A stretch of DNA of 37,330 nt, from the IMG/VR virus record IMGVR_UViG_3300006924_000068, positions 1 through 37,330 of that record; one strand, given 5' to 3'. This DNA is from a virus. The notes beneath the pieces are model-generated. The model was given only the letters and a program-made list of their open reading frames with translations, ran no database searches and was not told where the DNA came from. The translations under genes and the position numbers were made by a program. Below are positions 1-37,330 of this stretch, one piece after another. Position 1 is the stretch's first letter. Each line of letters opens with the position of its first letter.

Positions 1-185
1 ATCTGCTGAGAGTATTGACGCCACTGCTCAATAGTCTCGTTCACAATACGCTCCATCTGCCTCTCACTGCCCTTGTGAGTCGTACACTTGCCACACTTGC
101 GGAAATACACGATGGGGTGCTGTGGTGCCTCAATAGTGTCGATCTCGATGCGATAGTGAGAGTGCTTGACGATGGTGACTGTCAT
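1..185 (-). CDS. Small unknown phage protein, 3' end outside window
   Basis: The open frame runs from ATG at 185 to the window edge without a stop, giving at least 61 residues (begins MTVTIVKHSHYRIEI). It has a CGKC pair around residues 32-35 after an aromatic stretch (IVYFRKCGKC), which could be half of a metal site if more cysteines follow. A TATACT -10-like box lies 23 nt upstream (208-213). I do not recognise the family. The reading frame, strand agreement with its neighbours and spaced start support a real gene; the function is unknown. Confidence 0.6.
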   Translation of the reverse strand, partial: MTVTIVKHSHYRIEIDTIEAPQHPIVYFRKCGKCTTHKGSERQMERIVNETIEQWRQYSQQ

Positions 186-207
186 GGGGTGCCTTGCTGA
201 TGAATAT

Positions 208-213
208 AGTATA
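208..213 (-). promoter_or_regulatory. Candidate -10 box (TATACT) for the partial gene
   Basis: TATACT on the minus strand lies 23 nt before the ATG at 185, in the short gap after the stop of the 57-residue gene. There is no convincing TTGACA at 16-18 nt; the nearest hexamer is roughly TGCCAA. A small inverted repeat (GTGCC-AACA-GGCAC) lies just upstream, overlapping the end of the previous gene. Weak candidate only. Confidence 0.35.
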
Positions 214-218
214 ACGGA

Positions 219-392
219 TCAGGTGCCTGTTGGCACACGGACTGTGACACTATGCGTACCGTCCTTGTTCAGTTGACGACCGAGCAATTCAGAATGTATG
301 CTACGTGCCAACTGCTGATCAAGCGTCTCATAACTTACCTCACCATCTTCAGGAGTGACTGCCGTAATCAGGTAGTATTCAGAGCAGAGCAT
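219..392 (-). CDS. 57-residue unknown phage protein
   Basis: ATG at 392 to TGA at 219-221 encodes 57 residues (begins MLCSEYYLITAVTPEDGEV, ends VRVPTGT). No domain or membrane segment is visible. The start is supported by a 40-bp promoter-like repeat (403-442) lying exactly 11 nt upstream, the same spacing as the second copy of that repeat before the gene at 2835. Function unknown; probably an early small protein. Confidence 0.6.
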   Translation of the reverse strand: MLCSEYYLITAVTPEDGEVSYETLDQQLARSIHSELLGRQLNKDGTHSVTVRVPTGT

Positions 393-402
393 GGTGTGAT
401 TC

Positions 403-442
403 CTTTGACTCTCTTACTATACACTGTTATGAGGTGCTGTGG
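403..442 (-). promoter_or_regulatory. 40-bp promoter-like repeat, copy B
   Basis: This segment matches 2846-2885 at 39 of 40 positions. On the minus strand it carries CAGCACC, then ATAACAGTG, then a TATAGT -10-like box (416-421), and ends 11 nt before the ATG at 392. No TTGACA-like -35 box lies at the expected distance, so the upstream CAGCACC block may be a binding site for an activator or a phage factor. The duplicated position relative to two start codons argues for a transcription or translation initiation signal. Confidence 0.6.
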
Positions 443-446
443 GGGT

Positions 447-992
447 TCAGTGGACAGTTCTCCGAGGTGGCACATTCAATTGATCCATTATGATTTGTTG
501 TGGTAGAAAGTTCCAGCAATAGTATGAACTACTGAATGTGATCTTATCATTTGATCTACCATCAGGAGAGTTGAACTTCATTCTCTTATCAAACATCAAC
601 AGTTGTAGATCTTTGTCCTTAAACAATTGTTTCGGAGCACTATCATTCAACCAAGTGTTAGTCATAATCAATGCAAATGGTTTGTTGAATGACAATGCAC
701 GTTCAAAGAACTTACGCTTGTTTGTGAATGGTGGGTTGGATACAATCACATCCCAATGTACTTCAGGCTCCCAAGTTAGGAAGTCTTGTCCACTATCAAG
801 GTGTGACATTACAATTTGATTAGTCTTACCAATTTGCTGAACAAACTGACTCTCAACCTTATCAAATGGACACCACACAATAGCATCCTTTGGGATATAC
901 TTCAGAATAGGTGTGACACCATAGTCTGGAGTGTAGCACTCGTCGTTGTTACCCGACGAGTACATTACTTTGCCACTATCAATTTTACTCAC
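447..992 (-). CDS. DNA adenine methyltransferase-like protein (SNPPF motif)
   Basis: 181 residues. The catalytic motif IV of N6-adenine DNA methyltransferases is seen as VSNPPF at residues 84-89, in DVIVSNPPFTNKRKFFERAL. Upstream, AIVWCPFD (38-44) has the place and feel of an SAM-binding strand (motif I-like), and CYTPDYGVTPIL (19-30) resembles the N-terminal segment of phage Dam-like enzymes. It likely transfers a methyl group from SAM to adenine in DNA. The start is GTG at 992, giving a 4-nt GTGA overlap with the upstream ParB-like gene; an ATG at 965 is an alternative. At 181 residues it is short, so a target-recognition domain is minimal or absent. Linkage to a nuclease-like gene at 2084 suggests a restriction-modification-like set, but it may act alone to protect phage DNA. 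Confidence 0.75.
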   Translation of the reverse strand: MSKIDSGKVMYSSGNNDECYTPDYGVTPILKYIPKDAIVWCPFDKVESQFVQQIGKTNQIVMSHLDSGQDFLTWEPEVHWDVIVSNPPFTNKRKFFERALSFNKPFALIMTNTWLNDSAPKQLFKDKDLQLLMFDKRMKFNSPDGRSNDKITFSSSYYCWNFLPQQIIMDQLNVPPRRTVH

Positions 993-1990
993 GAATTTTC
1001 ATTATCATTATTAGTTTTATTTTTAGGATAGTGAATAGCATCCTCTCTCCATTGATCAAACAAATTGTTTTTCTCAGTGGTGCCAATCTTTGGACCTGCC
1101 TCCTTCTTCAGTTTAACACAAGTATTATACAATGTGATAATCTTTTCAAGAATCAATACATCTTGAAGTTGTCCAGCAGTTTTATTCTTATATTCTTCAA
1201 CACTTTCAACAGTGATGTTATCCTCCAAAAAGTGATTAAAACTCTCAGACTTCTTACCTTCACCGACATAAGTATCATCTAAATGATATGCTGCGGCGAG
1301 ACCGAGAATCATCGAACCATCTAAAGGTCTCAACCACTGACCAGAATTGACGTGCTTTTTACACAATTCAACTGCTTTCTTTGTGTAAGTCATTTTATAC
1401 TTACCAAGTGCAGTTTTTAATTGTTTATAACCAAATATTTCTTGTCCATTAACATCACCAATACATTGAATATGAACACCAAGACTGATGAGTTGCTGTT
1501 CTATCTTCAAAGCACTATCAACACCGGCACGAATATCAGTGCGAAGTTTTTCGATTGCCCCCATATTATTGCGGAGGAAATTAAACTTTTTGAAATACTC
1601 TGCTTCTGCTTTCTCACATTGATCAGTAGTAAAGTGAGAGGGATGATTCTGTATTTGACAGGGAATCTTAAAATCTGGATGATCCTTGACATAAACTGCC
1701 GCTAAACATGCTGTATGTTGTCCATCAGCGACGAATAAATCTCCGTTCGGTCGTCTGAATACAGAGAGAGGTTTAACTAGAGTTGCATCAAATGCCTTTT
1801 GTTTTGCAATGAAATTTAAGTTAATGAGTCGTTGATAACCAGGATCAACCTTAAGATCTTTCAGTGCAATGTAAACAACTGGAAGAAAATCTTCTGAAGT
1901 TACTGTTAATCGTGCCCCTGTAATTCCAAACCCTTGTGCTAGGTCGATCAGAGACATCACCTCTGTTTGAGGCGTAGAAAGTTTTGCCAT
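989..1990 (-). CDS. ParB/DGQHR-like nuclease-fold protein
   Basis: 333 residues from ATG at 1990. The N-terminal part resembles ParB/Srx-type domains: LKVDPGYQR (46-54), then KPLSVFRRPNGDLFVADGQH (73-92) with the DGQHT core followed by ACLAA. In this fold the DGQHR-like loop binds nucleotide or forms a nuclease site. The remaining roughly 230 residues are alpha-helical-looking and charged, without a clear HTH. A TTG at 2047 would extend the frame by 19 residues, but the ATG is preferred. A late TATAAATA box and a sigma-70-like promoter lie 66-97 nt upstream. Being between a nuclease-like gene and a methyltransferase, it may be the DNA-sensing or specificity partner of that set. Function inferred from one motif; the exact role is open. 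Confidence 0.6.
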   Translation of the reverse strand: MAKLSTPQTEVMSLIDLAQGFGITGARLTVTSEDFLPVVYIALKDLKVDPGYQRLINLNFIAKQKAFDATLVKPLSVFRRPNGDLFVADGQHTACLAAVYVKDHPDFKIPCQIQNHPSHFTTDQCEKAEAEYFKKFNFLRNNMGAIEKLRTDIRAGVDSALKIEQQLISLGVHIQCIGDVNGQEIFGYKQLKTALGKYKMTYTKKAVELCKKHVNSGQWLRPLDGSMILGLAAAYHLDDTYVGEGKKSESFNHFLEDNITVESVEEYKNKTAGQLQDVLILEKIITLYNTCVKLKKEAGPKIGTTEKNNLFDQWREDAIHYPKNKTNNDNENS

Positions 1991-2055
1991 TGTGTTAATG
2001 CGATTTTGTTTATTTTGCCTTGCCACACCACGTTTAAGGTTACACAAGGTAAGTT

Positions 2056-2087
2056 TATTTATAGCACAGATTGTGCTTATTTGTCAA
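2056..2087 (-). promoter_or_regulatory. Overlapping sigma-70-like and T4-type late promoter with spacer dyad
   Basis: On the minus strand TTGACA (2082-2087) is followed after 18 nt by TATAAA (2058-2063), which is itself part of TATAAATA (2056-2063), the exact T4 late promoter. The spacer holds a perfect dyad, AGCACA-ATC-TGTGCT (2063-2077), which could be an operator or a hairpin. The TGA stop of the upstream nuclease-like gene forms part of the TTGACA box. It would drive the ParB-like and methyltransferase genes, early and again late. Confidence 0.6.
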
Positions 2088-2650
2088 TGAGTGATAGTCA
2101 CATAGTTGATGCCTGCTTTCTTTAGTTCAGCAGTGGAAATAGAAGCACCAATTCTAGGGTCTGCCGCTTTACTATTATACCATGATTTCTCCCATTTGGG
2201 CCATAGAACTTGCCAAACTTGCTCGTTAGTAAGTTGAACAGTCTTGACAAATACACCATTCTCATAGTCAATCATTGACCAATGATGAAGAGGATCACGC
2301 ATAATCTTTTCCCAACAATATTTCTTCTGCTCTTCAAGTGTAGGTTTACGAGTTGTGCCATTGTAGGCAAAACTCATAGATTTTTCAACACCCTTCAAGT
2401 TAAGTCCTTTATACTCTGTACCTTTGAACTCTGTAGTTTCATTCTGTTCATTAATACCATCAGAACCACCACCTACTTTGGTAAGTTTATATCCAAGCAA
2501 GTTTGCTTGGACAAATTCCATAAAACGATTGTAATTAAATGGATTACCCAGTCCCTTGGATTTAAACCATTTCAAGAGAAAGAATCCAAGATCTTGAATA
2601 TCAAGATCGGTGCAGTTCTCAATTTTAAGGTCTTGAAATTGACGTGACAT
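2084..2650 (-). CDS. Putative PD-(D/E)XK restriction-endonuclease-like protein
   Basis: 188 residues from ATG at 2650 (2 nt after the upstream stop). Residues 59-81 read VGGGSDGINEQ, then ETTEFKGTEYKG: an aspartate (D64) followed about ten residues later by E74-F-K76, the spacing of a PD-(D/E)XK nuclease core. A helix-rich N-terminus (20-55) and conserved-looking HHWSMIDYENG (122-132) follow the style of small type II restriction enzymes. If active it would cut DNA with Mg2+; the neighbouring ParB-like and methyltransferase genes fit this. There is no direct proof: short acidic-lysine motifs arise by chance, and no specificity can be read. It could also be a non-catalytic DNA-binding protein. 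Confidence 0.5.
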   Translation of the reverse strand: MSRQFQDLKIENCTDLDIQDLGFFLLKWFKSKGLGNPFNYNRFMEFVQANLLGYKLTKVGGGSDGINEQNETTEFKGTEYKGLNLKGVEKSMSFAYNGTTRKPTLEEQKKYCWEKIMRDPLHHWSMIDYENGVFVKTVQLTNEQVWQVLWPKWEKSWYNSKAADPRIGASISTAELKKAGINYVTITH

Positions 2651-2652
2651 AA

Positions 2653-2835
2653 TCAATAAGAATAGGTGGAGAGGTTGCGAGCAGGAACGTGATAACTGTT
2701 GTCAACGTTATTCACATCATAGACCCATACTAACTCATCATCAGATGCTTTGTATACATCTACTCCAAAAAAAGGAACAAGTTTGACCATTAGAGCACCC
2801 CAATGGTATTCTGTTTCAAAGTCGAGAGTCAGCAT
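2653..2835 (-). CDS. 60-residue unknown phage protein
   Basis: ATG at 2835 to TGA at 2653. Rich in aromatic and acidic residues (begins MLTLDFETEYHWGALMVKL, middle VWVYDVNNVDNSYHVPARN). It may form a small beta-barrel-like fold (VKLVPFFGVDVYKA ... LVWVYDVNN), but no family is recognised. It is the first gene after promoter repeat A, whose end is 11 nt upstream, and it lies 2 nt before the nuclease-like gene, so it is probably cotranscribed with it. Confidence 0.6.
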   Translation of the reverse strand: MLTLDFETEYHWGALMVKLVPFFGVDVYKASDDELVWVYDVNNVDNSYHVPARNLSTYSY

Positions 2836-2845
2836 AGGTCTGTTG

Positions 2846-2885
2846 CTTTGACTCTCTTACTATACACTGTTATGGGGTGCTGTGG
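2846..2885 (-). promoter_or_regulatory. 40-bp promoter-like repeat, copy A
   Basis: 39/40 identical to 403-442; the single difference is one base (CACCCC here, CACCTC there). The TATAGT -10-like box is at 2859-2864 and the ATG at 2835 begins 11 nt after the repeat ends. A predicted start of transcription near 2852 gives a leader of about 16-17 nt. No TTGACA is seen at the usual distance. Confidence 0.6.
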
Positions 2886-2911
2886 TGGTTTGGTATACAC
2901 TTCTTAAACTG

Positions 2912-3115
2912 TCACCCGTGGTTCTCCATAAACTCATCGAGTGTGTAACCTTCACCAGTTGATGTTTCTTCGATCAGATCTTCCAATGAATAACATTCTA
3001 ACTTCAGACGATACTCTTCAGGTGTGTCATCATCAGGATCAGGATCATCGTGACAAAGATAGTCCCACTCGTGAACTAATGCATTGATGATTTCTTCATT
3101 TGTGTATTTGTTCAT
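2912..3115 (-). CDS. 67-residue acidic unknown protein
   Basis: ATG at 3115 overlaps the upstream stop as ATGA. The product is strongly acidic (HDDPDPDDDTPEEYR in residues 22-36, then SLEDLIEETSTGEGYTLDEF). It looks soluble, with a helical N-terminus (NEEIINALVHEWDYL). Very acidic small phage proteins sometimes mimic DNA or bind host proteins; that is only a possibility here. No known family recognised. Confidence 0.65.
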   Translation of the reverse strand: MNKYTNEEIINALVHEWDYLCHDDPDPDDDTPEEYRLKLECYSLEDLIEETSTGEGYTLDEFMENHG

Positions 3116-3324
3116 GATGTAAGTTTAGAAAGACTGATGACTAACAAGAATGATAGAGCAATGACTACATCCCAAGACTTTGTTCGGATGAAGTATGGAA
3201 TACTGATGGTGTCAGATATGAGGTTAATGATCACCCCAAGTAATACATTAACGTGCAAGACACAAAAATAGGCAGTGATGACACCAACACTACCTAGCAC
3301 TCTTGCTTTACTATCAAGTCGCAT
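3112..3324 (-). CDS. Small integral membrane protein
   Basis: 70 residues. Two to three hydrophobic segments are visible: about residues 9-24 (VLGSVGVITAYFCVLH), 25-44 and 51-67 (WDVVIALSFLLVISLS), separated by the basic loop IRTKSWD. It should sit in the host inner membrane. It overlaps the upstream gene by 11 nt and the downstream gene by 4 nt, so it is translated in a coupled series. Role unknown; membrane proteins in phage early regions often act in takeover or superinfection exclusion, which is inference. Confidence 0.65.
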   Translation of the reverse strand: MRLDSKARVLGSVGVITAYFCVLHVNVLLGVIINLISDTISIPYFIRTKSWDVVIALSFLLVISLSKLTS

Positions 3325-3574
3325 TAGTCAGTTGAGTACGAATAGTTTCGAGTGAAAATACCGCAGATTTGATGCTAGCAGCAGTCCAACCGTATGCATA
3401 TGCATAAGAAGGAGCAGGAGAGTCGTCCAGACAGTCCTTCAGGGCGTCTCCATCAGAGTCTACAGGGGAATCACTATCAGTAGCATTCTCGCCCACTTGC
3501 AGGGCATCCTGAAGGGACTCGATGACGGAGAGCAGTTGAGTGTCGATCAGCATTTGTTCTGGTGTTGATAGCAT
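3314..3574 (-). CDS. 86-residue unknown protein
   Basis: ATG at 3574 to TGA at 3314. A helical N-terminus (PEQMLIDTQLLSVIESLQDAL) is followed by an acidic, serine-rich linker (NATDSDSPVDSDGDALKDCL) and an alanine/tyrosine-rich segment (SYAYAYGWTAASIKSAVFSL). The DSDGDAL stretch looks a little like a calcium-binding loop, but one short match is not enough. Overlaps the membrane-protein gene by 11 nt. No family recognised. Confidence 0.6.
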   Translation of the reverse strand: MLSTPEQMLIDTQLLSVIESLQDALQVGENATDSDSPVDSDGDALKDCLDDSPAPSYAYAYGWTAASIKSAVFSLETIRTQLTNAT

Positions 3575-3589
3575 CAGTATAGTCTGTGG

Positions 3590-3718
3590 TCAGAAGTCGT
3601 CCAGTTCTGGTGGTACAGTTTCCTCACTGTCCCATAGAATCTCTTGTGATGCCTCTCGTAAGATAGCATCACGGATTGCAGGATCGTCAGCCCAGTTGTC
3701 AAAGTTGATTTCGTTCAT
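3590..3718 (-). CDS. 42-residue acidic mini-protein
   Basis: ATG at 3718 to TGA at 3590. Begins MNEINFDNWADDPAIRDAIL and ends with VPPELDDF; about one third of residues are D or E. It sits in the series with 6 nt from the upstream stop and 15 nt to the next start. The fit between neighbours on the same strand is the main support. Function unknown. Confidence 0.55.
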   Translation of the reverse strand: MNEINFDNWADDPAIRDAILREASQEILWDSEETVPPELDDF

Positions 3719-3724
3719 AATAAG

Positions 3725-3964
3725 TCAGTTGTGTGTGTTGTTTCCGAGTACAAGTTTTACGTCGTCAAATTGGTGCTTGTATATCACCCGACATACATTT
3801 CTTACTGGTTCATCGGGAAATACCTTGGTGCAAATAGTCATACATTCCCCCATTGGATCCACAAATTTTATAAACCCTAACACCCCATCAAATTCTACTT
3901 GGGTGCCTACAGGTAACATTGGTTCATCGTTCTGTGTAACTTTGTCTGGTGATTGGTTGATCAT
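3725..3964 (-). CDS. 79-residue unknown protein, beta-rich
   Basis: The start chosen is ATG at 3964 (MINQSPDKV); a TTG at 4006 would add 14 residues but deepens the overlap with the upstream gene. The product has PVGTQVEFDGVLGFIKFVD, typical of a small SH3-like or barrel fold with a G-V-L-G turn, then CMTICTKVFPDEP. Overlaps the upstream gene by 41 nt even with the shorter start. No family recognised. Confidence 0.6.
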   Translation of the reverse strand: MINQSPDKVTQNDEPMLPVGTQVEFDGVLGFIKFVDPMGECMTICTKVFPDEPVRNVCRVIYKHQFDDVKLVLGNNTHN

Positions 3965-4172
3965 GAATGATAAGGAATTCAGTGTCAGGGTATAGTTTGT
4001 GAGCAATGTACTGTGCTAGATCTCTATCGGGTGCGATGAGATATGTGTCAACAGTATACACTCCACTAGTGGGATCTGCTTGATCATCTTGCCACGCTTG
4101 TTCTAGTTCAACTTTCCATACATGACCAGAGTTTAGATGAGAATCAAAGTCGTGTATAATATCAGCAGTCAT
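3924..4172 (-). CDS. 82-residue unknown protein
   Basis: ATG at 4172 (MTADIIHDFDSHLNSGHVWK) overlaps the upstream stop by 11 nt; a GTG at 4193 is possible but less likely. The sequence VYTVDTYLIAPDRDLAQYIA and TEFLIIHDQPITRQ suggests an alternating beta-alpha fold. No catalytic motif is recognised. It is part of the series of tiny overlapping genes between 3.1 and 5.4 kb. Confidence 0.6.
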   Translation of the reverse strand: MTADIIHDFDSHLNSGHVWKVELEQAWQDDQADPTSGVYTVDTYLIAPDRDLAQYIAHKLYPDTEFLIIHDQPITRQSYTER

Positions 4173-4305
4173 AGAATTTGTCGTGCATGTCACTCATTTG
4201 CTGTTGTAACTCTTCAATGTAACCATCTTGGATACAAATCAATTCATTTTGATCTTTAATGAGATCTTTCATCTCATCAACCATAGCAGTTTCGGATGGA
4301 GTCAT
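4162..4305 (-). CDS. 47-residue coiled-coil-like mini-protein
   Basis: ATG at 4305 to TGA at 4162. Nearly all of it can form one amphipathic helix (VDEMKDLIKDQNELICIQDG, then YIEELQQQMSDMHDKF) and it ends FYDC. Likely a small oligomeric or adaptor protein. The 11-nt overlap with the next start supports translation coupling. Function unknown. Confidence 0.55.
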   Translation of the reverse strand: MTPSETAMVDEMKDLIKDQNELICIQDGYIEELQQQMSDMHDKFYDC

Positions 4306-4341
4306 AGTAGAAAAGTAAACGGTCTACGTGATTATGTAGTA

Positions 4342-4458
4342 TCACATGAATTCCTCCATATAATAATCTACGGTAACCTCCAGTAGTTTAGCACGTTCTT
4401 CGATTGCTGCAACAAATGCAGCATCCAAACTGTCCTCATTGTCAGCATCTTCAAACAT
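4342..4458 (-). CDS. 38-residue acidic mini-protein
   Basis: ATG at 4458 to TGA at 4342. Begins MFEDADNEDSLDAAFVAAIE and ends with VDYYMEEFM; a single acidic helix is expected. The start lies inside the end of the upstream gene (8-nt overlap), as usual in this region. Function unknown. Confidence 0.55.
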   Translation of the reverse strand: MFEDADNEDSLDAAFVAAIEERAKLLEVTVDYYMEEFM

Positions 4459-4609
4459 TTTGTTCAACTGTGACTGTTTTGACATCATTAAATGTACCAT
4501 TGTTGTTGATGTAAGAGCTCATCGTATCTGCTACTTTGCGCGACACAATGTGCTCTTGTACGAATTTACCGCTATCAGAGGTGATAGTGATCTTGAACTT
4601 GGTGGTCAT
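4451..4609 (-). CDS. 52-residue unknown protein
   Basis: ATG at 4609 to TGA at 4451. Begins MTTKFKITITSDSGKFVQEH, predicted two beta strands, then a helix (VSRKVADTMSSYI) and a final strand (VKTVTVEQNV): a compact beta-beta-alpha-beta pattern. Located 26 nt after the upstream stop. No family recognised. Confidence 0.55.
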   Translation of the reverse strand: MTTKFKITITSDSGKFVQEHIVSRKVADTMSSYINNNGTFNDVKTVTVEQNV

Positions 4610-4635
4610 CGGTGCATCTCTCGATTACTTTGTAA

Positions 4636-4842
4636 TCATAGCGCATCCATATCGCCCCCGTGTCGTGTGGTGGACAGATCATCAACTGTCCTGATTTCTT
4701 GCAATGACACCAGTTTATTGTATAGTGGCGCAATCGCACCATATTCTTCCGCAATTCTCAACTCTGCATTGCGCGAGAGATATTGTAATGAGGAAGTGAT
4801 CATAAACAATTCACTTTTAGTCAGTGTTACTTGAATGGACAT
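4636..4842 (-). CDS. 68-residue helical unknown protein
   Basis: ATG at 4842 to TGA at 4636. Mostly helical (LTKSELFMITSSLQYLSRNA, then ELRIAEEYGAIAPLYNKL) with a flexible C-terminus (STTRHGGDMDAL). Overlaps the upstream gene by 16 nt. No motif recognised. Confidence 0.6.
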   Translation of the reverse strand: MSIQVTLTKSELFMITSSLQYLSRNAELRIAEEYGAIAPLYNKLVSLQEIRTVDDLSTTRHGGDMDAL

Positions 4843-5009
4843 GTCCAGGTCTCTCGGTCATTACGGTCAATATACCCTGAATCTGCCATAATGTCAAGGA
4901 AATACTCCCAGTACTCCTGTTTTGCTGACATATCTCCGCGCATATCTTTATGCCAAATCTTCATCATACGCCGACAGATCCATACTGATTGTCGTTTGGT
5001 TAGTCCCAT
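4827..5009 (-). CDS. 60-residue basic unknown protein
   Basis: ATG at 5009 to TAA at 4827. Rich in tryptophan, arginine and lysine (RQSVWICRRMMKIWHKDMR, then QEYWEYFLDIMADSGYIDR). The basic helical N-terminus could contact nucleic acid, but no known domain is evident. It starts 19 nt after the upstream stop. Confidence 0.6.
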   Translation of the reverse strand: MGLTKRQSVWICRRMMKIWHKDMRGDMSAKQEYWEYFLDIMADSGYIDRNDRETWTCPFK

Positions 5010-5028
5010 TAGATTCTTTATTTACTAT

Positions 5029-5250
5029 TTACTCAATGAGTGGTCCCCACGTACCACTATCTCCCTGTTGTCTATTCTCCAGTTTGTCAAATATACTATC
5101 CATAGTCTTCATTGCCTCAATCTTACCCATAAGTTCAGCAATACCGCTGCAAATGAATGGTTTCTCTTGTCTCGCAGCATATGCTAATGCATTACGTAGA
5201 CTTGCTTCTGCATCTTCTAATGAGTCGTTAACTGATTTTGATAGTGCCAT
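5029..5250 (-). CDS. 73-residue helical unknown protein
   Basis: The ATG at 5250 overlaps the previous stop as TAATG. Helical throughout: VNDSLEDAEASLRNALAYAA, then SGIAELMGKIEAMKTMDSIF and a C-terminal GDSGTWGPLIE tail. It looks like a two-helix hairpin. Tight coupling to the AbrB-like gene suggests joint expression. Function unknown. Confidence 0.6.
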   Translation of the reverse strand: MALSKSVNDSLEDAEASLRNALAYAARQEKPFICSGIAELMGKIEAMKTMDSIFDKLENRQQGDSGTWGPLIE

Positions 5251-5435
5251 TAGTTTTGTTTCTTTAGTGAAAATGATCCGTCTTTGTTGTCAATCCATTC
5301 CAATATATCTCCTGGTTGCCAATCCATTTTATCCATCAACTCATCGGGAAATGTGAGCACACCCTCTTCATCAACAGGAACAATGTATCTATTTTTATCA
5401 GGAGTAGTCCAGAATTCTGCAATGGCATCTTTCAT
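5250..5435 (-). CDS. AbrB/SpoVT-like small protein
   Basis: 61 residues. The pattern IVPVDEEGVLTFPDELMDKM followed by WQPGDILEW and DGSFSLKK matches the swapped-hairpin AbrB/MazE/SpoVT layout: strand, turn, 'P.el...l.w..GD.l.w', final strand. Such domains bind DNA as dimers, acting as transition regulators or antitoxins. It has only one such domain, no recognisable toxin gene beside it, and few basic residues, so a non-DNA role is possible. ATG at 5435; stop overlaps next ATG. Confidence 0.6.
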   Translation of the reverse strand: MKDAIAEFWTTPDKNRYIVPVDEEGVLTFPDELMDKMDWQPGDILEWIDNKDGSFSLKKQN

Positions 5436-5436
5436 A

Positions 5437-5949
5437 TTAGATCCAGTATGGTTTACGTTGTGGCATACGAAGGTAATTGTTTTTTACCCACGGTTTAGAT
5501 GCAATGTACATTTTATATGCTGTAAATGTATCTATACTATCGTCAAACTTAAACTCGTCAGGCATTGCTCTGACGAATGGAGTGACACTATTCACACTGC
5601 CCTTTGGAAAGAGATAATATGCGTGAACTAGGGTATTATAACATGAATGTTGCTTATCGTATCGTAATGTGTACTCATCACATAGATTCATACCGTGCTT
5701 GATCAACCACCACGCATTGTCGATGGTTTCTCTTGCCCATATAGTACAAGGATGATTCCTGAATGCTCCCTTATCTGTTTTGTATGGTGTACCATCTATT
5801 TTGGGTAGAGTGCCATAACCGTGACCCCACTTGTCTGATGCTACGATAGCAAGCATTTGACAGCATTCTAACGGCATCTTGACAATGTGCTTGTCAGGTA
5901 GACATATGGCACTCTCTGCTGGATACTCATTGGTGACAAAGATGTTCAT
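5437..5949 (-). CDS. Pyrimidine-dimer glycosylase-like (Pyr_excise-type) cyanophage protein
   Basis: 170 residues from ATG at 5949 (MNIFVTNEYPAESAICLPD). A GTG at 5964 would add five residues. The opening followed by DKHIVKMPLECCQMLA has the shape of a protein family in phages and bacteria linked by annotation to pyrimidine-dimer excision enzymes. Later segments are rich in H, W and C (HPCTIWARETIDNAWWLI, then LCDEYTLRYDKQH). Known T4 endonuclease V uses an N-terminal threonine, which I do not see here, so a repair activity is uncertain. The family assignment is from memory; treat as a conserved phage protein with a possible DNA-repair link. Confidence 0.5.
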   Translation of the reverse strand: MNIFVTNEYPAESAICLPDKHIVKMPLECCQMLAIVASDKWGHGYGTLPKIDGTPYKTDKGAFRNHPCTIWARETIDNAWWLIKHGMNLCDEYTLRYDKQHSCYNTLVHAYYLFPKGSVNSVTPFVRAMPDEFKFDDSIDTFTAYKMYIASKPWVKNNYLRMPQRKPYWI

Positions 5950-5969
5950 ATCACATACGCTCACATACT

Positions 5970-6218
5970 CTACAGTTTAACACCCATAGTAGCACTACCA
6001 ACCACTCTCGTATACAAATGTAATGTTCCCTCTTGCTCACACTTAAGATGCCAGCGTGTCATAAGAATGACACCATCTTTAGTAGCACCAGTTATCATCC
6101 GACGACCTTCCTTCGTCATCGTAGAATACAATCCATACCTAGTTTCCCAGACATAAAAACATTCATCGATGAATTCTGCACCTTCAGGTACAATAACCTC
6201 TGTTACTTCTTCAGTCAC
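5970..6218 (-). CDS. Unknown phage protein, 82 residues (GTG start)
   Basis: The frame can start at ATG 6281 (103 residues) or GTG 6218 (82 residues). The ATG would overlap the upstream gene by 71 nt. The GTG has GGAGAG a few bases before it and overlaps the upstream stop by 8 nt (GTGACTGA), the style of this region, so GTG is preferred. The protein reads TEVIVPEGAEFIDECFYVW, then GLYSTMTKEGRRMITGATKD and MTRWHLKCEQEG: mostly beta. No family recognised. Confidence 0.55.
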   Translation of the reverse strand: MTEEVTEVIVPEGAEFIDECFYVWETRYGLYSTMTKEGRRMITGATKDGVILMTRWHLKCEQEGTLHLYTRVVGSATMGVKL

Positions 6219-6429
6219 TTGCTCTCCATTGAGTTGGTGTTGGTGTGTGTTGATGATTAAACTCTTCCTTGCGTCGAACATTTAAATATTCTAACACTTC
6301 TTCTCTCCACTCCATCAGTTCATGATAACATTCCTGATTGTGAGCACAGTCACGTAGATTGTGATCTGCTTTGAGTACACTCTCGTAGAATAATCCAAGA
6401 GCATCTATTCGCTTTTGTTCTTTACTCAT
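6211..6429 (-). CDS. 72-residue unknown protein
   Basis: ATG at 6429 (MSKEQKRIDALGLFYESVL) overlaps the upstream stop by 8 nt; the longer frame to 6468 lacks a good start. Helical core with CAHNQECYHELMEWREEVLE, then a basic, proline/threonine-rich tail (NHQHTPTPTQWRASD). Two cysteines and several histidines are clustered but do not form a standard zinc motif. Function unknown. Confidence 0.6.
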   Translation of the reverse strand: MSKEQKRIDALGLFYESVLKADHNLRDCAHNQECYHELMEWREEVLEYLNVRRKEEFNHQHTPTPTQWRASD

Positions 6430-6652
6430 CGAATACCTTACACATAGGTGAACCAGGGTGATCATCACAGAACTTATCTAACACCTTATCTTGGTGCCTT
6501 GACTGTGGATCAGCAATCTTACCTTCTGTCTTTGGATCCCACTCATCAGGTGAATGTGATTCATTAGCGTGGAAGTCTACCTTGTATTCATTCCACTTAT
6601 CATTAGGATCATAGAGTGGATCTTGTGGGTCGCGTTGACGTGGTGATGACAT
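6422..6652 (-). CDS. 76-residue hydrophilic unknown protein
   Basis: The ATG at 6652 overlaps the upstream stop as TAATG. Very rich in D, P, H and K (MSSPRQRDPQDPLYDPNDKW, then ESHSPDEWDPKTEGK) and probably largely disordered, ending with CDDHPGSPMCKVFDE. No domain recognised. Confidence 0.6.
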   Translation of the reverse strand: MSSPRQRDPQDPLYDPNDKWNEYKVDFHANESHSPDEWDPKTEGKIADPQSRHQDKVLDKFCDDHPGSPMCKVFDE

Positions 6653-6831
6653 TATGCTTGCTCCTTGTTGAATAGTTTACGACACTTTTTAACTTCTTTG
6701 AGTTCATCCTTGATCATTTGATAAGCATCTTCGGGAGTGATACGTCTTGACATTTCCATGGCAATAGTATATTCAACTCTTGTACCGAAGTGTTTGAGTG
6801 CTTCCTCAAATGAATTTAGTTCTTCATACAT
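6652..6831 (-). CDS. 59-residue unknown protein
   Basis: ATG at 6831 to TAA at 6652. Begins MYEELNSFEEALKHFGTRVE, middle IAMEMSRRITPEDAYQMIKD and a basic C-terminus (EVKKCRKLFNKEQA). Helical, amphipathic, short. It starts 4 nt after the helicase stop, so it is very likely cotranscribed with it and may be a partner. Function unknown. Confidence 0.6.
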   Translation of the reverse strand: MYEELNSFEEALKHFGTRVEYTIAMEMSRRITPEDAYQMIKDELKEVKKCRKLFNKEQA

Positions 6832-6835
6832 TATA

Positions 6836-8086
6836 TCAGTCGGTAACGTGGATAGCAGGCAATCCTTTGACGAAAATAGTATCCACCAAATTCTGCAACC
6901 GCTTAATAGTATTTACACCGTAGTTTTTGAACACAGGTACAGTTACGAAACCTGTAGTCTTACGATACATCTGACACGCACCAGGTGTAAGTTTGCCTGT
7001 TGCCATATCAGCAGCATCATCACGATTAACACGGATGACACGACCGATAGTCTGTGCCATCTCAATCACATTCAGATTACGAAGGAAGATAGTCTGGGTG
7101 AGACCGTGGACGTTGATACCTTCAGACAGAATAGAATAGTGGAAGATGATAAACTTCTTGTTAGGGTCACGACCCCACTGATCAAACTGGTGAAAGAACT
7201 GCTCACGGTTGACCTTGAGTGTGTTGACATAAGCACCATACTTGCTGGTGATATGCATCACTTCAAACCCACGATCCTTACACTGATCGATGATATCAGT
7301 CTTGGTGAGAAGATTATACATGATACGACTGTTAGGTGCTGCCACAAGGATCTTGTGTGCTGTTGTATCGTTCAGTTTATCAAGTATACCCACCAGAGTC
7401 TCACGGTCGCCCTCACACGCCTGTACGCCCTTCTGACGCTCGAAGTCAACCTCGTAGGCATCAACAGTAGGAGGAAGGATAGAACCGTTGTTAATCAGTT
7501 CAGGAGCAGGACACTGTTCAATGATGTCACCGAACACCACATAGTTGTTCATACCATTAGCATATGGAGAACGTGTATGCTTTGGTGTTGCAGTGAAATA
7601 GTAATAACGCTTGGCGTTGCAGTTACCTACTTCCTGAAAGAAGTTCTTCTTGGTAGCATTGTGTGCTTCATCAAAGTATGCTACATCAAACTCAATACCT
7701 GCCTCATTGAGACGACGCAAGGAGTTATATGTAGTGAAGAAGATACGATGTGCTTGCATAGCAGCACACATATCATCAAAGAGACCGATACGATCTACCT
7801 TGGTAGTATGAAAGTGTACAGTCTCGCCACTGTGAATGTGAGCAGGAACTACATCAGGACGATTGATACCAGCATCAGCAAAAAACTCCTCACACAGTTG
7901 TGTAGCGAGGAGAATGCGCGGAGCAACAACAGCAATAGTCATAGGACGCTCTGCATTAGCAAAGCGATCCGCAAGATCTTTAATCATAATCATAGTCTTA
8001 CCACCGCCAGTAGGGACAATGATCTGCCCGAACTTGTTACGCTGCATAGCAGCGAGAGCGCGGGTCTGGTGGGGACGGAGTTGCAT
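6836..8086 (-). CDS. SF2 DEAD/H-box DNA helicase (ResIII-like)
   Basis: 416 residues from ATG at 8086 (MQLRPHQTRALAAM). All helicase landmarks are visible: Q-like/N-terminal RPHQ at 4-7, Walker A PTGGGKT at 25-31, motif Ia VVAPRILLATQ (53-63), DEAH at 139-142, SAT-type FTATP (164-168), and motif VI QTIGRVIR (345-352). This is an ATP-driven helicase or translocase, related in style to type III restriction res subunits and to T4 UvsW-type enzymes; which one cannot be decided here. At 416 residues it is a plain core without large accessory domains. Expression is likely from the promoter embedded in the terminator at 8109-8144, giving an approximately 16-nt leader. The frame extends upstream to 8137 without a sensible start, so 8086 is chosen. 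Confidence 0.9.
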   Translation of the reverse strand: MQLRPHQTRALAAMQRNKFGQIIVPTGGGKTMIMIKDLADRFANAERPMTIAVVAPRILLATQLCEEFFADAGINRPDVVPAHIHSGETVHFHTTKVDRIGLFDDMCAAMQAHRIFFTTYNSLRRLNEAGIEFDVAYFDEAHNATKKNFFQEVGNCNAKRYYYFTATPKHTRSPYANGMNNYVVFGDIIEQCPAPELINNGSILPPTVDAYEVDFERQKGVQACEGDRETLVGILDKLNDTTAHKILVAAPNSRIMYNLLTKTDIIDQCKDRGFEVMHITSKYGAYVNTLKVNREQFFHQFDQWGRDPNKKFIIFHYSILSEGINVHGLTQTIFLRNLNVIEMAQTIGRVIRVNRDDAADMATGKLTPGACQMYRKTTGFVTVPVFKNYGVNTIKRLQNLVDTIFVKGLPAIHVTD

Positions 8087-8108
8087 GCTGTATGTCTGAT
8101 ATGAATAC

Positions 8109-8137
8109 AGTATGACATAAAAAAAGCACCCCGTCAA
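8109..8137 (-). promoter_or_regulatory. Sigma-70-like promoter with -35 inside a terminator loop
   Basis: TTGACG (8132-8137), 17-nt spacer, CATACT (8109-8114). The TTGACG is the six-base loop of the hairpin terminator 8125-8144, and the spacer contains its T-tract. The predicted start is near 8102, 16 nt before the helicase ATG. Reading both on the minus strand is consistent: the upstream transcript ends where the next begins. Confidence 0.7.
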
Positions 8138-8144
8138 GGGTGCT
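8119..8144 (-). terminator. Rho-independent terminator for the late structural unit
   Basis: Hairpin AGCACCC-TTGACG-GGGTGCT (8125-8144), 7-bp perfect GC-rich stem, followed by six T's on the minus strand (8119-8124; the stem ends in a seventh). It lies 21 nt beyond the stop of the 314-residue gene ending at 8165. A second hairpin precedes it (8147-8164). Confidence 0.85.
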
Positions 8145-8146
8145 GT

Positions 8147-8164
8147 GACAGTTTGCTGACTGTC
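8147..8164 (-). other. Second hairpin before the terminator
   Basis: Perfect inverted repeat GACAGT-CAGCAA-ACTGTC on the minus strand, immediately after the stop of the upstream gene. It has no T-tract of its own. It could stabilise the 3' end of the late messenger or form a protein-binding site. Confidence 0.5.
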
Positions 8165-9109
8165 TCAATTCAATCTATTGCCATCTGCATCAAAACGTAA
8201 GATCCAACTGGTAGTTTCATCAAGTTTAACAAAGTTAGAGTACTTCACTACGTGCAAAATAACATCAACCAGCTCTGTACCCCTGAATATATGTTCCACT
8301 TGCAAGTTAAGTTCTTTGGTATCATCATATACTGGTTCCAATGAGTCAATGACAGCAATTTGATCATCAGTAAGAAGATCCCAGTTTTTATAACCAGTAA
8401 TATGTCTACCAGAGAATTCTCTGTTTGAATGTCTCCTCTTGTTGAGTGGGTTACTCAAAGAAGATGGGTTTCTATGAAATTCTTCTTTAGTAACCTCTGT
8501 GATATATGTTGGATAAGAGAATCCGGAGTATACAGATACCTCTTCGTTTGATCTGAACGTCAACACTCCTGTTACGTAGTTTGGTACAATATAAGAATAC
8601 TTAACAAGTTTTGATAGTAATGGATTATTATATGATGACACATCATAATTCTTACTTTGGATTCTCAATCCTGTAATGTCTCCATAAACATTATGATCAG
8701 CACCTACAAATGCAGTATTAGGTCTATGTTCATCCATAATAACTGCATCCATTCTATCATATAGTTCACTCTCTTCTAGAGATGATGTCTTAATTTTGAA
8801 ATCTTTCCAAAATTGTGACAATGTACTATATTTCAGCATAACCATACTCGTGTATGATGTTATCTCATCACCAACAGAATATGCCCCAAGATGTTTATCC
8901 TCATCATGAGGTGGTTGTACCTCTACAAAAGGATATTGGTATTGAAATATTCTATTAAGAGAATTCCTCACACCCGCTGATATTACAGGTTTATACTGAC
9001 TATCAACTAATGGTGTGAATAACCACGGCATTATAGAGTAATCATCTAAACGATCACCACTAATTAAACTGTACCTTTCGTGTACTTGATAGTTATCAGA
9101 GAATATCAT
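8165..9109 (-). CDS. 314-residue unknown protein, last gene of the structural unit
   Basis: ATG at 9109 overlaps the upstream stop as ATGA. It is rich in tyrosine, serine and aspartate with few long hydrophobic stretches (begins MIFSDNYQVHERYSLISGDR). The region IHVVK-like strand near VDVILHVVKYSNFVKLDE suggests beta structure. It has no motif I recognise. Because it closes the tail-gene unit before a terminator, it may be a virion protein or a modifier of one; that is inference from location only. Confidence 0.65.
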   Translation of the reverse strand: MIFSDNYQVHERYSLISGDRLDDYSIMPWLFTPLVDSQYKPVISAGVRNSLNRIFQYQYPFVEVQPPHDEDKHLGAYSVGDEITSYTSMVMLKYSTLSQFWKDFKIKTSSLEESELYDRMDAVIMDEHRPNTAFVGADHNVYGDITGLRIQSKNYDVSSYNNPLLSKLVKYSYIVPNYVTGVLTFRSNEEVSVYSGFSYPTYITEVTKEEFHRNPSSLSNPLNKRRHSNREFSGRHITGYKNWDLLTDDQIAVIDSLEPVYDDTKELNLQVEHIFRGTELVDVILHVVKYSNFVKLDETTSWILRFDADGNRLN

Positions 9110-9453
9110 TCGTTATCCATGATAACTTGACCTTCATCATTATATAATGCATAGAAGATATAACGCTCTTTAGATGTACCCTCTTGCGATGCAGGGAAGT
9201 TATCAGTGAGAAACTTTTCTGCTTCTAAAATAGATTCCATTTCCACAACTAGATACTCACTATCTTTGAAAAGAGTAGTAAAATCTAAAGGAAGCATACT
9301 TGCATATAATTCAATAGACGAGTTAATAGCATCTACATCAGTGCTATTGTTCCATCCATATACTCGAAAGAAAATTAGAGGTTTACCTGCTAATGCAGCG
9401 TATCTACCAATAAATGTCTGCAAGTCATAAATTTGATATTCTGTGTTATTCAT
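9106..9453 (-). CDS. 115-residue unknown protein
   Basis: ATG at 9453 overlaps the upstream oxygenase stop by 8 nt (ATGAATAA). Features a tyrosine-rich start (MNNTEYQIYDLQTFIGRYAA) and KPLIFFRVYGWNN, later MESILEAEKFLTDNFPASQE. Probably a compact alpha/beta domain. The tight overlap on both sides suggests that it works with the oxygenase upstream or the 314-residue protein downstream. No family recognised. Confidence 0.6.
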   Translation of the reverse strand: MNNTEYQIYDLQTFIGRYAALAGKPLIFFRVYGWNNSTDVDAINSSIELYASMLPLDFTTLFKDSEYLVVEMESILEAEKFLTDNFPASQEGTSKERYIFYALYNDEGQVIMDNE

Positions 9454-9991
9454 TCTTTGTTAGTTTCCAGGCTACAGTAATACGAAGATCATTGAATAAA
9501 CTTGTGGTTGGTGCTGCGGAATGATATACAACACCAGGAAATAGTATTCCCCTATTAGGTTGAAACATTACGGTACGAAGTTCGGTGTCGTTAGTGTAAA
9601 ACTGTGTTCCACCACCCCATTCATTTGCCCATTGTGCATTTGCATATAATAGTAATGTTCTTCCCTGCTCATCATAACAGTCTTGATGATAGATGCCATC
9701 TAAACCATAAGTATGACCGTTGGCATAAACATGTTCAAGAGTAAAAGACTGTTGAGTCTTTTCCTGTATCTTATTTAGAAGATAATCAGTGAAGAATGGG
9801 TCATCACTCAAATCCCTCTTCCAAAACTTACTGCATAAATCATAGTTAGGGTCAGTATGATGATATGAAGTGTGTCCATACTCCCATTTAGGTTCTTGTA
9901 ATGTAGTGATAATCTTGACAAATGTCTCGTCATCAAACACATTATCATATATTGTCAGGTTATCACTCAACAGATCATTAACGGCTTTCAT
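9446..9991 (-). CDS. 2OG-Fe(II) oxygenase family protein
   Basis: 181 residues. The double-stranded beta-helix dioxygenase signature is visible: iron-binding H102-x-D104 in YHQD, a distal H157 (VVYHSAAP), and R170 (DLRITVAWKL) in the position that holds the 2-oxoglutarate carboxylate. Such enzymes couple 2-oxoglutarate decarboxylation with hydroxylation, needing O2 and Fe(II). The N-terminus (IYDNVFDDETFVKIITTLQE) matches the usual start of prolyl-4-hydroxylase-like enzymes in cyanophages. The substrate is unknown; placement among tail genes hints at a virion protein, lipid or carbohydrate target. Overlaps the upstream oxygenase gene by 14 nt. Confidence 0.8.
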   Translation of the reverse strand: MKAVNDLLSDNLTIYDNVFDDETFVKIITTLQEPKWEYGHTSYHHTDPNYDLCSKFWKRDLSDDPFFTDYLLNKIQEKTQQSFTLEHVYANGHTYGLDGIYHQDCYDEQGRTLLLYANAQWANEWGGGTQFYTNDTELRTVMFQPNRGILFPGVVYHSAAPTTSLFNDLRITVAWKLTKNE

Positions 9992-10613
9992 ATTGTCTAA
10001 TCAAATTTAATCTCATTTGTTCTAATTCTACCAAGTATGGACTATCAGAAGGCATACTATACATCACATGAGAGTAGTCTATGAGATGAGAACGCATAAA
10101 ACTGTCTTGTATATCAGATTCCAACCATCCAACAATTACTTTCCTATCTCCTTTGGTGACAGGGTTAATTTTATGCAATGCTCCCGTATTGTATATGATA
10201 ACCGTTCCTGCCTTTGGTTTATGTGATGTCTCTATATTACCTACTTTGATTACTAGTTCACCTCCTTCGTAGTCATCATTCAAGAAGATAGTCATACTCA
10301 TATCAGCATTTACACCACCACAAGGATGAGAATCCATATGCCAATTATAAAAATGTCCCTGTTTATACCATAGAAAGTATAACTGGGACATTTGCTTGAT
10401 TGAATATAATGTAGTGAAGTGATCTTTCTTCTTTATTTCAGACCACACACCTTCATTTAATCTATTATAAGGATCAGTCCACTTCATCATCAAATTCTGT
10501 TTTACAGATGAATCAGGATTACTGATACTGCCACATTGAAAGTTCTTATCTTTATAATGTGATGTAATATATTCTACAATGTCTTGAGACAGTAGATCAC
10601 TCTGCCATATCAT
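9978..10613 (-). CDS. 2OG-Fe(II) oxygenase, PKHD-type hydroxylase
   Basis: 211 residues. Clear active-site pattern: H92-x-D94 in NWHMDS, H147 in ALHKINPVTKGDR, and R157 before VIVGWLES; Y-rich SQLYFLWYKQGHFY lies just before the first histidine. The layout matches PKHD hydroxylases (PiuC-like), and the 'GGELVI ... GTVIIYNTGALH' segment is typical. It needs Fe(II), O2 and 2-oxoglutarate. It overlaps the upstream tail-chaperone gene by 17 nt. Target unknown. Confidence 0.85.
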   Translation of the reverse strand: MIWQSDLLSQDIVEYITSHYKDKNFQCGSISNPDSSVKQNLMMKWTDPYNRLNEGVWSEIKKKDHFTTLYSIKQMSQLYFLWYKQGHFYNWHMDSHPCGGVNADMSMTIFLNDDYEGGELVIKVGNIETSHKPKAGTVIIYNTGALHKINPVTKGDRKVIVGWLESDIQDSFMRSHLIDYSHVMYSMPSDSPYLVELEQMRLNLIRQYESR

Positions 10614-11538
10614 TTAAATCCTCTGCAGTGTAAATTTTATTGTAATCAACTCCACCTTCAACAAAATCCTCAAGTTTCAATAGTTTCATCATTTCTTTAA
10701 CAGCAGTGGAAACTACTCTTTCTGATTTAACATAGTCTTGACGCATTGCAATAATGTGAGAAAGTCTTGATTCAACCAAATCTCTTGATGAATCAGTATC
10801 TCTTTCAACCCATTGGGTGTCAGTTCCCAAGTATTCTACCACATTTCCATCAACATCTACACCATCAGGATATAAATCTTTAAAGTTTTTGGGATCAATA
10901 GGCCATTTTAAAGACCTAACAGCTTTAAAAAATTCTAACGGAGTTGCATATTCTGCAACAGGTTTGATTCCCAGTGCTCTAATTGTCTGACGATATAAAA
11001 TCCACCTGTCTTTCTCTCCAGCATAAGTATCAACAACATCAGGAAGAATACGCCAATCAGTTGATGTCAAAATAGCATTTCTTTCTTGCAATCTTTTTAG
11101 GTAAGTTTTATCAAAGAATAAAATACTATCATCAACTTTGGTTACATACTTATTGATTTTAATCTCTTTGACTACTTTATTAGCGTCAAGAAAAGTGAGA
11201 ACCTTATCCTGTAAATCAGAAACCTGTTCAGTAGTATATCCACTGAAAGTGTATGTAGTATACACTTTTCTATCATTTACAAAATCAAACTTTTGCTTTT
11301 TCCTTTGACAAAATAAACTACCATCAGAAAAGAATGACAGTGTTTGTAGTTGATCAGTCTCTGTATGCCAAAAAGGATCTAGATTCTCCAAGAATCTAAC
11401 CATTACATCTTTTTCAAATTTCTCGGTAGAAAGTACCTTACGACCATCATTTAATAGAAAAGTTTTATTAGCATCGATAACAATTAAATTGAGGAAATCG
11501 ACTTCCAAAATAGAATCCCTATTTACGTATTCAGCCAT
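10597..11538 (-). CDS. Tail assembly chaperone-like protein (Phage_tail_APC motif)
   Basis: 313 residues. Residues 153-190 carry RNAILTSTDWRILPD then EKDRWILYRQTIRAL, which matches the pattern of phage tail-fibre assembly chaperones (RD..L..tDW..lPD...s...w..YRq.lR.l). The N-terminal half (about 1-130) is beta-rich and the C-terminus is helical and charged (LVESRLSHIIAMRQDYVKSE). It probably helps fold or attach tail fibres encoded upstream (12-24 kb). The gene lies between two oxygenases with 8-17 nt overlaps, so these proteins appear functionally coupled. The domain call rests on a short motif. Confidence 0.65.
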   Translation of the reverse strand: MAEYVNRDSILEVDFLNLIVIDANKTFLLNDGRKVLSTEKFEKDVMVRFLENLDPFWHTETDQLQTLSFFSDGSLFCQRKKQKFDFVNDRKVYTTYTFSGYTTEQVSDLQDKVLTFLDANKVVKEIKINKYVTKVDDSILFFDKTYLKRLQERNAILTSTDWRILPDVVDTYAGEKDRWILYRQTIRALGIKPVAEYATPLEFFKAVRSLKWPIDPKNFKDLYPDGVDVDGNVVEYLGTDTQWVERDTDSSRDLVESRLSHIIAMRQDYVKSERVVSTAVKEMMKLLKLEDFVEGGVDYNKIYTAEDLNDMAE

Positions 11539-12199
11539 TTGTTTTCCCCGATTTAATGTACCAACCTGTTACTATGTATTTATTATTCTCACCCATAACT
11601 AAATTACCTTTATGTACGTGAGTCATTCCTGCAGGAAACATAACTACTGTACCTGCAGTAGGTTTGAGTCTACGCAATTGATACTGAAACTCTGTTTCTC
11701 CACCATCTTCTACATCATTCAGATAAATCATCCACGTAACTTCTCGTTGGGCGTGTCCAACATCTCCATTTTCATAATGCCATAGATGATATCCACCACC
11801 TGGTGGTGTACGTTGAAATTTAATATCAGTTGATGTCAACCCAACATGCGATAATTGAGAATATTGTTGAACATAATGAAGAGCAGTTGACTTTAAAAAT
11901 TGATTAATTTGTGACGCCCACTGATCACTGTGATAGTTCAACATAAATGATCTATCATGGCGTCGATGTCTTCCATTGTACATCGAACCACCGTCCATAA
12001 TATCTTCAGTACCAATACCAATACTATGTCCTACAACATCATCTAAAACATCATTACCATATTTAATAAGTTGGTCACAAAATGCTTTAGGAACAAAATT
12101 TCTCCAAATACCAATAAAATCATTGAATTCAAAGTCAGTCAGATTCACATCTGACATTAATTCTATTGGTCGGTAAGGTGCAAGTGCTTTTGTTGTCAT
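11531..12199 (-). CDS. 2OG-Fe(II) oxygenase with HxE in place of HxD
   Basis: 222 residues. The pattern is GGYHLWHYENGDVGHAQREV, MIYLNDVEDGGETEF, then PTAGTVVMFPAGMTHVHKG and NKYIVTGWYI. This is the prolyl-4-hydroxylase-like layout, with K207 at the 2-oxoglutarate position and H194 or H196 as the distal ligand. The first ligand pair reads H141-Y-E143: glutamate stands where HxD enzymes have aspartate. That is uncommon but tolerated in some dioxygenases. Begins MTTKALAPYRPIELMSDVNL. It lies 4 nt after the collar-fibre stop, and its product may modify that fibre. Confidence 0.78.
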   Translation of the reverse strand: MTTKALAPYRPIELMSDVNLTDFEFNDFIGIWRNFVPKAFCDQLIKYGNDVLDDVVGHSIGIGTEDIMDGGSMYNGRHRRHDRSFMLNYHSDQWASQINQFLKSTALHYVQQYSQLSHVGLTSTDIKFQRTPPGGGYHLWHYENGDVGHAQREVTWMIYLNDVEDGGETEFQYQLRRLKPTAGTVVMFPAGMTHVHKGNLVMGENNKYIVTGWYIKSGKTNG

Positions 12200-12202
12200 A
12201 TT

Positions 12203-15200
12203 TTAGAATGCTTTAATAATATATTTTGCTTTATGAAACTCTGGTGCTAGGGGAACTGTTCTAGTAGGAGAGAATACTACATCAGGAATAGGTTTCTTGA
12301 TACTAGTATTTAGAGTGAATGTTCCAGGGTTCAACTCCATACCAACGTCTGCTTGAGTAAATGTGAGGTTGAGAGATTCTTGCGCTGACCCCAATCCTAC
12401 TTTCCCATTACCAACACCTGACTGATTTCCATATGAATAATCTGTATCTAAATCAGTTACTGCTTGTGTTGTAATAAAATGAGAATGTGTTTCAGTAATA
12501 GAATTATTATCCCCGTCAACAATAGGAGGAACATATGAATCAACTCTTACAAATGTTTGGTCTGTATCAATAACAGCACTTACATTTCTAGCTCCCTGAC
12601 CAGCAGTACCTCCAACATCATAGAATGTACCTTGAATCCCAACGTTCGTGAGATAAGAATCAGAAACACCAGAATATGGTGAAGGCCACCAAGTATTTGC
12701 TGTAATTTGAAGTGAACGTCGTGCTGCTGAATCGTTTGGATCTGTAGTTGATGGACTAATACTCTGAATCAACGTCGTTACTAAAGACTCTAAAGTTGCA
12801 GTACCAGAAATATCATCCCATTCTCTTTCAAATTGAGCACCAGAATAATTGTCTAATCGTGCTAACCAAGCTTGAACAATTGGGTTAGGATTAGATGATA
12901 ACTGGTTATCACCAGCATCTACGAATATTGGTGCTGTCGATTGTCCTAAACCAGCAGATACATTATGCATGTTTAATATAGATGATCCGCGTGTGCCCCA
13001 TTCAATAAGAGGATCACCAGTTAAACCATCAGGAACTGCAGCAACATATAAGTGAGTATGAGCAGGAACATTAACCGCAGTATCTAATAATGGTCCAACT
13101 TGAGCAGTTACACTACCACTAGAAGCAATTGTAAATTCAACATCTTGTACAATATCAGAATCAAATACAGTTTTTACGGTTCCTAAAGAAAAGAAATTAC
13201 TTTGGATTCCTGTTGTATCTGTAGTATCATCAGATACAATGATTTCATATGGATTGTCACCTGCAACGTCTACATCGTCAACATACCACCAACCACCAAG
13301 TCCACCTGGTTCGTATACACTAGCACCACCACTAACAGGAACTTGTGCTGATGATGCTTTGTTTCCATTAACAACGCCAGTTCCTACAAGTTTTCTATTT
13401 CTATAGTCTGGTAACTGGAAACTATTACCAGATCCACCATAATCATAACCAATGACATCAAATAAGAATGGATAATCATCTTTATCTAATATTTGTCCAG
13501 AACATTCAAAATACCCAGGATATCTTGATGTTATGCTTCCGTCCAGTACACCATAAGAACCATTTGGTTGCTTGAGAATAGCAACAATAGTACCGATAGC
13601 ATGACCATCTTCTTTACTTTCGATAACCATAGGATTAGCTACTGTAGCTACTGGGATAGTAGCGTCTCCATTACCACTACCTGTAATAGTTATAACTTCG
13701 GAACCAGTATATCCAGAACCCCCATTAGCAATAGCAACACTAATAATATTACCAGATCCATCAGCATCAATGTTAACTGTTAATCCAGTTCCAGAACCAC
13801 TAGAAGAAGTAGACACTCTAGTTGTATTCCCCGTAGTATATCCAGTACCAGCAGCAGTGATAGGTCCAAGACTCTCGACTAAACCTTCAAGAAGCAATGA
13901 ACCTTTCTTACTATACCACGAACCTTTTATTTCTGGTGGAGGTGGTGCAACAGAATAGTTACTTACCTTCCAAGTAAATTGATTTGGCGTTCCTGTACCT
14001 ACAGTTACCGTTGTTTCTTTTTGTCCAGCAATGACTTGACCACCGGCATCTAAAGTAAATAAATTACCATCTGAAGTAATAAAGACACGGAACGAACTAT
14101 GAATAGTAGGATCAAATGTAACTGGACCTGCTACTGGAGTAGCAAAGTCGATAGAAATAGTAGCACCATTTGTTGCATTGATAGTGATTGGTCTATTAAT
14201 ACCAGTCACTGCAATAATACTACTTAATACCTCTGTACCGGGAACTTGATTAGTGAGATTGTTGGGAATTGGATAATCTGCATCAGTATCTGGTCCTGAA
14301 TTAGTAGTAATACTCCAAGGATTAAGAACTCTCTGACCGACTTTAATAGTAGTTGATACTACTGATGGCGTTAGAGCAGTTGAAAATGTTTCTGAAGACT
14401 TATTGTATAGTACAATCCTATCTCCATTGTTTACTTTTGTTGGGAACAATCCAACAGAACTCTCACCTCCCTCTGCATACTGAATCTTAATTCTTGGTTC
14501 ATCTCCACCAGAATCATTAGAAGAAGTACTGCTTACCAATACAACATCAACTTCTACATTTGTACCTAATTCGCTAATGCCTCCTGGAGGATCATTAGGA
14601 TCTGGTGCTGGATCAGAAGCAATTAATGCACCTTCTAATACATCAATTTGATTAACAAAACTGAAATCTTTTGGCGTAGTTGATGGGAAATTACCGTTAG
14701 TTACAGTCCAGATAGATCCACTTGACTCATCACCAATAGATAGCGGATTTGATGATACAGCACCTGCAGTATTTTCAGTTATAACATACAATTGTAAATA
14801 TTGACCGTTATTAATTGTTGGTGCAGGATTGTTAGTTACTAATTCAAAAACCGTATTATCTAAAATTTCATATCCATTACCATCAGTGAAAAATGTATTA
14901 TTATCAGATACACCCACATATAAATTATTGTTCGTTGATGAAATTATTGCAGTATCATTTAATCCTTGGACCTGCAAAATATTACTATAAACAGCAGTAG
15001 CTAATGGTTGATTAAAAAGATCATCGAAGTCTGGAAATGGTACAGGAATGTTAGGAGGAACTACCTTTGTATTAATTACCCAACGTTCTGTTCTCGTACC
15101 AATTGTTACATCAATGTAAGTTAATAATCCGGGAATAGGATTAGATAATAACTTGATTTGAATTTCATCTGTATTTTCTACAGTAAGTGATCCTGGAGTA

Positions 15201-15595
15201 GGAAGCACCCAATTACCAAAAACTGTTTCTCCATCAGATACTTTCTTAACTCTGATAGCGAAGTTACTAACATTTGCAACTAATGAACCGGTAACCGCAA
15301 CACTTGCTTCAGTAGATGTAGTTAATCCAGTTACAGTAACAATATCTTCTCCAGGTCTACTTCCATCTGCATAGACATACATGACACCAGTATCTGCGTC
15401 ATTAAGAGTCTTAAACGGATATGGATCAGGAGCAAAATCTTCTGGGATCGTAGTGATATACCAGGTTGTCTCCTGTTCACCAATTAAAATCCTTACCGAG
15501 GATGTAGTGTTCCACTGCGAAGGCGCTTTAAATTTAAAGCGAACGGTTTGTCCTTCGCTGACAAATACTGGTGATGTAGAATAAGAATATGTCAT
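12203..15595 (-). CDS. Large tail fibre-like structural protein with collar domain
   Basis: 1130 residues from ATG at 15595. The N-terminus (about 1-550) is a chain of beta-sandwich segments with regular 'V.V.G.....' strands (for example SVRILIGEQETTWYITTIPE). Around 590-650 it holds a glycine-rich repeat, GTGYTTGNTTRVST ... GGSGYTGSEVITITG. At about 685-745 is a tail-collar pattern: GYFECSGQILDKDDYPFLFD then FQLPDYRNRKLVGTG. Histidine pairs (AHTHLY, ETHSHF) in the C-terminal part resemble the metal-binding HxH motifs of T4 short tail fibres. It likely is a trimeric tail fibre. A late CTAAATAA box at 15638-15645 lies 43 nt upstream. Collar and HxH patterns are the strongest evidence. Confidence 0.85.
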   Translation of the reverse strand: MTYSYSTSPVFVSEGQTVRFKFKAPSQWNTTSSVRILIGEQETTWYITTIPEDFAPDPYPFKTLNDADTGVMYVYADGSRPGEDIVTVTGLTTSTEASVAVTGSLVANVSNFAIRVKKVSDGETVFGNWVLPTPGSLTVENTDEIQIKLLSNPIPGLLTYIDVTIGTRTERWVINTKVVPPNIPVPFPDFDDLFNQPLATAVYSNILQVQGLNDTAIISSTNNNLYVGVSDNNTFFTDGNGYEILDNTVFELVTNNPAPTINNGQYLQLYVITENTAGAVSSNPLSIGDESSGSIWTVTNGNFPSTTPKDFSFVNQIDVLEGALIASDPAPDPNDPPGGISELGTNVEVDVVLVSSTSSNDSGGDEPRIKIQYAEGGESSVGLFPTKVNNGDRIVLYNKSSETFSTALTPSVVSTTIKVGQRVLNPWSITTNSGPDTDADYPIPNNLTNQVPGTEVLSSIIAVTGINRPITINATNGATISIDFATPVAGPVTFDPTIHSSFRVFITSDGNLFTLDAGGQVIAGQKETTVTVGTGTPNQFTWKVSNYSVAPPPPEIKGSWYSKKGSLLLEGLVESLGPITAAGTGYTTGNTTRVSTSSSGSGTGLTVNIDADGSGNIISVAIANGGSGYTGSEVITITGSGNGDATIPVATVANPMVIESKEDGHAIGTIVAILKQPNGSYGVLDGSITSRYPGYFECSGQILDKDDYPFLFDVIGYDYGGSGNSFQLPDYRNRKLVGTGVVNGNKASSAQVPVSGGASVYEPGGLGGWWYVDDVDVAGDNPYEIIVSDDTTDTTGIQSNFFSLGTVKTVFDSDIVQDVEFTIASSGSVTAQVGPLLDTAVNVPAHTHLYVAAVPDGLTGDPLIEWGTRGSSILNMHNVSAGLGQSTAPIFVDAGDNQLSSNPNPIVQAWLARLDNYSGAQFEREWDDISGTATLESLVTTLIQSISPSTTDPNDSAARRSLQITANTWWPSPYSGVSDSYLTNVGIQGTFYDVGGTAGQGARNVSAVIDTDQTFVRVDSYVPPIVDGDNNSITETHSHFITTQAVTDLDTDYSYGNQSGVGNGKVGLGSAQESLNLTFTQADVGMELNPGTFTLNTSIKKPIPDVVFSPTRTVPLAPEFHKAKYIIKAF

Positions 15596-15637
15596 GGACT
15601 AAAGTTACTGCTTTCCACTTGATGGATTATCCTAATC

Positions 15638-15645
15638 TTATTTAG
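15638..15645 (-). promoter_or_regulatory. Late promoter candidate CTAAATAA
   Basis: CTAAATAA on the minus strand, in the 60-nt gap between the upstream adhesin stop (15656) and the 1130-residue gene start (15595), differs from TATAAATA mainly at the first bases. The same CTAAATAA is seen at 36184. It would let the fibre and oxygenase genes be expressed without reading through the whole giant unit. Short AT-rich motifs are common, so confidence is moderate. Confidence 0.55.
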
Positions 15646-15655
15646 GGGTGACGGT

Positions 15656-17050
15656 TTATATGTTCTCCACGTCAACCCATACACCATCATTATCAATCTG
15701 TACCTGAATAGGAGAATCTGACTTGATTTCTACAGGAATATCAATATCAGTAACTAATAGTTCTTCTGTTGTTAACTGTATGTCAGGAGTTATTACAGGT
15801 GCCTGATCTTTAATTAACTCATCTGATTCTGGCACAATGATAGAATCGGGTAGTCTATCTATTATAGTAGGAACTATTTCAACATCTTCAGATGTTAATG
15901 AGGCAACTCCCTCCGCAAGTAATTTGTACTCAATTCTAGCAGGTCCACGATTATCCCATGCAGGAGTATGTGTAATACTACCACTTGACTCATCACCTGT
16001 TGGTAATACTACATCAGCACCTATAGTTTCTACACCATCTAACGAGTAGTAATATGGTACTATCTTTAGTGATACCGTAGCATTAATTGATGTATACCCC
16101 AACTCTAAACTATTGCCATAACTAACATTTAAAGGAACTGTTAAATCAATAACAGGTGGTTGTAATACTGTTAATGTAATCTCATCACTATCAACCCCAC
16201 CCAAACCAGATGCAGTTGCAGTGTAAGTTGTAGTTACAGTAGGAGATACTACTTGGAATGAAGATAAATTAGTAGAACCGATTCCGGGTTGGATAGTATT
16301 TGTACTTGCATCTCCAGTTGTTGACCACCTCAATACTGTAGATTGCCCTAACGTTATTGTACTATCATCTAAAGATAATGTTACAACAGGAGGAATGTAA
16401 ACTATTAAAGTTTTTGTAATTGCGCGGGTTCCTCCTAATCCATTAGCAGTTAATACATATGATGTTGTACCTGCTGGAGAAACTGCTCTAGATCCTGATG
16501 TACCTACTGCTCCAAATTGATTAATAACTCTATAATAACTATTAGATGTACTCCAAGAAATTGTCGATGTTTCTCCTCGGATAATAGTTAATGGACTAAC
16601 TGATAATACTACGGATGGCGGAGTAAAATAACATGTACCATTATCTACCGTTGCGCTAGGATTATAGTTTGCTGCTTGTGGATTAGTACAACCAGGGACA
16701 GGTGGAGGAGGACAACTAGACCCGGTTCTTAAATTTGTATGCCTTCCGTATCTGTTAACATTACCCAATTCACCACTAGATATTCCCCCGGATCTGACCA
16801 TTGCGTAGATACTGCTAAAACCACCCCTAGTAGGGTGATATACCCACGTACCCAAATATCCTTCTACACCACCAACTTCTCCATATCTACCAAACAATGA
16901 TCTGTATGCATTTGTAATTGCATTGCGAACGTAGTCGTTTCCTCCTGGCGGACTAGGATCACTGCTATATCCCTGCGGCCACCATAGAGTTCCACGGTCA
17001 CAAATATATGGATTTCCGTAACGATTGTAACTACTACTTCTATAAGGCAT
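15656..17050 (-). CDS. Modular adhesin-like virion protein 1 (DUF4214-like head)
   Basis: 464 residues. Head (1-112): tyrosine/arginine-rich, with NAYRSLFGRYGEVGGVEGYL (48-67), which resembles DUF4214-type segments (YR.LfGR....G...). Then a GCTNPQAANYNPSATVDNG cysteine motif (120-138), known from secreted bacterial surface proteins; Ig-like domain 1 (143-215); Ig-like domain 2 (219-297) with TVLRWSTTGDASTNTIQPG; Ig-like domain 3 (298-390); and a C-terminal tail ending PIQVQIDNDGVWVDVENI. The last three parts are shared with the next three genes. Probably a receptor-binding or capsid/tail decoration protein. ATG overlaps the upstream stop by 1 nt (TAATG). Confidence 0.75.
   Translation of the reverse strand: MPYRSSSYNRYGNPYICDRGTLWWPQGYSSDPSPPGGNDYVRNAITNAYRSLFGRYGEVGGVEGYLGTWVYHPTRGGFSSIYAMVRSGGISSGELGNVNRYGRHTNLRTGSSCPPPPVPGCTNPQAANYNPSATVDNGTCYFTPPSVVLSVSPLTIIRGETSTISWSTSNSYYRVINQFGAVGTSGSRAVSPAGTTSYVLTANGLGGTRAITKTLIVYIPPVVTLSLDDSTITLGQSTVLRWSTTGDASTNTIQPGIGSTNLSSFQVVSPTVTTTYTATASGLGGVDSDEITLTVLQPPVIDLTVPLNVSYGNSLELGYTSINATVSLKIVPYYYSLDGVETIGADVVLPTGDESSGSITHTPAWDNRGPARIEYKLLAEGVASLTSEDVEIVPTIIDRLPDSIIVPESDELIKDQAPVITPDIQLTTEELLVTDIDIPVEIKSDSPIQVQIDNDGVWVDVENI
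16203..16264 (-). repeat. Exact 62-bp repeat, copy 1, in Ig-like module of adhesin genes
   Basis: Bases 16203-16264 are identical to 17597-17658 (62 of 62), in the codons for SSFQVVSPTVTTTYTATASG. A second exact stretch of about 48 bp lies downstream on the + strand (16308-16355 region against about 17702-17749). Silent third-base identity over this length implies recent duplication or gene conversion between adjacent genes, not only protein-level selection. Confidence 0.85.
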
Positions 17051-18603
17051 TAAGTGATCTCCTCCACATTTAAATACACACCACTATTATCAATTTCCAC
17101 TTGAATAGGAGCATCTGCTTTGATTGCTACTGGTATATCAATATCATCAACGACGAGTTGTTCTGTAGTGACTTCAATATCTGGTGAAATGATAGGAGTT
17201 TCATTTTTAATCTTGTCTTCGGACTCCGGTACTATAATACCAGCTGGCATTTGATCAATATCAATATTGACAGTAGCAATATCAGAATCTGATAAATCAC
17301 CGGCACCAACTGCATATAAAGTGTATATGATAGATACTGGTCCTCTATTATGATAAGGAACATTATGAGTATATGTACTATTAGCAGACGCAGATGCTCC
17401 TAAACTAATAATCTCGGAGGTAATATTACCATCCAAATCTGTCATTGCAATCTGCAATTCATATGCAATCGTAGCTCTTACTTGTTCATGCTGTAATGTT
17501 ATTGATTGTCCATAAAGAACAGATATTGGTCCAGATATGCTAACTTCTGGTGGTGGTATTACAACTAATGTAATCTGATCGGTATCAGTTCCACCTAAAC
17601 CAGATGCAGTTGCAGTGTAAGTTGTAGTTACAGTAGGAGATACTACTTGGAATGAAGACAAATTACTACTACCAATTCCAGGTTGAATATCATTTGTACT
17701 TGCATCTCCAGTTGTTGACCACCTCAATACTGTAGATTGTCCTAATGTTATCTCCGCGTCATCCAACAATAATGTTACGATAGGAGGAATGTAAACTATT
17801 AGAGTTTTAGTACTGCTGTTGCTAGTGTAACCATAGTAACCTGCACTTATCGTATATGTTGTATCATCAGCTGGAGATACTACTGTAGAACCACTAGCAG
17901 CAATAGCGCCGACACTACTTAACGATCTACTAGTGGCATTACTAATACTCCAAGATAATGTAGAATTTTGTCCTCGTATAATAGCTGGTGGTGCTATCGA
18001 GAAACTGATACTGGGAGTAGGATATGAACATCCACTATTAACATTAGCACTTGGATTATAATTAGATGCTAAAGGATCCATACACCCATAGACATTATAC
18101 GTACATCCCGTACTGTATTGATTTGCATATGGATTATAGTTATTAGCACTAGAGTCTTTACAACCATATACAAATACAGGAGAATACCACGCAACACCTT
18201 TAGCTGAGTATCCCCCGCCAGCAGAACTACTAGTCGAATACCTATGATCTACAAGTGCAGAATTATAAGATTTATAAACTGGTACACGATATTGTCCAGG
18301 ACTAGTATATGCATGACCAATAATACCTTCAAAAACATAACCAGCAGGAGTGCTGCTATTAGTTTTGTAAAAGTGATTATATTGAGTTGGATTCCAAAAT
18401 CTGTATACAGGTGAAACACTCCCAACTACTCCAGCAACACCGCTAGACATAAAAAGATTCCAAACACCATATCCTGCAGGACTATATGCACTGATTGATT
18501 CGCCGCCAGAGTTTGAAGTATAGAAAGTATCTACTCTAATATAACCAGGATTGAAAAAACCGTAAAAAGAATCGAATGTATGTAGACTACCTGAAGTTCC
18601 CAT
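17050..18603 (-). CDS. Modular adhesin-like virion protein 2 (DUF5648-like head)
   Basis: 517 residues. Head (65-145): SPVYRFWNPTQYNHFYKTNS, then VPVYKSYNSALVDHRYSTSS and GVAWYSPVF, the pattern of DUF5648 repeats (VYRf.n...g.HFYt......), a lectin-like surface domain. Two cysteine motifs follow, GCKDSSANNYNPYANQYSTG (147-166) and GCMDPLASNYNPSANVNSG (173-191). Three Ig-like domains come next, with STVLRWSTTGDASTNDIQPG again, and a tail ending QVEIDNSGVYLNVEEIT. Ig domain 2 is nearly identical to that of the protein at 15656, including at the DNA level. ATG at 18603, 3 nt after the upstream stop. Confidence 0.75.
   Translation of the reverse strand: MGTSGSLHTFDSFYGFFNPGYIRVDTFYTSNSGGESISAYSPAGYGVWNLFMSSGVAGVVGSVSPVYRFWNPTQYNHFYKTNSSTPAGYVFEGIIGHAYTSPGQYRVPVYKSYNSALVDHRYSTSSSAGGGYSAKGVAWYSPVFVYGCKDSSANNYNPYANQYSTGCTYNVYGCMDPLASNYNPSANVNSGCSYPTPSISFSIAPPAIIRGQNSTLSWSISNATSRSLSSVGAIAASGSTVVSPADDTTYTISAGYYGYTSNSSTKTLIVYIPPIVTLLLDDAEITLGQSTVLRWSTTGDASTNDIQPGIGSSNLSSFQVVSPTVTTTYTATASGLGGTDTDQITLVVIPPPEVSISGPISVLYGQSITLQHEQVRATIAYELQIAMTDLDGNITSEIISLGASASANSTYTHNVPYHNRGPVSIIYTLYAVGAGDLSDSDIATVNIDIDQMPAGIIVPESEDKIKNETPIISPDIEVTTEQLVVDDIDIPVAIKADAPIQVEIDNSGVYLNVEEIT
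17597..17658 (-). repeat. Exact 62-bp repeat, copy 2
   Basis: Second copy of the stretch at 16203-16264, in the same codons of the homologous Ig-like module. The unit spacing is 1394 nt, i.e. one gene length. It can be a target for homologous recombination that would swap heads. Confidence 0.85.
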
Positions 18604-18605
18604 AT

Positions 18606-20291
18606 TTAAATCTCCCTAATATCTACGTATACACCACTATCATCAATTTCTACCTGAATAGGAGAATCAGCTTTTATTTCTACTGGTATATCTATACCAT
18701 CAACAAGAATTTTATCTGTCGTAAGTGTTATATCAGGACTTATTACAGGAGTTTGATCTATAAATTTCTCATCAGATTCAGGAACAATCATGGCATCAGG
18801 GGTTCTGTCAATAACAACATTTACCGTCTTAATATCTTCATCTGTTAATGATCCAACCCCTATACCATATAATTTGTATTCTATACGAACAGGTCCAATA
18901 GTATTGTATGCTGGACTATGAGTTGTATCACGGTCAACTATCGTCGCAATTGGAAGCTGCTCTACAAGAATGTAATTACTAAATGAACCATCAGCATAGT
19001 AATACTTAACTAAAAGTTGTAGGGAAACACCAGAATTAACAGAATATGATGATAAATTAATATCATCACCATAATTAACAGAAAATGGTGCTGTTAATGT
19101 TACTACAGGTGGTGTAACCACAGTAACAGTAACTTGATCAGAACCTTGACCTGCTAATGGATGAGAAGCAGTTAATGTATATGTTGTAGTTTGTGTTGGA
19201 GTTACCTGAATAGGTGTTGAATTAATATTGACACTACCAATGCCGGGAGTTAATTGTGCAGTGGAAGCATCTCCAGTAATACTGTATATTAAATTAATAG
19301 ACTCCCCTTGTATGATTACATTGTCAGATCTATCTGTCGAAAGATTTACAGTAGGAGGAATAAGTACGTCTACACTCCGTGATTGAGATCGAGTACCACC
19401 AGGACCAGATGCGGTTAGTGTATATGTTCTATCATTAGGAGGACTAATTGATACAGTTTGTGATACCGGACGATTACCAGGAAAGTCTGTTAGTGAGACA
19501 GATGTTGCATTACCAGCAATATTATAAGATAAAGTTGCATTAGATCCGCGAACAAATTGATTGGGTGTTATTGTAAAAAATTGAATGTCTGGTGGAGCGT
19601 AGCTAAATGATGCTGTGAAAAATCCATTACCATAATTTGAATACCCACTATTATAAGTCCAGTTATAATATTGGGTATTACTATACCATCCAGAGTTGCC
19701 CCCAATGCCAGCATATCCGTTATACGTAGTTGCACCACCTAACCCACCAGCACCGCCAGTAGACATTCCTCCTCCTCCACCACCACGGTGACCAGCAGGA
19801 GCATTTCCACCATTCCTCGCACTTATTGAACCGGTTGTAGATCCACCACCAATACCACGACCAGCAGAATAGTATCCACTATAACCGGTGTTATTATCCA
19901 TTCTACCAGCACCGCCACCACCACCAACAATGACAGTATATCTGTTTAATCCACTATCATAAACACCAGAAGCGCCACCACCACCGCCACCAGAACGGTG
20001 ACCATTACCACCACTTGCTAATGGAGAATAACCACCAGATCCACCAGGGTTAGCTGGTCCATATCCTTTAGAACCTTGTCCACCAATATAAAAAGTTAAA
20101 ACATAGTCATAACTACGAGTAAGTAATCTAAAATTACCAGCTCTACCAAATCCACCATTAGAAAAATTCCACCCACCTGATGATTGCGAACCTCCACCGG
20201 ACGCAGCACCTACACTGAATATTACATTTGTAGAAAATTTTGGTACAGTGACTCGATGCGTACCTGGTTGTCGTGATGAAAAATTAGGCAT
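18606..20291 (-). CDS. Modular adhesin-like virion protein 3 (glycine-rich head)
   Basis: 561 residues. Head (about 25-210) is glycine-rich: SVGAASGGGSQSSGGW, GGNGHRSGGGGGGASGVYDS, VIVGGGGGAGRMDNN and similar, with aromatic residues spaced between. T4-like phage receptor-binding adhesins (gp38-type) contain stacked polyglycine-II helices with this look. Then three Ig-like domains (PPDIQFFTITPNQFVRGSNA; PPTVNLSTDRSDNVIIQGES; PPVVTLTAPFSVNYGDDI) and a tail ending SPIQVEIDDSGVYVDIREI. The glycine head is likely the variable receptor contact; the C-terminus is likely the attachment or fold module. Confidence 0.75.
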   Translation of the reverse strand: MPNFSSRQPGTHRVTVPKFSTNVIFSVGAASGGGSQSSGGWNFSNGGFGRAGNFRLLTRSYDYVLTFYIGGQGSKGYGPANPGGSGGYSPLASGGNGHRSGGGGGGASGVYDSGLNRYTVIVGGGGGAGRMDNNTGYSGYYSAGRGIGGGSTTGSISARNGGNAPAGHRGGGGGGMSTGGAGGLGGATTYNGYAGIGGNSGWYSNTQYYNWTYNSGYSNYGNGFFTASFSYAPPDIQFFTITPNQFVRGSNATLSYNIAGNATSVSLTDFPGNRPVSQTVSISPPNDRTYTLTASGPGGTRSQSRSVDVLIPPTVNLSTDRSDNVIIQGESINLIYSITGDASTAQLTPGIGSVNINSTPIQVTPTQTTTYTLTASHPLAGQGSDQVTVTVVTPPVVTLTAPFSVNYGDDINLSSYSVNSGVSLQLLVKYYYADGSFSNYILVEQLPIATIVDRDTTHSPAYNTIGPVRIEYKLYGIGVGSLTDEDIKTVNVVIDRTPDAMIVPESDEKFIDQTPVISPDITLTTDKILVDGIDIPVEIKADSPIQVEIDDSGVYVDIREI

Positions 20292-21850
20292 TATATTTCC
20301 CTAATGTTCTGCCAAACGTTATCATTATCAATTTCCACTTGAATAGGAGAATCTGCTTTGATCTCCACTGGTATATCTATATCAGTAACGATAAGTTGAT
20401 CTGTAGTAACTTCTACATCAGGAGTTATTACGGGTTCCTCATCTTTAAATGCGTCATCAGTTTCAGGTACTTGAATAGCATCAGGAGTTGTATCAATTAT
20501 AATAGGAATTTCAATGCTATCACTTTCTTCTAATGTTCCAAACCCATCTACAAGAAATGTAAGTCTTACTTTAAATGGTCCATAATCAGTATATGCAACA
20601 GGTATTGTATGTCCAAATACAGTTACTTCATCACCAATAGTGTCAGGTATTGCTACTGAAGGTTTAAACTCATTAGTTCCATCAGTATATAAGTATTCAG
20701 CAATGTAACTAATACCTCCATCAGAATTAGTAGCACTAACAGTTACTTGAATATCTTCATTGTATAATATGTTAATGGGTCCACTCACACTAATAGTCGG
20801 TGGTTCTAGTACATAAACTAATACCTCCGCAGAACCTGTTCCTCCTAAACCAGAAGCAGTAATAGTATATAATGTATCTACAGTAGGAGATATTGTTGCG
20901 AAACTATTCAGATTAGAACCCCCAATACCAGGAGTAATATTCACATTATCAACGTCACCAGTCACAGTCCAACGCAATATAGTGCTGTTCCCTTGCACTA
21001 TCGTAGCATCAGTAGCATCTACACTAAAAGTTATTTGTGGCGGTATGTATACAGTAACTGTAACAGTAGAAGATCTAGTGTATGCAGGATTTGTTGTAGT
21101 TAATCTGAATTCACTGGTTTCTGTAGGAGCAACAGTCAAATTACCAGATCTATTTACCTGTCCGAGTGATTCAACAACAGCACCATTACGCATTCTTTCT
21201 AATACTTCTGATGTAGACTCACCACCACCAGTTGTCCATGTTAAACACGATCGAGAATTATTCCCATCAGTTCCATTTAATCTATACGCAGTGGGATTAG
21301 CACTGATTGATGGTGTTGGAGGATCGTATGTACAAATAGTGGCATATACCGATCCAGAATATCCATATCTACAACTACCACTGCCACCTTGCTGACCGCC
21401 TTGACCTACAATAGCATAAACATTTTGTCCAGGTTGCGCCCCAGAACTACCTCTATATTTTACACAGCACGATGCACCTCCACCACCTCCGCCATAACTT
21501 GAGCCACCACCTCTCCACTGACCCGATCCGCCCTGTCCAGTGCTTCCATATCCTGATGCAGCTCTATTCCATGGACCACCACCGTATCTACCGCTAGATC
21601 CATATCTCCAGTTACCATATCCACCGCTGCCTCCACTATAAAAACTACCAGGACCACCACCATAAGAGATAGTTCCACCAGCACAACTATATCCTCCGGA
21701 CTGTGGTGTTTTACCAAAGTAAGGATTTCCGGGTATATTAGGACGTGCTCCGCCGCCACCACCACCTACAGTAATCCAACTAACATATTTTACACAAGTT
21801 GATATATTAATATTACTACTATATGATCGATATACGTTGAAGGATGCCAT
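20291..21850 (-). CDS. Modular adhesin-like virion protein 4 (glycine-rich head)
   Basis: 519 residues. Head (about 25-165) is glycine-rich, beginning VKYVSWITVGGGGGGARP and continuing with GGGPGSFYSGGSGGYGNWRY and QWRGGGSSYGGGGGGASCC. It differs in sequence from the third protein but shares composition. It has several cysteines (CAG, CCVKY, GSCRYG), which the others lack at these places. Three Ig-like domains follow (STILRWTVTGDVDNVNITPG), with tail ending SPIQVEIDNDNVWQNIREI. First of four coupled genes: its stop overlaps the next ATG by 1 nt (TAATG). Confidence 0.75.
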   Translation of the reverse strand: MASFNVYRSYSSNINISTCVKYVSWITVGGGGGGARPNIPGNPYFGKTPQSGGYSCAGGTISYGGGPGSFYSGGSGGYGNWRYGSSGRYGGGPWNRAASGYGSTGQGGSGQWRGGGSSYGGGGGGASCCVKYRGSSGAQPGQNVYAIVGQGGQQGGSGSCRYGYSGSVYATICTYDPPTPSISANPTAYRLNGTDGNNSRSCLTWTTGGGESTSEVLERMRNGAVVESLGQVNRSGNLTVAPTETSEFRLTTTNPAYTRSSTVTVTVYIPPQITFSVDATDATIVQGNSTILRWTVTGDVDNVNITPGIGGSNLNSFATISPTVDTLYTITASGLGGTGSAEVLVYVLEPPTISVSGPINILYNEDIQVTVSATNSDGGISYIAEYLYTDGTNEFKPSVAIPDTIGDEVTVFGHTIPVAYTDYGPFKVRLTFLVDGFGTLEESDSIEIPIIIDTTPDAIQVPETDDAFKDEEPVITPDVEVTTDQLIVTDIDIPVEIKADSPIQVEIDNDNVWQNIREI

Positions 21851-21854
21851 ACCG

Positions 21855-22751
21855 TTAAAATTTAATTACGTAATGAACTAAAATAAAAGGAGTAACTACT
21901 TGATTTAATACATTTAAATTTTCTATATCTACATCGACGGTTGATGTCATCTCATCTAATGGAACATCGACGTTTGGATAACTGTATGTAAAATTACTGG
22001 TATAAACATATGGTCTTGTAATAGTATGATCGTGTCCAGGATCACCAGAAATGATATTGCTAGTTGTTTCTTCTAAACTATTTCCCCCAGAAGCATTTGC
22101 GGTATTAGCGCGTGGTCCTTTACCATCACCTCCAATCGCATGTTGTGCAGAATGATTCAAAACAGTAAAACCAGTATCACCAGCAACATTATGATAATGT
22201 CCTTGAAACTCTTCTATTGATAGAGAATATACACTAGTGTCTTTCGGTACAATAAATTTTGGAGTACCATTAAAATTAGCAATGTCAGATCCAATTACCA
22301 TATTTCCGATGTAACTAACCGATGCTGACTCACCAATATTTGAGATAGGATCAACTTCAACACCAACTTTACTAATACCAGGGTCATCCTCTACTGTTGT
22401 AGAAAAATATTCCCCAGATCCTCTACTACCAATAATTACTTTTGATCCTAAATCAGGAAGTTGGAACTGTCCCAAATCATTAGTTTCGGTATCTGCATTT
22501 CTTAAATTGACATTTTCTTTCTTAAATCTTGATTCATCTCCCACACCAAGAATCTGCGACAACAGTAAAAAATCTTTTGCATTTTTAATTGTACCGTCAC
22601 ATTTTAAGAATCCTGCTGGCATACTCTCTTTAAATACTGCAGTGGTTGGATCATTATTAAATCCTAATCCAGATACAGTATGCATCTGAATGGTTCCAGG
22701 AATACCACCCCAATGGGATTTATTATGAGCGTAGTTATTTCTTTTTACCAT
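21855..22751 (-). CDS. Tail-collar fibre protein
   Basis: 298 residues from ATG at 22751; the frame continues further upstream but has no better start. A collar-domain pattern lies at about 18-110: PGTIQMHTVSG, MPAGFLKCDGTIKNAKDFLL, then FQLPDLGSKVIIGSRGSGEY. The C-terminal half has histidine pairs in QGHYHN and GHDHTITR, the HxH metal-binding type of T4 short-fibre tips. Probably a fibre or fibre-tip protein that forms a trimer. It lies 1 nt after the stop of the other collar gene at 22753. Confidence 0.8.
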   Translation of the reverse strand: MVKRNNYAHNKSHWGGIPGTIQMHTVSGLGFNNDPTTAVFKESMPAGFLKCDGTIKNAKDFLLLSQILGVGDESRFKKENVNLRNADTETNDLGQFQLPDLGSKVIIGSRGSGEYFSTTVEDDPGISKVGVEVDPISNIGESASVSYIGNMVIGSDIANFNGTPKFIVPKDTSVYSLSIEEFQGHYHNVAGDTGFTVLNHSAQHAIGGDGKGPRANTANASGGNSLEETTSNIISGDPGHDHTITRPYVYTSNFTYSYPNVDVPLDEMTSTVDVDIENLNVLNQVVTPFILVHYVIKF

Positions 22752-22752
22752 T

Positions 22753-24180
22753 TTAGTATGCTCTGATAATGTATATCGACGTGACTCTTGGTTGCTGAAT
22801 ATTAAAATCAATTTGCAACGCTTTTTGATTTACTGTGTTATCTAGTGTGACATTTGGCATAGTAACCGACGCAGTAAGATTACTTTGTGGTCTCATCCTA
22901 CTACCATCAAAAACAACTTCAAACTCATCGTGAGTGTGTGAAAATATTTTATCATTAGCAGTTTCACTAGTAAAGTTAAGTCCAGGATTACTTACTAATG
23001 TATCACCAACAACAGTATCGCTTAAAGTATAATGGTTTTTAAATCCTTCAGGAATACTAACAGTATTTCCACCAACACCGAAAGGTACACTATCTGCAAT
23101 ATATTTTCCAGTACTTTTAGCAGGAGTTGTTAAAAATCTCCTACTTAATGGCGATCTCGTGGCATATGCAGGTTTCATGTTAATCGGAGGTTGCTCTGAT
23201 GCTGCTTTAGAAACAATTTTGCCGGGTGAACCCTGACCAAATCCGGTTGGAATATTGGCATCATTTGGCCATTCTAAAGTATAAGTATCTGTTATGCCAG
23301 CAGTAGGACTACCACCAGGAGATGATAACCTACCTGCTACAATACCACCATAAAGATCTGATGTCTCTCCACCACGGGTAGCGGAAATATTACTACCTGA
23401 TCCGTCAGATGAGTTTGCGGCTGGGGAGTCATTTGCCCATCCAAAGTCGGTTGATGTCCAACCAAAATAAACATCTACACCACCCTGCTCATCAGCAGAA
23501 AGATCAGTGAAATCGCCATCATTATCGATACCATGAGCAAAGAGAGTATAATAGATCGGATCATAAGGAACTACCCCCTTTCCTGGTTTACCAGGATTAT
23601 TATTATTAATTGTTTCTAATGACCCTGGATGATTATGTCTTTTAATATGTTTTCTACCTAATCTTCTGGGTCCAAGATAGAGAGTTTTAATCCCTTCACC
23701 TGGAATTAATGTATTTCCTCGAATTTTACCTACATATCCAGTTCTATCGTCATTGTTAATACTAAAAACTAAATCAACAAATACATCTGTAAAAATAGTA
23801 GTTACCCCAGAATCTTCATTTGTTCCAATAATTGGATCCATCACTGTTAATGCTTTTGGATCTAAATCCGCAGCACGACCAGTACCACCAGCAGCAGTAG
23901 TTGCAAAATACGTTGATTCAATATCCATCAATGTTTTACCATTGAGGTTAGGCATTTTAATGCTACCCAAATAACCAGGAAAATTACCATCAAAATCACT
24001 ACTACCGGCATTATAAGTATCTCCAATTGCCTGTGCTAACAAAGGAAAATCAGAAGCTGATAAAGTTTGTCCGTCACAAATAATCCACCCCGAAGGGATT
24101 GATGTCAATCCCCCAGTCCAAGGCAATATGGTGCCAATAACGGCACCTTTTGCAGTTTTAGTTTCTTGATAGAAAGGCAT
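22753..24180 (-). CDS. Tail-collar fibre protein, larger paralogue
   Basis: 475 residues. N-terminal collar pattern at 14-92: GTILPWTGGLTSIPSGWIIC, DGQTLSASDFPLLAQAIGDT, then SIKMPNLNGKTLMDIES. The middle is variable (GGSPTAGITDTYTLEWPNDA). The C-terminus has HTHDEFEVVFDGSRMRP and the strands RVTSIYIIRAY. The collar domain connects fibres to the baseplate in known phages. Shared collar features with the genes at 12203 and 21855 suggest three collar-type fibres. ATG at 24180, 4 nt after the giant gene. Confidence 0.8.
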   Translation of the reverse strand: MPFYQETKTAKGAVIGTILPWTGGLTSIPSGWIICDGQTLSASDFPLLAQAIGDTYNAGSSDFDGNFPGYLGSIKMPNLNGKTLMDIESTYFATTAAGGTGRAADLDPKALTVMDPIIGTNEDSGVTTIFTDVFVDLVFSINNDDRTGYVGKIRGNTLIPGEGIKTLYLGPRRLGRKHIKRHNHPGSLETINNNNPGKPGKGVVPYDPIYYTLFAHGIDNDGDFTDLSADEQGGVDVYFGWTSTDFGWANDSPAANSSDGSGSNISATRGGETSDLYGGIVAGRLSSPGGSPTAGITDTYTLEWPNDANIPTGFGQGSPGKIVSKAASEQPPINMKPAYATRSPLSRRFLTTPAKSTGKYIADSVPFGVGGNTVSIPEGFKNHYTLSDTVVGDTLVSNPGLNFTSETANDKIFSHTHDEFEVVFDGSRMRPQSNLTASVTMPNVTLDNTVNQKALQIDFNIQQPRVTSIYIIRAY

Positions 24181-24184
24181 GTGT

Positions 24185-27100
24185 TTATACTTCGATTAAA
24201 TACCAACCAGATTTGGAGGTTGAAACAGCAGAGTTGCCATCTGCATCAGATGTTCCTGCATATACAAGAGCAAATCCTGCATAAGGTGTTTGAACAATAA
24301 GTTCACCGCCGTTATAACCAGCAAGACTTGCCGAGTTACCAGAAAGCATTGCTGATCCTGTGTTATCAGAAGAATTCTGAACCGTAACATTACTTGGTGC
24401 TCTAACAACAAGTGATAAGTTATAGGTCAGGATACCACCAATATCTATAATCCTAATCATGTCGCCCAATTGTGCATTTTCAGGAAGTTTAACAACCGTG
24501 TTCTGACTGGTATTCAAGAAGTAATTTACGTTTGCTTCTGCAAGAACTTCAAAGGAATCGGAATAATCCCATCTGCGACCACCTGTAGGTGAGAAGTAGT
24601 TAGAAATTCCGCCCAATGTAACTGCTCTATCAGCACGAATACCGAAGGATTGACTTCCTCCAGAATTAACAGTTAGGTCGCCACCCTCAATCGTAACATC
24701 ACCAGCAATTGATAGTGATCCACCAAATGTACTTGTTCCTGTACCAAGGGCAGAGAACGAACCATATACAGCAAAGTCTCCAGAAGAATTATCAAAGGTA
24801 AGTCTTGGAGTAGTTCCATCAACTCCGAAGAAGTTCATATCACCACCGTTGATCGTTAGATCACCAGTTGCGGTATCAATTTGGAATGTAGTTCTGAATG
24901 GAACTGCAACCGTTGTTCCGTCAGATAGGAAAGAAGGACCACCGTTAGTGATAGTAAAGAACTCTTGACCTTCGATTGTAGAACCGTTGATCGTAAGTGT
25001 GTTCTCGGTAGTAAGTGTTCCTGCAATAGCAGTATTACCTGTAGGACCATCAACAACTAACTTGTTAAATCCTTGACCGAACTTAAGATCTCCACTACCG
25101 AATGTATTACCAGTTGTAGATTCAATCTTGAAGTTAACAGACTCTGGTGTACCACCATCAGTAACAATGAATGATTGAATGTCTGTGGATACTAGTTCAA
25201 CAACTTTAACAATCTCAGTATTAGTAAGAAGCAAGTAGTCACTAGTTGTTAAGACTCCACCGAATTCAGAAATACCAATACGAACATTAGCAGTATCAGC
25301 AAGAAGACCAGATGCACTCTGAAGTTTTATTTCTGCACCTGCAGATTGATCAGACCAGAGATATTCAGCAGTAGCAAGTGTATTAGAAAGTTTAATTTCA
25401 ACAGTGCTGCTGTTACCAACAATGCTTGATTGTACCGGCCAATCACCATTCAGTTCGCTTACGTTTGTTCCGGAGATTCTGATAAACTCACCATAATCAA
25501 TATTCAATGTAGAGTTTGTTTCACTCTGCCAATGAATAGTAACAATGTCAGTACCGTCAGTAACAATCTTCTGGATTTGTCCGTCAGTGATAAGTACACT
25601 TGATACAGGATCTAATTCACCGTCATAATCGGTGTCAAATCCAGTGATGAATGAAGCATTGATTTGCTTATCTAACTTATTAATTACACATCCATCAGGG
25701 TGATCTGTTCTTGCGATCGTACCAGAATTAGCACGAGAAACCGAGATACGGAAACCATTAGGATCATTCGGGTTGGTGATGTTAGTTAGTCCAACAACCT
25801 CAACAATTTCTGTTTGACTTTGATCCTTCGGTACAGTAACACCATTACCATCAATACTATCAGGAGATAAGGCATCTGCTCTATCAATGAGAAGCAAATC
25901 ACCAATCTGGAAATCTTGTGTCGATGGTCGAGTGATTGGTAAGTTATAAAGATTACCAGAAGCATTAACTCCAGCAACCTGGAATGTCAGATCATCACTA
26001 CTGGTGGGATTACCTAAAGTAGCAGCAGAAATAGTAAGAAGATCATTATTGCTATAACCAGTACCAGGAGATACTAATTCAACAACGGCAGTTCCATCAC
26101 TTAATACTTGAACTGTAAACAATCCACCTTCACCTGTTCCGCCTGATGCTTCGATGAAAGTATACGTGGTGTTAGCAACCCAATCAGCACTCTGTACTGG
26201 AGAAATATTGTCAATACTTGCAATCTGACCACCACCAAGTAAGAAATTAGGACCACCCCAGAGACCAACACCAGCAGTATCAATTACTTTTCCTGTTTGT
26301 GAGAACTTAAGGAATGTAACATTTGGATTTTCAAGTGATCCAACAATGTGATCAGCACCAGCAGTTGCAAATCTTGCTCTCTCAATTTCAACAATACCAG
26401 CATTTAATCCACCATCAAGTTTAAGGTTGGAATAAACAGTAGCACTTGCGAGAACATCAAGAGAGTTTCTAACAGTAGTCTTACCACCCAACGATGCAAT
26501 AGTAACTTGAGAAGCGTTAACTCCAAGTTTTACTGCAGTTGTTGACTGACCATCACCAATATTAAGTGTAGCTGCCGGAGTAAAGATACGAGCAGAAGAT
26601 GTACCAGCAAAAGAAGCAACTTCAAGTGTACCAGCAAGTTTAGTCTGATATGTACCAATATATGTGGTAGAAGCAAGGTTAGGTGCCGCACCACCAATTC
26701 GGATTTGTGCGTTACTAGTAACATCATCTTCTGCAGAAGCAATATCAACTACAGCATTTCTTGTTCTTTCATGAATTTTAAGAGTAGTTGTTCCGGCATT
26801 AGAACCAATTCTAACAGTTTGCGTCGAAGAACCACTAACTGTATCACCGATACTGATCGATTGAGAATTTGGAGTAGAGTTACCAAGAATAATTGATTCT
26901 GCTTGATTTAAACCAACAAAGAAGTCAACGTTATCTTTGAGGAATTGGAATGTTTCTGCAGTAGAGTTAATGTCTCCACCGTCTACACTCAAGTCATCCT
27001 GAATCAGCATGTTTCCAGTAAATCTGGAATCACCGATAACAACGAAGTTCTTATCGAGTTCAGTAGATGGATCCAGACCAATGCTGGTATTAACACCAAC

Positions 27101-30100
27101 GCGACCACCTAATCTATAGGTAGCAGATTGATCAGCAACCGCGAGATCTGTTGTAGAAACACGTAATGTTGCGAAGTTATCTTCACTAGAACTATCACCA
27201 CCAACCAAGAATGCGTTAGTGAGTGGGAAGTATGTCTTACCAGTAGAAGGTTCTGCCAGATAGTTGTTAGTGGAAACTGCTCCAAGAGCATCATATTCTA
27301 CTAAATTCTTACCACTGATGAATGCATTACCAACAACATCCAAGTTAGCACGAGGATCAGTCTCGGAAGATACAGATGCAGTCAATGCTGCTTCCTGATT
27401 ACTCCTACCAATTGTATTAATACCTAACTTATAGTCTCCAGGGACATTAGTGTAGGTACGTAATGCTTCTGCTCCAAGTACACCAGTTTCTTTCCAAGTA
27501 GATTCGGAAATTTCAATCTTTGCACCAGGACCTTCAGTAGACCAGTTGTATACATTTGCAGCGATCTCGTTAAAGAGTCTGATCTGACATGTATTTTCTG
27601 AATCTACCGCTGTAATTATATTCCAAGATCCATCAAAGAAGTTATTACTGAAACTACTAATGCGAAGTTGCTCACCAACTTTAACTTTTAAGTCTTGGTT
27701 ACTAATACCAGTAGACCACTGAATGGTGATCGTAGTGCTATTATCAGATGTGATAGTAAAGATTTGAGCATCTGCAATCTCGGTATAGAAGTTAGAGTAA
27801 ATCGAACCTAAAGATCCGGAATAACCAACTTCCTCACCTTTCCAAACAATATCACCAGCATTAGGAACGATAGAAGAACCATAAGTGATATTCTGCAAGG
27901 TATACCAAGCAGAACCACCAGCAGCAATTAATCCACTATTATTTGGTGTTACATTAGAAGGACTTCCTCCAGTGTAATGTGTTCTGATGCTGTAAACCTG
28001 ACCTTGAGCACCTACGTTACCGCGAGGATTGAGTTTAAATACAGCTGATCTAACTTCGTTCTTGGTTAGAACAATATCTCCGTCTTTGTTGTCTCTGAAA
28101 GAAGATCTGTCAAGAGTTGGATCATCACCACTACCAACCAGGGATAAGATGCGAAGTGAATCTCCCTCGAATGGGTCAACATTAATTGTTACCGGGTTGT
28201 TCAGGAAACTATCGCCTTCGATAGTTACCTTGTCGTTAAATGTAACTGCAGTGTCGAATGTAGTAACCAGTGCTCCAATAGTGTCGGAGTCATCACCACT
28301 GTCGGCAAGAACTGCCTGCTCAAGGAACGTCTCTTCGCCTGTAATAGCGTTGATCTTACGATTACCAATATAGAGGTCACCGTTAGAGTTTAGACCCGTG
28401 TAGAAGACAATACCACCGTCTTCACGTTTTGCTTGTGCATAGAAGTCTTGCTTATCAGATAGAACAACTTCCTGACGAAGTGGGAAACCAGTTGAGTAGT
28501 TACCAGGACCGAATCCAAGATACTCAAATGTGTGGTTACCAGATCTTGCAATAGATGGTCTACGAAGTTCAACATAGAATCTACCATCAAGAGGATATTC
28601 AGAGTCACCAGAGATAGAAATCTGTCTGTTTTCAGATCCAATTGAAGCATTACCATCTTGTGCTCTCAATCTGTTATCAACAATATCACCATCTACATTA
28701 GAAGTAGTATTTGTAAATTGATAAGAAAGAAGTGGATCAGTAGCAAGAAGGTCAGTAACTGCTTCTTTAGTCTCACTATACTTGTAATCATTAAGTGTTA
28801 CAAGACCATGAACGTAGTTATCTGCTGCAGCTACTGATGCTGGAGGATCAACAATGGTTACATCTCTAGTTCCGTTATCTTGAACCTGGAACCACAGAGG
28901 ATCATTCTTGTAATCCAGAGGATACAGATTAGAAATTGGTTGAGAGAACTTATAATTTCTAAAGTTATCGCCAACACCTGCACCTGTAGGAAGAGGAGAC
29001 ATATTACCACGTACAGCAGTAAGGTAGTAAATACCATCTTGCTGTGCAGGAATAACTTCTTGAATCTGTTCGACATCATAGATGTAGAAAGTATCTTCAA
29101 TTTCAGGAATATCAGCAACAGTTGATACGGTGTAAGTATCTCCACCAGGAGTTGTTACTCTATCACCAGGAACGATCGTATAAACATTTGCTCCCTCGAT
29201 TCTATACAAGAAGTTATCTCTACTAGATCGTGATGCGCCAAGATAAGGAGAAAGTGAATTCCAACTATCAGGTTCGCCCAACAAAGTCCAGAAAGTTCCA
29301 TTCGATTGTGTGAATGTTGTGGCAGTATTTACATTGTATGCCGTGCCTGTGTCATAATCAAGTTTGCCAGTGATATTTTTAAGGACAACAAATGCTGTTG
29401 CTTCAATAGTTGCTGGGAAATATGCATGAACATATCCAGAACCGGTGCAGTATCCACTCCAAGTAACATAGTTGTCGTCATCATTATTAAATAGATCTTC
29501 TTCAATTCCTACACCTTGAGGACCAGAAATTTCAATAACAGTAAAGATTTCGTTCTTTAAACTCTGATTAAGAATAGTGTGATCGAATACTGTTGCTTCT
29601 AATCTAGTTTCACCGAGGTCATTAGTGATCGTTCTTGCACTTTGAATAGTAGTTACAATCTTTGATTGGAACTCAATCTGTAAAGGATTTTCATATGGAT
29701 CATACAGATTCTCGGTAGCATCGATATCAACACCAGCAGTATTCAAATCTGCTAAAGAAGCACCAATTTGTTCTGTGGGTTGTGTCGGATTGAAGAATTG
29801 TGCTACATCAGGGGCACCATTACTGTATGGTTCCAAGATAAACTTCTGTGGACGCAATCTTCTTCTATCATCAGTTCTTGTCTTGATGACATAACCATTA
29901 AGAGGTTCACGAACATTTTCAAGATACTGCGGGACAACATAACGCAAACGATAGATTCTATCGAGTTCAGTTCTATTGTCTTCATATCTCTGATACCAAG
30001 TATCAGGAGTGAAGAGATTACCAGTGCCATCTACAAAGTCAGATGCATGGAATCTAGTTAAGATACTATTAGCATTTATTCCACCTGATGACTCGTCTAT

Positions 30101-33100
30101 AACATTGAGATACCATCTATCGTAGTTAGACGCATCAAATTTCAGTGGAGATGTTTTCTTATCTCCATATACAAGGAAGTCACTGCCACTACCTGTTGTA
30201 AATACAATCGCGTTTACACCTGCTTGGGCATCTGCTTGAGATGTGTGAACCGAGAACTTCGTCTTGGTTACATAACGAGGATAGTAGTAAACATCTGTCT
30301 CTACTTGCCCACCACCAGCAATATCAGGAAGTTGTGAATTAGCATCGGAAGATGTTCTAAAGAAAATCTTCTGTGCTGGTACGTTAGGAAGAGGAATATC
30401 GAAGATGTGTGGAATATCAGTCTCAAGATAAATTCCACTTACATTAGATTTATAGCGATGTAAGTCATACGACTCGTCAAGAACATACTGCTGAAGAATA
30501 ATTTCTACACCAGGATCAATTGCTTCAGTTTCTGGTGAGTAGATGTAGATACCAGCTGCTGCATTTTCTTTCGTAGCAGCAAGTAACAGAGAAGTTTCTG
30601 CAGTTGTATCAAACTCACTTGTACTATTGAATGAGTATGGATATGTATCTCTACCAGGAGCGATAACATAGTATACCGTATTTGTGTTAAATCCTCTTGG
30701 AAGTCTAACCAAACGCTTGTCAGTGTCAACTGTTAATGCTCTTGGAATCAGTCTTACTGGAGTACCAGTTTGTAATCCATGAGGATCAGATTGCAACCCA
30801 CCGGTATTAATTGTAAATAATGTCGCACGTCCTGTTAAAGAACGAGACTCGATAGGTGCTTCGACTCTTACTACTTGACTAGCATTGCCGGACAATACCA
30901 AGTTGACATTATCGAAGTATCCTGCAATTGCAGTAGCAATGTTATCACATTCCGGATAATTTGTATCCTGGGTGATATCAGTATTAGCATACTGGAATGA
31001 TTGAGCATAGTAAGAAAGATTCTCAAAATACAACCAAGCAGTATTTGTTGTTCCAACTGCCAAATATGGTTGGTTAGTTGTCTGATCTTTTAATGTAATT
31101 GTAGTTGAGTTTACAACTTCATCAATCACAGCAGCACTAATATCGATATTAGTAAGGTCAGCATTAACCGTAGGATCAACTAAACCATCTGTAAAATCAC
31201 TACTATTAAATTCTCTGACTAGCATACCAGGAACAAGACCTGATGTATCTCCAACTACAACAGTTGCACTACCATTTGTTACAGTTGTATTCTTAATCAA
31301 GAGGTTGAAATTACGCATTGCGCCGATCATCAGGCGCTTCAGGTAATCATATGCCTCAAGAGTTTCTGTCAACTCATTGTCAACATAATCTAACTGACCT
31401 GCAACCAAATAACCTTCAGCGGCAAGAAGTGTATTGATGTTACCACCCAGACGCAAGTCCTTAACAGTTGCATCAACAAAGTATCCGATGTCTCTTTCAC
31501 ACTTACCAATCGTGATGTTAGGATTAGTTAGTAGATCAGGATACTTCGCAGTAATATAACCGTATGTTTCTTGCTGCAACCATACTCTATTTCTTTCAAT
31601 TTGATTTGCTGCATCTTGTGCGTAATTGAAATCATCATTACCATCACCATCAACATCAAGAGTGATGTTAAGTGCGGCAGGAGTTAACGTAGAAAGTGAT
31701 GTAGTATAGGTAGAGAATCCACTTGGAGATAGTTCTGATGCGTAAGTTTGCTTACCACCTACACCACCAGAGGACAATTTAACATATAGTTTGTCTCCAG
31801 ATGCTGCACCAATACGATATCCACCAATAGTAGCTGCGGGTCTATTTGCAGGATCTTGATTAGTATCACCAGCAAGATATAGTCTGGTATGATTATTTTG
31901 GTCATTTGAAGCTTCAATATCAATTGTATAATATTGCTGCTTAATAATTGCTGTAGCAGAAGTATTAACAACCTTGGGAGGAACAATAGAATCAATGTAT
32001 CCACCTTTGTCTTGGTTGAAGGAGAATCCTTTAAAACCAATTGCGTGAAGTGAAGTGTTACCGAAGTTGGAGTTCGAGTTGGTGATAGACATGTCACCAC
32101 CACTTTCCATCAGGAAGTGATCGTGGAAACCAACAGCAAAGACCGAGACGCACTGAATGAATGAGTCATCCGTTGCACGAATGTGGAAGTTTCTCCAATC
32201 ATCCTTCCAGTATGCATCACCTTTGGTGTGATAAGGAATGGTAGCAAATGCATCAGATAGTGATGCTTGATTCCAGGTGTTAGTAAATCTATCGTAACGA
32301 ATGAACGCTCTATCATCTTTCTGGAGCGAAACACCCGTGTACTGTGCAACAACCATCGACTTGAATCCAGTTGCCTTGGATCCATCTGCCCACATACCAC
32401 ACTGTCCCCAGGTGGATCTGATGGAACAGTTGAAGACGTAAGGAGAAGCAGACTCAACAGAATCGATTTCTGCTTGGATAACACCGTTGGTGCCAAGACC
32501 ATTGGCAGATGTGTATGTTGTACCAGAAACTAATCCCAGACCAGCAGCATTAATGGTAATAATATAAGAGAATAATTTAGCGTTAGATTGATCAACAGTG
32601 TCAACCTTAAATGTACCATTTACATTATCTGATAGTCCACTATTAATAACAGCAACATACTGACCTCTAAAATATCCATGATCAATCTTTGTAGTTACTG
32701 TAATACGAGAAGTAGACGTACCAGGGATATCGTCAATCTTAAGACTCTCGATTGTTCTGGTATCAGACAGAGGACCAACAATACGGTTTTCCTGTACCAG
32801 TGCCTCTAAATCACCATCATCAATTGTAGGTTGGAACTGTGCGAATGCTCTACCAACCTTCTCGTAATAACGATCGAGTTCATTATTATCCGCATAAGTC
32901 ATGATAGTGATCTTATGGTGCGAATACTCGGGAATCGCTAATGAAGAGAAATCGGTTGGATTGTCGTATACTTTACCAACACGATCTGCCTGATCATATA
33001 GAGGGGAGTTCTCGGAAAGGTCACCATCCTTGATAGTGAACTGCCACAAGTAACAACCACCAGTCAAGTTAAAGATAGAAGTTCTTCCGTAATCACCATC

Positions 33101-35125
33101 TATAGGATTAGGGACAAACAAAGGTCGGACAATCGTGCGTCGAAGGTCATAACCAATCAGCGAACAACCTCTGGGAACGATAGCGCCACCAGTCGTGGAG
33201 TTAAACTTGTAGAGAACGTTGTCTGGATTGGAAAGATCAAGAATCGAATCATCCTGCCATTCTTCCAGTGCTCTGTTGTAATCAAATACAGGCACAGTAC
33301 CAGTAACCTGAACTGAAGCGAGACCTGTAAGCGTACCTGCAGTGACGGTATCAGTGAGAATAGCAACAAGTGTTGTGATGGATGACTGAACATCAACGCA
33401 GGTAGCGATATTGCCTGATGCGTTGTATTCAATAGTCGGCGTTGCCTGACCTGCAATTGCAGGACCTGGAGATATAGTAAGATCCTTCTCATACAGCGAG
33501 TTAGTTACAGCAAGTTTCATCATGTCTCTTGCTTTGTTGAAGGAAGTTACTGATTCAGTAATTTCTCCAACTAAACCATCAGCAACAGGGTTGCCATCAC
33601 GGTCAAAATAGTTTTTAGTGGCGGAAATAATATTAGCATTACCACCGTTACGAACGTCAGCGATAACAGCTTCTACAACATATCCGATATCACGCTTACA
33701 TTTAGTTTCGCCAGCAGTTGCTTGATCTGTTACAACTTCAGCAGGAAGGTTTGTGAGATTACCATCACCAACCGAAGTGGTTACAATAGTAGTTAACGTA
33801 CCAATATTAGTACTAACACTTGCACAAGATGCAGGATCTCTATTACTACCAGTAGCAGAATCAGCAGTGAGTGTAAGATCTTGTACCAGAAGTTGATTCG
33901 TAAGAGCACGAATCATTTGGTCTCTTGCTTCATTAAATGCAGTAATAGACTGCTGCTCTTCACCTTGAAGTCCGTTAGTAATCCAAGCAGTTCCTGCTTG
34001 ATCAAAATAGTTCTTAACGAACTTACGAGCATAAACATTACCACCTGCCTGAATAACATCCAGTGAGATGGCATCTACAAATCTACCAGTATCTGCTTTA
34101 CATTTTGCTTCACCAGTATGATCTGTGCCTAATGTTTCTGCAGGAAGTCCTGCTGTATCAGCAGCAGTAAATGCATCAGTAACGATCTGTACAAGAGTCG
34201 TGATTGCAGACTGTACATCATCACAAGCAGGTGTTCCTGCAGATGAAGTGGTAATAGTAGAATCAGTAATTGACAACTCATTACGCATTGCTTGGATCAT
34301 TAGATCCCTAGCAGCATTATATGCGTCATTTGTAGACAGCACTTCACTAATGATGTAAGAGAATACACCACCTTGGAAATACTTCAGGGTAAACTTACGG
34401 GCATACTCGTTACCACCGTTTACAAGGTCGAGACCAATGTAATCAATTAAAAGACCGATGTCACGCTTACACTTTACCTCATCAGCAGGATCGGCGGGAT
34501 TAGCGCCAAGATTCATGGTTGTCCATGCACTATCAATAATCTCTTGTCTGTTCTGTTGGATCAGACGATATGCATCTTTAAATCTATAATCAGACTCAGT
34601 TGCAGCATCACCAGGATAGAAGAAGTCTGGATGATCTACTGTAATTTTAGCAGTAGCACGATCAACAATTTCTTTACGGTTTTGCTGAATCAGTCGATAG
34701 GCATCTGAAGGGCGAGTGCCAGAATCAACTTGTGCATCACCAGGGAAGTAAAAATCAGGATATTGAATGGCGATTTCAGCACATGCTCTATCAATAATCT
34801 GTTTAGTATTTGCCTCAATAAGGTTACCAGCATCAAAATTACGTGATACTGGTGTTGCTGCGTCTACAAGACCAGGACGGTTATCAATAAAGTGATTACC
34901 AGGCATCAGCATTACACTGAACTGGTCAAACCTATCATTATCCTTACCAGGCAGGTAAGAGTAACGTGATACCTCAATAAATGCCCTCTGAATCGTCTTA
35001 AATGGGCGTAAAGGAGAGTTACCTCTATTGTCTAACTCATCAGTCGCGTTAAAGTCATCTGGCGATACATATAGATACTTACCCGTTTTACTTGAGTAAA
35101 GATTATCAAGTCTTGTAAGAGGCAT
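24185..35125 (-). CDS. Giant virion structural protein (3646 residues)
   Basis: Single uninterrupted frame from ATG 35125 to TAA 24185, about 400 kDa. Opening MPLTRLDNLYSSKTGKYLYV is typical of the long structural proteins of T4-like cyanophages. Residues 111-195 have two copies of a pattern ending DAYRLIQQNR. Residues 216-603 hold three copies of an about 115-130-residue repeat (VKCKRDIGLLIDYIG ... CDDVQSAITTLVQI); a fourth degenerate copy starts near 1205 (IGKCERDIGYFVDAT). The C-terminal third is beta-rich with glycine/serine repeats (GDVTIEGGDLTVNSGG) and ends VSTSKSGWYLIEV, the style of trimeric beta-helix fibres. Probably a baseplate-linked long fibre or spike. A late promoter and AAGGA ribosome site precede it. 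Confidence 0.85.
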   Translation of the reverse strand: MPLTRLDNLYSSKTGKYLYVSPDDFNATDELDNRGNSPLRPFKTIQRAFIEVSRYSYLPGKDNDRFDQFSVMLMPGNHFIDNRPGLVDAATPVSRNFDAGNLIEANTKQIIDRACAEIAIQYPDFYFPGDAQVDSGTRPSDAYRLIQQNRKEIVDRATAKITVDHPDFFYPGDAATESDYRFKDAYRLIQQNRQEIIDSAWTTMNLGANPADPADEVKCKRDIGLLIDYIGLDLVNGGNEYARKFTLKYFQGGVFSYIISEVLSTNDAYNAARDLMIQAMRNELSITDSTITTSSAGTPACDDVQSAITTLVQIVTDAFTAADTAGLPAETLGTDHTGEAKCKADTGRFVDAISLDVIQAGGNVYARKFVKNYFDQAGTAWITNGLQGEEQQSITAFNEARDQMIRALTNQLLVQDLTLTADSATGSNRDPASCASVSTNIGTLTTIVTTSVGDGNLTNLPAEVVTDQATAGETKCKRDIGYVVEAVIADVRNGGNANIISATKNYFDRDGNPVADGLVGEITESVTSFNKARDMMKLAVTNSLYEKDLTISPGPAIAGQATPTIEYNASGNIATCVDVQSSITTLVAILTDTVTAGTLTGLASVQVTGTVPVFDYNRALEEWQDDSILDLSNPDNVLYKFNSTTGGAIVPRGCSLIGYDLRRTIVRPLFVPNPIDGDYGRTSIFNLTGGCYLWQFTIKDGDLSENSPLYDQADRVGKVYDNPTDFSSLAIPEYSHHKITIMTYADNNELDRYYEKVGRAFAQFQPTIDDGDLEALVQENRIVGPLSDTRTIESLKIDDIPGTSTSRITVTTKIDHGYFRGQYVAVINSGLSDNVNGTFKVDTVDQSNAKLFSYIITINAAGLGLVSGTTYTSANGLGTNGVIQAEIDSVESASPYVFNCSIRSTWGQCGMWADGSKATGFKSMVVAQYTGVSLQKDDRAFIRYDRFTNTWNQASLSDAFATIPYHTKGDAYWKDDWRNFHIRATDDSFIQCVSVFAVGFHDHFLMESGGDMSITNSNSNFGNTSLHAIGFKGFSFNQDKGGYIDSIVPPKVVNTSATAIIKQQYYTIDIEASNDQNNHTRLYLAGDTNQDPANRPAATIGGYRIGAASGDKLYVKLSSGGVGGKQTYASELSPSGFSTYTTSLSTLTPAALNITLDVDGDGNDDFNYAQDAANQIERNRVWLQQETYGYITAKYPDLLTNPNITIGKCERDIGYFVDATVKDLRLGGNINTLLAAEGYLVAGQLDYVDNELTETLEAYDYLKRLMIGAMRNFNLLIKNTTVTNGSATVVVGDTSGLVPGMLVREFNSSDFTDGLVDPTVNADLTNIDISAAVIDEVVNSTTITLKDQTTNQPYLAVGTTNTAWLYFENLSYYAQSFQYANTDITQDTNYPECDNIATAIAGYFDNVNLVLSGNASQVVRVEAPIESRSLTGRATLFTINTGGLQSDPHGLQTGTPVRLIPRALTVDTDKRLVRLPRGFNTNTVYYVIAPGRDTYPYSFNSTSEFDTTAETSLLLAATKENAAAGIYIYSPETEAIDPGVEIILQQYVLDESYDLHRYKSNVSGIYLETDIPHIFDIPLPNVPAQKIFFRTSSDANSQLPDIAGGGQVETDVYYYPRYVTKTKFSVHTSQADAQAGVNAIVFTTGSGSDFLVYGDKKTSPLKFDASNYDRWYLNVIDESSGGINANSILTRFHASDFVDGTGNLFTPDTWYQRYEDNRTELDRIYRLRYVVPQYLENVREPLNGYVIKTRTDDRRRLRPQKFILEPYSNGAPDVAQFFNPTQPTEQIGASLADLNTAGVDIDATENLYDPYENPLQIEFQSKIVTTIQSARTITNDLGETRLEATVFDHTILNQSLKNEIFTVIEISGPQGVGIEEDLFNNDDDNYVTWSGYCTGSGYVHAYFPATIEATAFVVLKNITGKLDYDTGTAYNVNTATTFTQSNGTFWTLLGEPDSWNSLSPYLGASRSSRDNFLYRIEGANVYTIVPGDRVTTPGGDTYTVSTVADIPEIEDTFYIYDVEQIQEVIPAQQDGIYYLTAVRGNMSPLPTGAGVGDNFRNYKFSQPISNLYPLDYKNDPLWFQVQDNGTRDVTIVDPPASVAAADNYVHGLVTLNDYKYSETKEAVTDLLATDPLLSYQFTNTTSNVDGDIVDNRLRAQDGNASIGSENRQISISGDSEYPLDGRFYVELRRPSIARSGNHTFEYLGFGPGNYSTGFPLRQEVVLSDKQDFYAQAKREDGGIVFYTGLNSNGDLYIGNRKINAITGEETFLEQAVLADSGDDSDTIGALVTTFDTAVTFNDKVTIEGDSFLNNPVTINVDPFEGDSLRILSLVGSGDDPTLDRSSFRDNKDGDIVLTKNEVRSAVFKLNPRGNVGAQGQVYSIRTHYTGGSPSNVTPNNSGLIAAGGSAWYTLQNITYGSSIVPNAGDIVWKGEEVGYSGSLGSIYSNFYTEIADAQIFTITSDNSTTITIQWSTGISNQDLKVKVGEQLRISSFSNNFFDGSWNIITAVDSENTCQIRLFNEIAANVYNWSTEGPGAKIEISESTWKETGVLGAEALRTYTNVPGDYKLGINTIGRSNQEAALTASVSSETDPRANLDVVGNAFISGKNLVEYDALGAVSTNNYLAEPSTGKTYFPLTNAFLVGGDSSSEDNFATLRVSTTDLAVADQSATYRLGGRVGVNTSIGLDPSTELDKNFVVIGDSRFTGNMLIQDDLSVDGGDINSTAETFQFLKDNVDFFVGLNQAESIILGNSTPNSQSISIGDTVSGSSTQTVRIGSNAGTTTLKIHERTRNAVVDIASAEDDVTSNAQIRIGGAAPNLASTTYIGTYQTKLAGTLEVASFAGTSSARIFTPAATLNIGDGQSTTAVKLGVNASQVTIASLGGKTTVRNSLDVLASATVYSNLKLDGGLNAGIVEIERARFATAGADHIVGSLENPNVTFLKFSQTGKVIDTAGVGLWGGPNFLLGGGQIASIDNISPVQSADWVANTTYTFIEASGGTGEGGLFTVQVLSDGTAVVELVSPGTGYSNNDLLTISAATLGNPTSSDDLTFQVAGVNASGNLYNLPITRPSTQDFQIGDLLLIDRADALSPDSIDGNGVTVPKDQSQTEIVEVVGLTNITNPNDPNGFRISVSRANSGTIARTDHPDGCVINKLDKQINASFITGFDTDYDGELDPVSSVLITDGQIQKIVTDGTDIVTIHWQSETNSTLNIDYGEFIRISGTNVSELNGDWPVQSSIVGNSSTVEIKLSNTLATAEYLWSDQSAGAEIKLQSASGLLADTANVRIGISEFGGVLTTSDYLLLTNTEIVKVVELVSTDIQSFIVTDGGTPESVNFKIESTTGNTFGSGDLKFGQGFNKLVVDGPTGNTAIAGTLTTENTLTINGSTIEGQEFFTITNGGPSFLSDGTTVAVPFRTTFQIDTATGDLTINGGDMNFFGVDGTTPRLTFDNSSGDFAVYGSFSALGTGTSTFGGSLSIAGDVTIEGGDLTVNSGGSQSFGIRADRAVTLGGISNYFSPTGGRRWDYSDSFEVLAEANVNYFLNTSQNTVVKLPENAQLGDMIRIIDIGGILTYNLSLVVRAPSNVTVQNSSDNTGSAMLSGNSASLAGYNGGELIVQTPYAGFALVYAGTSDADGNSAVSTSKSGWYLIEV
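33317..34482 (-). repeat. Three tandem about 115-130-residue coding repeats
   Basis: Inside the giant gene (residues about 216-603) three units recur, each starting K-C-K-x-D, containing an E/Y-A-R-K or A-T-K-N-Y-F stretch, an A-R-D-x-M core and an ending C-x-x-V-x-(S/T)-x-I-x-T-L. A fourth, interrupted unit occurs near 30890-31515. Paired cysteines bracket each unit, so disulfide or metal crosslinks are possible. Confidence 0.8.
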
Positions 35126-35163
35126 AATTAACCCGTTCCTTCTAGGACTATTTCTTCTTGGAT

Positions 35164-35171
35164 TATTTATA
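35164..35171 (-). promoter_or_regulatory. T4-type late promoter TATAAATA
   Basis: Exact TATAAATA on the minus strand, 39 nt upstream of the giant gene ATG (35125) and directly downstream of a terminator (35176-35202). T4 late transcription uses this box with gp55-type sigma and a sliding clamp. A purine-rich AGAAGGAA lies 11-18 nt before the ATG. It should start the whole 27-kb structural unit. Confidence 0.8.
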
Positions 35172-35175
35172 CAAT

Positions 35176-35202
35176 AAAACCTCCCCTTGTGAGGGAGGTT
35201 TT
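35176..35202 (-). terminator. Rho-independent terminator after the tRNA/cpeT unit
   Basis: Perfect 10-bp inverted repeat AAAACCTCCC ... GGGAGGTTTT with a 7-nt loop, T-tract on both sides, so it could work in both directions. It separates tRNA-Asn from the late promoter of the giant gene, 5 nt away. Confidence 0.85.
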
Positions 35203-35225
35203 AAGCACACGGAAGGGGTTCTAGT

Positions 35226-35241
35226 TTGGCAATATTGCCAA
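35226..35241. repeat. 16-bp perfect palindrome next to tRNA-Asn 3' end
   Basis: TTGGCAATATTGCCAA is a perfect self-complementary 16-mer. It touches the discriminator base of tRNA-Asn at 35242. In RNA it cannot form a real hairpin loop without losing central pairs, so a DNA-binding dimer site, or a processing or recombination mark at a tRNA end, is more likely. Confidence 0.6.
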
Positions 35242-35314
35242 CTCCTCCACCTGGACTCGAACCAGGGACAACAGAATTAACAGTTCCGTGCTCTACCAGC
35301 TGAGCTATAGAGGA
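35242..35314 (-). tRNA. tRNA-Asn (anticodon GUU)
   Basis: 73 nt. Acceptor TCCTCTA pairs with TGGAGGA (one G-U), D-stem GCTC/GAGC, anticodon stem CGGAA/TTCTG around loop CTGTTAA (anticodon GTT), T-stem CCTGG/CCAGG with TTCGAGT loop; discriminator G. The CCA end is not encoded. It would help read AAC/AAT, frequent in the AT-rich phage genes. Confidence 0.95.
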
Positions 35315-35319
35315 TTGAG

Positions 35320-35391
35320 AGCCCCCGAACAGATTTGAACTGATGACCTTTGCTTTACAAAAGCACTGCTCTACCACTGAGCTACAGGGGC
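35320..35391 (-). tRNA. tRNA-Thr (anticodon UGU)
   Basis: 72 nt. Acceptor GCCCCTG/CGGGGGC, D-stem GCTC/GAGC, anticodon stem GTGCT/AGCAA with loop TTTGTAA (TGT), T-loop TTCAAAT. The anticodon stem has one non-pair (G-A) and the T-stem one T-T mismatch, so it is slightly weakened. CCA not encoded. Its first bases overlap the stop codon region of cpeT (35382-35391). Confidence 0.88.
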
Positions 35392-35906
35392 GTCTTTAAA
35401 AATTTGAAGCGACCGTATTTGCCGCCCCAAACTTGTTTGTCGGTATTCACCAAATAACCTCTATCAACTACATTATATTGTTCTTTCGATAGAAAGATAT
35501 CATTTTTGATATAGGTTACTTGATCTTGCCATTCAACGTAACAACTACATCCTTGGAGTGAACCTTGGAATGAATCACCGTCGAATGTAAACATTATATC
35601 ACAAGACTCTTTATGAGTCAATCCTTCAGGACGAGATTCTAAATTTTTAAACCCCAAATGGAATTTTTTATCAAAATCATAGTTCTTTATTCGTAGCAAC
35701 CCATTGTCTTCTATTGCTTCTACAATAAATTGACGATAAGGTGCGTCTACAGAATAGTTATATGCTTGCTCACCATAGTACATGGATTCTGTACCCTGGA
35801 TTTTTTTATGGACCAATCGGACCATAGCAAACTTTGAAGGATATGAAAATGCCTGAACTTTATTCTCCCACGTTCCCTCAAACCATTCATTAAATATATC
35901 AATCAT
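35382..35906 (-). CDS. cpeT: CpeT-like phycobiliprotein lyase (auxiliary metabolic gene)
   Basis: 174 residues from ATG at 35906, which overlaps the upstream stop by 8 nt. CpeT/CpcT signature: GTWENKVQAF (11-20), MYYGEQAYNY (42-51), PYRQF (56-60), CYVEW (122-126), and the C-terminal DRGYLVNTDKQVWGGKYGRF (148-167). Cyanobacterial CpcT/CpeT enzymes attach phycocyanobilin or phycoerythrobilin to phycobiliproteins; phage homologues have been structurally studied and bind bilins, though lyase activity there is unclear. It would act in host cytoplasm on light-harvesting proteins. Stop TAG at 35382-35384 lies inside the tRNA-Thr gene. Size is somewhat shorter than host CpeT (about 200), as in phages. 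Confidence 0.9.
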   Translation of the reverse strand: MIDIFNEWFEGTWENKVQAFSYPSKFAMVRLVHKKIQGTESMYYGEQAYNYSVDAPYRQFIVEAIEDNGLLRIKNYDFDKKFHLGFKNLESRPEGLTHKESCDIMFTFDGDSFQGSLQGCSCYVEWQDQVTYIKNDIFLSKEQYNVVDRGYLVNTDKQVWGGKYGRFKFLKTPL

Positions 35907-36165
35907 CTTTGGGTAATAGTTCAGGATCATTAACTTCAATATCAAACATCAGAGGATGACACTCCTCTTCAGCAAGATACGAAGACCACTTATATAATTC
36001 TTCATCATCCCAATCACAACCTTGCAATGCTTCGGTTTGTACTGATGGGTGATCTTGAATGATTTGTGGTAGTTCATCAAAGGTATATGGAATACCTTGT
36101 ATGAAATACATTCTTACCACTTGTCCCATGTAAAAACAATAAGATTGGGAAAGTTCGTATTTCAT
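35899..36165 (-). CDS. 88-residue unknown protein upstream of cpeT
   Basis: ATG at 36165 (MKYELSQSYCFYMGQVVRMY); an in-frame GTG at 36177 is less likely. Acidic C-terminus (EEELYK-like DDEELYKWSSYLAEEECHPL, then NDPELLPKDD). Stop overlaps the cpeT ATG (ATGATTGA), so it is coupled to cpeT, and a late promoter CTAAATAA is 18 nt upstream. No family is recognised. It might be a CpeT partner; this is inference from coupling only. Confidence 0.65.
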   Translation of the reverse strand: MKYELSQSYCFYMGQVVRMYFIQGIPYTFDELPQIIQDHPSVQTEALQGCDWDDEELYKWSSYLAEEECHPLMFDIEVNDPELLPKDD

Positions 36166-36183
36166 GACTTTTTCCACTACGGA

Positions 36184-36191
36184 TTATTTAG
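36184..36191 (-). promoter_or_regulatory. Late promoter candidate CTAAATAA
   Basis: CTAAATAA followed by TCC on the minus strand, as in TATAAATAATCC at 35164. It lies between the tRNA-Leu 3' end (36200) and the small ORF start (36165), giving a leader of around 10 nt. cpeT could thus be made late in addition to readthrough from the sigma-70 promoter at 36297. Confidence 0.6.
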
Positions 36192-36199
36192 TAGTGAAA

Positions 36200-36283
36200 T
36201 GGGGCGAGGGAGACTTGAACTCCCACGAGATTTCTCTCAACAGATTTTAAGTCTGGTGCGTCTACCGATTCCGCCACCGCCCC
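36200..36283 (-). tRNA. tRNA-Leu (anticodon UAA)
   Basis: 84 nt with a long variable arm (TGAGAG-AAA-TCTCG) as expected for leucine. Acceptor GGGGCGG/TCGCCCC (one G-U), anticodon stem CCAGA/TCTGT and loop CTTAAAA (anticodon TAA), T-stem GGGAG/CTCCC with TTCAAGT; discriminator A. CCA not encoded. It reads UUA, a codon favoured by AT-rich phages. Confidence 0.95.
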
Positions 36284-36296
36284 TTAGGACTCCCAT

Positions 36297-36325
36297 ATTA
36301 TAACGTATGTGCCCTGATCTGTCAA
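36297..36325 (-). promoter_or_regulatory. Consensus sigma-70 promoter for the tRNA/cpeT unit
   Basis: TTGACA (36320-36325), 17-nt spacer, TATAAT (36297-36302): a perfect match to the bacterial consensus in both boxes and spacing. Expected transcription start near 36290, about 7 nt before tRNA-Leu. The TGA stop of the glutaredoxin-like gene lies inside TTGACA. Confidence 0.88.
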
Positions 36326-36567
36326 CTCTCGTCAAGCAGACCCATATTTTTTAAATAGTCCATCGTATCGTGCATATTACCTACGTGAAAGTTGCCTATC
36401 GCAACCTGTGGATATGTTGCATCTGGACCAAATTCCATTTTAAATTGATGATCATCAAAATCAAAATCTAAAACATATTCGTGGAATTCACCACCAAGAG
36501 ATCTTAAAAGCATTGCAATGCGCTCACACTCTTGATTTCCGTTACTGTAAATTACTGATGTCTTCAT
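36322..36567 (-). CDS. Glutaredoxin-like protein with a single active-site cysteine
   Basis: 81 residues from ATG at 36567 (MKTSVIYSNGNQECERIAML). Thioredoxin-like fold pattern: strand VIYSNGNQEC (C14 at the second position of the usual CxxC; the first cysteine is replaced), helix to LRSLGG, cis-proline region TYPQVAIG (51-58), and GNFHVGNMHDTMDYL. Phage glutaredoxins reduce ribonucleotide reductase; a single-cysteine form would act monothiol-like or be a scaffold. Stop is in the -35 box of the tRNA promoter; start overlaps the upstream gene by 26 nt. Confidence 0.78.
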   Translation of the reverse strand: MKTSVIYSNGNQECERIAMLLRSLGGEFHEYVLDFDFDDHQFKMEFGPDATYPQVAIGNFHVGNMHDTMDYLKNMGLLDES

Positions 36568-36748
36568 TTTCGGTATAGTTGATAACAATTTGCTTGGATA
36601 CTTCTCCCTTGCTATTTACAAGGAGTTTCTTTTCTAATGTCCCATTTAACACGTTACGAACATTTTCGAGTTGCCATTCGACAATATATTTTTTGAAACT
36701 TTCGTCCATCCCAATCTTATTGGACCCCGGAGTATTAAAGTCTTTCAT
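36542..36748 (-). CDS. 68-residue unknown protein
   Basis: ATG at 36748 overlaps the upstream stop by 4 nt. Begins MKDFNTPGSNKIGMDESFKK; then YIVEWQLENVRNVLNGTLEK and KGEVSKQIVINYTENEDISN. Helix followed by beta strand. No family recognised. Confidence 0.6.
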   Translation of the reverse strand: MKDFNTPGSNKIGMDESFKKYIVEWQLENVRNVLNGTLEKKLLVNSKGEVSKQIVINYTENEDISNLQ

Positions 36749-36978
36749 AAGTCAAGTTCAAGTTGTAGTTTACGTTCTTCTTCTATCCTATTATGCTCTG
36801 CCCACATTGCAGCAACCATATCGTGTTCATGTACAACACCAACGTGTGATGATGGTTGTGATTGCCACTCATCAATTGCTTCCTGTGTAGGAATACTAAT
36901 TCTGAAAGGAATATCTTCTTCTACAAACTCTTTATTCATATCAATGTATGTTTGAGGAGTGATCTCAACTTTTTTCAT
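36745..36978 (-). CDS. 77-residue unknown protein
   Basis: ATG at 36978 lies inside the end of the cysteine-rich gene (14-nt overlap). Begins MKKVEITPQTYIDMNKEFVE; later SHVGVVHEHDMVAAMWAEHN and EEERKLQLELDL, with helical and acidic C-terminus. Some histidines (HEHDM, AEHN) are close together, but no metal motif is proven. Function unknown. Confidence 0.6.
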   Translation of the reverse strand: MKKVEITPQTYIDMNKEFVEEDIPFRISIPTQEAIDEWQSQPSSHVGVVHEHDMVAAMWAEHNRIEEERKLQLELDL

Positions 36979-37111
36979 TTTTCAACCAGCAAGGTTTACA
37001 TAGCGAGTTCTTATATCTTTTCTCGGACGGAACATAGCATCCGACTTGAGGACATTGATTTGCTGGGGTCATTTTACCACACCCAGAGCATTTTGTCTCC
37101 CACATTTTCAT
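36965..37111 (-). CDS. 48-residue cysteine-rich zinc-ribbon-like mini-protein
   Basis: ATG at 37111 to TGA at 36965. Cysteines occur as C8-x-x-C11 (CSGC), C20, C25, and C38-x-x-C41 (CKPC): two CxxC knuckles as in zinc ribbons, with basic residues between (SEKRYKNS). Small zinc ribbons bind nucleic acid or RNA polymerase in phages; here that is a hypothesis. Start overlaps the upstream stop (ATGA). Confidence 0.65.
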   Translation of the reverse strand: MKMWETKCSGCGKMTPANQCPQVGCYVPSEKRYKNSLCKPCWLKNEKS

Positions 37112-37330
37112 AATGTTCTCTCAAGTCTTTCAGTTGCTTGGTCAGGGAAGTCTCTTGGTCTACTATCACCAGCATTGTCAGTTCTGGGTGAACCCTCGTT
37201 TGCCTTCATAGTATGCTGATAGTTTGGTCTTGGGTATCTGATACAGAATGGATCAGGCATCCAATATGTTACCTGCCATTCTTGTTCAGGATTTAACTCA
37301 AGGTGCTTCTCTACACTATGAGAGAAAATA
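37108..37330 (-). CDS. Unknown protein, 5' end outside window
   Basis: Open frame from the window edge to TGA at 37108, at least 73 residues. Contains NPEQEWQVTYWMPDPFCIRY, PRPNYQHTMKANEGSPRTDN and a C-terminus DFPDQATERLERTL. Proline, aspartate and aromatic rich; no domain recognised from the part seen. The 4-nt ATGA overlap with the next gene supports the frame. Confidence 0.6.
   Translation of the reverse strand, partial: IFSHSVEKHLELNPEQEWQVTYWMPDPFCIRYPRPNYQHTMKANEGSPRTDNAGDSRPRDFPDQATERLERTL

Follow-up and report, generated by a model that had tools for sequence, protein, structure and literature searches.

Why three different 2-oxoglutarate (2OG)-Fe(II) oxygenase genes should lie together behind a tail fibre gene is the question raised by the region 9446–12199 of the window, i.e. 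the whole 37,330-nucleotide stretch of viral DNA analysed here. The original prediction held that these enzymes hydroxylate virion proteins, either adhesin heads or fibres, during assembly.

Organization of the gene cluster

ORF calls placed three 2OG-Fe(II) oxygenase genes (A, B and C) in this region, with a further gene (K) between A and B, and the cluster A-K-B-C is found directly behind the collar-domain fibre gene F. The genes of this unit and the signals flanking it all lie on the minus strand. F (12203–15595) encodes a gp12-like short tail fibre of 1130 aa, with a Pfam Collar match of 2.7e-11 and an assignment to phrog_4924 (short tail fiber). A (11531–12199) is a prolyl-4-hydroxylase-like oxygenase (H141-x-E143, H196, K207), K (10597–11538) a tail-assembly-chaperone-type protein with an APC-like segment at about residues 142–217, B (9978–10613) an oxygenase of the PiuC/PKHD family (H92-x-D94, H147, R157), and C (9446–9991) an oxygenase with a PHD/P4H-type fold (H102-x-D104, H157, R170). 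According to the coordinates, F and A are separated by 3 nt, and the following genes overlap by 8 nt (A/K), 17 nt (K/B) and 14 nt (B/C). The Pfam family 2OG-FeII_Oxy_3 was matched by A (8e-13), B (1e-14) and C (1.2e-5), the last at 26.6 bits against a cut-off of 27 in the protein scan and at 27.6 bits in the genome search. ORFs and Pfam matches thus confirmed the arrangement first described, three different oxygenases with a Phage_tail_APC-type gene between them behind a fibre gene.

The predicted operon extends past C through two further genes encoding proteins without assigned function: one of 115 aa (phrog_4883; 9106–9453), which overlaps C and has an equivalent position in S-CAM3, S-CAM1, S-PM2 and Syn1, and, as the last gene, one of 314 aa (phrog_4851; 8165–9109). 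It ends at an intrinsic-terminator-like hairpin (about 8115–8144; 8 pairs, 5 of them GC, followed by a T run) located before a helicase gene. Similar hairpins were found ahead of the helicase gene in S-CAM3, S-H9-1 and ACG-2014h, and none in S-PM2. At the other end, a T4-late-promoter-like motif, CTAAATA (15639–15645), has its first base 50 nt ahead of the F start. Of 41 related loci, 39 have the pattern [ACT]TAAATA no further than 90 nt ahead of F, in most cases at 33–50 nt, compared to 4.8% of random windows. Counts of YATAAATA and CTAAATA across the whole window showed no excess over chance, so that only the position of the motif before F, kept in relatives, is informative; predicted sigma-70-type promoters around the cluster were also at the chance level (43, with 42.7 expected). 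The promoter-like motif kept before F and the touching or overlapping genes agree with the predicted membership in a late-type fibre operon, and F-A-K-B-C plausibly constitutes a virion-assembly operon that would be expressed late.

Conservation of the gene order

The order F-A-K-B-C was found in 14 isolate genomes examined (S-CAM3, S-CAM1, S-PM2, Syn1, S-CAM4, ACG-2014i, ACG-2014e, Sf-CH11, S-RIM44, S-H9-2, S-RIM32, Sf-FP1, Sf-CH1b and, with one extra gene, S-RSM4) as well as in almost every one of 80 related metagenomic contigs, and it was kept at protein identities as low as about 20–30%. On contigs seeded with K, A immediately preceded K in all 72 testable cases, F was upstream of A in 68 of 71, B was downstream of K in all 71, and C followed B in all 69. 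Gene order, proposed at the outset as a check, is thus conserved in cyanophage isolates and metagenomic contigs alike. Pairwise distances correlated among F, A, K, B and C (r 0.84–0.97, calculated on operon genes only, with no outside control gene), indicating that the genes were inherited together. In a random-order model of a 240-gene genome with 5–10 2OG genes, three of these fell within four consecutive genes in about 0.3–3% of gene orders; a single genome is therefore weak evidence, and it is the order kept across many divergent phages that makes the cluster real.

Departures from the order were also found. ACG-2014h and S-H9-1 have no C, and Sf-FR1 has the fibre and K genes with none of A, B and C adjoining. 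The operon is lacking in Syn33. In the five operon-less phages examined, K, F and the collar family phrog_4714 were all absent together.

The putative fibre-assembly protein and candidate substrates

K matched phrog_4697 ("tail assembly chaperone") at 2.9e-102. The K of the window matched PF16778 (Phage_tail_APC) with an E-value of 2e-4 and 21.6 bits, under the cut-off of 26.6, while 23 of 44 K relatives matched this family, the best at 6.4e-8. Similarity to PDB 2kz6 was found as well (E 4.8e-8; Z 5.1, rmsd 2.0 over 63 residues). No clear PDB fold match was obtained for K outside the APC segment, and at E <0.001 the viral library yielded nothing beyond relatives of K itself. K is accordingly a Phage_tail_APC-type protein, and the family name suggests that it may act as a chaperone.

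The leading explanation for the cluster, which we put forward tentatively, is that A, B and C hydroxylate proteins of the fibre apparatus during assembly, the proteins named below being candidate substrates. F and neighbouring fibre proteins would be synthesised at the late stage of infection, alongside K, A, B and C, and K would help the fibre to fold or assemble, the role usually attributed to APC-type proteins. A, B and C would act as cytoplasmic Fe(II)/2-oxoglutarate hydroxylases on new F, its collar partners or K prior to assembly, adding hydroxyls to side chains, e.g. of proline, and this hydroxylation could stabilise or tune the fibre.

A search of F and its neighbours for the textbook targets of hydroxylases, collagen-like Gly-X-Y runs and long proline-rich stretches, gave none that were convincing; the only runs seen were PPP/PPPP in some members and 12-aa Gly-X-Y in two glycine-rich window proteins, and the S-RSM4 fibre has a 21-aa Gly-X-Y run. 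Adhesin heads, part of the original prediction, are not favoured as substrate, as the phrog_2155 adhesin paralogues are lacking in S-RSM4, ACG-2014h and S-H9-1, all of which carry A and B. A link between C and these paralogues can be rejected, since S-RSM4 lacks them but has C, and Sf-FR1 lacks C but has weak relatives of them.

The three oxygenases and alternative roles

The facial triad H-x-D/E...H and the basic 2OG-binding residue were invariant or nearly so in the alignments of A, B and C. The double-stranded beta-helix fold was identified in C by AlphaFold2 and Foldseek, and profile matches alone point to it in A and B; structure models were built from window and metagenomic-relative sequences. 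Judged by sequence, all three are members of the 2OG-Fe(II) oxygenase superfamily with intact active sites and are presumably catalytic. They form three old, separate clades in the phylogenetic tree, which excludes tandem duplication as their source. Each cyanophage genome contained 5–10 PF13640 matches scattered across the genome, meaning that many such enzymes must serve other roles; in other cyanophages, enzymes related to A and C adjoin genes for head proteins, replication or photosynthesis. The setting of A-type enzymes outside the operon was mixed, being directly behind fibre genes in the podovirus S-TIP37, downstream of tail genes with a few small genes in between in ACG-2014f, and elsewhere in S-TIM54.

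The nearest solved relatives of A were the B. anthracis P4H and further P4Hs (3itq/5hv0, E 7e-10; 1e-5 with a larger alignment). The iron ligands in the aligned tail-cluster proteins are H-x-E and not the P4H-type H-x-D, and A is therefore termed P4H-like rather than P4H. The tail-cluster A proteins formed one clade (100/95), apart from the A-like paralogues that these genomes carry at other places.

The model of C (pLDDT 93.6) had PHD2/EGLN1 as its best Foldseek and VIA match (Z 16.8, rmsd 3.4, 171 residues), and similar scores were obtained with the P. putida P4H in complex with EF-Tu (Z 16.5, rmsd 3.5, 171 residues) and with the small-molecule enzyme SnoN (Z 15.9, rmsd 3.0, 165 residues). 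The fold of C is close to that of PHD2 and the P. putida enzyme, at 11–12% identity, but other 2OG enzymes come within 1 Z unit, so that EGLN/PHD is no more than a likely assignment. By sequence, its best solved match was OGFOD1 (E 7e-5, and 4e-4 in another search), a ribosomal-protein hydroxylase, with EGLN1 at 0.007 and weaker. The protein-hydroxylase relatives of A and C agree with the original prediction. The substrates could also be host proteins, e.g. translation proteins, hydroxylated late in infection, with the fibre-operon position serving only for timing. The closeness of the C model to the EF-Tu complex, equal to that to PHD2, and the match to OGFOD1 would fit such a role; however, the fold ties do not reveal the substrate, as SnoN scores nearly as well, and such a role, which we consider unlikely, would not explain why so many divergent phages keep the oxygenase genes interleaved with K behind F.

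B aligned over its whole length with the PKHD-type hydroxylases PiuC, YbiX and CciO (E 1e-37 to 1e-40 against PiuC-family structures, profile positions 2–216) and fell into one clade with cellular PiuC, including that of Prochlorococcus (100/99), placing it in the PiuC family. Cellular members function in iron homeostasis, with siderophore-like substrates suggested (PMC12004947, PMC12004943); CciO, a homologue of PiuC, helps to maintain iron homeostasis, and cellular PiuC genes are typically found beside a TonB receptor gene (PMC12004947), whereas B follows a fibre-assembly-type gene. B could accordingly handle iron chelates while A and C draw 2-oxoglutarate and so tune host nitrogen signalling, the place in the operon being historical, and a 2OG/NtcA model for cyanophage 2OG enzymes has been published (PMC3037559). 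We regard this as improbable, since B-type proteins share only about 26–36% identity with the cellular PiuC found, no TonB receptor gene adjoined B in any locus examined (its neighbours in the isolate loci being K and C), and neither A and C nor the association with F and K would be explained.

Alteration of the host envelope to exclude rival phages, as proposed for the pelagimyophage "host recognition cluster" (PMC7029224), is a still more distant prospect. Fibre regions of marine T4-like phages do carry host-surface genes, e.g. for glycosyltransferases (PMC7029224), but the operon has no glycosyltransferase or envelope gene, A, B and C share a late-type unit with K, and the solved sequence relatives of A and C are protein hydroxylases. 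Nucleic-acid repair or modification, a role suggested earlier for the 2OG enzymes of cyanophages (Weigele 2007, as cited in PMC3037559) and echoed in the public name "DNA endonuclease V" of C's family, is highly improbable: the name is wrong, as C matches only 2OG families, has a 2OG oxygenase fold and gave no match to the pyrimidine-dimer glycosylase domain Pyr_excise (a genuine Pyr_excise gene lies at 5437–5964 of the window), and solved-structure searches gave no AlkB-type sequence match and only weak Tet-like matches to B (E at least 0.2).

Speaking for hydroxylation of the fibre apparatus are the kept order, the promoter-like motif, the tight junctions, the invariant catalytic residues, the P4H relatives of A and the PHD2-like model of C, together with the single clade of tail-cluster A, the joint absence of K, F and phrog_4714, and the correlated distances. 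Counting against it are the membership of B in a family tied to iron homeostasis in cells, the A- and C-related enzymes away from fibres, the presence of fibre and K without the oxygenases in Sf-FR1, the missing C in ACG-2014h and S-H9-1, the lack of convincing collagen-like repeats in F and its neighbours, and the 5–10 PF13640 matches scattered over cyanophage genomes.

Relation to known systems and implications

The fibre-oxygenase region of S-PM2, Syn1 and S-CAM3 (clusters T4-GC 740, 240, 741, 28, 166, 742 and 743) carries this set of genes, ordered alike, and the window is a further member. The module is visible gene by gene in public annotations; the genes are annotated singly, and the literature consulted treats 2OG genes as metabolic or repair genes rather than as a fibre-linked unit. 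We found no description in the literature of F-A-K-B-C as a unit, nor of virion hydroxylation in tailed phages. In T4, a fibre gene is followed by that of an assembly protein, with a late-type promoter (gp37-gp38, gp57A); this resembles the F-K arrangement, but no oxygenases are known at that place. A also matches PDB 5c5t (E 1.7e-7 and 1.1e-5), which we take to be the viral prolyl 4-hydroxylase of PBCV-1, a eukaryotic virus; that enzyme has HxD in place of the HxE of A, and we know of no adjoining fibre operon or assembly protein. Hydroxyproline has been reported in PBCV-1 proteins (Eriksson 1999, as cited in PMC9301287), which together with the viral enzyme provides a precedent.

It is conceivable, if somewhat doubtful, that widespread marine T4-like phages hydroxylate their own fibre apparatus, using three dedicated oxygenases and a fibre-assembly protein for enzymatic fibre maturation. 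Genes for 2OG-Fe(II) oxygenases rank among the commoner enzyme genes of marine cyanophages, and the literature consulted casts them in metabolic or repair roles. If the fibre-linked set modifies virion proteins, fibre chemistry, beyond sequence, would enter into host recognition and stability at sea, and virion quality would be tied to the oxygen, iron and 2-oxoglutarate of the infected cell. The role of cyanophage 2OG oxygenases would then become directly testable by mass spectrometry of virions.

Gene layout of the fibre region

The 37,330-base IMG/VR virus contig derives from a T4-like cyanophage, and three 2OG-Fe(II) oxygenase genes, A (11531–12199), B (9978–10613) and C (9446–9991), lie on its minus strand with K, a Phage_tail_APC-type (tail assembly chaperone-type) gene, between A and B (10597–11538), exactly at the originally predicted positions. 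The closest annotated relatives across this region were Synechococcus phages of the Kyanoviridae, with S-CAM3 first (K 56% identical). In order of transcription, the minus strand encodes a giant fibre-like protein of 3646 amino acids (24185–35125), a gp12-like fibre, a collar protein, four paralogous phrog_2155 virion proteins (15656–21850), the 1130-residue collar-domain fibre F (12203–15595), A, K, B, C and two unknown genes, after which come a terminator-like hairpin and a UvsW-like helicase gene. The giant fibre gene, with the T4-late-promoter-type motif TATAAATA just before it (35164–35171), is likely the start of the entire fibre region; three tRNA genes (Asn, Thr, Leu; 35242–36283) are found upstream of the giant gene. 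The phrog_2155 paralogues share a C-terminal part and differ in their heads, two being very glycine-rich (519 and 561 amino acids) and two (464 and 517 amino acids) containing cysteine-bearing NYNPSA-type repeats, with DUF5648 in one paralogue; they resemble a repertoire of interchangeable adhesin heads. The TTG start of the helicase ORF (6836–8137) falls within the terminator-like hairpin at 8137, and the real start is probably an ATG near 8086.

Conservation and operon architecture

Three 2OG genes among four consecutive genes would be expected in approximately 0.3–3% of random orders (5–10 2OG genes per genome), and one genome alone is therefore not convincing. Conservation in cyanophages, proposed as a check of the original prediction, was borne out: the order F-A-K-B-C recurs in 14 isolates (S-CAM3, S-CAM1, S-PM2, Syn1, S-CAM4, ACG-2014i, ACG-2014e, Sf-CH11, S-RIM44, S-H9-2, S-RIM32, Sf-FP1, Sf-CH1b and, with one small gene inserted, S-RSM4) and in K-seeded metagenomic contigs. 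C alone is missing from ACG-2014h and S-H9-1. In the contig set (the best 80 of 161, biased to closer relatives and including some near-copies), A was directly upstream of K in all 72 testable cases and B downstream of K in all 71; C followed B in all 69, and F preceded A in 68 of 71. Protein identities among 15 phages, including the window, were as low as 38% (A), 17% (K), 24% (B), 29% (C) and 25% (F).

Module junctions in 13 isolates were overlaps of at most 28 nt or gaps of at most 44 nt, with B and C overlapping in all 13, as in the window. Of 41 related loci, 39 have the motif [ACT]TAAATA, which resembles the T4 late promoter TATAAATA, no more than 90 nt upstream of F and mostly at 33–50 nt (4.8% for random windows from the same loci); in the window it is represented by CTAAATA (15639–15645, minus strand); in ACG-2014h and S-H9-1 a similar motif precedes A instead. 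In the window, the last gene is followed by a T-run hairpin; S-CAM3, S-H9-1 and ACG-2014h have similar hairpins, whereas S-PM2 has none. F-A-K-B-C is a real, conserved module embedded in an operon, and because of the tight junctions, the motif before F and the hairpin, late co-transcription of A, K, B and C with the fibre is predicted as likely.

The fibre F and the chaperone-type protein K

The APC segment of K had a Pfam match in 23 of 44 relatives as well as a match to PDB 2kz6; no clear match to the N-terminal beta domain or the C-terminal part was found among solved structures. Syn33, S-RIM2, P-SSM2, P-HM1 and S-TIP37 lack all three of K, F and the collar family phrog_4714. F contains two conserved H-x-H pairs (H846/H848 and H1037/H1039). 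In T4 fibres, pairs of this kind serve as metal ligands, and those of F may thus have a link to iron. Their position next to the PiuC-type enzyme B is noteworthy.

Three different oxygenases

Alignments showed the triads of A, B and C to be intact and invariant or nearly so. A carries H-x-E, H and K residues and has prolyl 4-hydroxylases as closest solved relatives, while B belongs to the PiuC family by both full-length sequence match and phylogeny. The AlphaFold2 model of C (pLDDT 93.6) matched best to PHD2/EGLN1 and the EF-Tu-bound Pseudomonas P4H, with other 2OG enzymes tying. In a tree of 88 proteins, A, B and C from the tail cluster fell into three separate, well-supported groups: A in a clade of its own that excludes the A-like paralogues found at other places in these genomes, B with cellular PiuC, and C with two relatives located away from fibres. 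Local duplication is thereby ruled out, and three different enzymes have been brought together.

Relatives of C are publicly named "DNA endonuclease V" (phrog_274), also in RefSeq records, an identity contradicted by both sequence and fold, which are those of a 2OG oxygenase. The window's real DenV-type gene is a pyrimidine-dimer glycosylase gene at 5437–5964 (PF03013, E 1.1e-15). A and B in turn match the families phrog_2297 ("DNA endonuclease") and phrog_3531 ("ferrochelatase"), whose names suggest a misnaming of the same kind.

Possible function of the module

Tentatively, the best explanation is that A, B and C act on the fibre apparatus during assembly, since A and B are strictly tied to F and K and late-type control is indicated. 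This reading is open to doubt because cellular relatives of B serve in iron homeostasis, where siderophore-type compounds have been suggested, but not proven, as their substrates (PMC12004947, PMC12004943), because Sf-FR1 retains fibre and K with none of the three enzymes beside them (L037:4818-6136), and because A- and C-related enzymes elsewhere adjoin gp23/gp3, photosystem or clamp-loader genes and no convincing substrate motif for hydroxylation was found in F and its neighbouring proteins. The three enzymes may have different targets rather than a common one. Mass spectrometry of virions would have a natural negative control in Sf-FR1. The T7-like podovirus S-TIP37 carries an A-like oxygenase gene directly behind its tail-fibre genes (L025:7821-8564), possibly an independent case of a fibre-linked oxygenase.

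For cyanophage 2OG enzymes, earlier work has drawn links with DNA repair as well as with 2-oxoglutarate and nitrogen signalling (PMC3037559); elsewhere they are classed among the auxiliary metabolic genes whose function is uninvestigated (PMC9602691). A Baltic Sea study tied viral P4H genes in general terms to viral-fibre collagen, citing PBCV-1 (PMC9301287). In the searchable open-access papers, no description of the module as a unit was found, and no account of a tailed phage whose fibres are hydroxylated. Each part of the module is ordinary and it is their combination that is unusual; the originally predicted hydroxylation of virion proteins is a plausible, testable candidate mechanism that would account for it.

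Follow-up and report, generated by a model that had tools for sequence, protein, structure and literature searches.

The Hoc protein of bacteriophage T4 carries tandem Ig-like domains and attaches to the virion via its C-terminus. Ig-like domains and C-terminal attachment of Hoc are also described in work on tentaclins (PMC10743442), proteins in which an N-terminal C-type lectin head is followed by one to four Ig-like domains and a conserved C-terminal Ig anchor, and in which the single C-lectin head is varied by a diversity-generating retroelement. Receptor-binding domains are likewise exchanged in modular tail fibres and tailspikes, where the variable end is usually C-terminal (PMC10684548). 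According to a 2010 review (PMC2984593), counterparts of T4 fibre genes, g34, g37 and g12 among them, cannot be recognised in cyanomyoviruses, and their place may be taken by structural proteins that are unassigned. Here we analyse a tandem gene array in a 37,330-base fragment (‘the window’, meaning the whole stretch of DNA analysed) of a member of the Kyanoviridae, a T4-like cyanophage and virus of ocean cyanobacteria. No paper describing this array or its recombination was found in the open-access literature.

Four tandem genes within a late structural run

The minus strand of the window carries a late structural run (Table 1) that opens with a 3646-aa tail-fibre protein, continues through a 475-aa short tail fibre, a 318-aa collar protein, the four array genes and an 1130-aa short tail fibre, and proceeds to 2OG-Fe(II) oxygenases and then a tail assembly chaperone. 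An initial annotation of this DNA had described four back-to-back open reading frames of 464, 517, 561 and 519 residues; all were recovered at those lengths and positions, and they are transcribed in the order 519, 561, 517, 464. The near-TAATG junctions that it also described are present at 519/561 and 517/464, but not at 561/517, where a gap of 2 nt intervenes. Given these overlaps or 2-nt spacing, and a late promoter before the first gene, the four array genes are likely to be co-transcribed in one late tail-fibre operon. The promoter motif matches one reported for S-PM2 (PMC2984593), and the next NATAAATA site on the minus strand occurs only at 11583. Scans for promoters and terminators within the array gave no clear excess over shuffles. 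A Shine-Dalgarno-like stretch is encoded in the tail end of 69/111 internal genes, compared with 17/47 last genes, which is suggestive of a fixed tail-end feature, albeit not a universal one.

Table 1. Positions of the array genes, their landmarks and flanking genes in the window.
Feature	Position	Strand	Description
Window record	IMGVR_UViG_3300006924_000068		linear, 37,330 bases
Array gene 1	20291..21850	-	519 aa; glycine-rich head (residues 1-187), Ig-like D1-D3, C-terminal tail
Array gene 2	18606..20291	-	561 aa; second glycine-rich head (residues 1-230), Ig-like D1-D3, C-terminal tail
Array gene 3	17050..18603	-	517 aa; DUF5648 head and di-cysteine NYNP repeats, Ig-like D1-D3, C-terminal tail
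Array gene 4	15656..17050	-	464 aa; head of its own family, Ig-like D1-D3, C-terminal tail
Recombination joint in gene 4, coinciding with D2	16116..16403	-	overlap of two alignments to the five-gene locus L023
D2 (TTGDAST Ig-like domain) of gene 3	17554..17787	-	
Linker and conserved C-terminal segment of gene 3 (IPVAIKADAPIQVEIDN)	17053..17256	-	equivalent ends in genes 1, 2 and 4
Linker and conserved C-terminal segment of gene 4 (IPVEIKSDSPIQVQIDN)	15659..15859	-	terminal-gene tail type T10
3646-aa tail-fibre protein (phrog_4527)	24185..35125	-	first gene of operon
Short tail fibre, 475 aa, Pfam Collar domain (phrog_4591)	22753..24180	-	flanking gene
Tail collar protein, 318 aa (phrog_4714)	21855..22811	-	flanking gene upstream of array
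Short tail fibre, 1130 aa, Collar domain (phrog_4924)	12203..15595	-	flanking gene downstream of array
T4-type late promoter TATAAATA	35164..35171	-	39 nt upstream of the 3646-aa gene

Three other features of the run were observed. A strong hairpin with a T-run, terminator-like in form, lies directly upstream of the late promoter (35150–35200). Between gene 4 and the 1130-aa fibre gene, an intergenic stretch of 60 nt (15596–15655) holds CTAAATAAG, possibly a weaker late promoter for that fibre gene, which is kept in four related loci (L023, L024, L028 and L019). After the fibre genes, positions 9446–12199 contain a pair of genes of 2OG-Fe(II) oxygenase type, plus a third that is small, related to them and named endonuclease V, a neighbourhood conserved in annotated relatives; that these oxygenases might hydroxylate fibre proteins is offered as an idea.

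A common C-terminal module behind dissimilar heads

The four array genes are paralogues. Their products align pairwise over 362–529 aa at 34–48% identity (blastp E 1e-77 to 1e-127), and 4/4 match phrog_2155 over most of their length (E 1e-134 to 1e-162). In the common module, two Ig-like domains are followed by a third domain, then by a low-confidence linker and finally by a conserved C-terminus of ~45 aa; an IPVEIK..SPIQV.ID tail is found in 4/4 proteins, and DIDIPVEIKADxPIQVEID is the strongly conserved motif of the C-terminal segment. This shared architecture had been proposed in the initial annotation and is upheld, the third domain being predicted by AlphaFold2 as a beta-sandwich too. Models of genes 3 and 2 (mean pLDDT 77 and 85, respectively) contain three consecutive beta-sandwiches with local pLDDT mostly >90, C-terminal of which come a disordered linker and then a low-confidence segment bearing the conserved motif; for the predicted glycine-rich head of gene 2, pLDDT is about 71–95. 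Similarity is high in D2, which is 83% identical in amino acids between genes 3 and 4, with DNA identity of up to 98% (60-nt windows). Apart from one hit to a glycine-rich domain, considered below, sequence and fold searches of the PDB with the array proteins returned generic Ig-like matches only (titin, complement, DSCAM and 9ncf, an ‘immunoglobulin-like domain protein’), and an NCBIfam search gave nothing useful. Residues 451–483 of the 1130-aa short tail fibre show weak similarity (E 0.002) to the conserved C-terminal segment of the array proteins.

That the heads differ completely, as had been claimed, is slightly too strong, because a common di-cysteine ‘NYNP’ segment links the heads of genes 3 and 4. 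The DUF5648 assignment of the gene 3 head is secure (Pfam E 7e-12), and the two glycine-rich heads, of genes 1 and 2, do belong to distinct families; the supposed DUF4214-like head of gene 4 matches no Pfam family at E≤0.1, DUF4214 included. Elsewhere in the family, two heads have PA14 domains that score above the Pfam cut-off. A match of the glycine-rich head to an ALK-type glycine-rich domain (7lir) was rejected as compositionally suspect. The di-cysteine repeat at the end of head 3 (GC.D..A.NYNP.A....GC.Y, within 17050–18603) occurs also in otherwise unrelated viral contigs (L032–L041).

Joints and copy number among near relatives

Near relatives of the window possess five (L023, L030), four (the window itself, L019/L021) or three (L028) array genes. 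The alignment of L028 with L023 falls into two blocks, of 95% and 90% identity, with a 237-nt overlap in L028 at D2; between them ~3.07 kb, equal to two gene units, is missing from L028. For the window and L023 there are likewise two blocks, with a 288-nt overlap at D2 of gene 4, and ~1.70 kb, or one gene unit, is missing. Loss from five genes, not gain, would be the simpler reading of direction. Sliding identity follows the same pattern: up to nt ~1050, L028 gene 3 for the most part exceeds 90% identity to L023 gene 3, whereas beyond that point it is 78–97% identical to L023 gene 5, and window gene 4 resembles L023 gene 4 in its head and D1 and L023 gene 5 past D2, most of D2 itself being 77–98% like that of window gene 3. 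As judged from these alignments, in window gene 4 head 4 is fused to the terminal-gene tail of five-gene arrays. In the tail tree window gene 4 groups with L024 gene 3, L023 gene 5 and L028 gene 3 at 100/100, the heads being of three kinds, and the same fusion recurs in L019/L021 and, at 79–84% identity, in L024. L091 and L088 differ by a swap of the last gene's head alone between flanks 84–87% identical, and L072 is missing two genes relative to L059, with a joint within the last ~150 nt of the tail. On these comparisons, several of whose junctions are drawn from metagenomic assemblies, the joints are D2 and the last ~200 nt, and what changes is a single gene or a single head.

Not every position exchanges rapidly, since the heads of genes 1–3 are stable among near relatives, where they are conserved in order and about 61–89% identical to those of the window. 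Recurrence of the same heads in the same order, which the initial annotation had named as evidence against its reading, is thus found in part: heads 1–3 and their order are common to the window, L022, L023, L025, L028 and S-CAM3, the changes among the closest relatives affecting gene 4, gene 5 and copy number, whereas other lineages exchange heads outright. Tails are homogenised within arrays. Over the last 75 residues, mean identity is 62% within arrays and 49% between them, genes with the same head in different arrays averaging 55%, and the best within-array paralogue beats the best same-head gene of another clade in 60/94 cases, counts that are descriptive given the non-independence of the sequences. 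The pattern fits gene conversion or recombination among neighbours.

Head exchange among isolate genomes

The module is present in 49 phage records, all cyanophage or marine. Arrays occupy the same place in two copies (S-CAM4, ACG-2014j, ACG-2014e), three (S-PM2, Syn1, S-RIM44, S-RIM32, S-H9-2, S-CAM1, Sf-FP1, Sf-CH11, ACG-2014i) or six (S-CAM3), and the order tail collar protein, array, 1000-aa short tail fibre is kept in S-CAM3, S-CAM1, S-PM2, S-RIM44, Syn1, S-CAM4, ACG-2014e/i/j and others. From a scan of viral contigs that returned 244 relatives, 74 loci were kept. Across arrays, 17 head families and 54 tail types (counts that depend on the chosen thresholds) are combined differently.

Isolates of S-RIM44 provide a direct comparison. 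Np_42_0711 and Sn_08_0709, the latter 99.9% identical to Syn1 in the array region, are 97–99% identical in DNA on each side of the array; gene 1 of Np_42_0711 is 85% identical to that of Sn_08_0709/Syn1, and gene 2 has been replaced outright (486 vs 884 aa). The two versions of gene 2 are identical over the last 120 nt and 96% identical to 180 nt, similarity fading beyond. The head of the 486-aa version shares 80.6% protein identity with the head of gene 1 in S-CAM4, a member of another genus, compared with 40.8% for the remainder of the two proteins and 41–52% for flanking genes, which indicates that the head moved between genera without its tail. Similarly, ACG-2014j isolates US103 and US23 have flanking DNA 92–94% identical and gene 2 products of 582 and 1861 aa, of which only the last ~206 nt of the genes align at the 3′ end, with moderate similarity. 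Exchange of heads on a retained C-terminal module, the cassette arrangement suggested in the initial annotation, is strongly supported by such comparisons of isolate genomes and by the metagenomic relatives.

Gene 2 of ACG-2014j US23 (L011:4934–10519) and of ACG-2014e (L008:4384–9753) encodes 1789–1861 aa with a PA14 domain and holds two complete C-terminal modules in one frame, apparently representing two array genes fused.

Discussion

Paralogy, operon context, head exchange, recurrent joints, change in copy number and homogenisation of tails within arrays are the observations from which our reading starts. We think it probable that the array encodes elongated virion adhesins, reversed in polarity relative to ordinary fibres, whose heads are re-paired by recombination. 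In such a protein, docking to the tail or baseplate is probably the task of the short conserved C-terminus, the three Ig-like domains would form a stalk, and the variable N-terminal head probably touches the host surface. Because every array gene ends in the same module, any head could be fused to any tail: homologous recombination within D2 or the final ~200 nt, whether the genes belong to a single phage or to co-infecting phages, would join them in frame, removing or adding whole genes and allowing a foreign head to be imported without disturbing the anchor. Head swapping probably varies what the particle can stick to.

Host contact by the exchanged end is suggested by which end is conserved, by head domains with a link to carbohydrates (PA14 and DUF5648), by the glycine-rich heads, by synteny and by the annotation of deposited records. 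The last of these also points to the presence of array proteins in virions: S-PM2 p222 and Syn1_036 carry the deposited name ‘virion structural protein’ and both array neighbours the name ‘hypothetical’, as one would expect if individual members had been detected in virions, and Sullivan et al. 2010 (PMC3037559) describe cyanophage structural annotation as founded on the virion proteomics of S-SM1, S-PM2 and Syn9. Against adhesins stand the low confidence of the C-terminal anchor segment in the AlphaFold2 models and the PHROGs category of the family, ‘head and packaging’.

That category would suit Hoc-like capsid decorations, with Ig-like domains pointing outward, a C-terminal capsid-binding part, and heads binding surfaces or particles non-specifically. 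The polarity is the same (C-terminal anchor, Ig-like repeats), and Hoc-type outer capsid proteins are among the foldseek viral matches; those matches, however, extend generically to tandem Ig proteins, titin and complement among them, no Hoc PHROG was matched at E≤0.1 by the window proteins or at 0.01 by any of 54 relatives, and every annotated array that was examined has its genes placed between those for tail fibre and collar. We regard capsid decoration as unlikely. Less likely again is a non-adhesive structural role, as a variable part of the baseplate or fibre shaft whose head diversity reflects drift or internal protein partners: neighbouring proteins are structural and the function of the heads is putative, but PA14 domains, the wholesale swapping of unrelated heads between 98%-identical isolates and the horizontal transfer of a head by itself are better explained by external contact than by internal partners. 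Tandem duplicates that are stable and passed on vertically, with no exchange, would account for the conserved order of heads 1–3 described above, yet are very improbable in view of exchange and fusions at the same locus, and are contradicted by the isolate genomes. Chimeric contigs assembled across repeats in the common module can be dismissed almost entirely, for although the window, L023, L028, L088 and L091 are metagenomic assemblies with joints in repeats, the same pattern occurs in complete isolate genomes and the fusion of head 4 to its tail recurs in L019/L021 and L024.

Beyond the adhesin reading itself, we raise more tentatively, as a possibility somewhat short of probable, that the array is a self-recombining repertoire: several different adhesin heads per particle would be carried at once on identical sockets, and continual unequal crossing-over at the common Ig-like domain and tail would add, delete and re-pair heads. 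Were this so, host contact would evolve by expansion and contraction of the array, not by point mutation or a retroelement. The array is a concrete candidate for the adhesins of many Kyanoviridae. In nature there are isolate pairs, nearly identical, whose difference at this locus is mostly a single head, and with these a connection of head identity to host range could be tested directly.

In comparison with known systems, tentaclins are alike in having a variable N-terminal binding head, an Ig-like stalk (three predicted sandwiches in the array proteins) and a conserved C-terminus proposed as virion anchor. They differ in that the array exchanges many unrelated head families by recombination among 2–6 tandem genes, and in that its conserved end is short and follows the last Ig-like domain; no C-type lectin domain was detected in array heads by Pfam or NCBIfam, these being DUF5648, glycine-rich or unassigned. 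Among the genes annotated here, none is named as a reverse transcriptase or template repeat of a diversity-generating retroelement. Hoc shares the polarity, the tandem Ig-like domains and, putatively, the C-terminal virion attachment, whereas the array has no Hoc PHROG or Pfam match, lies among tail-fibre genes and is multi-gene with swapped heads. The window's four proteins are members of the ‘virion structural protein’ families phrog_2155, phrog_9770 and phrog_29022 (T4-GC 737, 738, 739, 1047 and 1048 in cyanophage records), which are without assigned mechanism, the behaviour of the array being absent from the papers found. With modular fibres the array has in common domain mosaicism and, in close relatives, a fixed attachment module with an exchanged binding domain: one part is swapped and the other retained in the near-identical phages of the S-RIM44 isolates, the ACG-2014j isolates and L088/L091, and the exchanged part presumably binds a receptor. 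In modular fibres, however, the N-terminus is usually fixed and the C-terminus variable, and the array is a set of tandem paralogues recombining with itself. The closest parallels are accordingly tentaclins and Hoc, of the same polarity, and ordinary modular tail fibres, of the opposite polarity, to which the array would add a reversed solution to modular adhesin exchange, with variable N-terminus and common C-terminus.
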